Source of the DNA: Watersipora subatra
Lineage: Eukaryota > Bryozoa > Gymnolaemata > Cheilostomatida > Watersiporidae
Direction of reading: 5' to 3'
Assembly: GCF_963576615.1 (NCBI RefSeq)
Contig: NC_088713.1
Coordinates: 40,093,776-40,157,775, forward strand
DNA: 64,000 nucleotides
Within the stretch, counting starts at the first letter, position 1, and every line of letters begins with the position of its first letter. The position numbers were made by a program, and so were the translations under genes. The notes below the pieces were generated by a model. The model did no database searches. It saw nothing but the letters and a program-made list of their open reading frames with translations, and was not told where the DNA came from. Below are positions 1 through 64,000 of the stretch, in pieces.

Positions 1-810
1 ATGTGTGTGTGCACGTGTGCGTGCATGCATGTATGTGGATGTTTGTCTTTGTGCGTGTATGCATGTGTGTATGCGAACATGCGCTTGGAAGTGTGTGAGT
101 TCATCCTCGCATGAGTGTGTATGAGTCTGCATCTGTTTTTTGGTATGCGTGAATGCTATGAGTTTCCTTACTTTTGCTCGATTTCATCCAAAAATCTCAC
201 TGATGTGCTCCATGTCTTCTGCCAAATTCCTAAAAATATTTGTGTTCAAAATGTCAACTGTTTCATGTACATCTTAAACACCCACCTTCATGTAACCAAT
301 TGAAAGTGAAAGAAGCCCTGGACATCGCCAGACTTACCGCTACTGGTAAAAATCAGGTACCCAATGAAGCTACATGTTACATAGTAGAATACAGAGGGGT
401 TAAAAATTATCAAGTGAACTAACTTCTGTTAATGATAGAAACCATTTTTAAAGTTGCCACCAGAAAAACTAACTATTAACTATTTCGGTAATAGATGGTG
501 ATATTTATAAAGGGATATCAACTTATAGATTAAAGAAATGTTTTAAGAACCAACTTCAATTAGGAAGTATTGACCATTCTACTCTGAGGTACATCTACCT
601 CATAAAAACTGAAGGATTTTAAAGTTCTGAGCATGGTGAACTTGTTTTGTGTGACCAAACTCAAAGATAACTAACTTTTCCTCCCTTCAAAAGTGCTTAA
701 CACCCATTACAGATTTGAGGTGCTGCCGTGACTTACCAAAATTAAAATTATTTTCTCAGTAAGAGCCTAATACTTTTTGATTACTCAAAGAAGAGCTTAC
801 ACTAAGAAGT
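1..810. repeat. Long tandem repeat copy A, left part
   Basis: The first 115 bases are TG-rich. The rest is non-coding and aligns by eye with about 8300-8930 (copy B) and 12900-14840 (copy C). Shared landmarks are the text around 'acagaggggt' (near 393, 8593 and, degenerate, 13205) and 'attacagatttgagg' (near 707 and 8846, degenerate near 14762). The match stops near 810, where another element has inserted. It resumes near 6281. I see no gene here. Confidence 0.6.
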
Positions 811-1553
811 AGACTTGTAACAAAATTCACATCCCAGTTATTTGGTATTAAAAGATTCACTATGTTTTAATTTGCTGTTTTGTAGGTGCAAAATATGTGA
901 AAATGTGATTACAAGCTTTTAAAAGCTAAAAAACGAACAGTTAATCGGAGCCACACGAGACCGCCTAGTTTGAATTATCTTTCCAAAACGGCTCAAATTG
1001 GACGTAGTACTACAAGATGGCTTTTGTTTACACTTTCAAGCAACCTCATTTGTCGAAATATTTTTGCGAGTATTCTTCACACATTCAATAAAACCTTGTC
1101 TATTGTTCTTACGCGTTTATTTTATTGTCATTGTCATTGTAATGCTGTCACTTTGAGAACTGATATTCTATAACCCACTATAAAAATTTGTTTAATTTTT
1201 TAACCTTAGCTTGAAGAAGTACATATCGTTGTCTGATAAATATGACGAACCTGCTGGTCACCTGTGATCGTCGGAAAATGCTGCAGAAATTATTCAAGAA
1301 ACATTGGTCACATGATCAGAATACGACTAGATGATCAGATCAAGCTAAAAAAAAACGTTAAAGTAGCGAGTATTTATATTTGATGCGGGTCTTTGGTAAA
1401 ACCCAAAGTGTTTGTCGTAAACTAGTGCTACAATAAGTTTTATATTGAATTTTTTATTGGCCTTTCAATTCACATCAGAATATCACGTGACAAGACAAAA
1501 ACCAAACTGTCATGACTACTTCAGAGAAATAAATAGATTCCAATCTACGGCAG

Positions 1554-1742
1554 TGTTACGTTATTGAATCATTGGCTTTGCCGTTTCCGGTTAGTGCATG
1601 CGCACGCAGTTCTGTTTTTATCCTCGAGGATGCGTTACACGTTTTTCTAATGCTCTTGTATTGTATTCCTTATTCACTTATGTACTATTGTTCGTTATTC
1701 ATAATATACGTTCTACAGCATTAACTACACACATATTCAACA
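1554..1742 (+). repeat. 5' LTR
   Basis: This 189-bp LTR runs from TGTTACG to ATTCAACA. It is preceded by GGCAG, one copy of the 5-bp target duplication. It appears identical to 5954-6142. Open frames running through it, which recur in the 3' copy, come only from the LTR being repeated. Confidence 0.95.
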
Positions 1743-1743
1743 A

Positions 1744-1764
1744 TGGCGACAAGGATGGGATTCG
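1744..1764 (+). other. Primer binding site, tRNA-Ser type
   Basis: The site begins TGGCGACAAGGATGGG one base after the LTR. Its reverse complement ends ...GTCGCCA and extends into a T-arm-like sequence. This matches the 3' end of animal tRNA-Ser(GCU) as I recall it, with about one mismatch. It would prime minus-strand cDNA synthesis. Confidence 0.75.
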
Positions 1765-1918
1765 TAATTATCTCAATGTCCCCTATCGTTTTACTGTATT
1801 AGTTACCTGTATTTTTGTACTAGAACTGTTGCCTTTTTCTTGCGCAAGACACACGTTGTTGTGCATCTTTTTCTTAACAGAAATTCTCTCATAAAGCTCA
1901 ACAAGCATTAATTTTGCA

Positions 1919-2878
1919 ATGGCAGCTCAAAATTCCATTGGACGCATGGAACCATTTGATGAGTCAATTGAGTCATTCACATGTTATTTAGAGCGTTTTG
2001 ATTTCTACACGGAAGCTAATAGCATTGATGATAGCAAGAAAAAGGCAACTTTTCTGAGCCTCATAGGTCCCAAGTTATATAAACTATTACGTGGTCTCGC
2101 AGCACCAGATAGACCAACAGCTAAGTCATTCGAAGAATTAACCACGCTGCTAAGTAATCATATCTCACCACCTCCACTCGAAATTGCGGAAACATATCGC
2201 TTTCATCAACGAAACCAGCTACCTGGTGAAAGCATCCATGAGTATGTTGCACAACTCAAGTTACTTGCTGAGCATTGCAATTTTGAAGGTGCGTACCGTG
2301 AACGGGTACTACGTGATAGACTGGTCTGTGGAATTTACTGCGAAAATGCTCGCCGCAAACTGTTAACTGTAGCAGACTTAAATCTTTCACGTGCCATAGA
2401 GATTGCTCGAGGTATGGAGCAGGCTGGGAAAGATGCCGAAGTCATGACACAACGACAGCCAACAGAATCTAAAGTCTGTCACATCTCTAACATGCATTCG
2501 CCTACTACCAGTGGCAAACCTTGGCCTTGTCGTTCCTGCGGGAGCACCCTTCATCCAAGAAAGCAATGCCCACACCTTCAAGCTGAATGTTTTAAATGTG
2601 GTCGGAAAGGCCATCTTCAATCTGTTTGTGAACAGAAAACTCCAAGTAAAAGACCTCAACTCCAGAAGCCTCATAGACGAGCACAAAACACACACAGTGT
2701 AATGTCAGATGCAATTACAGAGGAGCATGAAGATATAGCTCATATAAACACACTGTCTAAGGAGCACAGCCACCCACCAATCATGCTAGATACACTCATC
2801 AATGGTATCCCAGTGAAAATGGAACGATACAGGTGCAGGAGTGTCCACAATGCCATATCATATCTACAAAAAGATTAA
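1919..2878 (+). CDS. gag: Gag polyprotein of the LTR element
   Basis: A 319-residue capsid/nucleocapsid protein that would form the virus-like particle. It starts at an ATG 176 bases after the left LTR. Residues about 10-160 look like a Ty3-type capsid (a region rich in aromatic and charged residues with 'LPGESIHEYVAQLK'). Two zinc knuckles of the form C-x2-C-x4-H-x4-C follow: CRSCGSTLHPRKQC and CFKCGRKGHLQSVC. The last 17 or so residues are out of the expected frame. The protease Asp-Thr-Gly triplet lies in the +1 frame at 2826-2834, so the frame change occurs just before it. Confidence 0.9.
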   Translation: MAAQNSIGRMEPFDESIESFTCYLERFDFYTEANSIDDSKKKATFLSLIGPKLYKLLRGLAAPDRPTAKSFEELTTLLSNHISPPPLEIAETYRFHQRNQLPGESIHEYVAQLKLLAEHCNFEGAYRERVLRDRLVCGIYCENARRKLLTVADLNLSRAIEIARGMEQAGKDAEVMTQRQPTESKVCHISNMHSPTTSGKPWPCRSCGSTLHPRKQCPHLQAECFKCGRKGHLQSVCEQKTPSKRPQLQKPHRRAQNTHSVMSDAITEEHEDIAHINTLSKEHSHPPIMLDTLINGIPVKMERYRCRSVHNAISYLQKD

Positions 2879-4475
2879 AGGCTCATCGGAACTCCAACCT
2901 ACATCTACTACTTTGAAACCATACGGCGCAACGCAGTCAATTAAGCCGAAAGGAGTCATCTACCCAACTGTGCATTTCAGCAAGCAAGAAAGTAAAGCAA
3001 GGATGTTTGTGCTAGATAAATCCGAGGGTGAGCAGGTCCCATTGTTTGGAAGGGAATGGTTAAACCACTTTAAATTAAACTGGTCAGAGATCAAGGCTAA
3101 TCGGGTCGAGGCAACGGCACAACTGATGGACACTCTAGTTGCAAAGTACCCGTCCTTATTCAAGCAAACTTTAGGAGAAATGAAAAAGGTTGAAGCAACG
3201 CTCCGTACGCGCCCAAGTGCTATTCCTATTCGGCAAAAGCACCGAGTTGTACCATTCGCATTGCGGGCAAAAGTAGAACAAGAACTTGAATCTCTCCTAA
3301 ATGAAAATGTTATCTCTCCAGTAGAACATAGTGAATGGGCAACACCTGTAGTTCCCGTCATAAAACCCAATGGTTCCATTAGGCTGTGTGGAGACTTTAA
3401 AGTTACCCTAAATCCTCAGCTAGTTGTGGACTCATATCCTATGCCATCTATAGATGACCTTCAAGAAAAAATGAGTGGCGGAAAGTTATTCTCCAAATTA
3501 GATTTGTCAAAGGCCTTTGCTCAGATCAAACTAGATGCAGCTTCAAAGCCTTTAGTTACTATCACTACACATAAAGGACTGTTCCAGTACAACCGACTCC
3601 CATACGGGGTGGCCTCAGCGCCTGCCATCCACCAGAGAGCAATGGATGACATACTGGGTAGCCTACCAAATGTCTTATGTTATCAAGACGACATATTTAT
3701 TACTGGTCAGAACTATGAATCACATCTATCTACTTTGCATAGCGTTTTAGACCGTCTACAGAATTATGGGCTAAAGGTCAATAAAGAAAAGTGCTGCCTC
3801 CTACAATCATCAATTATTTATTTAGGACATCGCATAGATCAACACGGCCTGCACCCTATGGAAAGCAAGGTTAAGGCTATCAAAGAGGCTCCAACACCTA
3901 CAAATATTGGTGAGCTTCGATCTTTCATAGGCTTAGTGAACTACTATCAAAAGTTTTTACCAAACTTAGCAACAGTCATGCACCCATTGCATCAACAGTT
4001 ACGCAAAAATGCTCACTGGAACTGGTCTTCACAATGTCAAGAAGCCTTTGTTCAGTTAAAGCAGCTGTTGTCTACAGACTGCGTGTTGACACCATACGAT
4101 GTTAACTCTCCTCTGATACTGGCCTGTGATGCCTCAGCATACGGGGTAGGGGCAGTCTTATCGCACAAACTTTCAAATGGTGAAGAAAAGCCCATAGCAT
4201 TTGCTTCTCGAACATTAAGCCCAAGTGAGCGAAACTATGCCCAAATCGAACGAGAGGCACTATCAATTATCTTTGGGGTAACAAAATTCCACCTCTACTT
4301 GTATGGCCGCTCATTTACCTTGCTCACTGACCATAAGCCATTGGTTACAATTCTAGGCCCAAAAAACCGGTGTTCCTCCTATTGCTGCGATGAGAATGCA
4401 AAGATGGGCCGCTATTCTAACAGCGTATACATACGACATAGAATACAAGTCATCACTCGCTCATGCGAATGCTGA
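2739..4475 (+). CDS. pol: Pol, part 1: protease, reverse transcriptase and RNase H
   Basis: This frame is open from 2739, overlaps gag by 140 bases and has no clear start of its own. Order seen: aspartic protease DTGAG (from 2826), reverse transcriptase with the catalytic YQDD box (near 3679-3690), then RNase H with 'ACDASAYGVGA' and 'LLTDHKPL'. It would copy element RNA into DNA. The frame is lost inside the A6 run at 4361-4366: after it the translation turns to an unrelated Cys-rich tail that stops at 4475, while the true continuation is in the next frame. One extra A explains this, as mutation, slippage site or sequencing error. Confidence 0.9.
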
Positions 4476-5901
4476 TGCTATGTCACGGCTTCCGCAGCCA
4501 TGCAGAAGACTTCATTGTGAACAAACAAGACTATTTCACATTGAACAATATGCCCAACTACCCGTGACATTTGAGACAGTATCCATAAAAACTCAGGAGG
4601 ACAAAACATTGAGCAATGTCTACAACTCAACCATACATGGTTGGCCTCCATACAGTGCCGCAAACATAGATCCATACTTTAGATGTCGACAAGAGCTCTC
4701 GACGCTAAATGGTTGCTTGATGAGAGGCATACGCCTTGTTATACCCTCTAGTTTGCGAGCCACAATACTCACCGAACTCCACCAAAGTCACTTGGGGATG
4801 GTCAAAATGAAAACAACAGCACGCAATTATGTATGGTGGCCACAAATTGATGAGGACATTGAAGCCATTGCAAGGTCTTGTCCGCAGTGCAATGCGGTTA
4901 AACACAATCCTCCATCAGATCCCCACCATTGGGCCCCTGCTGATAGTCCATGGCAGCGAATACATTTGGATTATGCCGGTCCTCTAGACAATACAATGTT
5001 CCTAATTATAGTAGATGCCTATTCCAAATGGCCGGAAGTTTTTCCCATTCGGACGTCTACTTCAGCAATCACCATAGCAACACTACGAAGAGTCTTTGCT
5101 ACACATGGGTTGCCCTATACAGTGGTCACTGACAATGGACCTCAGTTCACATCAGGGGAGTTCATGCACTTCATGAAGAGCAATGGTATACGACATTTAA
5201 CAACGGCACCATACCACCCACAAAGTAATGGTCAAGCCGAACGATTTGTGCAGACATTCAAACAAGCTTACAAGGCTTCGACAGAAGCAGTAAACACGAA
5301 AGTTGATAAGTTTCTCCTCAAATATCGTACATCGATTAGCATGGTAACAGGCAAGACGCCAGCAGAATTACTGATGGGCAGATGTCTGCGAACAAGACTA
5401 GATCTTCTGAAGCCATCAATTCAGGCTGCACCACTCACAAACTTCTCGCAGAAGCGTCACTTTCAGGAGGGTGATTTAGTGTGGTACAAGACGTTTCAGA
5501 GACCAGCCGTTCAGTGGCTGCAAGGGTCAGTCATGCATCTTCTGGGAAATTCCATGTATGAGATTTTAGATGCTTCCACCTCAGGTATTGTAAGGCGTCA
5601 CGTTGATCAGCTACGCAAAAGAGAAACCTCTCCGTACTTGGCTGACACCTCCAATGAAATGAACAGTGAACGCGAGGTGACAAAACCCAATCACTTGCCG
5701 ATGGGTCAGGAGACAGGTGTCAATATTGAAGCGGAGACGTGTCCACACGAGCAGCCCTCTTCAGGCACCGTTGACTCGATTCCATGCACCCCCATGGCAC
5801 AAGAAATACTACAATCACCACAATCAACACCTACGCAAATCAGACGATCAGCGCGTGCGAAAACTGTTCCATCATATTTGTCAGATTATGAACTGTCCTA
5901 A
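4390..5901 (+). CDS. pol: Pol, part 2: integrase
   Basis: The 503-residue frame begins with the end of the RNase H/connection region, then gives a zinc-binding HHCC module (HQSHLG...CPQCNAVK), then the DDE catalytic core with 'TDNGPQFTS' and 'NGQAERFVQ', and a C-terminal tail with 'GDLVWYK'. It would insert the cDNA into the genome. The nominal start at 4390 is only where an ATG falls; in an unbroken element this would be read through from the upstream frame. The stop at 5899-5901 is 52 bases before the 3' LTR. Confidence 0.9.
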   Translation: MRMQRWAAILTAYTYDIEYKSSLAHANADAMSRLPQPCRRLHCEQTRLFHIEQYAQLPVTFETVSIKTQEDKTLSNVYNSTIHGWPPYSAANIDPYFRCRQELSTLNGCLMRGIRLVIPSSLRATILTELHQSHLGMVKMKTTARNYVWWPQIDEDIEAIARSCPQCNAVKHNPPSDPHHWAPADSPWQRIHLDYAGPLDNTMFLIIVDAYSKWPEVFPIRTSTSAITIATLRRVFATHGLPYTVVTDNGPQFTSGEFMHFMKSNGIRHLTTAPYHPQSNGQAERFVQTFKQAYKASTEAVNTKVDKFLLKYRTSISMVTGKTPAELLMGRCLRTRLDLLKPSIQAAPLTNFSQKRHFQEGDLVWYKTFQRPAVQWLQGSVMHLLGNSMYEILDASTSGIVRRHVDQLRKRETSPYLADTSNEMNSEREVTKPNHLPMGQETGVNIEAETCPHEQPSSGTVDSIPCTPMAQEILQSPQSTPTQIRRSARAKTVPSYLSDYELS

Positions 5902-5940
5902 AAAGGGGATTACAATTAGTGATGACATGTTTCTTCCCTA

Positions 5941-5953
5941 GGGGAAGGAGAGA
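5941..5953 (+). other. Polypurine tract
   Basis: GGGGAAGGAGAGA directly abuts the 3' LTR, the expected place for plus-strand priming. Confidence 0.85.
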
Positions 5954-6142
5954 TGTTACGTTATTGAATCATTGGCTTTGCCGTTTCCGGTTAGTGCATG
6001 CGCACGCAGTTCTGTTTTTATCCTCGAGGATGCGTTACACGTTTTTCTAATGCTCTTGTATTGTATTCCTTATTCACTTATGTACTATTGTTCGTTATTC
6101 ATAATATACGTTCTACAGCATTAACTACACACATATTCAACA
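5954..6142 (+). repeat. 3' LTR
   Basis: A second copy of the 189-bp LTR, apparently identical to the first. It is followed by GGCAG (6143-6147), the other copy of the target duplication. Confidence 0.95.
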
Positions 6143-6280
6143 GGCAGCTTTTCATTTTTGATCTTTTAAGAGCTTGTAATCACATTTCCATTTATTTTGC
6201 ACCTACCACACAACAGAGTAATACAAGGTGAATCTTTGGATAACAAATAACTGTAATGTGAATTGTTTTTCAAGTCAACC

Positions 6281-7890
6281 TTTAAGTTTAGTTACTTAGA
6301 AGTTTGGCCCTGGCCGAGCTGAATAATGCAGGGTCAAATCATCTGCGATGCTATATTTTTCCACTTTGAATAGTAGCTTCGGACGAACAAGGTACCTGTT
6401 ATGGTACAGGTTCTTAGCTCAAGTAAAGCTTTTGTGACAAGACGCAGCATGGCATTGTTTTCTATATAGCTGAATGATATCAAAGGACAGTATAGTTTAT
6501 GTTCTAAAAGCGTCCACACTTACATCAGTATGAGTTTGTGGTGCTGAATGTTTTAGCGATGGAACTTTACACAACTTTAAGTTGGTTGTGGTCTTTGAAG
6601 TGATCTGACCACCACGATGTTTAAAATTAAATTCGGCCACACTTGTTTGCAAATAAAACGCTTAAATGAAGTGAAAGAACCAACATGCACACAATAGACA
6701 ATATCAACTATAGCAATGATAGCTAGTGGTGGCATCATTCCGCACATTCTTTAGCCTTACAACTGTGATCGAGTTTCTTCAATTTTAACCTAGAAAATTT
6801 CTAGCTTTCAAATAATTTCAAACCTCAAAAACATATCAAATAATAGAAAAATACCAAAAAGTTGAGATAAATTTTACTAATTTTTTGTGTGAGTTTGCCT
6901 TTAAGTACCAGTTTTCATACTTAAAATAACCAGCTCAGCTATATTTTACGAAGTTTAGCATGACCGTATGACGCATCTTTGTTTGCTTTTACATTGAAAA
7001 GAGTTGCATCCGTCTGTCTGTGTGACGTCTTGGAAAGAGAGTGTGAAAAATACTGCACCACGCAGGGTTTTAACTTCTAACATTTAGTTCACTCACAACC
7101 GCCTAAGCTAAACATTCGCCTTTCATAATTATGGAATACATGTTTATAACATGCTTAATCTTTGGGCTTTGTTGGCACACCTGACAATTTGTCATGGCAC
7201 ACTGGACTGCCAGGATATTTGTCTTTTCTATAATAATAGTCATGTCAGTCTTTTCTCCTGTTCAAAGTTACGCTTTTGACGTTGGGCCGCAGATTGCTTT
7301 GTTCAGTAATCATTGTTATTAGACAACCTAATGCAGCAATTTTAATTTCTAACTTTGTCATCAGAACTCTTAGAAAGTCTTTTTTTGCAAATTGCTTCAA
7401 AGTTAAATGTTTAAAAGACCTCAAATTTAAATCTGATGTCTTAGACATAACTTCAACTCGATTATGACTTTCAGAGATGTTTATAAATAAATGGAAGTAC
7501 CAGCACATACTAGAGGTGGGAGCGCAACCAAAAGTAAGTCACCCGTGAATATGGTTTTGTAAAGATTTCAGCTATGATTGTTGATGCTGATGCGTTTGAC
7601 GACATTTATGCGCTGCAGAAAACTATAAAATTAAGTTCGAAAGACTTTCTGTTGACAAGCTACCAGAAAATGGTAGGTACAAAATTGTAAGTTAGTAGTT
7701 CGAAATCTCATCATGGTATATTTTTTCTTCACATAAGGAACAGGGTCTGATAGGAAACTTTACAGTGCTTAAACGAACTCCTTCCTTTGGTAGTTAATCT
7801 TTTTAAATTTATCCAGAGTATATTTTATTTCATTATTCAATTTATTCCACCTTTCATTGCTACAGAACAATAATCCCTTTTAATTAAACC
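6281..7890. repeat. Long tandem repeat copy A, right part
   Basis: Non-coding. Similarity to copies B and C resumes here: the 'gacaagacgcagcatggcat' region near 6437 matches near 9080 and 15012, and 'gcttaatctttgggcttt' near 7153 matches near 9660. Near 6331 there is a tRNA B-box-like stretch (GGTCAAATC) followed by a segment seen again near 10171 and 14908. No gene seen. Confidence 0.55.
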
Positions 7891-7894
7891 TACT

Positions 7895-7908
7895 TAGTCA
7901 TTCGTGTT

Positions 7909-7940
<32 letters not shown>

Positions 7941-10900
7941 TGCGTGTGTGTGTGTGTGTGTTTGTGTGTTTGTGGGCAGGTGTGCATGCATGCATATGTG
8001 CATTTGTATGCGCGTAGGTGCCTTGGTGTGTATGTGAGGCTGCATGTGTGTGTGTGTTTGTGTGTTTGTGTGTTTGTGCATGAGCAGGTGTGCATGCATG
8101 CATATGTGCACTTGTATGCGCGTAGGTGCTTCGGTGTGTATGTGAGGCTGCGTGTGTGTGTGTGCGCACATGTGTGTGGGCGTGAGTGCGTGTGTGTGTG
8201 TACATGTGTGTGCGCGCACGTGTGTGTACGTGTGTGCGTACATGTCTGTGCGCATGTGTGCGCACGCGGGCACACATGTGTGCGCATGTGTGCGTGTGAT
8301 GGTTGTGTTTCCGAGTTTTTATTTAATTGTATCCAAACTTCACCACCAAATGGTCTGTGCTTTTTATCTATGTCTGTGTGTGCGTCAAGATTTTCCAAAT
8401 TTCATAGTAATGTGCATTGTGCTTTTTGTCAAATGGCTCGAAATGTTTGGTTTCAAAACCCTGTCTGGAACACCTATCTTTGTACTATCTGATGGAGAAT
8501 AAAATAAGTTTCGAGAATTGCCAGTGTTACTGCTTGCAAGTTTTTAAAAAACTTTCAGCTCAATTAACGCTGCATATTACATTGTGGAACACAGAGGGGT
8601 TTAAACTCACAAATAAATCGCCTTTTTTCAAGTATGAAAACCAATTTAAGAGTTGTCATCAAAAATCTAAATATAAACTATTTTAGTTAGAAATTGTTAT
8701 GTTCATAAATTTCTGTCAACTTACCAATTAAAAAGAACTCAGGAACCCACTTTTTGAGGGAGATAATGACTATGATACTTTGAGGTACCTCTGAACACAT
8801 AAAACAGTTAAAGACCATTCCTCTTTCAAAGAGAGCTCAACATCCATTACAGATTTGAGGCTTTTCCAGAGGTTTAGCAAAACTAGAAAACCTCTCAGTA
8901 AGGGCCTCATGTATACTAGTTTAGCCGAAGATTTACATAAACTTAAATTCACTGAATTAGTGGTAGCTATCTGGCAGAGCTGGATGGTGAAGGATGAAAT
9001 ATTCTGTAACGTAATCCTTTTGTCAATAGAACACAGCTCTTATTATAGTAAAGGTTCTCAGCTTTTGTAGGGCTTTTCTGACAAGAAGCATAATGACATT
9101 GCTTTCTTTATAGCTGCATGATAGCAGAAAAAACTAGGCTTTATTCAAAAAAGCATCTACATGTAAATCAGTTTCCGGTGCAGAATGTTTTAACAATGAA
9201 CTTTTACACGGTTTCAGTAAATTTTATTAGTAAACTTTATCAGAAAAATATTGGAATTATTCTATTATATGCAACTACTTTTGATGTTTGATGTGATCTG
9301 ACAGCTAAGATGTTTCAATATTAAAATCAACCAAACTTGATTGTGGTTAAAATGCTCAAAAACAGTCGTAAATGGGAGACAACTACCGATACTTCTTGAT
9401 AAAATCTACTAATAGTATGCAAGTTCATCTTCAAGTACCAGTTTTATTACTTTAATTAACCAGCTCAGGTGTTTAGCATCACCATATGACATGTTTAGCT
9501 GGCTTTACTATAACAAGAGCTGCATTCCTCTGTTTGTGTAAAGCCACAGAAAAAGATTACAAAAATGCCCAACACAAGAATTTAGCTTCCAAAATTTACT
9601 TTACACACAACCACCTTGACTAAACATTCACCTATTCAAATTTTAGAATACTTTTGACATGCTTAATCTTTGGGCTTTATCAACGCACCTGACAATCTCC
9701 CACAGCATTATGGACTTTTACGTTACTGGCATTTACTATAATATAAGCCATGGCAATCCTTTGAAGTCACGTTTTTAGGTTGCGTAGCAGATTGCTTTGT
9801 TCAGGAATCAAACCGGCAACATTTGGCATATCCACCTGTCCTACTCCCCCACCTGTCATACTCCCACCTGCCCCAATGATTTTCCTGTCATACTTTAAAA
9901 ATTATTAGTACCCGTGAAGTCTTGTTCACAGCGAGTGATCAGCAGGTGTAACAACTAAATGTATAAATATTCTGGAGTGCCAGCGGATCATCGATTGGCT
10001 CCTTTGTTAGTGTCATTCCTCCATGCTGACAGTTGCGGGTTTGAATCAAGGTCAATGCTATGTTTTTCCTAATCTCTTGCAGTAGCAAAGCTCTAACTTC
10101 TGATCAGTGGTTTTTGTTAGAGATTGAAGGAGTTAGTGAAGTGGTTAGCATATTTGTATACAAAGCTGATTGCTGAGAGTTCAAATCCTGCACAATGCAA
10201 TCTTATTCACATCAAACACTAGCTTCATACCGATGGAAGGCTATTATTATAGTAAAAATTGAACATATAATTATTCTCTGTACTTTATTGAGATACCATA
10301 TGATTTCACATGGTATTGGAGTCTGCCAGGGTATGAGTCCTTTCTGTAGTAAGAGCGTGTATGTCATTCTGTCTGCCAGAAGCTACCCTTTGATGTTAAA
10401 CATTCATTTTCATAGAATTTGAACTCATGACTCAGTAGCCTAACACTCTAACACCAATACCAATAAACCACCTAAACTCTATGGAATATTTGTGCACAGT
10501 CTTATTCTCTTTGTTTTATCAGCACAGCTTATGAGCTGTAAAAATCACTCAACCTGCGAAAAGATTTTATTTTTTACTTTAAACTGTCCTCTTAATATCT
10601 CAAATAGGATCTGAAAAGATAAACTCCTCCCGATTTTTTATTATCTGGTAAAACAGTTACAACAAATTATATCTGTCGGCAGGTTTAAATTATTATGCAG
10701 ATCTTTGTTTATTGCTAGACCAACTGAATTTATAGCAATCATCTTACCACCACAGCTATTGTCAACTTTGCATGTTTAGCTCTATGTTTTGCTCTATGGA
10801 CTTACCACGACTACATTCTCTCTACTGTCAAACTTTCAAATTGTACTTTATGAATTTTATAAGAAAAGCAGCAGCCAAAATATGCTCTTAAGTTCTGCTT

Positions 10901-12670
10901 TTCACTATAACCTGGTTTGTTGTATTGCCGCAAACTATTCTACAATTGTGAAGCTCTGCATTGACATTTTGGTGTTTGTGGATTACATTTACATGTACGT
11001 TGTACTAATTATGGCACTAATAATTATACTAATGCATTAATACTGTTTTGTAGCTTAGTTCGAATGAGGAGACCAGGAAAGGTAAATTGGCGAATATGTT
11101 TAGAAAAAGTAAGACAGATTCATAGGCAGCTTAATACAGTGTGTTTTTAACCCCAACCTACTGTTCATTAAACAGGATATTTAAACACAAAAGTGAGTAT
11201 TTTTATCATAATTGATTTAAATAATTGTAAATGTGTACCAACATTAAAAGCAAATTTTTCAAGCCTAACTATATAATTTCATATAGAAATATTATAAAAA
11301 ATGAAAATGTCTCGAAAGAATGTTTTATAAATACTCTATTCATAGTGATATCTAGTCTGGGAATCACGGCAAAGTAACCATAAATGCAGCAGTATAGTGT
11401 TTAACACTCTAAACAGTGGACTGGCAGGCTAATTGTTCAAGACCTGAAGCAGGTTGTTTTTATTGCCTCTTGTAGTAAGGATAACGATCCTTGACAAAAA
11501 CTTCTTAAATAGACCTTAGGGAAATAATACTGAGGGCAATTTTGACCTAAATCAATTAGAGTAGATCATGAGATCCGGAACCAAGCTTATGGCAGAATAC
11601 GCTTCGCTCACCTTTTGTGAAATGAAAATGTACAGCGATGTGTTAAATCTTTAATACCTTATTACACTGCATAAAATACCACATACAGTCACCATTTTAT
11701 TAACCACAACAAAAGCATCTGCATAAGATTATCCGGTGCAGAAGATAACGGGGCGAGATTTTCAGAAATTGTTTTTAATTGGATACAAAAATGCCTCAAA
11801 TAACTTGTTTGAGCTTCACTGTGTACAAAAACTGAGATTGAATAATACAGCCTGTAGTAGAACTGACAAGGAGTCCTTGAAGTTTGGCGAAGAGCTTAAA
11901 TAATTCCCTTTGTCAGAGAAGTTAGCTTCTCATGCGAGAGCATTTTTTCAAATCGAATATTTGTCACAAGAAATTTTGTATTCACCGATATTGTGTATGG
12001 ACTTGATTATATAAATGGGAGATATTTTTACATATAAAATTGAAGATTGGCAAAAGAACATCACGGTTGCTGACAATGAGCACTTTGATGCGTAATTAGA
12101 GCAGTGGACCGGTGGAAAGGACATCCAATTCTGATATGAAAAACTTTGTTTATAAAATGTAACTGAAAGAGCGTACTGCGTTCCCACGTTTTATATATTT
12201 CAGTAATTTTTGCTGCTCGCTAACCTTTGCACCAGAAAAAAAATATAAATAGGTTTTACTTACAAGGTTTAGCCTATCTATGCACTTATTGCACGTATAA
12301 CGTGTATTTATGCACTAACTAGTGTCTCTTAACAGTCATTAAATCATACTGAAGCGATTGTTCTTAATTGGGTTTAGACTTCTTCTGAAAGCTAGTAATA
12401 TAGTTGAAAGACATTGATAGCTGACTAGAGAACTGTTTTTAAATTTTTCATAAATATTTTTGTACATTATAACTGAGATTTTTTTCAAGATTTGACCAGT
12501 ATTGTTATTGTTCTAGATGTGCTGCCAGTGTGACTTTTGCTGCCTGTGTAACCTAATTACTTTATTCAATTCAACTAACATGACTTTTTTACTTTTGACT
12601 TCAAAGCTTAAAATTTGTGTGAAAATAAAAAACAGCTTATTCATCAAATTATAGAACAAAAGCACCTTGA
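7895..12670. repeat. Long tandem repeat copy B
   Basis: Starts with a long TG-rich tract (about 7905-8300), then runs through the same landmarks as copies A and C. Its distal third (about 11500-12570) matches 19290-20380 in copy C, including 'agagtagatcatg' and 'agatttgaccagtattgtta'. Two B-box-like sites occur near 10035 and 10171, so tRNA-derived pieces are built into the unit. No convincing gene; one minus-strand reading frame (11948-12187) recurs in copy C. Confidence 0.6.
7905..8300. repeat. TG-rich microsatellite-like tract
   Basis: Impure (TG)n with GTGC, GCGT and TTTG interruptions. It contains a near-duplicate of about 100 bp: 'gtgcatgcatgcatatgtgc' occurs near 7982 and 8090. All long open frames here, on both strands, come from the low complexity. 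Confidence 0.85.
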
Positions 12671-13287
12671 TTGGAGAAAAACTCAAATCTGGGCATAGAC
12701 CTGTGTGCATTTATGTGTCTATTTTTAGTGTGTGCATGTATGTATGTGGGATGTGTGCCTGTGTGTGGAATGTGTGTGCGTGCTAGCATACATGCGTTAA
12801 GGCTCAGCGTGTCTGCTTGCATGTGCGCGAGTGTGTGTCTGTATGTCTGTGTGTGTGTTTGTTCATGTGTGCGTATATGTCAGTCTGCACTAACGTTATC
12901 TGTTTTCACAGTTTTTGCAGATTGAAACCAAACTTCTAAATATAAAACCAAAATTCAAAACTTCACCCGCATATGGTTTGTGCTTTCTGCCAGGTTGCTA
13001 AAAAATCGATTTTAGAACTTGTTCCTACGAACTCTGTTTGGTTCCCATGAACCAGCTTCTTAAATACCTGCTGATTCTCTGATTGAAAATGGAATAAGTT
13101 GATGATTAATGAATTAATAAGTCTCAGGTGTCACAAAGTTTACTGCTAAGGAGTTTATAAAATTTTAGAGCCTAGGCGAGGCTGCATATTACAGAGTGGA
13201 GTACATAGAGGTTTCTGTATTCTCACTAAGAAAGTAACGTTTTTACGAATGAAAAAAATGGAAAAGTAGTCATCAAAAACCCAAGTA

Positions 13288-14533
13288 CAGTAATACTTCA
13301 ACTTACGAGTGCTCCAACGTACGAAAAACTTGAGATACGAGCCATCTATTAAGCAAGTTTTAGCACCAACATACCAGCCATGTTTGAGATACGAGCATGT
13401 GAGTCAGTTGCCAAGTATGCCGGAAGTGTTTTATGACAACATCATCACTCTGTATTTTTCAACTGCTCAGGTTATGCTTTTGTACCATCTTTTTTTGGTG
13501 TGATTTTCAGTGCAGAATTATGTGAATTAAAAGTACTCTGCGTTGACCAAAAGTTTGCCAGTAAAATGAAAGATAATGCAAAGAAAAAGTGAATGATAAC
13601 AGTTGATATTAAACGGAAAATTATTGAAAAATAAGCAAAATGTGTATGCGTGATTGAGCTAGCTCAGCAATATGACAGAAATACATCCACAATTATCAAA
13701 CCGAAGGATTATATTCAGGGCATTTAGTTCGCAAAAGAACTGGCCATAGTTTCCAAACGGCGCAGGGATCTTCACGACCGCTGATGGAGAGACTGCTCAG
13801 GCATTGGATAAACAATTGGCCGGTGATAGCGCAACTGAAACGATGCTATATAAAAAGGCCATTGCTATCTAGCAAATCTACAAAAATAGACAATCGGACA
13901 AGTTGGCTAGTGGTTGTGCATTAACCTTTTGTGACGACACTTGTGTTCGTCCTACTCGCAATATGTTGAAAGGGCGACAAAGGCAAACGTCTTTGGATAG
14001 GATTATCTTAAAACGGCCGGCTAGTCATGAAAACGAAACAAAAAAAAAATTAGCTAACCAGCGAGAAACTTCAAACTATGATCGCCGAAGAAATCTCAAT
14101 TACGTTAAGTTAAAAATGAAAGTTTGCTTTTAGGTTTGCTTCTACGTTTGTCTTTTAGGACATCGATAAAATGCAAATTTATCAAAGTCAACTGTTGTAA
14201 TGAAGGATAACTTATATCTCCCTCTCTGGCAAAAGCTAGTGTTAGCTGCTATTGTATGTATTTAATTTTACATTTTAACTAATCACATTTCCTTGCATTA
14301 TTTTTTAATTGTTGTTTTTTGAAAGCATTTGGCAAATTAGGACAATAACCAACATGTTCTTTCTGTCACCACATCTTGTTTTGAGTGTTTTATTTTCATT
14401 TTTTTAGAGTATGGAAATCAATCAATATATATTTAATAGTTCTATATATAAATAAATTGCACCAACATGCGAGCAAATTAACATACGAGCTCAGTTTCGG
14501 AACGCACCATGCTTGTAAGTCGAAGTATGACTG
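13288..14533 (+). mobile_element. Tigger/pogo-like DNA transposon remnant
   Basis: Flanked by TA on both sides (13286-13287, 14534-14535). The ends are inverted repeats: CAGTAATACTTCAACTTACG at the left against the right-end reverse complement CAGTCATACTTCGACTTACA. Inside, near 13590-13720, a broken frame reads like the CENP-B-type helix-turn-helix of Tigger transposases (KRKIIEK ... IELAQQYDRNTSTI). The catalytic core is missing, and a C-terminal-like piece lies at 13903-14133. The 1246-bp length implies a large internal deletion, so it is not autonomous. Confidence 0.75.
13590..14133 (+). pseudogene. Decayed Tigger/pogo transposase fragments
   Basis: The N-terminal HTH-like segment has in-frame stops. 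It is followed by an unrelated or decayed stretch and then a 76-residue open piece (13903-14133) with 'KGRQRQTSLDRIILKRPAS', a basic tail like that after the DDE core in Tigger proteins. No DDE triad can be found between them, so the gene is internally deleted. Confidence 0.55.
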
Positions 14534-17500
14534 TATTAACTAGTTCAGTATCAAGTGCTGATATTTGTAAAATTCTCTCAACTTACGAATTTAGGAAATA
14601 TTTTAGGAACCAACATTAGGTGGGAGACAACTACCATGTTAATTTGAAGTATCTCTGAACACATAAAGGAGTCTAAAGCTCTCCGCAGGATGTACTCGTC
14701 TTCTGTGAACAAACTCAATGATGACAAATCCTTACCCTCTCCAAGAGTACTCAACATCCCATACCGATTTGATGCTTCGCAAGACACTTACCAAAACCAG
14801 AAAACTGTTCCCTGTAAGAGCTTCACACTTACTTGTTTGATCAAAGATGAACTTACACTTTAGTTTAATTGATCAGCAGTAGCGCTAGCGGAGCTTAATG
14901 TTGCAGGATCAAATCCTCTGCAATGCAGTCTTTTTTCCACCTGCAATATTTGTTTTGGACAGACACGGTTTTAAATAATAGCAAAATTTTCAGCCTAAGT
15001 AAGGCTTTTCTGACAAGAAGCAGTATGGTATTGGTTTCTTTATAGCTGCATGATAGCAGAAAAAAAGATGGGCTTTATTCAAAGAGCAACTACATGTATA
15101 TCACTTTTTGGTGCTAAATATCCTTACGATAAACTTTTACACAGTTTTAGCAAATTTTATTTGAAAATATGATCTTTCTTCTACTTGAAATCGGTTTTAA
15201 TGTTTAGGGTGATCTGTCTGTCAGGATGCTTCAAAAATAAAATTGACAAAAATTAATCGCTGTTAAAATATACAGACCAAGCGAAAGGGTGATTATCATG
15301 TCTATAGTTGCAAAGAGACTAACAGAACAGAGACATGCAATGATGCAACATCACGTAACAGCCGATAGCAACTATAGAAATGATACCAACTAGTGATATC
15401 ATTTCGCCTGCAATTGCCTTTTGAGTGCTTAACTGCGATCCATTATTATTATTGACAACACATCTTGAAACACCCTGACTCAAACATCAAAACATTTGCT
15501 AACGACAGAAAAATTCTGATGCTTTACGATAAAATTTACTAAAGTATTGTGCAAGTTCATACTGAAGAATGAGTCTTGTTACTTGAATTAACATGTTTAG
15601 TTGGATATTATGAGGTTTATCATCACCATATGACATATTTTAACTGGTTTTATTATATAACAAGAGCCGCACCTGTCTGTCTGTCAGTATGGAGCCACAG
15701 AAATAGAGCAAAAAATATTTTACCACACATGGGTTTAACTTCCAACATTTAGTTCACAAGCCCAGCACACAACCACTTAAGCTAACATTCACTCTCAAAA
15801 CTTTGGAATACTTAGAACGTGCTTATTCTTCAACACACCTGACAGTCTATCATGACAGTCTGGACGGCCAGGGTACTAACATTTGCTATAATACGATCAG
15901 TGTCCATCTTTTCAGCAACATTTTGAGGTTTTGCTGTGGATTGTTTTGTTCAGGAATCAAGCCAGCGACGTTTGGCATACATATCATACTCCCACCTGCC
16001 TGACTCATTCTCGTACTATAGTTTTGTATTTAGTAGTACTTTTGGAATCTGGGGAGTTGTGAGCGATCAGCAGGTATGATAACTAAATGTAAAATTATTC
16101 TAAAATGTCAGTGGTTAATCGATTGGCTCAGTTGTTAGTATCAGTCCTCTATGCTGAAGGTTGCGTGTTCAAATCCAGCATAATGCAATGTTTTGCTAAC
16201 CTCTTGCGGTGACAGGGTTTCAACTGGCCAGTGGCTTTTGCTAGAGGTTAGAGCAATTGGAGGAGTGGTTAGCATATCTGACCACAAAGCAGATGGCTGA
16301 GAGTTCACATATTACGCACTGCAAACTTACATGAAATTCCAGCTTCAGACGGACATACATGGCTGTTATTATAGTAAACAATGAGCATATACATGTAGTT
16401 CTTCTCCGCGCTTTATTGGTACACCTTATTATTCTAGTACTTGGTACACTCCATATGTATAATTTTACATGGTCCGTAGGTGCCATGCCTCTACCAAGTT
16501 TTAAGTCTTTACTGTAATAAGATTGTGTATGTCCTTCTGTCTGTCTGAAGCTACCGTTAAACGTAAAATATTCCTTCCCACACAACTTTTAATTCATGAT
16601 TTAGTAGCCCAACATTCTAAAACTCACATTAATCAACTACCTGAACATTTTACGGAATATTTGTACACAACCATATTCTCTGTGCTTTATTGGCTCACCT
16701 TTGAGCTCTCACAAATCTCTCACCTACAAAACATTTTGTATTTTCGTTTAATACGTCATACTATTAACTCTGACTAACTAACAAATTCTGAAAAGATAAC
16801 TTCTTTTTAACTTTTGCTTTTTGCTAGAAACAGTTACAGAGAGTTATATTTCCATAGTTTTGAATTAATATTTAGATCTGTGCTTATTGTTACTCCAACA
16901 GAATGTTTTGCAACCATCTTATCAGAGCCTTCATTGTCAACTTTGCATGTGTAGTTCTATGTTTAGCTCTAGGGATTTACCAAGAGTACCTTTTTTCTAC
17001 TCTATCATCCTGTGTTTTAGCTCCGAGAAATCCAAAGTACGTTTGCCTCTTACATTGCTACATCGAGTCTCAGATGGTAAGATTTCAAAGGTGTGTAGTC
17101 CTCAACTACAGTAGTTGCCTTCCCATGCACGGAATTCCTATGCATCCTTTGAAAGTTACTAAAATAAGTTATTATGAAATTAAGTGCATAGAAGGTTTGT
17201 TTAAAATGCTGCAGATGACTTTTTTGAACAAAAGCCAATTAGGCATTTTTTTAAAGTTTTTTTGTACAAGTAAATGTTAGCCAACTGCCATTTTCAATAA
17301 TTTACCATTGCAAAATGTTTTCAAATCCGTGATGGTAGAGATAATTGCTTTCTCATGGATAAGGCAACTACTAAATTTTCAATAACCTAAGTAAACTAGA
17401 AGTTATATTTATTGTGAGAAGATAATTCTAGTTTTTTCTCCATATCATGATCGTAAGATGCAAGGAATTTAAATTTAGATCATTTCAATTTAGGCGTCCA

Positions 17501-18923
17501 ATATTTTTACTGGAAGTGTACAAACTTAAGCTTAAATAATTTTCCTGGGTCTTTTGAATTTAATTTCATAGTTTTAAAAAAATATTTGTTACGTACTTAC
17601 ATTAGGCTTGGTGGCCTAGCTAAAATCTCCACTTGTGCTAAAAGCTTTCTATTAGACCTCTTGAATTTTCTGATCAATATCATAAAAAATAAAGAAACAC
17701 AAAACAATTTTAATGTATTTTCAGTGAACTAGTCTACAGAGTCTAACTTCATATTAGTGAGTTTGGTTTTGACAAGAAACTGAAATGTTATTTATGATGT
17801 TTTGGTTGGCTTGTAGTGGGACATGATTGGCCAATAAATTGGAAAAATAAAAAAGTTTTCGCTGAGCGAATATATTAAAAGATTTTCGCTGACGACAGCC
17901 CACTTGGGAAATTCTTTGAGTTTGTTGAGCATGTGTAAAAGATAAAGTACCAGACACACGTTCCTTTTATTCTGATAAACTTTGTTGGCTAACGAGTGGC
18001 TCATTGTAGTCACTTTTAGCTGATTGCAGCCAAAATTATGCTGATGCTACTGGAAAGCAATGCTAACTTTATTGAAGAAGATAAGATAACTCCAGTGTGC
18101 TATTTTTTAACAGTTTTAACAATAAATTAAGAGGAATAGATAATAAAGTATGATAAACTAGGTGTCTCTAATATTTGTTGTTCTATTACGGTTCAGTGCA
18201 CAAACTGCTAAGCCAAGATGTGTACACTATTTCCATGCTTCGAATGGATTTCGAGTTGCTCCCACTTCAAATCATAGAAACGGTACAATTTGAAGGCATT
18301 AGAACATATTTCATTTTGCTAAATTGCTGTGAAAGCATTCACTATGAAACTGCATTCGCACTATACTATGAGAAGCTTCTCCTATGCTTTTCAGCATAAT
18401 AGGAAAACTCACCGCTAATCAATACGAGTTGATAATACTTAGCTATGCTATCTGCAGTAGAGCTAAACAAAATAAGCATTGTGATCTATGGCATTCAGAC
18501 ATCTTGGTTTAGTTAGTGCAACTAGTTGACTACACATAAAATTGAAAGGTGATTGTGACCCGAAAGAAAGTCTACTTTTACCAATTTTGTTTTAGGAATA
18601 CATTTGCAACCGTTAAAAGTTTTATATAATGCAACTCTGAATCATTGATAGGGTAGGATGTGAATTTGTCAGCAGCGAGTAACTCCGAGTCAATTCGACA
18701 CATGGAAACTAATCATTGCTGTTGATATAAAACATCTATCCTTATCTCCATCAAATCAGTTTTTAAAATTTAATTTGGTATGCAAGTGCACCTCTCTCCA
18801 AGGCAAAATGTCGTATTCAGATCATCAGTGCCATCTCTTTCTTTATTGTGCAAGAGTTATATGTGCTTGTAGAATCCAATAGGAGAAAGCCAAAAACTAA
18901 AAAGCCAAAAGCTAAATAAGTTC

Positions 18924-19148
18924 ATGGACACCAACAGAGTTCCAGAATTAGTTCAAGAGATTGCTGAAGCTACAAGCTTTCTGAAGATGAAACAGGGAAA
19001 GCCTACCCAAGGGTATGATACTAAAACTGCTCTTAACATTTTAAGTATAAATGAGTCAGTGGGTGTTGCATTAGCAAGGTACCTTGAGAACTACCTGAAA
19101 GGCTTTATTCATGTCTATGTAGAATGGTTGAGAAAGCAACTCCTATGA
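18924..19148 (+). other. Unassigned 74-aa reading frame with an internal duplicate
   Basis: Starts at an ATG and ends '...VYVEWLRKQLL'. The next 100 bases repeat the second half in decayed form (a stretch reading like 'VYVEWLKK' near 19231-19256, with a stop between). It lies in the part of copy C that has no match in copy B. I do not recognise it. It could be a fragment of an old mobile-element protein. Confidence 0.2.
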
Positions 19149-20469
19149 TAATTGTCCGTATCGTAGGTTTAAATGAGTCTGTGAAAGTTACAACAACAAG
19201 ACACCTTTAAATCTATCTTCAAGGCTATGCAAATGTCTATGTAGAGTGGTTGAAAAAAAACACCTTTCTTATTGTAAATCCTCCTTTTGGAAATTATGAT
19301 CTACACTACTTAGAGTAGATCATGTGATCCGGAAACCCGGCTTATCGCAGAATACGCTTCACTTACATGCATATTTAGTGAAATTAAATGCACAACAATT
19401 TGTTAAATCTTTGTTACCATTGTGTAATACCTGTGTATAATATTTAATATTGTGTATGGAATATTTAATACCTTGTGTAATATGGTATTACATCTTTATT
19501 ACCATATTACACTACAAAAAATACAACATACAATCCAACATTTTACCAACAAAAACAAAATCATCTGCATAGAATGGTCTGACACAGAAGATAATGAGAG
19601 CCAGATTTTTCAGGAAGTGTTCGAAATCGGATCCAAAAATGCCTCAAATAACTTGTTTTAGTTTTACTTCGTACAAGAACTGAGATGAGATGATATAGCC
19701 TATAAAACTGTCTGAAAAAGACTCATTCAAGTTTGGTAAATAGTTTATACATTTCCTCTGCCCGATAAGTTAGCTTCTCCTGCAGTGGCTTTTTCTCAAC
19801 TCAAAAATACTCGTCACCAAACAAGTTGTGTTTACTGATATTGTGTATAGATTTGCTTATATAAATTAAGTAATTTTTTGCAGGTAAAACTGGACGCTTG
19901 AAAAACAACTTCATGGTTGGTGACAATAAGCTCTTTGATGTGTACTTAGAGGAACGGATCGATGAAAAAGACATCCCTTTTTGATACAAATAACTTTTTT
20001 TAGATGCAACTGAACAGCGTATATTGCATTCCCATGTTTTGTATATTTTACTTACTTCTGCTGCTCGCTCACTCTGCATCAGACAACGAAATGTAAATAG
20101 GTTTCACTTAAAAGATATAATTTACACTAACTGGTATTTTATGGCAATAATTTAATTTGTACTGAAACAATTGTTGTCATTGGGTCTAGACTTTTGCTCA
20201 AAGCTAATATTAGAGTTGAATGACATTGATAGCTGACTAGGAAACTGTTTTTAAATTTGTATAACCTTTTTTCGTATTATAACCAAAGGTTTCTCAAGAT
20301 TTGACCAGTATTGTTATTTGTCTAGATGTGCTGCCTGTGTGACAATTGTGCTGCCTGTGTAACCTATTTACTTTATTTAAATGTAAAAAGAAAAACTATA
20401 AAAAAGCCAAAGAAAACTATTCAGCATGCAGCTAATGAAAATCTTGCTAATGGAATTTTTGAGTTTCCT

Positions 20470-20890
20470 TATTCTCCTCAATGATACAGTAGACACGCCT
20501 ATGGTTGGTCTTATCAAGGATACAATAAATAGCCTTATGATCTGTCTTATCAATGATACAGTAGACACCCTATGATCAGCCTCTTCTATGATACAGTGGA
20601 CACCCCTATGGTCGGTCTGATCAATGATACAATAGACACCCTATGATCAGTCTCATCTATGACACAGTAGTGGACATCCCTATGGTTAGTCTCATCAATG
20701 ATACAATAGACACCCTATGATCAGTCTCATATATGACACAGTAGACACCCTTATGGTCGGTCTGATCAATGATACAACAGACACCCTTATGGCTGGTCTT
20801 ACCAATGGTACAGTAAACACTCCTATATTCAGTTTTTTCAAGGATACAGTAGAAACCTCATCAGTAGACGCTATCAGTATTTTTCTACTG
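20470..20890. repeat. Minisatellite, about 36-bp unit
   Basis: At least ten imperfect head-to-tail copies of a unit around 'atcaatgatacagtagacacccta'. Units of 35 and 36 bp are mixed, and neighbouring units alternate 'ggtcggtctgatc' and 'gatcagtctcat' forms, giving a dimer of about 71 bp. Where units are 36 bp the plus strand stays open as a 12-residue repeat (G-L-I-N-D-T-x-D-T-L-M). Coding use is not supported beyond that. Confidence 0.8.
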
Positions 20891-20899
20891 ATTGAGATA

Positions 20900-23800
20900 C
20901 TTTTAGAAGTTCGAGGTGATCTGAGAGCTCACAATTTTTAAAAGTTGAATTGAAAAAAATTGGTCACAGTTTAAAGTTCACAAGAAAAATATGTGCCGAG
21001 ATTACTTCACTAGTTGCACGGCTGGTTATCTCTATCCTTATTGATATCAACTAAACTAGTAATTATTTAATTTTTTTATGTTTAATTTAATATGGAACCA
21101 GGAAGAGAGCAAAAACCTGCCTCGGATCTGACATCGGTGATTTTCATATTCCATATGTTAAGGTATGACTAGCTACCCTCTCATAGAAACATCTTTAAGA
21201 AAGCAAGGTAAAGCAAAGTGTAATTTAGTATCTATTGTTCCTTAATGTTGTCTGATGTCGTTGTTCTGTTCCTGAGTTAAAATTATAATCCCTTCCACTA
21301 ACTAATGCGTGTTCTCACTGCGAACTGGAAGTCGTTTATGGCAGATAACACCAATTGTAAACTGATAAACCTTCCTTTGAAACTATTGCTTCCGACTCTT
21401 TGAAGTTTTTCTTCATTATCAATTATCTATGTTCAATAGATAGAAAACTGAACTAGATAGTGTCCATTACTCCTTGTTGGCTACAGGCGTCTTTTGATGT
21501 TTTAGTATTGAAACTGCTTTCATCAAAAAGACATAAGAACCACTGAAAATCATAAAACTAGTTATTCTGGTAAATAACAATATTTAAGGTCTTTGGTACT
21601 TCAACTATGAATAAGAAATAATAGTTACTTAATTTTGGAGCTAAAATTGCACAGTCGCAAAATAGCTGTAGTGAAGATTGCTTAAAGATTATTCAAAAGA
21701 TAATAAGATCAACAAAACCTTATTATATTAACAGCTGCATCCTCTTATGCCAGGGATGGTTACACTCATGATTGACTCAGCGAATGATAATTAATCTACA
21801 GCGCTTACTAGTTTACAATGCTTTGAAACAAGCCCGTGCTAATATATTATTTATTACACAGAATGCGTTATGCTAAACAGGAGTAGGGTGAATTATCAAT
21901 TCCTTAAGCTGACTATTTGCACGATTTGTTTATGCTTGACTTTCTCCAATTTTTCATTAGATCATTTTTATGACGTTTGAAAATACTTTGTTACAGAAGC
22001 TCGTCTGAATGGTTACACTATGCTACTTTGATATATAAATTCAAACTACTCAACAAACACAGTTGCACAACCTTATGATACATTTCAACTTAAATATGTC
22101 ATGTTGTACTTCCCAGTTTCCGCACTATGAATGACTTATCATTGGGTTTGCTACACTTACTTAAGATAGACAGCTATTATGACCTACAGGGTAAGTGATA
22201 CATCTGGTGGTGCAGCTGGTAGTGTGATTGTCTACTAAACTGAATATACATGTATGAGTTCATCCAGTGCGATGCATTTTTTTCTCAATTCTCTAAGCTT
22301 GGCTTTGGACAGACAAAAATATGAATGCAGCTCTTATGATAGTAAATATTTTTACCAGTCTCCTTACTTTCCATCGGAAAAATTCAATTTATTTTAAAAG
22401 TTTACAAGCCTATTATACAAACTACTAGTCTAGCATCTGCTTCAGCGTGATTTCATATGTTAGATAGTTTGTTCACTCAAATTGGCATCAGTAGACTCGA
22501 TGGTGCTGCTGTTTATACTACCAGTAAGAACTTTTATGTTCATGATTGATGTTTGTACTTATTGACTTGCCATGATTGGCTAGCTATTTACAAATTGGTT
22601 CAAACACATTGTGATTGGAATAAGGAACTTTTTTATCATTGTGTAGGTCACACTTTGTGTAATATATTTAGTAAAGAGAACTTTTTTAGGGAATACGCGA
22701 AGAAATCGAAAGTTGGTTTATAAATGTAGCTCAATAGTAAATTGTCTTAGAACTTCAGTCTTTAAACCAGTATTTCAAATATTAAAAAAATTTATAATTG
22801 AAGTCAGCATGATATTAAATAATTGCTAGTAAATCTTAAACAACAAAAGTAATTATCATATTTAACTCTCTGTCCATCTTTTGCACAGTGTTCATTACAA
22901 TGCTAGCGTAAGTATTACTGTTTATCAATGCTTATTCTTGCTCGTTGAGTCTCATTAAGATTGGGTTATTTTATTATTTCACACTGCTAATCATTTCAAG
23001 TTAATTACATTTATCTAGTTACTTTTCTCCGCATTACTAAATCAGGATATTTACATGTTTCATATGTAATTTGAGTTAGATAAGAGCAGATTAATTTCTT
23101 GTTGGCATGTATCATAGATTCATCCAAACTGTCATAGTACTGTTAAGTTTTTTTCGAATGGGCCAGAGCTTGGAAGATTACTTCGGCTCTTTCACAGGTT
23201 GTCACAGTATTGTGGCACTTCGAAGTGCAGCACATTCCTCTCTTAGACAAACATAAAGGAGAATGAGTATTATCTAGAATGTTCCTATGCTTGAGTGATT
23301 GGCTACTAACTAATGCTTCCACCCACGTCAGATTTCTACTCAATTATTGGAAATGACACCAATTAGATACTATTAATCCTACTTTGGAAGCTAGTCCTTT
23401 AGATTATTAGACACTATTGTACCTTTAAAACAATTTTGACATATTGACATTTAATAGCGAGTAATTTTATTTTCACATGCAAATTAACTTTTAATATTTT
23501 GGAAAAAAGCTATTTACCCTTAATGTTAGTTTTTGTTTTTGACTCCGCGGTCAGTGTAGGCATACTCAATCTTGATAAAAATGAGCACCACATCACTAGG
23601 CTGATAGAATTGAAAGGCAGTGTGGGTAGTAAAGCTATTTACCAATATTGATCTCTATAGCCTGATGGTGTATTTAGAAGCTCATATTTGTGTCTAGAGT
23701 ATAATATATAACTGCTAGATCAGAGCATTTGGTGTTGGCTATGTAGTTTAGATGCAACTTTAATTCTCCGTGTCACCCATCTTGTCGCATGTCATTGCCT

Positions 23801-26800
23801 TGCTTTTAGGCTTAAATTAGAATCCATTCAATACACTTCTCACTTGAGAAGAAGTTTCTATTTTAGTTTTTTAGTTTAATTTTTGTATTTGACATTTCTT
23901 TTATGTTTTAAAATAGCAATCAAAACTTTTTGTTTTGATAGTTGTCTGTCTATCACCATATGTATCAATGAGTCAGAAGTTTTTGAATCAGTAAAAAACC
24001 TTTATGATGAAATTGCTAAAAAGTTTTAACTGAAATTAAAAAGGATTGTCTGGAGTTATCTTCTAATTCAAAGAATTATCGTTTACGAATTAGGTTCTAT
24101 CTTGGGTAATACTTACGATGTTTTTATAAAACGCTTACTATTACATGAGTTTATATATTTTTCTTGTTGGAATATACCTAAAGTACAGGCGTAATCAATT
24201 ATGATACAACTGCATGACCTATTTGTAGAATGTAATAACTAGATCAGTTTATGTGTAATTATCTACTGCTCATATCTGCAGTTTTGGGAAATATATTATC
24301 TTTTTATCATGTAAACGAGATAAAATATTTAAAGGTATGTATTCATCCTTATATGCAGTGCAGAACAAGGAAAATGTGCATACCTGTAATTTTGTTCATA
24401 GACTTGGAGTTATCATACCATGTTTCTTTAATTATTACGGAACTTACGGATTGATCTCACTATCAGTTGAAGAATGCCTAATGTAACAATGTAATCGTAA
24501 CCTTTTTGTTCCTACATTCATTTTTTTGCATAAGGCAAGCGCTTTGTTATAGTAACTTACAAATATTATGCGCATATCTAACAAGATATCTAAAAAAAAT
24601 TGTTTTGAGGTTTTAATTAGTTCCATTTGAATATTCAGTACTTGCAACTGCAAAGCAAACTAAATAACTGGTTTTTGCTTTAGCGAAACTACTATGAAGT
24701 CATATTTTGTTTACATAATTAATGGCTTGACAGTCTAAACGTATGAATCTTGTTTCGGGTTTGAAGAGTCTGGATTTGAACTCTGGTGAAAGCAAAAACA
24801 TTTTTTCCGAATGATCTAAACTCGTGTTCTGATAAATGTTTTGTTGCTTTTGAGACACTATCAACGAGTCAAACTTTCAAGATTACGCTACAGCCGGTTC
24901 AAAGTAGAATTTTCTGATGCAGATAATTCTTTCTTTTCTTCCAAATCATTTTGCATATTTGTGTCAGCAAACTTAATCAACTTAAAAACTTGATAACTGA
25001 ATACCATACCAGCAGAACACTATATTACAAATTAAGGATTCAATACTAATTATTTGTAATTATGAAAAGTTGTAGTTCTTTCCAGCTTTTTCAATTTGTG
25101 AAATTTACATAAACAATAATGGTATTGCGAGATATCAACTAAAAAAACCGCTGCTTCCTTGCATAATAATTTTAAAATTGCTGAATAATCTGAAACCTTT
25201 TCACTTATTTTTGTAAGTGAAACATGCATTGGTTAGTTTTCGAAGGAATTTAGCTAGATACTGATTTGGGCAATGTGCCAATGCTTTATGCAAACTATCT
25301 GCACATACTTAGTGAAGGAAATGCATAAAGTTTGGCAACACACGTCTGCCTAAGCTGTGTCTTGCTTTTTGACATATTTACCAAAATCAAACTGTAGTGT
25401 CTGTTCTAACCAGATTAATCCCTTGGTAGCATAATTTCTTATCATGGTAATAATACTATCTTTAAATACTACATAGCGGGAAGCTTACTTCGGTTTTGTC
25501 GTGGGTTGTCTTTGTATTGTAATACTTCGAAGCATGGCTCTAAAAACCAGACAAATGTGATCTAGCTCAAATTTTCTTGAGATCTCATGTTTAACTATTA
25601 ACTTATAATTGTACTCATTACAATGAAACACAACTCTAACATAGCGAGGCTATGTTAGGCCTACTTGCGTTTCTTTAGATGTACTATCTTTTCATCACGA
25701 TTATTGTCTGATGTCAGTGTCTTTTTTCTGAGTTCAGCATTATGAGCAATGCTATTAACTAACACTCTTTTTAATCTGGCGATCAACTATGGCAGACATG
25801 ACACCAATTATATACTGTTAATCTTTACTTTGAAGCTATGGATCTAGATTCTTTAAAGTTATTTTCAGTTTTAATTTTCATTCATTTATGGATAAAAAGC
25901 AAAACTTGTTGACTTTAGTTGACAATTCACCCATAGCAAAACAGGAAAAGCCATGTACTTTTGAACTGGAATCTTATTACGATTTTAAGTCAAAGCGGTA
26001 AAAGGGTATTATAGCGGTCATTGTGCAGTACATGTGTAGCCACTTTGACCGAACTTAGCATCTGATCTGTAGGCTAATAAAACAGAAACATATAGTGTTT
26101 ACAGTGCTATGTGGTCTACCGGAGTACTTTCAAGTTTATACGTATGACTAAAAATAATATATAACTGCTGCATCAGAATATTTGATGTTTAGTACCAACT
26201 AACATGGCTGCCTTCTTTGACTGAGAGTTGCTGCAACCTTCCAAAGCTTTGTGAACTACTAAAACTACCAAATAGTATTTATTTAGAATGGAACTCAGTA
26301 GCTAATGAAGCATGCGACTGTTTTATTGTTTTCTTGTATAGTGACAGTCTTTTCTCAAATTACAGTTATTAAAATTATGGCATAAACTATCACTACAAAG
26401 TGATGTTTGTATTAATTATTTAAAGTAAGTACTAAAGCTGATGACATAAAAAAGATATACAAAATTGATTTCAATATCTCCTGTAGGTCATCATTGTTGT
26501 TCATCGTTTATCCCTGTAAACAACAGACAAGGTTAAACTACTGCATTCCTTCAAAAGAGGCCCAAAACATGGTACTGAATTCAAATGGTATGGTATACAA
26601 ACAATATTTGTATGCATAAAAACATTTGTGTGTGAAATTCTGGTAATACTTATTTTAAAGCAATTATGTTACAGTTTTTGAAGCTATCCTAAATTTCTGA
26701 CAATTTTTATAAGTTTGAAAAAAGGCAAGCGATAACTTGTTTTTTCGACACTTGCTCGCTCATGGCAATCTGAATCAATGAGCTAGGGTTTTTTACATTA

Positions 26801-27480
26801 GCAATGAACTTATATGAAGGAAATTACTAAGAACTTTTTTGCAATCAAAAAGTATGGTTTGGAGTTATTTACTAATTCAACCAATTTATACCTGGAAATA
26901 TATGTTACAAAAGAAGGTCATGCTTTTACTAAAACCACTGTATTATTAGAATTATTAAACTAATTTTACTAAAAACCAGTTTGTATATAGGCTTACATAT
27001 TTTCCTGTTTGATGAAACATAGAGTACGAGTGTGATCATTTATCAGTATGATTAGTTTAATGAAAAAGACAAAATGAAGTTGTTCACTACTGCTTTTGCT
27101 GCAAGCAGCTTTTTAATAAATTCAACTTTTTAAAGTATCAGTTCATTAGAAAATATTTAGTCTGCTGCTGTAATAAAATATGTTATTGTGGCAGAACATA
27201 TTTATTGTGTCTGTATCTGATGCTTAATTTGATTATTTGTATAAATTGAGAACGTTTTGAAAGAAATAGAAAACTAATTACCTCCTTCAACTTCCATGAC
27301 TACTACAACATTGAATTATGCTTTCTAACCACTAGTGTTTTGTTATCATCTATGGTTGTTTTTTTATTCAAATTGATAATTGAATATAAACGTCTTTGTT
27401 GATGATTTATATAATAAGTTCTAGTTAAAAGAGTTGTGTTATTGCTTTGGCTACAATACCAAAAAGTTATTGGCGACCTG
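20900..27480. repeat. Gene-free region with old local tandem duplications
   Basis: No coding exon found. The same landmarks recur at 2.0-2.4 kb spacing: 'caccaatt' with the same flanks near 21348, 23355 and 25801; 'cttcggctctttc' near 23183 against 'cttcggttttgtc' near 25490; 'tgtctgatgtc' near 21250 and 25706. A tRNA/SINE-like stretch lies near 22205-22340. The copies are strongly diverged. Confidence 0.45.
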
Positions 27481-27490
27481 CAATGTTCAT

Positions 27491-27561
27491 GGCTTGATGG
27501 TCTAGGAGTATGATTCACGCTTAGAGTGTGAAAGGTTCCTGGTTCAAATTTTGATCAAGCC
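27491..27561 (+). pseudogene. tRNA-Pro-like pseudogene
   Basis: The body follows a eukaryotic tRNA-Pro pattern: TGGTCTAGGAGTATGATTC (D arm) and GGTTCAAAT (T loop), with a perfect 7-bp acceptor stem (GGCTTGA with TCAAGCC). The anticodon position reads AGA instead of a proline anticodon, and the anticodon and T stems are badly paired. It looks like a decayed tRNA or a tRNA-derived SINE head. Confidence 0.5.
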
Positions 27562-27799
27562 CTGTAGCCTTTTGAACAATGTTCCAAAAATGGAGTTTAT
27601 TGAAGTCCCAATGCAAAATACAAGCTTGATGCATTCTAGGAATGAACCCACATGTCAATTTTCTTGTATCTCAAATCCAATATTTGCTATATAAAATAAC
27701 TTGCATAAACCTCCTAAAACAGAATATTGTAATAGAAAACCATTATGGAGTGGAAACCATTATGAACTCTTGGAAAACCTATTATGAAGTGTAGAATTC

Positions 27800-30700
27800 T
27801 CCTTTTTAACATTCTCTCTTAATGGTTATCATATTTGGTCATCTTTTGGGAGTTGATTAAATTTTAATAATTAAAGTTACGCTTACTGTTTTAATATGTT
27901 TTACAACAAACATGTTTTTTCTCTTAGTACTGTAATGCCATTGATATAGAAATACACATTTTTGTACTTCATGTGTGACGTAACAAGCCTTACCTATTAT
28001 CTGTATGTATGACAGAACACCTGCAAAGATTGTCTGCAAATATAATTGCACCTATTTTGTTCTATGTTACAATTTTAGGAATGGCATGCTACTTTAATGT
28101 AAATAAAAAGGTCGCAAAAGTCTAAATACTTTTGGAACTTTGTTAAAGCAAAATTTATTAGTTTAATTCAGTTTGTTACATTTGTTTAGTTATTTTCATA
28201 GGTAAATCATACTTGAAGCTATCCTAAATCATTAGTATTTTTGTAAAAATGGTCGGTTAGCAAATGATCTTCCTTCATCAAAGCGTTCAAAATAGATTTT
28301 TCTTCTTTGTTGCAGGCTGGTCTAAATGCTCTATAACTAAATATCTATTTATGGAGGTAAATTGTTTCAAAGTCGGAATATTTTATTAAAACAATCTTAG
28401 ATTGGAGTAAATGTTTTTATAAGATTAAACTTTAGTTAGCTCAACAGCCCAAAAACTACCAATAGCTTTATAGCACTACTGTAAGTAATACTTACATATA
28501 AACTGAACTTATAGTATATTTTACATTACACGTTACACTTCATTTTACACCATAACACCTTCAATCAGGAACCCTTCAGCTACATAATATCTACCTTGAT
28601 GCACCGTTTTTATTTTTGTTGTGGGTTGCAGGAGGTCCAAGGATCAAACCCAGTGAAGCCGAAATATTTTTATGAACAATATAAAAGTGTGTTTCATTAT
28701 AAGTTTTGCGTGACCGTGCAAACATTACCAGCCAGTCGAAGGTTGTTTACGATTTCAAGATATCTGATTAATTAATACTGGATGGTCTAAGGAGGGCGTG
28801 TTTGCCAACTAATTTTTATCAGTGAACACATAAAAAATTGGAATCCTTTCAGAAGGCCAACAACTGAATTTAATATTTTCAATATGTAACTGATAGTAGA
28901 AAAGGCTTAGCACTGTAAATATTATACTAAATAATGTGAAATTGTGGTATATAGATTGAAGAAAAAGAAAAAAAGTGAATCCTTTAGTGAATTATTATTC
29001 AAAAAGTTCATTAAATTTTTTAATTGTGCTGCTGAATAGCTTCATATTTATGCACTTTAGAACCTTCAGTACACTCAGTAAAAAGAGGATTAAATTAAAG
29101 TTGGTCAAAACTACAATAGCATTAAATTGAAGTTGCTAATCGCTTGTACCAACCAAATTTTCATGCTATAGGATAACTCAGGGAGTTTTGCATTAGATGA
29201 TTCTTCCAAAAATATTAGTTCTTGACTTTCTGTGAAACCATTTTTGATCACTTCAACTGAGTACAGATGAATAGCTCGAAATACCTTGCAACTTGCTACT
29301 TTGGTATATAACTATTATTGTAATTTACGTCACCTCATGCTAGGGTAAGGTTACACGAACTTACGGTATAAATTATTGTTTTTCATTTTTTCGCAGAATT
29401 TACCAGCTTCATCATTTTCTGTCTAAAATATTTGAAACATTTTAAAACTTTGAAATGTGAATATTTCAGATTATTTTCAGTAGAGTGGCAAGTATGTTTT
29501 GTAGTTTGGCATAACTCATTAAAAAGCTTGTTTTTTCTGTTGAAATTGACATAAGTGATGATTTGACCATATCTAATTTGTCATTTTCAGGGTGTTGTAA
29601 TGCTCACAAGGCTGAAACACAATGACATTGGATCGAGCACTTTTTTTTTAAATATTTGAGTGCAGATGTATAGCCTTGAATGCTGTTTATGTACATGTGT
29701 GTGAGATTATTGACATTTGCTCCCAATGAATTGCAGGTATGTGTAAACACAATTTAATTGAATATAAACCGATTTAAGATTTCATCTGTAGGTGGTACAC
29801 TATCCAGTACATGTGAAGCATTCAGATGCTGATTACGGAATTCTTCAAAGTTTTAGGAGAAGCATGATAGTTTTTCCTTTGTAAAAAAGCCAGCCTGTAA
29901 AGCATTCTTGTTAAAAAATTTCAAAGAAAAACTTTTAAAGAACTTGACAGAAACATTAGCTACCTTATTTGGACTTGCCCATGGCTACTGAAGTATTGAA
30001 TTCTCCTTTCTGACACCCTCACCCACTTGTTATCATACTTTGCCATATTTTAGGTGTTGATTAAATCCACCGTGTAGTTTAACTTGAGTATTTTCACAAA
30101 GAAACATATTCTCTCCGCATACCATATATCTATTAAACATATTTAAAGGTATTAAATTACACATTTCGGTATTTTATGAGTAACAAAACAAGCCTTTTTT
30201 CTATTAGTACACGAGACAAAACACCTGCAAAGATTGTCAATTCAGTTGTATTTATATTTTCTTAAATTTTTAATTTTAGGAATGGTATCCTAGTCTAATT
30301 TAAACATAAAAGTGACAACAAAATAAAACTTTTTGCAGTTCGGTTAAAGTAAAACTTCATGGTGTAGTTGAAACTGCAAGATTTGCCAAGTTATTGTCAT
30401 AATTAAATCATAAATGAAGTTATCCTAAATAGTTTAAAATTTTGTAAAAATTTTGATTGTCAAAATTAATGGTCTTTTTTTCTTCAAAGCACTCAAAATA
30501 GAACTCACTCACTGCTGTGGGCTGGTCTACAATTTATATAACCAAACTTCTACATATTTATGAAGTTAAGTTTTTCAGAAGCTAGCCTAATTGTTGAAAT
30601 AGTCGGAGGTTGGAGTAAGTGTTTCTATAAAAATACACTTGTGTTGGTTGAATTGGTTCCACAGACTAAACAGATGTAATTGCTTCATAGCAAAATTGTA

Positions 30701-32930
30701 CTGCAAGTAATAATTACACATATATTGAACGTACATTAAATTAAGGCATAGTTCACAACTTGGTGGTCTAGGACTATGATTCTCGCTTTGGGTGCGAGAG
30801 GTACTGGGTTTGAATCCCAGTTAGGCTTTAAAATCTTTTCAAGAGCGATCTGAAACTTTATATTTTATATGTGCTTTTTTGCTTGGGAGACACTACCAGG
30901 AAGTCAGATTTTTTAAATAGTTTTTAGCTTGAGGGTCTATAGATACTATTCATGTCTTAAGTGCCATATGTCCTGGGTTCAAACCCCAATCGAGTCAAAA
31001 AAAAGATTTTAGGATAGATTTAGCAATGTGTTTCAATATTTGTTTTGTTGTTGCTTTGGATATACCATCAATAAATTAAATTTGTTTACATACTTTTATC
31101 TTGGTGGTCTAATATGTGAGTTTGGTTTTGTGTGCTAAAGCTTATTGCTTCAAATCCTTGTAAACCGTCTACCGTAAACCGTAAAGAAAACGTCTGAAAA
31201 TAAGAATAGTTTCTTATTGCCATTACAATAACAATCTGGTTTTTCCATTCAAAAAAATAATTAGAAATGGACCTGGGGAGCCAAAGAACTCTCTATTGGT
31301 TACACGTCTTGGCAACAATATTGATTCATTGGAAACAAAATTTGATTGGTCTAGCTAATGTTTGGGCTTCATTAGAAAAAGAGAAGTGAAACCCCATTGA
31401 TAAGCCAATACATTGGCTTACCGTAGCAAAAGAGTTTAGAGCAGGCGTTATTAGCTTTTGGACCAAAATAATTTAACTCCATTTATATCTTTATCAAGCA
31501 TTAAGCAAACATTTTGAAAAGAATGTGCTAAAGTAATATATCTAATGTACAGTATTATATGTTTTCTAATCTGATGCTGACAATATAGTAGCCGTTCCTA
31601 TAATGCATAAATCCTAAAGCGTAAACTCCTTTTTGCTTCTTACTACGTAAAACGTTCAATTTAACCTATCGGTGATGCTGGGTGAGCTCTCATAATCAAT
31701 TTGAATGATAACTTATCTTAACGCGCTTGAGTGAAAAAAATCTATACTTTATATAGATTATACATAAAACATCCATGACCTTTTCATTCGTTGGGATATA
31801 TTGCTAGATTGCAACGACAAAACCAATAATAGGTAGTCGTGATATGTCAGCTGTGCTATTCATCGTTGTTTTTTTACGTCATCAAGCCGTTTGAACATGC
31901 ACTCGTTCATGAAGTCACCATATTTGTAGAAAATGATCGTTTTTCTTTCATTTAATAGTTTTTTTTGTGTTGTTTTAAAATTTCAAAAAAACAAGTGAAA
32001 AAAAGTCATCATTTAATTAAAAAAAATCATTCCAAAAGCTTCATGTTTTAACGATAAAATTTGCCTATAAAGTTGGCCAACAACTATAAAATGTCATCAC
32101 AAAAAATGAAGGATTTTTATTTGTGCTACTGTTGGCTGTGCAACTTTTAAAGGTGTTCAATTGGTGCAGGTTTTACATCATCGGTCTACCAATCTAAACG
32201 TCATGAGTAGTAGTATTTTCAGAAGATATCTTTTATCCCAACTTTGACTCCTGGATACAGATAAACGACAAACAGGCAGCCCCACTATTTTTATATTATA
32301 AATATTAGTTTTGTCTCTTGCTTAATTATGGGCGTATAAAATGTTGGTTATTAGTTTAACTTTGCACAATGGACTTTGCTGTTTAGAAACAGTAGTAAGT
32401 ATGCAAAGGTATGCACCCCCGTTCAACTTACTGTAAAGTTGCCGTGAGCATTAAACCAGTGAAATTGATGAGAGAAAAAGAAAATTTATCGATGCAAATC
32501 AATAATACTGCTGCAGTTGTGAGGCAGCTCACAATTTTAAAAAAAATGCTTTTAGTTTTTTTGCATGGCTAAAATGATGAGTTTACAAAGTCCTTGGAAC
32601 CGATAACGCAAGTAACATGTATTTTACTGTTTGTATAACTTGAAACCCCTATAACATAAAAGTGCCAGAAATTATTTACGTTGTAAAAACATCCACTATA
32701 CTTAAAAATGAACTTGCATGGAATATTGGTAGATTTTATCAGAAAGTTTTTAGGTTGCTTTTTATGCAGGAGATAATTTGACTGGCGGAAGAAATGTTTT
32801 AAGACAAAAATAAAAACATTTGATCATGTTTAAAATGCTCACAAAAAATAGAAGCCAAATTGTTGTCAGATAACCAAGAGATGTCATTAGCCACTATTGT
32901 TGCCATAGTAAAATTTGTTATGGCGTTCCA
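27800..32930. repeat. Gene-free region with a 2.2-kb diverged tandem duplication
   Basis: No gene found. The text around 'acacctgcaaagattgtc' near 28018 recurs near 30220. The flank 'ctgtaagtaatacttac' near 28480 recurs as 'ctgcaagtaataattac' near 30703. Several tRNA-Pro-like pieces lie in the 30.75-31.16 kb part. Confidence 0.45.
30757..30827 (+). tRNA. tRNA-Pro(UGG)-like sequence
   Basis: Anticodon arm CTCGC-TTTGGGT-GCGAG and T arm CTGGG-TTTGAAT-CCCAG are both perfectly paired, with anticodon TGG. The D-arm text (TGGTCTAGGACTATGATT) is also of proline type. The acceptor stem is weak: of seven pairs I count three Watson-Crick, three G-T and one A-C. It could be a functional tRNA, a recent pseudogene or a SINE head. 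Further decayed relatives follow near 30922-30985 and 31096-31160, which favours a repeat family. Confidence 0.45.
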
Positions 32931-32942
32931 GCCACAGCATTA

Positions 32943-33577
32943 AGGTACAGCTACACGTAACAAAGTTTTTGTTCATTCTGACTGAAATCATGAAATAAAC
33001 GAATTATTCGGCCAAAATCCTCAGAACTATCTGAATTGTGCATGCACACCGCAATCGTGGATGAAATTTTTTTCTATCGTTTTCTATTGGCCTAATTGGC
33101 AAATTATTAACAAGCACAATTCTAGCAACTTTTGCAATTTATATAGTCCAATACACGTACAACGAAACACAATAAAAGTACAAGCACAACCCGACATAGT
33201 ACATATGATGGAACTGCCTAGATTACGCTATGGTTGACTCTATCGTTCGGACACTATGGCTACAAATCGGTTCTTTTTCAATATTAACATGCTTTTCAGC
33301 AGCAAACTTTTTGTTGTAGAAACAGTTGTCATTTTTACCGCATATATGCAGCTGCACCGTATGTATCAGGATGAATTTTGCTGGTACTTTTATTGTGTGT
33401 CGTGATACGTGTCTTGGACTTTACCTATAGCAAAGGCTGCCAGATTTGCGCGCACTAATAGTTTGTTCAGCTAATCTAAGGCGTTCTGTCGATGAGTTTG
33501 GTGTGCATGCACAACTCAGACAACTATGTTCATTTTGTGGCTTTGGTAAGACTTTGTGACTTCGTGTGGCCATACCT
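32943..33577. mobile_element. MITE-like element with long terminal inverted repeats
   Basis: The left end AGGTACAGCTACACGTAAC matches the right-end reverse complement AGGTATGGCCACACGAAGT. The arms also share 'ttgtgcatgcacacc' (near 33036 and, inverted, near 33500). A 3-bp TTA flanks both ends (32940-32942 and 33578-33580), which is compatible with PIF/Harbinger-type insertion. There is no transposase in its 635 bp. A similar left end may occur near 29347. Confidence 0.55.
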
Positions 33578-34029
33578 TTACACGTCTCTTTTCTGTTGAT
33601 TTCTTTGCCACTATAGAAGTCATAATCACATTCTTACATATTTTAATCAGAGCGTTTTAGCCGTAATAATGTTTTTTCATTTTAATTTTCAAACATTTTT
33701 GCAGTCAGATTAACTCAAACATCAAAAACAATTGCAAATGATAGAAAAGATTTCATACATTCTGACAAAAAATCTTAGTTTTGCGCAAGTCCATCCCTAC
33801 GTAAACTCACACTATAAAGGTAAGCTAAATTATTCATTCGTGTTGAGATGATTCACAGTAGCGACAAACAATAACCAATTAAGAGCTTAAAAAAGGGAAA
33901 TAACATTACTAAATTTTTAATTGGATTAGCTAGGAAACCATATATTCACCATATTTTAGGACAAACAACCATTATGCTTTGTACCCGAGCAAATTAAAAC
34001 ATTGGTTATGACAAGATTTAAAGGTGGAT
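33578..34029. other. Spacer without visible features
   Basis: AT-rich sequence between the MITE-like element and the start of the duplicated caspase segment. I see no exon, RNA or repeat in it. Confidence 0.4.
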
Positions 34030-34234
34030 AGGAAGTGAGATAAATAGAGTAAAATATGAGAACATTAGTTTCAGTTTTTGTATGAAAGAAGATTATTCGG
34101 ATATCCTGAAATTGCTGCAAATCGAATGCTAATCTGTGACATCATTGGTAGATGACTTTCTAGTCTTGCTAGAAATTTATATGAAGTTATGAAAAAAGAT
34201 TTTGCTAGGAGGAAAAAAGCAAAAAGATTTCTGA

Positions 34235-35290
34235 ACATTAAATTTGAAGGCTTTTCATCCTTTATTTAAAATATAAAAGCTATCGCAATGATAGTAACTC
34301 AAAAGTGTATTTAATCAAAAAGGATTTATCATCTTTTGCCAATATTAAGAACATAACTTCTAGGGAACACTGGTAGTTGCAGAAAATACCGATGTATATC
34401 TACAACAACAGAGGTGTGAGGAGGCTGAAATTTTTACTTCTAACAGGAAAACATCATGTCTCTCTTCGAGACTTGAGAACAATTTATTGCTGTCAGTTAT
34501 TAATTAATTTTGGAAAGTACAAGTTTCTGACAGAATCATAAACATTAACGATTGCTATGACAGTAGAGAGTCAAAGAGTAGTATGTCAAAAGAGTATTGT
34601 CAAAAAGCAGTTGCGTTCTCTTGTCAGCAGTGTTGAGATAACTCTTAAGAATGGTTGATATTCTTTGAAATTTGCAAAATGTTTATTGTACATCCGTTGT
34701 CGCTGGTGATGAGATGCTTTATATTTGATTCTGTTAATATTACTAATCTTAACATACAACGTATCCTTGACTCAAGCAAAAACATTTATTTACATTAAAA
34801 TTGAAGGCTTTTCATCCTTTACCTATAATGCATCAATGATCGCAATGATAATAACTCAAATGTGTACAATCAAAAAGGAGTTATCATCTTTTGCCAATAG
34901 CAAAAACATCACTTTTAGGGACCACCGGTAGTTGCTAAAAGTAGCGACATATATCTACACCAACACTGGTGTGAGATGGCTCAAATTTTTGCTCTTAACA
35001 AAAAAACATAATGTCGCTCTTCACAAACTTAAAAACAATTTATTGCTCTCATTTATCTAATAATTTTCAAAAGAACAAGTTTATGATTCTCACATGCAAA
35101 ATCATAAACATTAACTATTGCTGTGATAGTAGCTCAAAAAAGTACTGTCAGCAAGCAGTTGCTTTCTTTTGTCAGCAGTGTTGAGATAACTCTTAAGAAT
35201 GATTGATATTCCTTGAAATTTGCAAAATGTACATCTATTGTCGCTGGTGATGAGATGTTTTATTTGGTTCTGTTTATATTACTATTTTTA
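34235..35290. repeat. 558-bp tandem duplication within unit 1
   Basis: 34235-34790 and 34791-35290 are diverged copies: 'ttgaaggcttttcatcc' at about 34244 and 34801, and 'gtcgctggtgatgagatg' near 34699 and 35239. Unit 2 has only one copy (near 41095-41540). A more decayed third relative lies at about 36835-36990 and its unit 2 match 43045-43180 ('gatcgcaatgataact', 'aacactggtgtgagatgg'). Confidence 0.75.
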
Positions 35291-36647
35291 ACATGCAAAG
35301 TGTCCTAGACTCAGCAAGCATTTCTTTTGATCAAATGGTTTACGTTGTTAATAAAAGGTTTTCATTCAGAATCAGTATATGGAACTGATCTCTCTAAATC
35401 ATTTTATTATAAAAAAATCTGTTGTGGTTGTGAAAGCATAAATGACAGCTCACAAAGATCTAGAGAAGAGTACCTAAATTTTGTTTATATAATAGGAAGT
35501 TATATGCATACAAAACAGCAGCTGCTGTTGAATTGGTACAGAAAGCCTGCACAAGATGCTAAAATAGTACAAGGTAAAACAACTGCATAATATAAAACTG
35601 ATCACAAACATTGTTGAGACACGCAAGATGTCAAAAGTGACACACCGATCATATTCATAACTTATGATTTGTTTTATTGAAAACTTGTGAGCTGCAAAGA
35701 ATAACCTTGTATATGAAACCATCTGGTTCCTCAATATTAACAAGGTAAATCAGAATAACATGATATCGGTAATCTATTAGGAATATATTTATGTAATACT
35801 ACAATGTAAGAATAGATTAGGTGAGAGTTTCTATGTTTGACAAGCAAATCATCAATTAAAGCAAAAACGTCAAAGGAGATAAAACTAGATAACTATGTCA
35901 GTAGATTTGTCAGTAAACGCTACAGCTGTCTGAAGGGGTGTAGACTGGTGTAGCAGGTAATTACTCTGGGTTAGATGGGTTGTATCCAGGGAACAAGAAC
36001 AGTTTCTTTCAAAGAGTGCAATCCATACTTGGCTGTTGTCCATCTCCATACTGTATGCTTTGCCTTCTCACTTTCTCCCTAACCTAGTGTAGCAGAAAAC
36101 AGTGTCACCAAGTATACATTTGTAATAGTTCTATAAATAGCACAACTTTACAAACATGGTAACTCTTTACAATTGTCTGCCAAGTCTAATTTAATACTCG
36201 ACCTATAACCAATTTTCAAACATGAAAACAGTTAAATGTTAACCTAAAGCTGCCTAAAATAATAAAACTCTTTGTAACATTTAAAAAAAAGATTGGACGC
36301 AATTTGAGAATTTTCAACCAACTAAGCCTGAAGCTTTTTGAAACGTCTTGAATAAGTACACATATGTTTAAAGTTATCATTCATATAGTTAGATTTAACA
36401 ATTGATAATATAATAATTTTTAAATATATTTGGCAACTCTTTCTTCATTCATTTCCTTCAATTTTAAAATAATGAACTTCAAGCATGCCTCGCGGTAGAA
36501 GTGAACAAATAAAAATGTCAAAGTTTTTAGAATTTATGCAAATACTATATAAATATGAGCAAACATCTTCAGATCAATTATTTCAGCAACTAAAAGTCTC
36601 TGAAAAGGTCCTGTAGAAAAATTGACCATGAAGGTTGATAGCCGCTA

Positions 36648-36682
36648 TTGTAGCATTCTGCTAGAATATCAGAATGCTACAA
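36648..36682. repeat. Perfect hairpin in the 3' flank of unit 1
   Basis: TTGTAGCATTCTG (36648-36660) and CAGAATGCTACAA (36670-36682) are exact inverted repeats with a 9-base loop. More partial copies of the 'agaatgcta' and 'tattctgctattc' text follow to about 36770. Unit 2 has a shorter form at about 42926-42960. Confidence 0.75.
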
Positions 36683-38037
36683 TACGTAGCTTTCTGCTAG
36701 AATAGCAGAATGCTAAAAAAATGCTCGCTAGTAGAATAGCACTCGGCTATTCTGCTATTCCAGCTTTTTCTAGGAAACAAGTAAAAATATTAATTTAAAT
36801 TCAAATTTAAAGCTTGTCACCCCTCATCTATATATCAGTGATCGCAATGATAACTCGAAAGCTTATTATCCAAAAGAAATTACCATCTCTCGCCAGAAGA
36901 AAGAAGATAACTCCTAGGGAACAATGGTAGTTGCTGAAGGTATATACCTACATCAACACTGGTGTGAGATGGTTTAAAATTGTAACTGCAAGAATAGCTG
37001 CTAGGATAGTATGCTATTATAGAAGCTATTCTAACAGCTATCGCAAGCAAAATGACTCTTTGAAATTCTCTACAGATGCCCTGTAAAATTATACATGACA
37101 AAGTGTCAAAATCCATTTATCATAAAGTATGGCACAGTAATCCCTTGCTACTTTGCGGCTCACTCTTCCTAGTTTCAGTGCTTTGCGGTTAATGACAGTC
37201 AACGAAAAATTTAAAACGCAAGAAAATTAATTGAAATCCAACATAAAAGAACTAAAATGCATGAATACCCATGCAAAGAATACATAGTATTTTTAATGCT
37301 GACACAGGAGAAGCTTCCGTGAGCATCGGTGTGCAAGCGGCAGTCATTGTTTGCTATTTTTGTGCAGCGTTATGCCTTTTAAATGTGTGAGTGAAAAGTA
37401 CTTGTTAAACCGTTCAGTGAGCCTCTTAAGCTTCTACTACTTTCAATATCGTGAAATGAACTTAAAAAATTAAAAGAAATTGCTTACAAGTTAATTAAAA
37501 AGGTGTGTTTACTATATATGATAAAGGCACTGCCAAAGGTTATACCTTTTCTCATGTTTACGAACATGTTATGTCCTTCCCACAGAAAATCAAGTTAATC
37601 ACAAGTACAAATATTTAGACTAGAAAAAGTTCAAACTGTGCCCGTACTACATAAAATCATTCTTTTGCTTAAAGTACTAGAATTGAATTTTAAATATGAA
37701 CTGAAAGTCAATAAATATAAATTTAATGTAATTATCTTATAAGACATAAATACATGTTTAAAAATCAGTATAATTGTACTGGTGTAGAGATTTTGGCTCA
37801 CACACATGCTCTAAAAACTAGCCTCTATTTTGAAAACTTTCGTATATCGTGAGAGATGCCGGTCTCTATCAAACGATAAAAGTGAAGTAGTTATGTATAC
37901 AGTGAATATTCACTTAGTCCTACATGCATCTATATGCTTGGAGTTATCTTCTTTTAATGATATTCATTTGAGACAGTAATTACTCTATTGAAGACAAAGA
38001 AATTAATCCAATAACAAAGTTTAATACATTGAACTCA

Positions 38038-38043
38038 TTTATT
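38038..38043 (-). terminator. Likely poly(A) signal of the downstream caspase copy
   Basis: AATAAA on the minus strand, 122 bases past the stop codon at 38165-38167. It lies next to the TTAA (38045-38048) that is the empty counterpart of the piggyBac site in unit 2. Confidence 0.5.
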
Positions 38044-38164
38044 ATTAAGCAAGTGTTTTCATAATGTAGAGTGGAAACAGTAACATGTTCATTATTACAT
38101 GGCTTCTGTTAATGCGCCACCAAACATGCTGTCATCCCGTGTCAACAGACCATACCCATTCTGA

Positions 38165-38221
38165 TTATTGCGTATCTTTGTTAACCCCAATCAAGGCAAA
38201 CGCAACAGAATTTACCATCAA
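38165..38221 (-). CDS. Downstream caspase copy, last exon
   Basis: Acceptor ...CCTCACAG, then 18 codons including VNSVAFAL (compare the VN-x-x-VA helix in caspase p10) and a TAA stop. The usual p10 end (a 'LTR-x-LYF'-like strand) is absent in this frame, but a similar-looking segment (GLLTRDDSMF) is open in the next frame just after the stop. Confidence 0.6.
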   Translation of the reverse strand: MMVNSVAFALIGVNKDTQ

Positions 38222-40720
38222 CTGTGAGGACAATGAGAAATGAATGTCATGCCTGAGCAAAGCAATTATTGGGATCTCATCAAGTTTTCAGGTCTAATTT
38301 TAATTGTGTTAGGCTCATGCTTAATATTATAAATAAGCAATTTACAACACTAAAACAGGCATAAACTTTACCTGGAACATAAATTTACTCTTACCTGTCT
38401 CTCAAACAAAGTCTTAAGGTCTCGATGGCAGGCATGTTTGCAAAGGGACTCGACAATAGCATTAATAAACCAGGAGCCGAATCGCCGATTCCTATATGCC
38501 AGGTAACCTGTCACATTAGAATGGAGTTTAAGTGTGTTATACTAGATAGGCTGGTGAACTGAAATCATTCTTAAACATAAGATGTGCTGAGCACTAAATG
38601 AGTATATCTCAAAATTTTTACTAGAGTTAAAATCAGCCTATTTAAATAGGCAAAGAAGTACATTATTGACCGGCAAACCTATTCTTAATACACTGTTAGT
38701 TATTATGTTTACCAGGAAAACTGGCTTTCCAAATTAGCAGGTCATCAGTCTCCAAAACTGCATGAGACCTTGACAGGTGCATCAGGGTAGAGGATGGGCT
38801 TGGCTCAGAAAGTGTGGTTGGAGTTGCGGCCAAGCAAAGAGGAACTCCACTGGTAGGTAAGCTAGTAACTGATGGGAGAGAAAAACCTGGATGAGATGAT
38901 GAAGCTGAAGATTGAGCGTCAGGCACCGTGACTCTATCCCGCAATCCTACAATAAATAAAGAATTGGAAATATTTATCTCAAATGTGTTATAAATATTGT
39001 TGGTTGAGGTTTAATCATTGATTATAGTTTTACTGCATTTAGTAACCAATAATATGGAAAGATAGAGTGGAAACAATTTGATTTACAATATATAAAACTG
39101 TAATGGTTTAGTATGGTCAGATGCTTATTAATAGATGACTGTTTCATGTCAACTACATCTATGGGTAGCACAATGCAGGACAGACTCGTTTTTACAAATA
39201 GCTGCAGAAACCAGGTAACTCACCACCAGAGCATGCCTGAATAATAAGTAGTTTTGGTTTCCTATCCATCGCTGGAAAGTTCTGAGCAGACAAGGCATTA
39301 TTAATGTCTGTTCTTCGCACCATTCTTCCATCAGTCCCAGATATGCCTGTCTCAGAGCCATGACTGAGGATGATCAACACAAACATTGCATAATTTCCGT
39401 GCTCAGGCCTTTTCGTTTCATCGCTGATCACATCCAACATTCGCTGTAAGGCAACCATTAGAAGCTTAAAGTTATGTAATAAGTTTAAATAATGCATTTC
39501 ACAAACTGATTAGTGACACTTACAGAATAAATACTATTTGGTTCTAATTTCGAAATTCTAGTAAAATATTGAAAGTGCTTTGCAGCAATATTTGAGATAA
39601 ATATTAACTATTTTACCCTATGCTAACATTTGACAAACTGTTGTATTTTTATATACCATTGGGCAAGGCCTTGACCGGGATTTTGTTTGTTTTAATTTAA
39701 GCCAACAGCACGCAACCTATAGACCCTTGTGTGTCAATTTGCAATGCAAATTTCTAGACGGTCTTCTCGACAAAAATCCAAGAGCATGTTCATAGGTGAT
39801 CATTATTTTTAATGCAATTAGCAGGTGAGTAGTTGAGAAGCTGGTTTTCAGAAACCAGATAGAGTTTTGAAATAAAACATTTTTGGTGACCTGACGAAAA
39901 AAACGTAGCAAATTTGTGTGAAGTTTGGATTATATCAGCAAAAATATATAAAAGTATAACGTTTATACAGACACGCACACACACAAGCACGCGCTAGCGC
40001 ACACACAGACACACCGACACATTCACACACCAACACACCCGCACACCTACACACCTACACACCCAAACACCCAGAAACACAAACACATGTGCATCCTCAG
40101 ACGCATGCACACAAACACGTGCACACAAATGCAAGCATGCACATGCACCACAAAGTACATACGAACACATTAATACCTACACCATTGCGCACACTGCACT
40201 GACACACACACTAGCGCTAGTACTAATGTATGCTCTATCTTAGTACTAACACACTAGTAGCACAAAAACATCAATGAGGAACTTATTTACATATAACTTC
40301 TTTACACATATTATCTGCAGCAATATTAAAAGGGTTATGATACATTTAAGATTTCATAGCATTAAAATGCTGTGAGGTCATAATATTTATAAACATGCAA
40401 CAACAAAAATTGAAATATAATTTAGCACTTTTAAGAATTTTTTTTCAAATATCAGTGGTTATTTGGGAAATTTAAACAAAGTCTCAATAGTACATCTATC
40501 TTAAACTATTGTTAAAATAATGTAAGAAGATTTCACTGCAAACCTGACCAGAGAGATTTGCTTCACTAAAGCAAGAAAATCCAAGTTTATCGAAGAGCGA
40601 CCATATTCTCTGACCATCCAAAATAGACCCTTGTCTGTAATCTGAATTTCCATCAGGATATATGAAATATATGTTGTTAATAAGAAGGCAGCATCCTCTC
40701 ATGGTGCTCATTCTGTAAAC
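38165..40720 (-). CDS. Headless caspase module (downstream copy, five exons)
   Basis: Exons on the minus strand: 40544-40720, 39224-39443, 38713-38946, 38395-38507, 38165-38221. All have GT-AG borders, and phases agree across each junction (0, 1, 1, 0). Together they encode about 266 residues: the p20 start (RGCCLLINN), the catalytic His in LSHGSETG, the catalytic Cys in QACSGG, a 78-residue interdomain segment and the p10 piece (AYRNRRFGSWFIN). Caspases are cysteine proteases cleaving after Asp. There is no start codon exon or N-terminal domain in this unit: duplication stopped within the upstream intron. It may serve as an alternative 3' end of the ROCO gene upstream, or be an unexpressed copy. 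No frameshift breaks the catalytic domain. Confidence 0.85.
38395..38507 (-). CDS. Downstream caspase copy, p10 exon
   Basis: 113-bp exon encoding (G)YLAYRNRRFGSWFIN and the following helix up to LFERQ. It corresponds to the substrate-pocket loop and core of the small subunit (compare Y-x-S-W-R-N ... GSWFIQ in known caspases). The pocket Arg is kept; the usual S-W is A-Y here. Donor is GTAAGAG. Confidence 0.85.
38713..38946 (-). CDS. Downstream caspase copy, interdomain exon
   Basis: 234 bp linking the large and small subunits. It is rich in Ser, Thr and Pro, with two Asp sites that could be cut on maturation (VPD-A and ETD-D). It ends DDLLIWKASFPG, the strand leading into the p10 pocket. 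Confidence 0.8.
39224..39443 (-). CDS. Downstream caspase copy, catalytic exon
   Basis: 220 bp carrying both catalytic residues: His in LIILSHGSETG and Cys in LLIIQACSGG. The donor GTGAGT cuts in the codon after CSG. Differs from the upstream copy at 8 of 73 residues, none of them catalytic. Confidence 0.9.
39960..40225. repeat. CA-rich tract in a caspase intron (unit 1)
   Basis: Impure (CA)n and ACACAAAC repeats between the first and second caspase exons. The same position in unit 2 holds a related tract (49545-49760) with different length and phase. Confidence 0.8.
40544..40720 (-). CDS. Downstream caspase copy, first p20 exon
   Basis: 177 bp (59 codons, phase 0 at both ends) encoding VYRMSTMRGCCLLINN through DYRQGS-x-LDGQRI to ANLSGQ. 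This is the first strand and the Arg-containing loop of the large subunit. It differs from the upstream copy at 11 of 59 residues, the most diverged of the five exons. Confidence 0.85.
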
Positions 40721-43700
40721 CTGTTTTAACAAAAGGCACAACTTAGAAATCCCAACAAGAAATGTTAATGACTTAGTTCAGTTCACATGAATTTAGTTAC
40801 AGCTTATTTTACTAACAGGGATCACCTTTACTTTGCTTAGTACACATTTAACTAGTTAATAGTTAATATAGTTAATATCCAACAGATGCGAGATGAATAG
40901 AGAAAAATATGAGAGCATTGGTTGTATTTTTGTATGCAAGAAGTGTCTTCGGATTCCTGAAATTGCTGCAAGCCGAACGGTAATCTATCACATCATTGGT
41001 AAATGACTTTCTAGTCTTGCTAGAATTTTATATGAAGTTATGAAAAAGATGTTGCAATGAGGAAAAAAGGATTGCGGAATAATTACATTAAAATTGAAGG
41101 CTTTTCATCCTTTATCTGTAATACATCAGTGATCGAAATGATAATAGCTCAAACGTGTACAATCAAAAAGGAGTTATCATCTTTTGCCAATAGCAAAAAC
41201 ATAACTCTTAGGGAACACCGGTAGTTGCTAAAAGTAGCGACATATATCTACACCAACACTAGTGTGAGATGGCTCAAATTTTTACTCTTAACAGGAAAAC
41301 ATAATGTCGCTCTTCACAAACTTAAAAACAATTTATTGCTCTCATTTATCAAATAGTTTTTAAAAGGACAAGTTTCTCACAGAATCATAAACATTAACAA
41401 TTGCTATGATAGTAGCTTCAAAGAGTACTGTCAGCAAGCAGTTGCTTTCTCTTGTCAGCAGTGTTGAGATAACTCATAAGAATGGTTGATTTTTCTTTAA
41501 ATTTGCAAAATGTACATCCATTGTCGCTGGTGATGAGATGTTTTATTTGGTTCTGCTTATATTACTATTTTCAACATGCAAAGTGTCCTAGACTCAACAA
41601 GCATTTCTTTTGTCCACATGGTTTACATTGCAAATAAAAGGTTTTCATTCAAAATAAGTATATGGAACTGATCTCTCTAAATAATTTTATTATAAAAAAT
41701 CTGTTGGAGTTGTGAAAGCATAAATGACAGCTCACAAAACTCTAGAAAAGAGTGCCTAAATTTTGTTTATATAATAGGAAGTTATATGCATACAAAACAG
41801 CAGCCGCTGTTGAATTGGTACAGAAAGCCTGCACAAGATGCTAAAATAGTACAAGGTAAAACAACTGCATAACATAGAACTGATCACAAACATTGTTGAG
41901 ACACGCAAGATATCAAAAGTGACACACTGATCATATTCATAACTTATGATTTGTTTGATTCAAAACTTGTGAACTGCAAAGAATAACCTTGTATATGAAA
42001 CCATCTGGTTCCTCAATATTAACAAGGTAAATCAGAATAACATGATATCGGTAATTTATTAGTAATATATTTATGTAATACTACAATGTAAGAATAGATT
42101 AGGTGAGAGTTTCTATGTTTGAAAAGCAAATCATCCCTCAGAGCAGCAACGTCATAGAGGATAAAACGAGATAACTATGTCAGTAGATTGGTCAGTAAAC
42201 GCTACAGCTGTCTGAAGGGGTGTAGACTGGTGTACCAGGTAATTAATCTGGGTTAGGTGGGTTGTATCCAGGGAACAAAAACAGTCTTTTTCGAAGAGTG
42301 CAGTCCATACTTGGCTGTTGTCCATCTCCATACTGTATGCTTTGCCTTCTCACTTTCTCCCTAATCTAGTGTAGCAGAAAACAGTGTCACCGAGTATACA
42401 TTTGTAATAGTTCTATAAATATCACAACTTTACAAACATAGTAATTCTTTACAATTGTCTGCAAAATCTAATTTAACACTCGACTTATAACCACTTTTCA
42501 AACATGAAAACAATTAGATTTTAACCTAAAGCTGCCTGAAATAATAAAACATGTTGTAACATTTAAAAAAAGATTGGGCGCAATTTGAGAATTTTCAACC
42601 AAGTCTGAAGCTTTTTGAAACGTCTTGAATAAGTACACATATGTTTAAAGTTATCATTCATATAGTTAGATTTAACAATTAATAAAATAATAATTTTTAA
42701 TAATATTTAGCAACTCTTTCTTCATTCATTTCCTTCAATTTTAAAATAATGAACTTCAAGCATGCCTCGCGGTAGAAGTGAACAAAAAAAAGGCCAAAGG
42801 TTTTTAGAATTTATGCAAATACTATATAAATATGAGCAAACATCTTCAGATCAATTATTTCAGCAACTAAACGTCTCTGAAAAGGTCCTGTAGAAAAATT
42901 GACCATGAAGGTTGATAGCCGCTATTGTAGCATTCTGCTAGAATAGCAGAATGCTAACAAAATGCTAGCTAGCATTTTCTAAGAAGCAAGTAAAAATATT
43001 AATTTAAATTCAAATTTAAAGCTAGTCACCCCTCATCTATATATCAGTGATCGCAATGATAACTCGAAAGCTTATTATCCAAAAGAAATTATCATCTCTC
43101 GCCAAAAGAAAGAAGATAACTCCTAGGGAACAATGGTAGTTGCTGAAAGTATATACCTACATCAACACTGGTGTGAGATGGTTTAAAATTGTAACTGCAA
43201 GAATAGCTGCTAGGATAGTATGCTATTATAGAAGCTATTCTAACAGCTATCGCAAGCAAAATGACTCTTTGAAATTCTCTACAGATGCCCTGTAAAATTA
43301 TACATGACAAAGTGTCAAAATCCATTTATCATAAAGTATGGCACAGTAATCCCTTGCTACTTTGCGGCTCACTCTTCCTAGTTTCAGTGCTTTGCGGTTA
43401 ATGACAGTCAACGAAAAATTTAAAACGCAAGAAAATTAATTGAAATCCAACATAAAAGAACTAAAATGCATGAATACCCATGCAAAGAATACATAGTATT
43501 TTTAATGCTGACACAGGAGAAGCTTCCGTGAGCATCGGTGTGCAAGCGGCAGTCATTGTATGCTATTTTTGTGCAGCGTTATGCCTTTTAAGTGTGTGAG
43601 TGAAAAGTACTTGTTAAACCGTTCAGTGAGCCTCTTAAGCTTCTACTACTTTCAATATCGTGAAATGAACTTAAAAATTAAAAGAAAATGCTTACAAGTT

Positions 43701-44245
43701 ACTTAAAAAGGTGTGTTTACTATATATGATAAAGGCATTGCCAAAGGTTATACCTTTTCTCATGTTTACGAACATGTTATGTCCTTCCCACAGAAAATCA
43801 AGTTAATCACAAGTACAAATATTTAGACTAGAAAAAGTCCAAACTGTGCCCGTACTACATAAAATTATTCTTTTGCTTAATGAACTAGAACTGAATTTTA
43901 AATGTGAACTGAAAGTCAATAAATATAAATTCAATGTAATTATCTTTTAAGAAATAAATACATGTTTAAAAAGCAGTTTAATTGTAGTGGTGTAGAGATT
44001 TTGGCTCACACACATGCTCTAAAAACTAGCCTCTATTTTGAAAATTTTCGTATATCGTGAGAGATGCCGGTCTCCATCAAATGATAAAAGTGAAGTAGTT
44101 ATGTATACAGTGATTATTCACTTAGTCCTACATGCATCTATATGCTTGGAGTTATCTTCTTTTAATGATATTCATTCGAGACAGTAATTACTCTATTGAA
44201 GACAAAGAAATTAATCCAATAACAAAGTTTAATACATTGAACTCA

Positions 44246-44251
44246 TTTATT
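44246..44251 (-). terminator. Displaced poly(A) signal of the upstream caspase copy
   Basis: AATAAA on the minus strand, the counterpart of 38038-38043. The piggyBac element separates it from its stop codon (47740-47742) by about 3.5 kb, so the ROCO-caspase transcript must either read through the element or end within it. Confidence 0.45.
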
Positions 44252-44530
44252 ATTAACCCTATGCGTACCAAGACCGACATTTGTCGGTTTACGAGCAATG
44301 TCTCAGCGTACCAAAACCGACAAACCCGACATTTTTGCCGTTTTCGATAGACCTTTTTTAAAACGTTTTATTTATTTTAAAATTAACGTTAAAAATTAAA
44401 ATTAAAAATTTGAGCAGTTTCAGTAAATTTTTTAATACTGTTTTGACGCTATAAATAATAAATTTTATGCGCATGTGCAAAAAGAACACGTTGTAAAGAT
44501 TGGATCTTTCTTTATGGAAAACTGATCAAC

Positions 44531-46195
44531 ATGGACGGACGTGATAATTTGAGCTCGGCTAAAAAAATTTGTTTAGAGGATGATATCGACTGGTTCGAAA
44601 GTGAGGAAGAGGATTTCAGGTCAGAAGAATGTGGGGAAGATGATGAGAGTGAAAAAGAAGATCGACAGAGTGAATCTGATGACGAAAGTGAGAGTGAAAC
44701 GACCGACGTTGAACCAGGGAGTAATTTCGGATTTCAAAGAGGAGCTGATCTAAAACCGAAAGAACTGCATTTTGATGAGAGCTTGGCAGGTGTACAAAGT
44801 CGAATTACTGGACAGATAAGTATTTTCAATTATTTACAGCTTTTTATTACATCGGCCATCATGAATGTTATAGTTAACGAGACAAATAGGTATGGCCTTC
44901 AAAAACATGGCGATGCATGGGAGTCTGTCGATGGCAAAGATATTTGGCGAGTTTTTGGTTTAGTTTTGCTCATGGGTATTGTCAAGAAGCCTACTTTGGT
45001 GTCGTATTGGTCTACCAATCCGTTATTATCAACGCCAATGTTTAGTAAAATGATTTCGAGGAATAAGATTTTAATGGTTTTGAACAGTTTGCATTTCACT
45101 GACAATTCGGAAAACCCTGATGGCAATAAGTTATTCAAGCTAGGAAATGTTTTTACCATGATATCTGACCGGTTATCTTCTGTTTTGCTGCCTGGTAAAT
45201 TTATATCTATAGATGAAAGCTTGCTGGCTTGGAAAGGACGGCTCAGCTTCAGGCAGTATATTCCATCTAAAAGATCTAGATTTGGAATAAAGCTATTTGC
45301 TCTCTGCGATGCTGTCTCTGGCTATGTGCACAAGCTGTCTGTGTACATTGGTGATGAGCGAGAACAAGCCGAAGGAACTGGTAGAGGAATCACTCACAAC
45401 ATAGTGATGAAATTAATGAATGGTTTGCTTAATTCGGGTCGTTGTTTATATATGGATAATTATTATAATTCGCCAGAGTTAGCAGCTGAACTTATTAAAA
45501 ATAACACTCATGTTTGCGGAACTCTGCGTGCAAACAGAAAAGGTGTTCCTAAAGATTTGAAAGTTTGCAATGGAAAAGCTATTAAAAAAGGTGAAACAAC
45601 AAGCTTTTCTAATGGAGAAAGTATGATTGGCTGTTGGAGAGATAAGAAATATATTTCTGTAATTTCAACTATGCATAAAAACTTGGATGTCGTAGATACA
45701 GGCAAAGTAAACTATAAAGGGGATAAAGTTTGCAAACCAGCTGCTATTTTGGATTACAACCGATACATGGGAGGAGTTGACAAATCTGATCAAAATTTGC
45801 ATTATTATAATGCTGCGCGTAAAACCATGAAATGGTACAAAAAACTATTTTTCCATTTATTAGATATTTGTGTGTACAATGCAGCCATTGTTTATAGAAT
45901 CCGTAGCGGTTGTAAAATAACTGACTTAGAGTTTCGACAGAAATTAATTGAACAAATATTTGAATACACTGGATCTTGCCGCAAAAACACTGTTCCCCGC
46001 GCTTCAACTTCTTCCGCTCATCGATTAGTGCTAAATAGTCCAGGAAAAGGTAAACGAGCTAAATATAGAATTTGTAGGCGCTGCCCAAAGCGAGCTAATG
46101 ACAACACCCGTAAGCGAGACGAAACTAGATTTAAATGCCAAGCATGTGGAGTACCTTTGTGCGAACCCTGTTTTGAGCCTTACTATGCTAAATAA
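44531..46195 (+). CDS. piggyBac-family transposase
   Basis: 554 residues, single exon, ATG start, no breaks. It catalyses cut-and-paste transposition at TTAA. Residues 1-60 are acidic, as usual for the family. The core (about 95-455) includes 'NETNRYG', 'YWSTNP', 'MISRNKI' and 'LHFTDN'. The three catalytic Asp are at about 228 (FISIDES), 309 (LYMDNYY) and 417 (GGVDKSD). A C-terminal Cys-rich zinc-binding domain has the pattern C515-x2-C518 ... C536-x2-C539 ... C544-x2-C547 (counted by hand). Length and order match active family members, so it may still be functional. Its own promoter would lie in 44257-44530. Confidence 0.95.
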   Translation: MDGRDNLSSAKKICLEDDIDWFESEEEDFRSEECGEDDESEKEDRQSESDDESESETTDVEPGSNFGFQRGADLKPKELHFDESLAGVQSRITGQISIFNYLQLFITSAIMNVIVNETNRYGLQKHGDAWESVDGKDIWRVFGLVLLMGIVKKPTLVSYWSTNPLLSTPMFSKMISRNKILMVLNSLHFTDNSENPDGNKLFKLGNVFTMISDRLSSVLLPGKFISIDESLLAWKGRLSFRQYIPSKRSRFGIKLFALCDAVSGYVHKLSVYIGDEREQAEGTGRGITHNIVMKLMNGLLNSGRCLYMDNYYNSPELAAELIKNNTHVCGTLRANRKGVPKDLKVCNGKAIKKGETTSFSNGESMIGCWRDKKYISVISTMHKNLDVVDTGKVNYKGDKVCKPAAILDYNRYMGGVDKSDQNLHYYNAARKTMKWYKKLFFHLLDICVYNAAIVYRIRSGCKITDLEFRQKLIEQIFEYTGSCRKNTVPRASTSSAHRLVLNSPGKGKRAKYRICRRCPKRANDNTRKRDETRFKCQACGVPLCEPCFEPYYAK

Positions 46196-47619
46196 ATTTC
46201 CAAATTGTATTTAAAATAATTTAGTTTATGCAAATGCTTTGTTGTGTTGTTAGCTATTGTACATACACTTGCTGAAATGTCATGATATATTGTAGTTGTT
46301 GTGCATTGCTATGTTGTATTTGTTGCCCACGGCCCTCTTCAGGGCCACATATAATCAAAGAGTTCAGTTCTCATATTGTTCTGCCATCTGGCAGGATTTC
46401 TCCATCATTTGCCGTTTCTGTTCATAATAAATGTTGCTTCCTGTTTTTTGCTGCTTCACCAACTGTGTGAATACAGGCTCACCACTCAATTCTTCTTGTG
46501 CACAACCAGTTAACCTTTGCTGCAGCACACATGCATCCATGCGATCAGTTTGCAAAATTGTTACATGAATCTATAGTTTCAAGAAATGCATATCAATCTG
46601 ACAGAAAAAAATAATAACTGAATATATAGATTTGAAGTTGCAGTGTTTGCAAGCTGCCCGGAGGAAAAAATCTCAGTCTGTAGGAAAATATTTCAGCTTT
46701 TAGATGCATATTCATTTGCAGTTTTATATAAATTTGCACCAGAGTTTGAGGGGCCATGTCCGGTAACTGCAGCACTGCTCGTCGCCATGGCGTCAGGAGC
46801 ATTTCGTAGGTCTGCACCCGCGATGCACAGGGGCACCTAACTACACTTTTGATGTGCTTGGACAACCCATTTTTTTTGCAAACTCTTGTATAAATATGAC
46901 ACCATGCAGATGCTTATCATGAACCGTTTTTAGCAGAGATAATGCTTCTAAAAGTGTATTTGTTATCGAAATTTCATGGTAGAGGGGTGACAACTTCGTC
47001 GAATCTGGCTTGTGACTAAAGTGTTCCCAGTCGATGTACAGGGAATATATGGCTGTTTGTTGAAAAATTTCTAAGCTTTCAAATGCATATTCATTTACAG
47101 CTCCATGCGAATTTGCATGCGAGTTATAGCCAAGTTTAGACGACCATGTCGCGCCTCCATTATTCGCAGGTTGTTAGAGTCTTGCGCCGAAAATTTCGAG
47201 AGGCGTTCCTGCATTGCAACGGAGCTTGTAACTCCGCGTTCAATGCTCTTCGACGATCAGTTTTTTTTGCAAAACATTGTGAACATATGACTCTATGCAA
47301 GTGTCTTTAGTACAACATGGTCAATTACTTATATCAATTAGAAAAATACAATTGAAAATGGCATACAAAAATAAAAATTTCATCGCTTCAGCAAATCGAC
47401 ATTTTTGTTGGCAAATATTTGTGAGTTATCTACACAGAAGAAGCATCAGCTTGTAGAGAAAATTCTCAGCTTTCTTATGCATACTAATTTATGCAACTGC
47501 CACAATTTTGTTGTAAGTTACTGCAGTTTCTATGCGTTCATGTCGGCAGCTCAAATCGCGCAAGTTATTGCACGGTACTCTAGTGGTTTTTCCATCGTAA
47601 CCGCGCGGTCGCTAAAGGG
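46196..47619. repeat. Non-coding right arm of piggyBac with three diverged tandem repeats
   Basis: 1.4 kb without a gene. A unit of about 380-395 bp recurs three times with decay: 'atgcatattcattt' at about 46704 and 47083, 'atgcatactaattt' at about 47477; 'ttttttttgcaaa' near 46869 and 47261. It has more GC and CpG than the host DNA around it. Such subterminal repeats could be transposase binding sites. Confidence 0.6.
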
Positions 47620-47739
47620 TTAAGCAAGTGTTTTCATAATGTAGAGTGGAAATAGTAACATGTTCATTATTACATGGCTTCTGTTAATGCACCACCAAAC
47701 ATGCTGTCACCCCGTGTCAACAGACCATACCCATTCTGA

Positions 47740-47796
47740 TTATTGCGTATCTTTGTTAACCCCAATCAAGGCAAACGCAACAGAATTTACCATCAA
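47740..47796 (-). CDS. ROCO-caspase, last exon
   Basis: 57 bp, 18 codons and TAA, identical in protein to the last exon of the downstream copy. It includes VNSVAFAL and ends VNKDTQ. As in the other copy, the expected final p10 strand is missing from this frame but a look-alike is open in the +1 frame after the stop. Confidence 0.6.
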   Translation of the reverse strand: MMVNSVAFALIGVNKDTQ

Positions 47797-50700
47797 CTGT
47801 GAGGACAATGATAAATGAATATCATGCCTGAGCAAAGCAATTATTGGGATCTCATCAAGTTTTCAGGTCTAATTTTAATTGTGTTAGGCTCATGCTTAAT
47901 ATTATAAATAAGCAATTTACAACACTAAAACAAGCATAAACTTTACCTGGAACATAAATTTACTCTTACCTGTCTCTCAAACAAAGTCTTAAGGTCTCGA
48001 TGGCAGGCATGTTTGCAAAGGGACTCGACAATAGCATTAATAAACCAGGAGCCGAATCGTCGATTCCTATATGCCAGGTGACCTGTCACATTAGAATGGA
48101 GTTTAAGTGTGTTATACTAGATAGGCTGGTGAACTGAAATCATTCTTAAACATAAGATGTGCTGAGCACTAAATGAGTATATCTCAAAATTTTTACTAGA
48201 GTTAAAATCAGCCTATTTAAATAGGCAAAGAAGTACATTATTGACCAGCAAACCTATTCTTAATCAACTGTCAGTTCTTATGTTTACCAGGAAAACTGGC
48301 TTTCCAAATTAGCAGGTCATCAGTCTCCAAAACTGCATGAGACCTTGACAGGTGCATCAGGGCAGAGGATGGGCTTGGCTCAGAAAGTGTGGTTGGAGTT
48401 GCGGCCAAGCAAAGAGGAACTCCACTGGTAGGTAAGCTAGTAACTGATGGGAGAGAAAAACCTGGATGAGATGATGAAGTTAAAGGTTGAGCGTCAGGCA
48501 CCGTGACTCTATCCCGCAATCCTACAATAGATAAAGAATTGAAAATATTTATCTCAAATGTGTTATAAATATTGTTTGTTGAGGTTTAATCATTGATTAT
48601 AGTTTTACTGCATTTAGTAACCAATAATATGGAAAGATAGAGTGGAAACAATTTGATTTACAATATATAAAACTGTAATGGTTTAGTATGGTCAGATGCT
48701 TATTAATAGATGACTGTTTCATGTCAACTACATCTATGGGTAGCGCAATGCAAGACAGACTCGCTTTTACAAACAGCTGCAGAAACCAGGTAACTCACCA
48801 CCAGAGCATGCCTGAACAATAAGTAGTTTTGGTTTTCTGGCCATCGCTGGAAAGTTCTGAGCTGATAAGGCTTTATTAATGTCAGTTCTCTGCACCATTC
48901 TTCCATCAGTCCCAGATATGCCTGTCTCAGAACCATGACTGAGGATGATTAATACAAACATTCCGTAATTTACATGCTCAGGTCTTTCGGTTTCATCGCT
49001 GATCACCTCCAACATTCGCTGTAAGACAACCATTAAAAGCTTAAAGTTATGTAATAGGTTTAAATAATGCTTTTCACAAACTGATTAGTGACACTGTTAC
49101 AAAATATATACTATTTGGTTCTAATTTTGAAATTCTAGTAAAATATTGGAAGTGCTTTGCAGCAATATCTGAGATAAATATTAACTATTTTACCCTATGC
49201 TAACCTTTGACAAACTTTATTGTATTTTTATATACCATTGGGCAAGGCCTTGACCGGGATTTTGTTGGTTTTAATTTAAGCCAACAGCACACAACCTATA
49301 GACCCTTGTGTGTCAATTTGCAACGCAAATTTCTAGACGGTCTTCTTGACAAAAATCCGAGAGCATGTTCGTAGGTGATAATTATTTTTAATGCAATTAG
49401 CAGGTGAGTAGTTGAGAAACTGGTTTTCAGAAACCAGATAGAGTTTTGAAATAGAATACTTTTGGTGACCTGATGAAAACAGGGAGCAAATATGTGTGAA
49501 GTTTGAATGAAATCAGATAAAATATGTAAAAGTATAATGCTTATGCAGACACACACACACACACACCCACACATTCACACACCAACACACCCACACGTTC
49601 ACACACCGACACACCCAAACACCTAGAAACACAAACACATGTGCATGCTCAACACATGCACACAAACACATGCACACAAATGCAAGCATGCACAAACGCC
49701 ACAAAGTACATACAAACACACTAATACCTACACCATTGTACACACTGCACTTGACACATACACTAACACTCGTACTAATGCATGTGCTAACTTATGTACT
49801 AACAGACTAATACGCACAAACTGATTATCAATGAGAAATTTTTTTACATCAAACTTCTTTACACATATTATCTGCAGCCATATTGAAAGGGTTATGATAC
49901 ATTTAAGATTTCATAGCATTAAAATGCTGTGAGGTCATAATATTTCAAACATGCAACAACAATAATTGAAATATAATATATATATTATATATATAATATA
50001 AATTATATATAATATATATATAAATATACTTTAATACTTTAAGGCATTTATTTTTCATATATCAGTGGTTATTTGTGAAATTTAAACAAAGTTTTCAATA
50101 ATACCTTTATTTTAAACTATTGTTGAACCATATAAACATATTTCACTACACACCTGGCCAGAGAGATTTGCCTCACTAAAGCAAAGAAATCCAAGTTTGC
50201 CAAAAAGAGCGAAGATTCTCTGACCGTCCAATGTAGAGCCTTGTCTGTAATCTGAAGTTCCATCAGGATATCTGAAAGTTGTGTTGTTAACAAGAAGGCA
50301 GTGTCCTCTCATAGTGCTCATTCGGTAAACCTGTTTTAATAAAAGACAAAAATAGAACCCACGACCAGAGATGTTAAGGACTTAGTTCAATTCACACGAA
50401 TTTGGTCACAGCTAATTATAACTACATGGAATGACCTTTTCATTGCTTAGTACATATTAAACTAGTCACTATTTTACAGGCGAAAAGGACTCACATCATC
50501 TGAGTAAAAGAGATCTTTTACAGAAGTTTTAGAGCAAAGTTTAACAGTCAGTTCCTCAGAACCCTGGTCTAAAGTGTCAGAGAGCGCGCTGTCACTTGAG
50601 TCACCATCTTGCTCAGGTTGAACAGGTATTGTAAGCCTTTCTTGTGGTTGATGAACCGGTGCCACAACCTGCTCTGTAGCTGTAAAATTATATGCTAATA

Positions 50701-53700
50701 TGTTATCATGTGTTTATGAAAAATAAGTTGAACAAAATACCAAACTGTATTAAGAGCATTCTCACAAAACTTATAGGCAACATTAAAGTATTTGATACAA
50801 TGATATATTATACTTTTGCATAACTAGTACTTCACGTTTTAACAAATTTGTTCAAATCGTCAAAAATTTTAAACTTGTCTGATATTATAAAGATTTTACA
50901 TGAGTAATAAAAACAATGATACACTTCTATCAGTATTTAAATGTAAATGAAAATGGTGTTTCTTATTGATTGTATTTATTAAATACTGAAAAGCAGTAAG
51001 AAGTCATCAAGCATGCTACTTGCTTCCCATAAATTGTTAGTCTTAAACATTTTATTCAGGCTTCATTGTCAGCAGTTTTTTTCGCAAGCAACAGAAAATT
51101 AGAAACATTTAAAAACTAACCTGAAAGTGCCAAAAAAGTAGGCTTAGTTATTACACTGACGAATAAATTTTTTAACATGACTTTCATCTTTTTATTTTAA
51201 AAATTGATCATTAGCTAGACCTAAGTAATCATTAATAATTAACTACTAGCAGTTTTATTATTGAAATATTTCATCTTTCAGAACTTTGTAGGCAGTATCT
51301 GGACAATTAGTGAAATACATGACAAGCCATTGATAGTGAATATCACATAGTCATCCAAAGTTTTGATCACTCATCTCAAGATTTACTTAGCCTCAATTCA
51401 ACTATTTAGTTTGCTATCACCAAAGATAAATACTTTTTGAATGCAGGTCAGTGACCAAGTGTTACTAGAGCTGTAAAACATGTGCTGGAATATAATAGCA
51501 AGAAAAAATTATTTACAAAGCATGTGTACCTGCGGATGCCACAGATAGAGTGTCTAGATAGTCCTGTATGATACGTTTCTTTTTTTCATCAAGCTGATGA
51601 CCTAAGTATAAATAGGTAAAGCATTAATGAGGCATAATCAACATGTTAGTAGAGAATAAACAACTTCAGTAAATTGAGTTTGCTGACATTGTAACTCACA
51701 AGGTCTCATAAGGGCTAATGGTACACTCGACTTTTTAATTCCAGTTTCCTCTGCTTGCTTTTCACAAATCAGCTTCTCAACACCCGAATATTGTTTGATT
51801 GTGAGTGCTTCACCATCTGGACAGAACCAATCTGGATTAACAAAATATTCTGGTTTAGGGTCTTTTAAAAATAGGCAATGACCACAAAAAATGTGAATAT
51901 ATGGTTCACTTGCGACCCAAGCAGTTGAAAGCAGCTTCAAGATGCTATTAGTTGCATTTTCGAGTTGTTTCCACATATCTCCAAAACGAGCTTCATCAGA
52001 ACCAGCCTGCAGAGTAACTTTCTGGCCACGGACATCATGTACCAAATTTACTTGCAACCCATCATGATAGACCACAGCACCATTTTTAGCAATCTTCTGT
52101 GTGTTTATGTCATTTGAAAGCTTGTTTAGCATGGCAACTGTCATTAGTTGGAACCCGTAGTTGGGGAGTGGAAGTCCTCTCAACTTGATGTGTAACTGAA
52201 GCTGAAACCTTCTCTCTTCCCCAAAAAGCTCGTCGATGCTTTTTGTTGCAAAATATGGTATCGCGTACCCGTATTTATGCTTTTGAGCGTTCAACACTAT
52301 GGGACCTTGTACAATCCAAAAGCTTTTTAACAATTCAATGGCAATGTCAGGTTGAAAGTCTGATTCAACTGTGAGGAGATGGTGCAATAGTGCCTCTTCA
52401 AGGATGCCATTTCGGGTGAAGTTTTTGACAAACTGTTTATATAAAGCAAAACTGATGGATTTCCCTTCAAAATCAAACTCACGAAAATTTTCTGCTCTTT
52501 CTTTCCAAAGACAGTCTGACTGGTGATGAAAGAGAATTGAAATCATTTTAGTCATTGCTGGGATGTCACGGAATATGTAACCTTTTAAAGACTCTATTGA
52601 CTGGAACCAAAGAATATCACCTATGTTGTGCATGTAACTCAAAATATTCAGTGACCTCTCTCCAGGAAAGCTAGCCAGAACCTCTGACACAGTGACTAGA
52701 GGTTCTGTCAAACTCTTTGCAACAAAGTTGCACATACGATTCCATTTTTGTGGTAAAGAAACCTTGTACTTCCTGCAACAAATATCAAGAGCTTTTCTGA
52801 GATCTTCTATTTGATGTGACTCTTTGCCAAACACAAATGTGTTCTCTTCATTAAACACATCAGCTCCCTTGTTGGATAAAAATTTGATTTCATGGAGAAC
52901 CTGCTTTTTTGCTCTACTTGGTAGTTGCTCAGTTTCGAGCATTTCATCTCGAAGTTTCTTAGAATGATTGAACAGACAATCTTTGTAACTCTGTAGTTCT
53001 GAGTCTGAAACTTTATCAGAGTGAGTGAGAACTAACAGTGGAGACTCTACTAACAAAGGACATGCAAGATAGATGTGAGCCAACCAATTCCAGCAGAGTT
53101 CTTCAGTAGCTGCTTTTTTTCCTTCTTTTTTAGCCAAAGATTTAAATGCATTCAAATTAACCACGATCAACGGAATGTTGCGTTCCTTTAGAATGTACCG
53201 ATAGGTAATATGATAGACTTCGTGTCCCCCGTGATCAATCATCTTGGCGTATGAATTGTTTAGCTGTACTCCTTGTATTTGAAATACTTTTGTCGTTTCA
53301 TCTAGCATGCTGGTGTCAGAGCGGTTTGTGAGTACACGGCTTTTTGACTGCAGAGATGCAATGAGGCTTGTTTTCCCTGACATTGAATGGCCAACTACCG
53401 AAACAGGAACAATCGTGAGTTCAACTTGTTGTTCTAATGCACGGTCTTCAAAAAAGGATTTAATTGCTGCCAAACCTTGCTCACAAACACCATAAGGAGG
53501 AGAAACTAGATTAAAGCAGCGATCGCAATTAAGACTAGTGAGATGTTGAAGATTCAGAATTTTCTCATCAATCTTTGTCAGGTTACGGTTGCCAGAGATG
53601 TTTAGTGTACGTAGATTCTCCATTTTAAATACACAAAATGGAATTTTGGTTAGCTTGTTGTCACTGCAGTCTGACTCCTCCAACTGATCACAATTACGCA

Positions 53701-56700
53701 GGCTGCAATCAGACACCAATATATAAAATGAGCATTATTTGTGTTCAATCTAATTGTGAAAAAGTTGTAGCTTGTTTGTCAAACAGAAAAATTTAAGTTT
53801 CATATGTATATGTTGAAGTATTGTACTTCAATTATATCAGCTAATAAGATCTCTTTATATAATTTTTGCCTTTTCAATGCAATAAAACGAAAGTGTCTTT
53901 TTGTTGGCATCCAAATCAGTTAATACTACATGTAGATAAAAGCTGCAACATTTTTTTTCTACAGAAATATTGTTTAGGGAGGAAGTATTCCTATCAAAAT
54001 TTAGCTCAGCTGTGTTATGTTATTCAGAACATTGTTCCATGACTATTCTTACAACTGAAACAAATCAAGGAAGCCTCTCTTTTCTCAGTTATATACTACT
54101 ATGTAGAAATTTGACTAGATAGCTACTTTATAAAGTTTATTCCTGCATTTATTAAGTTTTTAAATTTTGATATTGCAACATTTATTATGGAAAGGACACT
54201 CTCATTTGTTTTTATTATTTGTAAATTAAACAAACATTTGTTAGCGTAACTATCGTTACAAGCAGATAACTAAACATCCATTTTAAATTCTTACAGATGA
54301 ACCATATTATTCTAATAAAAGTGCAACAAGTTGTTACTCACCTTAGTCCCTTGATAAACTGATTAGAAATTAACTGCCTAATTATCTGGTTATATTAATA
54401 ATTGTCATTAAATTGGTTTCTGCTGATAAATTAAGGGATTTTTGGACCGTGGGCAAACTAATAATTTGAAGAAATTAGTCAAGTTAACTAAGACAATACT
54501 TTGAGATTTTAGTTGATACTTCAACCATATATAAGTCATGCTCAGCGTATAGTACGACTATCTATAGCTACATATCTCATATAAACTGAGGTTATACTAT
54601 GTATCTCCTCCATGATAGTCTGATTGCTGTTAGTAGCCAAAACTATTATTAATTGTTTTAAATATAAGAATTTCATTGGATGTAATTGAGAAATAAGCAT
54701 AATACTCTATATGAATTTTTGCCGGGAAGTTTAATGTAAATTTTGGCAGTTTTAAGTTTAATACTTGATTTAATGGAAATTTTTAAATGAGTTGATTATA
54801 CATGTATAGCCAAATTCTCAAATAAATATTAAAAATATTCTCATATTATTTACCAAATGTAACAAAGGTATTAAATAGGTTTTAACAGACATGTCTGCTA
54901 AACTTGAACTGTTCTTCTTTGTGATTAAACTATTGGGGAATGTTTGTGTTGGTCTGAAAATTACATTATAGTGATAAGCATGTTGCATTTATTTTTAATT
55001 CAATTAAAAATTACGAATTAATCTGGACGCTAAAAAGATAATGTAATGTGCCAGTGCATGACAAGCTTATGTAGCCCTATAGGAAAATAACTTGCATCAG
55101 TATTCTTCAACAGGCTCCAATAGTGTGCTGTGTGGTGCAAGCCAGACTTAACTTCTACATGAGGCCATCTCAACAAAAGTATACATTTTAGTTCGTTGAC
55201 TGAATTTTCCAGCAGAAAATGAGTTCAATTCAAGAAAAATTATGTCAGGAACAAAGATGACATTAGTTAAGGACAACAATAGAGAAACCAGTCGCATTGA
55301 AATCCTATAATAACCAGCAGATATAGTTAATCTTTCACCTTAAAATAGGGCTGCAATAGAGTCTTTACAATAAAATTAACTTTTGTTTATGAAATTTTAA
55401 CAAAACTTATGATCATGGATGGGAGAGGATTAAAAAGAGAATAGAATAACTTGACAATTCAAAAACTGCAATAGTACTTAATTTGTCAGAAGATGTTGAG
55501 GTGAAAAAAGCATTGTCTTTGGTTTGACCAATGCAAAGTATTACAATAATGCAAACATGAGCATTTTAAACACGCACGGTGCCTCCATAGTTAACTTCAC
55601 TGAGTTGTAAATCTGGTTTAACTTAGTAGAGTGAGTAGATTATGACAGTATCTTACTAGTCATCTTAAACGTTATTGAAGTTTGTTATTTATAGTTTAAA
55701 TTTTCACAAAGTCTGATTTCATTTGAAGCATTAGGCTTTTCTTTCCAGTTTTCTAGTGTGACTCTATTATTAAAGGTTTGGCAGTGCGATCTTTGAGAGA
55801 AAATCAAACCTTTTTTCAATAATCATTGGCAAACAGATTCAATGATGACAACTCAAATACTTCACAAACTCTTGAGTGCTTAGCAGTGTCTCAGACAAAT
55901 AAGCGACCTGTGATGCAGGTCGTGCAATAAGCACCATTGATGTTATTTAACTAAACTTTTCTCCAATGAACTCTACAGTTGTTCAAAATAAAGTTCATTA
56001 GTAAATTTGTTTTGTGGAACAGCAAAATCATGTCACAACTGTTTGTTGCATTTGTATCGAACTATCATCTATATAACCCGCAACTGAATCGCAACCCCAT
56101 CAAGTCCGGTAAGAAAGCATGTTATATCAAAATTTGCATCTTCAATAGTGTAATGTACAAGCTGTAGTCAACTGCTCCATGAAATCATGTCTCCAAAATA
56201 TACAAGCTAATTATTTGACTAAAGTTTTATCAACAACAAGAGCTCAGTCTTAGATAAATGGTGTAAAAAAGAACTGTGAGATTTAATGAAAAAGAAATAA
56301 TGAAAATAACTGCACTGACAATATATGATAGATATAATATAATTTTATATGTATAAATATGATTTTATTAATACTTCAAATAATAAGAGGCTTGCAAAAT
56401 TTTTATTTACAACGCAAGTAAATTTTGTTTATAAAATTTTAGCTGAGTTGATGAACATGTAGAACAGAAGATTAAAAAAGAAATAGAATAAGTTGTCAAC
56501 TGAAAATCTATAATCAAGATTTATTTGTCACCAAAACTGTTTAAGAGCAGACAAAACATTGAACTTTGGCTTACTTATTCTAGGTATTACAGCACAAAAC
56601 GTATGAAAACTTAAAAAAAACACTGTCTCTCTAAACTTAAGGTCACGCAGTTAGTTAAACTGGTCTAGTAAGAAGTAATGGGTAGATGATGCTAACAATT

Positions 56701-59700
56701 AGAATCTCATATATGCTTGTGTTTTAATGTTTATCATTTAAACTTTTGGTTTCTAACAAAGTCTGAATTCATTCAACCATTTTACATTTCTTTCATAGAC
56801 TCTGAGCTAACTGCATGAAATGGAGTCATTTTCTTTATTAGTAGAAAAGCAAAATATTTTCATCGCAAAATGCCTTTTTTATTCAAGGATCACAAATCAA
56901 CTATTACATCATCACTTAAGCACCTGATGGTGTTTCGGAAAAAAATAGCACTTTTTTGCCATGCTGATGCTATAACCATTAATTTTTTGGCGTATACCGA
57001 CTTCAATTTACAAAGAAATTAAAGTTCTTTCTCGAATGAAACAAGTGTTTGTTAGCGATCCCCTTTTGTGTTCCAGCAAACCATGCCACAACATTTATTG
57101 AAATTTTTACAGAGTGATCATCTGCAGGAATCACAGACATTCTTTACAGCAACTGTTGTGGTTTTTTTATGCCAACTTAATTTACTTGTTCGTAACATTT
57201 AAACTTTATATAAAGTACTTTTACGATCAAGCTACGTTACTTTGTGATAATTTTGGGTGAAATATATTTTCGTATACTTTTTCCAGGCTGGACTTTGGTA
57301 AATCTGAAAACAGTGCTTACAAAGTGTCCGTCAAATAAGGACTTGAAGAGTTAGCAGTAAGAAAATGTTTGTGCCAAAGCAATAAAGGTCAGTGGACATA
57401 ATATAATGAACACTTACTACAAATATTTTATTATTGATAGAATGATAGCCGGAAGCATTACCGGTCTGTAGATGAAACTCACCTTTTTGGTAGAGAGACT
57501 AGCCCGCATCCCTTAAGGTTCAGCATTTTTAAGTTACCAAGATCACCAAACACATCTGGTAGTTCGCCAGAAAAGTCGTTATAAGAAAGGTCAAGCTCTT
57601 CTAGTTGAGTCAACTTTGAGAAGCTGTAAACCATAAATAAAGACAAAAACAAGAAATATCAAAGGTTCCAGGAAACAGTTTGGCATGGTGAGTGTTGAAG
57701 GCAAAACGTAGCAATAAATTGTACTCTATTCTAACAAGTATTGTCAATGCAAACAAATGCACACCTTCAAAATTTGACATTTTTCCCAAAAACGTTTATT
57801 GGTAGTTAGCACCAGACAACTCTTTTCTAAATAATAATAATATTAACTGTTTACCTATATCCCAAGTATATATACCCAAGTATTATTGATGCAAAAATGT
57901 GCATTATCAAATTTTGCAATATTTACAGAAAACGGTTTATTGGTACTTAGCATCAGGCGAACCTTTTCACAATAATAACTCGAAATTCCCTGTCATACAG
58001 CCCACGACCAAAGTGATATTGGAAAAAGGAAAATGTACTGATGGTTGATAAATGCAATATTAACAGTCAAATGGCACTGCAGTGCAACAGGATAACTGCA
58101 ATGGTAGATGTAATGTACTGAGTGTTATTATGTACAACAAACAGCAATAATGAAAGGAAAAGATTATATGTTTATATCTCTCCCCCTTGCGCAATAGAAG
58201 AAATGCAATATTAGAAGTAAAATGCACTGATCTTATTAGAATAACCAATATTATTAAGGTAGTAATACAGTAGTAATAACAAACCAATGCACAATTTTGT
58301 TTACATTTCAAAACGTCATAGCTAACAATATCAAGCAGTTGTGATATTTATATAGATTTTTAGAAAATCTATTTAACAAAACTATTTAGAAAAAATAATA
58401 ACGTACTGCCCAACATCGGTCACTATATACTTCGATCTTGTAATATCGAATGCTTATTCTTATAATTAAATCTTAAAAAATCGAATAATTATTCCTATAA
58501 TTAAATCTTATAAAATGGAATAATTATTCTTATAATTAAATATTGTAATAATCTCATAAGAATCGTCAGAAAAAATATCATTGCCATTTCCTTTACTTTT
58601 ACTGCTTTGGACATCAGTTGAAATACCCAAGTACTCCTAAAAGTCCAAAATGTCAGTTACTTTGAAATCGGCAAAAAAGAAACGATTGCTTTTTTAGTAC
58701 TTCTACGTTAATTATAGAAACCTTCGGCAATTTGCCAATGCTATAGACTGGTTAAATGTGCACAGCTTTTTTGTGTGAAATGCTCACGACTTAATGGTTC
58801 TATTGTCTGTCACTCGGCGTTTCGTTTGCCGGTCTTAATTTTGATAAAAATAAGGCTTGTCAAGTTTTAATAACGATTTCAGGCCGAATTAATCTGTCTA
58901 TTTATGTATAATCCAATCAGATGGGTAAGGTTTAGGAAATTTTCTACAAATGATAAAGATTTGGTAACAAATTTAAATAGATTTATATGTGTTTTGTATT
59001 GTTATTATACTTAAACGACTCCATTGAAACATGGTTAAATTCGTTGATGAGATTTCGGTACAAAGGTTTGCGATGTCCGTTAATGAATAATTTTCGTGAG
59101 TTGTGTGCACATATGCATTTATCATAAATCTCCCAAACAATCGCTTCGCTCGTGTTTGGTCATCGGATAACAATATTAACATATAACCTACATTAACTAT
59201 TAACATTTAGTCTTTCAGTAATAAATGTCATCTGCAAGTATAGAAGCCTATGTAAAAAAAATCACAGTAGTAAAGACGAAGATAAAATGGAAATAAACCT
59301 GAATCCAGTTACTGATAAGGAAGTGTTATGACTACTATTATAGCCAAGAGCAAAATTTGTTGTACTTAAATTGTCTGAAAATTAAAAAATACATCGTGAA
59401 GGATCTGAAAAATAGATGATTATTAAAAAAAAATTAAAAAATGAAAGAAATAAATTCCACATAAAAAGTAAACCATAAACAAAATCATCTACTTTGGATG
59501 AAGAACAGAGGCCTTCAATGGTAACCTCCCATATAGTTTTTAAGTTATTCGTTCAGTATAATTGTCAATGCTTACAGCGACTAGGCATCAGCAAAAACTT
59601 TGTTTTGTTACCGCTGTGATATGGCACAAAAATTGACGTTAGTTGCTAGTTATAATTAGGTTTCTATCATGGTCTTGTAATCTTATGCCAAAATTCTTTT

Positions 59701-62559
59701 TGATAATTATGAGTAAAATATATTCTCATACGCTTCCTACAAGCTGAAGTTTGATAATTCACAAAACAGCCTTTACAAAGGAATATATCAAATAAGACCT
59801 TGAAAAGTGAGCAGTAGAAACGTGTTTGTAACAAAGCAGTAAAACTCAGTAAGCATAATATAATGAACACTCACTACAACCCTTTCACTGTTGATACAAT
59901 GATAACTGGAAGCATTATCAGTCTGTAGATGTTACTCACCTTTTTGGTAGAGAGTCTAGCTCGCATCCCTGAAGTGTCAGCTTTCTTAAATTACTAAGAC
60001 TACCAAATACATCTGGTAGTTTGCCAGAAAAGTCGTTATAAGAAAGGTCAAGCTCTTCTAGCTGAGTCAGCTTTGAGAAACTGTAAATCATAAATAAGGG
60101 CAAAAAATAAAAATATCAAAGGTTCAAAGAAACAGTTTGGTATAGTGATTGTTGAAGGCAATACGTAGCAATAAATTGTACTCTATTCTAACAAGTATTG
60201 TCAATGAGAACAAAAATGCACACCTTCAACGATTGCAATTTTTCCCAAAAAAGTTTATTGGTAGTTAGCACCAGACAACTCTTTTCAAAATAATGATAAT
60301 ATTAACTGTTGACCTACATCCCAAGTATATATACCCGAGTATTATTGATGCAAAAATGTGCATTATCAAAGTTTGTAATATTTACAGAAGACGGTTTATT
60401 GGTACTTAGCATCAGGCGAACCTTTTCACAATAATAACTCGAAATTCCCCTGTCATACAGCTCACGACCAAAGCGATATTGGGAAAAGGAAAGGGTACTG
60501 ATGTTTGAGAAATTTAATATTAGCAGTAAAATGGCACTGCAGGGCAATATGATAACTGCAATGGTAGCTGTAATGTACTGGGTGTTATTATGCACAAGAA
60601 ACAGCAATAATGAAAGAAAAAGATTATATGTTTATATCTCTCCCCCTCCCGCAATAGGAGAAATGCAATATTAGAAGTAAAATGCACTGATCTTATTAGA
60701 ATAACCAATATTATTAAGGTAGTAATACAGTAGTAATAACAAACCAATGCACAATTTTGTTTACATTTCAAAACGTCATAGCTAACAATATCAAGCAGTT
60801 GTGATATTTATATAGATTTTTAGAAAATATATTTAACAAAACTATTTAGAAAAAATAATAACAGTAACATACTGCCCAACATCGGTCACTATATACTTCG
60901 ATTTTGTAATATCGAATGTTTATTCTCATAATTAAATCTTATAAAATCGAATATCTATCCTTATAAATAAATCTTATAAAATCGAATAATTATTCTTATA
61001 ATTAAATATTGTAATAATCTCATAAGAATCGTTAGAAAAAATATCATCGTCATTTCCTTTACTTTCACTGCTTTGGACATCAGTTGAAATACCCAAGTAC
61101 TCCTAACTAAAAGTCCAAAATATCAGTTACTTTGAAATCAGCAAAAAAGAAAAACGATTGTTTTTTCAGTACTTCTACGTTAATTATAGAAACCTTCGGC
61201 AATTCGCCAATGCTATAGACTGGTTAAATGTGCACAGCTTTTTTTATGTGAAATGTGCTTGACTTAATGGTTCTATTGTCTGTCGCTCGGCGTTTCGTTT
61301 GCCAGTCTTAATTTGGATAAAAACAAGGCTTGTCAAGTTTTAATAACGATTTCAGGCCGAATCAATCTGTCTATTTATGTATAATCCGATCAGATGGGTA
61401 AGGTTTAGAAAATTTTTTACAAATGATAAAGACTTGGTAACATCTTTAAATAGGTTTATATGTGTTTTGTATCGTTATTATACTTAAACGACTCCATTGA
61501 AAAATGGTTAAACTCGTTGATGAGATTTTGGTACAAAGGTTTGCGACGTCCGTTGATGAATAATTTTTGTGAGTTGTTTGCACATATGCATTTATCATAA
61601 ATCTCCCAAACAATCGCTTCGCTCGTGTTTGGTCGTGGGATAACATTATTAACATACAACCTAGATTAACTACTAACCTTTAGTCTTTCAGTAATAAATG
61701 TCCTCTGCAAATATAGAAACCTTTGTAAAAAAATCACAGTAGTAAAGACGAAGACAAAATGAAAATACACCTGATTCCAGTTACTGATAAGGAAGTGTTA
61801 TGACTACTATTATAGCCAAGAGCAAAATTTGTTGTACTTAAATTGTCTGAAAATTAAAAAACACATCGTGAAGGATCCGAAAATTAGATGATCAATAACA
61901 AAAAAATTAATAAAAGAAAGAAATAAATTCCACATAAAAAGTAAACCATAAACAAAATCATCTACTTTAGATAAAGAACAGAGGCCTTCAATGGTAACCT
62001 CCCATATAGTTTTTAAGTTATTCGTTCTTTATAATTGTCAATGCTTACAGCGACCAGGTATCGGCAAAAAAATTGTTTTTGTTACTTTTGTGATTTGGCA
62101 CAAGAATTGACTTAAGTTGCTAGTTATAATTAGGTTTCTATCAAGGTCTTGTAATCTTATGCCAAATTTCATTGTGATAATTCTGAGTAAAATATATTTC
62201 ATACGCTTCCTACAAGCTGAAGTTTGATAATTCACAAAACAGCCCTTATAAAGGAATATATCTATTAAGACCTTGAAAGGTTTGCATCAGAAATTTTTAC
62301 TGTTTTGTAACAAAGCAGTAAAAGTCACTAAGCATAATATAATGAACACTCACTACAACCCTTTCACTGTTGATATAATCACAGCTGGAAGCATTATCAG
62401 TCTGTAGATTTTACTCACCTTTCTGGTAGAGAGTTTAGCTCGCATCCCTGAAGTGTCAGCTTTCTTAAATTACAAAAACTACCAAGTACATCTGGTAGTT
62501 CGCCAAAAAAGCCGTTTTCAGAATAGTCAAGTTCTTCTAGTTGAGTCAACTTCGAGAAG
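47740..62559 (-). CDS. LRR-ROC-COR-caspase gene (5' end outside window)
   Basis: Eleven exons on the minus strand: 62419-62559, 59940-60080, 57483-57623, 51700-53702, 51530-51601, 50495-50679, 50154-50330, 48799-49018, 48288-48521, 47970-48082, 47740-47796. Every junction has GT-AG borders, and the phases (2, 2, 2, 1, 1, 0, 0, 1, 1, 0) agree without adjustment, giving about 1160 residues. Order: LRRs, ROC GTPase (P-loop GHSMSGKT, switch DHGGHE, THSDK), COR, acidic Ser-rich linker, caspase p20 and p10 with catalytic His and Cys. ROCO proteins are GTP-regulated switches and caspases cut after Asp. I infer a receptor-like protein in which GTPase state or oligomerisation activates the protease. 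Alternative: two genes in tandem, which the unbroken phase and lack of a start or stop between them argue against. Confidence 0.8.
47970..48082 (-). CDS. ROCO-caspase, p10 exon
   Basis: 113 bp encoding (G)HLAYRNRRFGSWFIN ... LFERQ, the small subunit core. It differs from the downstream copy by one residue (His for Tyr after the Gly). Confidence 0.85.
48288..48521 (-). CDS. ROCO-caspase, interdomain exon
   Basis: 234 bp between catalytic Cys and p10. Ser/Thr/Pro-rich, with VPD-A and ETD-D as candidate self-cleavage sites. Ends FPG. The acceptor leaves two bases that complete a Gly codon with the previous exon. Confidence 0.8.
48799..49018 (-). CDS. ROCO-caspase, catalytic exon
   Basis: 220 bp with the catalytic His (LIILSHGSETG) and Cys (LLIVQACSGG). 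The pentapeptide is QACSG where most caspases have QACRG or QACQG. The donor GTGAGT overlaps the codon after CSG. Confidence 0.9.
49545..49760. repeat. CA-rich tract in a caspase intron (unit 2)
   Basis: (CA)n with ACACAAAC and ACACCC variants in the intron between the first two caspase exons. The counterpart of 39960-40225. Confidence 0.8.
49975..50032. repeat. TA-rich microsatellite present only in unit 2
   Basis: A near-pure run of (TA)n with ATAAATT breaks, in the same intron as the CA tract. Unit 1 has only a short AATATAATTT at the matching place (near 40420), so the run expanded after duplication. Confidence 0.8.
50154..50330 (-). CDS. ROCO-caspase, first p20 exon
   Basis: 177 bp encoding VYRMSTMRGHCLLVNN, then DYRQGS-x-LDGQRI and ANLSGQ. 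This is the start of the caspase fold: 'RG-x-CL-x-NN' is typical of caspase strand 1. Phase 0 at both ends. Confidence 0.9.
50495..50679 (-). CDS. ROCO-caspase, acidic linker exon
   Basis: 185 bp. Encodes a Gln/Pro- then Asp/Ser-rich segment (HQPQERLTIPVQPEQDGDSS) ending KDLFYSDD, which joins VYRMS of the next exon in phase 0. Donor is GTGAGT after GATGAT. Asp-rich text before the p20 start could be a prodomain cleavage region. The duplication carrying the downstream caspase copy does not include this exon. Confidence 0.8.
50680..51529 (-). other. Intron between the linker exons
   Basis: 850 bp, AT-rich, phase 1. It ends in TTTTACAG before 50679. I see no other exon or element in it. Confidence 0.6.
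51530..51601 (-). CDS. ROCO-caspase, small linker exon
   Basis: 72 bp, phase 1 on both sides, between acceptor TTATACTTAG and donor GTACAC. Encodes (C)HQLDEKKKRIIQDYLDTL plus VASA, a charged amphipathic helix. Found from the phase match to both neighbours and the helix-like coding; support is weaker than for the larger exons. Confidence 0.65.
51700..53702 (-). CDS. ROCO-caspase, LRR + ROC GTPase + COR exon
   Basis: 2003-bp exon, about 668 residues, open throughout. Residues about 10-70 are LRRs (DCSDNKLTKIPF, LRTLNISGNRNL). The ROC GTPase follows: P-loop GHSMSGKT (53369-53392), switch II IDHGGHEVYH, a base-recognition motif at LTHSDK in place of the classical NKxD. The remaining 350-400 residues fit the COR domain (for example FVKNFTRNGILEEALL, then a half-conserved tail). 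In known ROCO proteins COR mediates dimerisation and controls the GTPase. Acceptor is ...CTGATTGCAG. Its first base completes an AGC Ser codon with the LRR exon's last two bases. Confidence 0.92.
53703..57482 (-). other. 3.8-kb intron between the LRR array and the ROC-COR exon
   Basis: No further LRR exon is visible. It contains a diverged direct repeat of about 1 kb spacing: 55380-55700 against 56410-56760 ('ttttgtttatgaaattttaa' against 'ttttgtttataaaatttta'). Its part from 55533 on is nearly identical to 63707-64000. Confidence 0.6.
57483..57623 (-). CDS. LRR exon, copy 1
   Basis: 141 bp, phase 2 at both ends. Encodes two LRRs: LTQLEELDLSYNDFSGELP and LGNLKMLNLKGCGLVSLP. Acceptor GGTTTACAG, donor GTGAGT. 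Closest to the ROC-COR exon, to which it splices in frame. Confidence 0.88.
59940..60080 (-). CDS. LRR exon, copy 2
   Basis: 141 bp, phase 2 at both ends. LTQLEELDLSYNDFSGKLP and LSNLRKLTLQGCELDSLP. Lies 2457 bp from copy 1 with matching introns, so it arose by duplication of exon plus intron. Confidence 0.88.
62419..62559 (-). CDS. LRR exon, copy 3
   Basis: 141 bp, phase 2 at both ends. LTQLEELDYSENGFFGELP and FCNLRKLTLQGCELNSLP. Lies 2479 bp from copy 2. Three changes in the LDLSYNDFSG loop (to LDYSENGFFG) alter the likely exposed face of the repeat. Further exons probably follow beyond 64000. Confidence 0.85.
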
Positions 62560-63706
62560 CTGCAAATCATAAATAAAGACAAAAACAAGAAATATCAAAG
62601 GTTCCAGGATACAGTTTGGTATAGTGATTGTTGAAGGCAATACGTAGCAATAAATTGTACTCTATTCTAACAAGTATTGTCAATGCAAAAAATGCACACC
62701 TTCAAAATTGGCCATTTTTCCCAAAAACGTTTATTGGTAGTTAGCACCAGACAACTCTTTTCAAAATAATAATAATATTAACTGTTGACCTATATCCCAA
62801 GTATATATACTCGAGTATTATTGATCCAAAAATGTGCATTATCAAAGTTTGTAATATTTACAGAAAACGGTTTATTGGTACTTAGCATCAGGCAAACCTT
62901 TTCACAATAATAACTCGAAATTCCCCTGTCATACAGCCCACGACCAAAGTGATATTGGAAAAAGGAAAAAGTACTGATGGTTGAGAAATGCAATATTAGC
63001 AGTCAAATGGCACTGCCGTGCAATAGAATAACTGCAATGGTAGATGTAATGTACTGAGTGTTATTATGTACAACAAACAGCAATAATGAAAGGAAAAGAT
63101 TATATGTTTATATCTCTCCCTCTCCCGCATTAGGAGAAATGCAATATTAGAAGTAAAATGCACTGATATTATTAGAATAACCAATATTATTAATGTAGTA
63201 ATACATCAGTAATAACAAACCAATGCACAATTTTGTTTACATTTCAAAACGTCATAGCTAACAATATCAAGCAGTTGTGATATTTATATAGACTTTTATA
63301 AAATCTATTTAACAAAACTATTTAGAAAAAATAATAACAGTAACATACTGCCCAACATCGGTCACTATATACTTTGAACTTGTAATATCGAATGCATATT
63401 CTTATAATTAAATCATATAAAATCCAATAATTATTCTTATAATTAAATCTTATGAAATCGAATAATTATTTTTATAATTAAATATTGTAATAATCTCATA
63501 AGAATCGTCAGAAAAAATATCATCGTCATTTCCTTTACTTTCACTGCTTTGGACATCAGTGGAAATACCCAAGTACTCCTAAAAGTCCAAAATGTCGGTT
63601 ACTTTGAAATCGGCAAAAAAGAAACGATTCCTTTGTCAGTACTTCTACGTTAATTTTAGAAACCTTCGGAAATTCGCCATTGCTATAGACTGGTTAAATG
63701 TGCACC

Positions 63707-64000
63707 AGTGCAAAGTATTACAATAATGCAAACATGAGCATTTTAAACACGCACGGTGCCTCCATAGTTAACTTCACTGAGTTGTAAATCTGGTTTAACT
63801 TAGTAGAGTGAGTAGATTATGACAGTATCTTACTAGTCATCTTAAACGTTATTGAAGTTTGTTATTTATAGTTTAAATTTTCACAAAGTCTGATTTAATT
63901 TGAAGCATTAGGCTTTTCTTTCCAGTTTTCTAGTGTGACTCTATTATTAAAGGTTTGGCAGTGCGATCTTTGAGAGAAAATCAAACCTTTTTTCAATAAT
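63707..64000. repeat. Near-identical copy of 55533-55826
   Basis: 294 bases to the window edge match intron sequence 8174 bp away, with one difference noticed (C/A near 55729 and 63903). It shows a large, very recent duplication, or an assembly artefact, that extends outside the window. Confidence 0.9.

What the first reader, a model, noticed from the sequence alone, without database searches (positions are those of the whole stretch)
47740..62559. A ROCO GTPase fused to a caspase: LRR-ROC-COR-caspase
Seen: eleven exons on one strand with matching splice phases join LRRs, a ROC P-loop GTPase, a COR domain, an acidic linker and a caspase p20/p10 with both catalytic residues. Known: animal ROCO proteins carry kinase (LRRK) or death domains (DAPK1); NLR and inflammasome systems bring sensors and caspases together through adaptors. 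A single chain holding sensor, GTPase switch and caspase is an architecture I do not recognise in animals. Inference: a one-component, NLR-like death or immune receptor in which ROC-COR dimerisation drives caspase proximity activation.
Basis: partly seen in the sequence, partly recalled or inferred. Interest (0 to 1): 0.92.

Follow-up and report, generated by a model that had tools for sequence, protein, structure and literature searches.

The report
Animal LRR-GTPase-caspase receptor gene candidate
One predicted animal gene seems to join a sensor (leucine-rich repeats), a molecular switch (ROC-COR GTPase) and a cell-death protease (caspase) in a single protein, a short-circuited death or immune receptor; the protease cassette is also present a second time next door.

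Summary
On the minus strand, 62559-47740, eleven open exons with matching phases encode LRRs, a ROC GTPase, COR, an acidic linker and a caspase with its catalytic residues. COR is below Pfam's cut-off, but a profile comparison (E 2e-11 over ROC and COR) and a fold match to Chlorobium Roco support it. The LRR-to-ROC junctions keep a 23-residue repeat in register. The COR-to-caspase junction is the weakest link: supported by phase, a clearly coding linker exon without a Met, and no convincing separate caspase start nearby, but not by transcripts or relatives; no animal genome could be searched.

New: the caspase module (not the linker or ROC-COR) is duplicated at 38165-40720. Both copies are intact and differ as under purifying selection; the second has no visible first exon of its own. 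An alternative caspase cassette of the same gene is the simplest explanation.

Precedents are in print: bacterial LRR-ROC-COR proteins with a C-terminal caspase, amphioxus LRRs-caspase and TNFR-caspase hybrids, and brown-algal ROCO genes with tandem phase-2 LRR exons. I found no animal ROC-COR-caspase in the papers listed. Best reading: a one-component, ROCO-gated caspase, a new variant of a known kind.

The parts
62419..62559 (-). LRR exon 1 in the window (two LRRs, 141 nt, phase 2-2)
   Evidence: Open frame, AG/GT borders, donor AAGGTGAGT 9/9
59940..60080 (-). LRR exon 2, tandem copy of the same exon
   Evidence: As above; lies in a unit of about 2.47 kb of which the window holds two full copies and part of a third
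57483..57623 (-). LRR exon 3, tandem copy next to the ROC exon
   Evidence: As above; 23-residue LRR register continues across the junction to 53702 (read by eye; joined LRR part LRR_8 E 1.5e-24)
51700..53702 (-). Large exon: last LRRs, ROC GTPase (P-loop GHSMSGKTS, DHGGHE, THSD), COR-A and COR-B
   Evidence: 667-aa open frame; Roc E 1.3e-5 to 2.8e-5; CtRoco phmmer 1.8e-6 including a weak collinear COR stretch; profile-profile E 2.3e-11; fold match 6hlu E 2.6e-15
51530..51601 (-). Small 72-nt exon, phase 1-1 (frame holds whether included or skipped)
   Evidence: Splice borders and phase; codon score alone not distinguishable from background
50495..50679 (-). Acidic linker exon (61 aa, no Met; contains SDTLD and YSDD, possible caspase sites by inference)
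   Evidence: Codon score above 218 of 218 background open stretches; no Pfam match (protein 3)
50154..50330 (-). Caspase A, p20 exon 1 (S1-pocket Arg in MRGHC)
   Evidence: Peptidase_C14 E 1.1e-33 for the module; CED-3 alignment
48799..49018 (-). Caspase A, p20 exon 2: catalytic His (LSHGSETG) and catalytic Cys (QACSG)
48288..48521 (-). Caspase A, p20/p10 linker (TVPD, LETD) and start of p10
47970..48082 (-). Caspase A, p10 (YRNRRFGSWF)
47740..47796 (-). Caspase A, last exon, ends in TAA
38165..40720 (-). Caspase B: second caspase module, exons 40720-40544, 39443-39224, 38946-38713, 38507-38395, 38221-38165; no linker or ROC-COR
   Evidence: Peptidase_C14 E 6.2e-35; against A dN 0.047, dS 0.154, p 3.7e-5; 0 exon indels against 16 in introns and flanks
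34037..50466 (.). Tandem duplication: unit 34037-40856 and unit 40890-50466 (the second interrupted by a transposon); breakpoint in the intron before the p20 exon
   Evidence: Self-comparison; identity highest in the middle (up to 0.98-0.99) and lower towards the edges (0.83 and 0.92)
44253..47623 (+). piggyBac-like element between the two caspase copies (TTAA at 44253-44256 and 47620-47623 included); transposase ORF 44462-46192
   Evidence: DDE_Tnp_1_7 E 2.6e-88; TTAA at both ends, single TTAA at 38045-38048 in the other unit

Best explanation
An animal gene for a single-chain ROCO-gated caspase. Tandem LRR exons form the sensor, ROC-COR is the nucleotide-controlled switch and oligomerisation device, and a flexible acidic linker carries an initiator-type caspase. 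Ligand binding to the LRRs changes the nucleotide or oligomer state of ROC-COR; two caspase domains come together and activate by induced proximity. They then cut the p20/p10 linker (LETD, TVPD) and probably the acidic linker (SDTLD, YSDD), freeing an active caspase that starts death or inflammatory proteolysis without an adaptor. A second caspase module downstream (B) is most simply an alternative terminal cassette joined to the same linker exon in phase 0. Shown here: domains, motifs, exon phases, the second module and the selection signal in the caspase pair. Inferred: single transcript, ligand sensing, direction of the nucleotide switch, cleavage sites, use of cassette B, immune role.
For: Exon chain with matching phases. 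Caspase by alignment with CED-3 (phmmer E 7.7e-21; the p10 part is weak on its own, i-Evalue 0.69) and Pfam E 3.4e-33 over p20 and p10. ROC-COR by profile comparison and fold. LRR register kept across both kinds of LRR junction. Linker exon clearly coding, without Met; of 20 ATG-to-donor candidates in 51699-50690 that could start a separate caspase, the two with a good donor (nested, 51187- and 51178-51121) have non-coding composition (scores -6.5 and -6.0). Caspase B intact, and the pair differs as under purifying selection (dN/dS 0.30; Fisher p 3.7e-5; 0 indels in 801 exon bases against 16 in 1975 intron and flank bases, p 0.0015), although the DNA upstream of B (40890-44256) is a copy of the 3' flank, so B is likely served by the upstream gene.
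Against: No transcript. No orthologue could be sought: no animal genome is held, and a plasmid and a viral search found nothing. Phase agreement at the COR-caspase junction is only a one-in-three coincidence. Unspliced, the COR frame ends 20 codons later at a stop (51638), with AATAAA at 51259, 51196, 51056 and 50980 (the intron is AT-rich). Donors of the ROC-COR and linker exons (7/9) and the small exon (6/9) are weaker than those of the LRR exons (9/9). Roc and COR fall below Pfam cut-offs. A separate caspase start further upstream than 51699 was not sought.
Confidence: 0.68

Rival explanations
1. Two neighbouring genes: an LRR-ROC-COR gene that ends after COR (stop at 51638 or a later exon), and a separate caspase gene whose first exon lies between 51.6 and 50.7 kb or further upstream inside the ROCO gene.
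For: Stop 20 codons past the COR donor and four AATAAA motifs between 51259 and 50980. The caspase module duplicates without ROC-COR, so it can move as a unit.
Against: The linker exon has no Met and is in phase with COR directly or through the small exon. Of 20 possible ATG-to-donor exons in 51699-50690, the only two with donor score 8/9 (nested) look non-coding. AATAAA is expected often in AT-rich introns.
Confidence: 0.17
2. Fused gene as described, but not an immune or death receptor: a ROCO-regulated protease for development or remodelling, as LRRK and DAPK are regulated kinases.
For: ROCO proteins have non-immune roles (PMC4104024, section 5 part 1); caspases have non-apoptotic roles (general knowledge).
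Against: LRR exons in tandem phase-2 copies and a duplicated effector module resemble fast-evolving receptor loci such as brown-algal LRR-ROCO genes (PMC11378527, passages). The LRR selection test was not decisive.
Confidence: 0.2
3. Caspase B is an allelic copy mis-joined in tandem by the assembler, not a real duplicate.
For: Unit identity of 0.90-0.99 over much of its length; one copy has the piggyBac insertion and the other an empty TTAA.
Against: Identity falls from 0.98-0.99 in the middle to 0.83 and 0.92 towards the edges, and to 0.815 for the outermost stretch 34037-34779, with synonymous divergence 0.42 in the p20 exon against 0.10 in the rest, as expected of an old duplication homogenised in its middle.
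Confidence: 0.15
4. Caspase B is a separate gene or a decaying fragment, unrelated to the ROCO transcript.
For: It lies 10 kb downstream, beyond a piggyBac-like element; p20 donor weaker (CAGGTTTGC, 6/9).
Against: No frame break, splice borders kept (acceptor and donor dinucleotides), purifying selection in the pair; the DNA just upstream is a copy of the 3' flank, with no frame there over 77 aa.
Confidence: 0.35

Closest known systems
Prokaryotic LRR-AP-GTPase(ROC)-COR conflict proteins with variable C-terminal effectors, including caspase (Kaur et al. 2021, PMC8195603)
   Same: Same order: rapidly evolving N-terminal LRRs, ROC, COR, C-terminal effector that can be a caspase (passage read)
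   Different: Those are bacterial; here an intron-rich gene with an animal-type p20/p10 caspase closest in the PDB to CED-3. I did not reproduce the bacterial caspase fusion: no caspase motif in 80 of 80 ROCO frames (several cut short by a contig end or an early stop), and Peptidase_C14 is not among the 25 commonest of the 74 families found in 32 further ROCO frames (of 33 loci; flanks held were short), where TIR_2 is in 8 of 32.
Amphioxus LRRs-caspase and TNFR-caspase hybrid genes (Zhang et al. 2008, PMC2575513)
   Same: Animal receptor domains joined directly to a catalytic caspase, proposed shortcuts from recognition to apoptosis (passages)
   Different: No GTPase switch is mentioned in the main text (0 occurrences of GTPase or Roc); cDNA support is described for TNFR-caspase; for LRRs-caspase I saw only that such genes were identified
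Brown-algal LRR-ROCO genes (PMC11378527)
   Same: Tandem phase-2 LRR exons in a ROCO gene, proposed exon shuffling for recognition (passages and section 10)
   Different: 72-nt exons with one LRR each; no caspase mentioned (0 occurrences); here 141-nt exons with two LRRs
Chlorobium tepidum Roco (3dpu, 6hlu; PMC5714945)
   Same: LRR-ROC-COR fold; best structural match
   Different: No caspase (recalled; its titles name LRR, Roc and COR only); about 14% identity over the fold alignment
Animal NLRs, inflammasomes and Apaf-1
   Same: Sensor repeats plus nucleotide switch controlling a caspase (works like)
   Different: Not a member: no NACHT, NB-ARC or death-fold domain found in the part inside the window; caspase on the same chain

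Membership tests
ROCO proteins | ROC GTPase with P-loop and switch motifs | tested here: met
   GHSMSGKTS, DHGGHE and THSD aligned to prokaryotic ROCOs; Roc E 1.3e-5 to 2.8e-5, just below the curated cut-off
ROCO proteins | COR directly after ROC | tested here: met
   Profile E 2.3e-11 over both; fold matches to 3dpt and 6hlu (the model used prokaryotic ROCO relatives, mean pLDDT 62). Against: Pfam COR-A alone not significant (E 0.03), and a second profile aligned only as far as the start of COR-A
ROCO proteins | GTP binding and hydrolysis, oligomer cycle | not testable with these tools
   Needs protein
Metazoan-type caspases (C14) | His-Cys dyad in p20, p10 present, S1-pocket residues | tested here: met
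   LSHG, QACSG and YRN in both copies, MRGHC in A and MRGCC in B; Pfam E 1.1e-33 and 6.2e-35; the roles of the S1-pocket positions are recalled
Metazoan-type caspases (C14) | Autoprocessing at Asp between p20 and p10 | not testable with these tools
   Candidate LETD and TVPD in the linker, read from sequence
NLR / Apaf-1 | NACHT or NB-ARC NTPase | tested here: not met
   None in the Pfam scans; the unseen 5' end is not tested
LRRK / DAPK subfamilies | Protein kinase domain | tested here: not met
   None in the part inside the window
Bacterial-style LRR-ROC-COR-effector | LRR, ROC, COR and C-terminal effector on one chain | tested here: inconclusive
   Order and phase fit; no transcript joins COR to caspase
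Brown-algal-type LRR exon array | Symmetric phase-2 LRR exons in tandem | tested here: met
   Three 141-nt phase 2-2 exons

The most novel reading that the evidence does not exclude
A modular one-component animal receptor that varies at both ends: an expandable array of LRR exons as sensor and a choice of two caspase cassettes (A or B) as effector, joined by splicing to one ROC-COR switch, an animal counterpart of the bacterial LRR-ROC-COR-effector defence proteins.
Probability: 0.3. Interest if true: 0.85.

Novelty: new variant of a known kind. Interest (0 to 1): 0.64.

Why it matters
If one transcript covers it, an animal has put sensor, GTPase switch and caspase on a single chain, bypassing adaptors such as FADD, ASC or Apaf-1. 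It would link ROCO proteins, whose function is still poorly understood, directly to cell death, give a natural readout of ROC-COR state (caspase activity), and tie an animal locus to the bacterial LRR-ROC-COR-effector systems. The two caspase modules and tandem LRR exons would make it a test case for exon-level diversification of an animal receptor.

Tried and rejected
Tried without result: the window's own genome (none held); close relatives of the 947-aa product in plasmids and viral contigs; AlphaFold2 without relatives (mean pLDDT 33, discarded); an independent prokaryotic LRR-ROC-COR-caspase. For the last: no caspase motif by regular expression in 80 of 80 loci, some of whose frames are cut short; 32 of 33 further ROCO frames (the first try, used a wrong P-loop pattern and found 0 of 33) scanned with Pfam gave ROC, COR-A and COR-B in 32 of 32, LRR in 30 and TIR_2 in 8, and Peptidase_C14 is not in the 25 of 74 families shown, so a few members could still hold it. 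In 194 genomes of the phylum of a Xenococcus genome, 60 COR-A places were listed and none coincides with a listed caspase place (read by eye, and the caspase list was cut). The bacterial precedent therefore rests on the paper.

Considered and rejected or left open: positive selection on the LRR exons. dN 0.11-0.21 against dS 0.14-0.16, but the intron just 3' of the exon is more diverged than the exon in two of three pairs (identity 0.72-0.77; 0.90 in the third), while the 5' intron is 0.92-0.96 identical; a mosaic, no claim. In some searches the last caspase exon still carried three intron bases (CAG, one extra Gln; identical in both copies), with negligible effect; searches use the corrected exon (1019 aa from the ROC-COR exon to the stop). 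Taxon: animal is inferred from the caspase type only; the NAGLU-like and transposon hits did not place it further. At its C-terminal end the window's COR (FCGHC...P..YF...LIC...VPLALMRP) resembles by eye a Cys-rich end in the consensus, but the profile comparison did not align it, so I make no claim.

Literature: searches (20 of 51 hits listed; 20 of 75; 16 of 17; 3 of 3; 5 of 5; 4 of 4; 12 of 66; 12 of 115) showed no animal ROC-COR-caspase in titles or abstract beginnings, nor did the passages read from ten papers. Subscription papers and supplements are not covered. The brown-algal paper mentions about forty animal ROCO domain combinations in a figure that I could not see, so one could be this.
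Full report
OBSERVATION. Three LRR exons of 141 nt are near copies of each other and symmetric (phase 2-2), so any number splices in frame. They sit in units of about 2.47 kb. The 2003-nt exon 53702-51700 continues the LRRs in a 23-residue register and carries ROC and COR. A 72-nt exon (phase 1-1) and a 185-nt linker exon lead in phase 0 to five caspase exons ending in TAA at 47740. The last exon starts at 47796. The 5' end lies outside the window, so N-terminal domains and the full LRR number are unknown.

DOMAINS. For the product from the ROC-COR exon to the stop (1019 aa; the copy scanned had one extra Gln), Pfam gives Peptidase_C14 at E 3.4e-33 and Roc at E 2.8e-5, under its cut-off. The joined LRR part reaches E 1.5e-24, and COR-A only 0.03. 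The best solved relative of the caspase is CED-3 (E 7.7e-21); the alignment covers the catalytic His (LSHG) and Cys (QACSG), and more weakly p10 (YRN...GSWF; i-Evalue 0.69 on its own). For ROC-COR, phmmer finds Chlorobium Roco at E 1.8e-6, with a second, weak but collinear stretch in COR. I fetched 80 prokaryotic ROCO loci with a piece of that protein; a profile of 57 of the 80 matches the window exon over 436 columns of ROC, COR-A and COR-B (probability 97%, E 2.3e-11). A second profile from 32 other ROCO frames matches ROC and the start of COR-A only (E 3.6e-9). A model built with 43 of the 80 relatives (mean pLDDT 62, pTM 0.60) matches LRR-Roc-COR and Roc-COR crystal structures first (6hlu E 2.6e-15; 3dpu 4.0e-15) and COR alone at 1.8e-7. 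The relatives in the alignment bias the model towards this fold, so one search is the more independent test.

ONE GENE OR TWO. The LRR-ROC link is good because the repeat register crosses the junction. The COR-caspase link is the weakest. For it: phases fit with or without the small exon; the linker exon scores 0.33 in a codon model trained without it, above 218 of 218 overlapping open stretches of equal length outside the parts masked as coding (maximum 0.215); neither linker exon has a Met. Of 20 ATG-to-donor candidates in 51699-50690 that could start a separate caspase, the only two with a good donor (8/9, nested) have non-coding composition; sites further upstream were not searched. Against it: the phase fit alone is a one-in-three event; the unspliced COR frame stops at 51638; four AATAAA motifs follow; the 72-nt exon is not distinguishable from background (143 of 1955 as high); there are no transcripts. 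I put a single transcript at about 0.8.

THE SECOND CASPASE. The region 47620-50466 recurs at 38045-40856: all five caspase exons, not the linker, not ROC-COR. Together with the 3' flank it forms a tandem unit; a piggyBac-like element (transposase E 2.6e-88) sits at a TTAA in one unit, and the other unit has the single TTAA. Identity falls from 0.98-0.99 in the middle to 0.83 and 0.92 towards the edges, which fits an old duplication homogenised in its middle better than a mis-joined haplotype. Between the copies dN is 0.047 and dS 0.154 (Fisher p 3.7e-5), and there are 0 indels in 801 exon bases against 16 in 1975 intron and flank bases (p 0.0015). The ratio covers both copies together; the lack of indels speaks for B as well, though conversion from A could contribute. 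Copy B keeps its splice dinucleotides and catalytic residues. Because the DNA just upstream of B (40890-44256) is itself a copy of the 3' flank, B has no visible first exon of its own; splicing from the linker donor (50495) to the B acceptor (40720), both phase 0, is the simplest way to use it. This is inference.

HOW IT PROBABLY WORKS. LRR sensing changes ROC-COR nucleotide or oligomer state; caspase domains on partner chains meet, activate by proximity and cut their own linkers (LETD and TVPD between p20 and p10; SDTLD and YSDD before p20).

KNOWN AND NEW. Bacterial LRR-AP-GTPase-COR proteins with one of at least 24 C-terminal domains, caspase among them, are in print (PMC8195603, passages). 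My own sample shows the TIR version of that theme (TIR_2 in 8 of 32 ROCO frames, position not examined) but not the caspase version. Amphioxus LRRs-caspase and TNFR-caspase hybrids are in print (PMC2575513, passages and section 7). Animal ROCO proteins with TIR, death, CARD, AAA and other domains are in print for placozoa, sea anemones and Aplysia (PMC4104024, PMC5094078, PMC9334734; passages, and section 5 part 1 of the first). The passages that I read in caspase papers on amphioxus (PMC3196919) and bivalves (PMC7836458) and on placozoan immunity (PMC6321704) name no ROC-COR-caspase. Tandem phase-2 LRR exons in ROCO genes are known from brown algae (PMC11378527, passages and section 10). Searches showed no animal ROC-COR-caspase among the papers listed. 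So each half has precedent, the bacterial whole has precedent, and the animal whole appears unreported in what I could search: a new variant of a known kind.

Noticed in passing
1554-6142: Gypsy-like LTR retroelement with identical 189-nt LTRs (1554-1742 and 5954-6142) and open gag-like and pol-like frames; a recent insertion.
   Followed up: partly
44253-47623: piggyBac-like element with a 577-aa open transposase frame, TTAA on both sides and an empty site at 38045-38048 in the paralogous unit.
   Followed up: partly
63704-64000: 99.3% identical to 55527-55823 in the gene's long intron, closer than the other repeats here; another recent duplication continues beyond the window edge.
   Followed up: no
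9042-12566 and 14975-20377: Diverged duplication in pieces (73-84%); a weak NAGLU_N match at 18873-19145 (+) (E 0.003, below cut-off) lies in the second copy's region.
   Followed up: no
20469-20857: Short-period tandem repeat with offsets of about 36 nt.
   Followed up: no
57240-63705: LRR exon units are mosaics: 5' intron 92-96% identical but exon and 3' intron down to 72%, suggesting gene conversion or shuffling between units.
   Followed up: partly
L081-L113: Among 32 prokaryotic LRR-ROC-COR frames, 8 carry a TIR_2 domain, and the first (L081) is followed by TPR repeats and a second P-loop region; effector swapping in bacteria as in Kaur et al..
   Followed up: no
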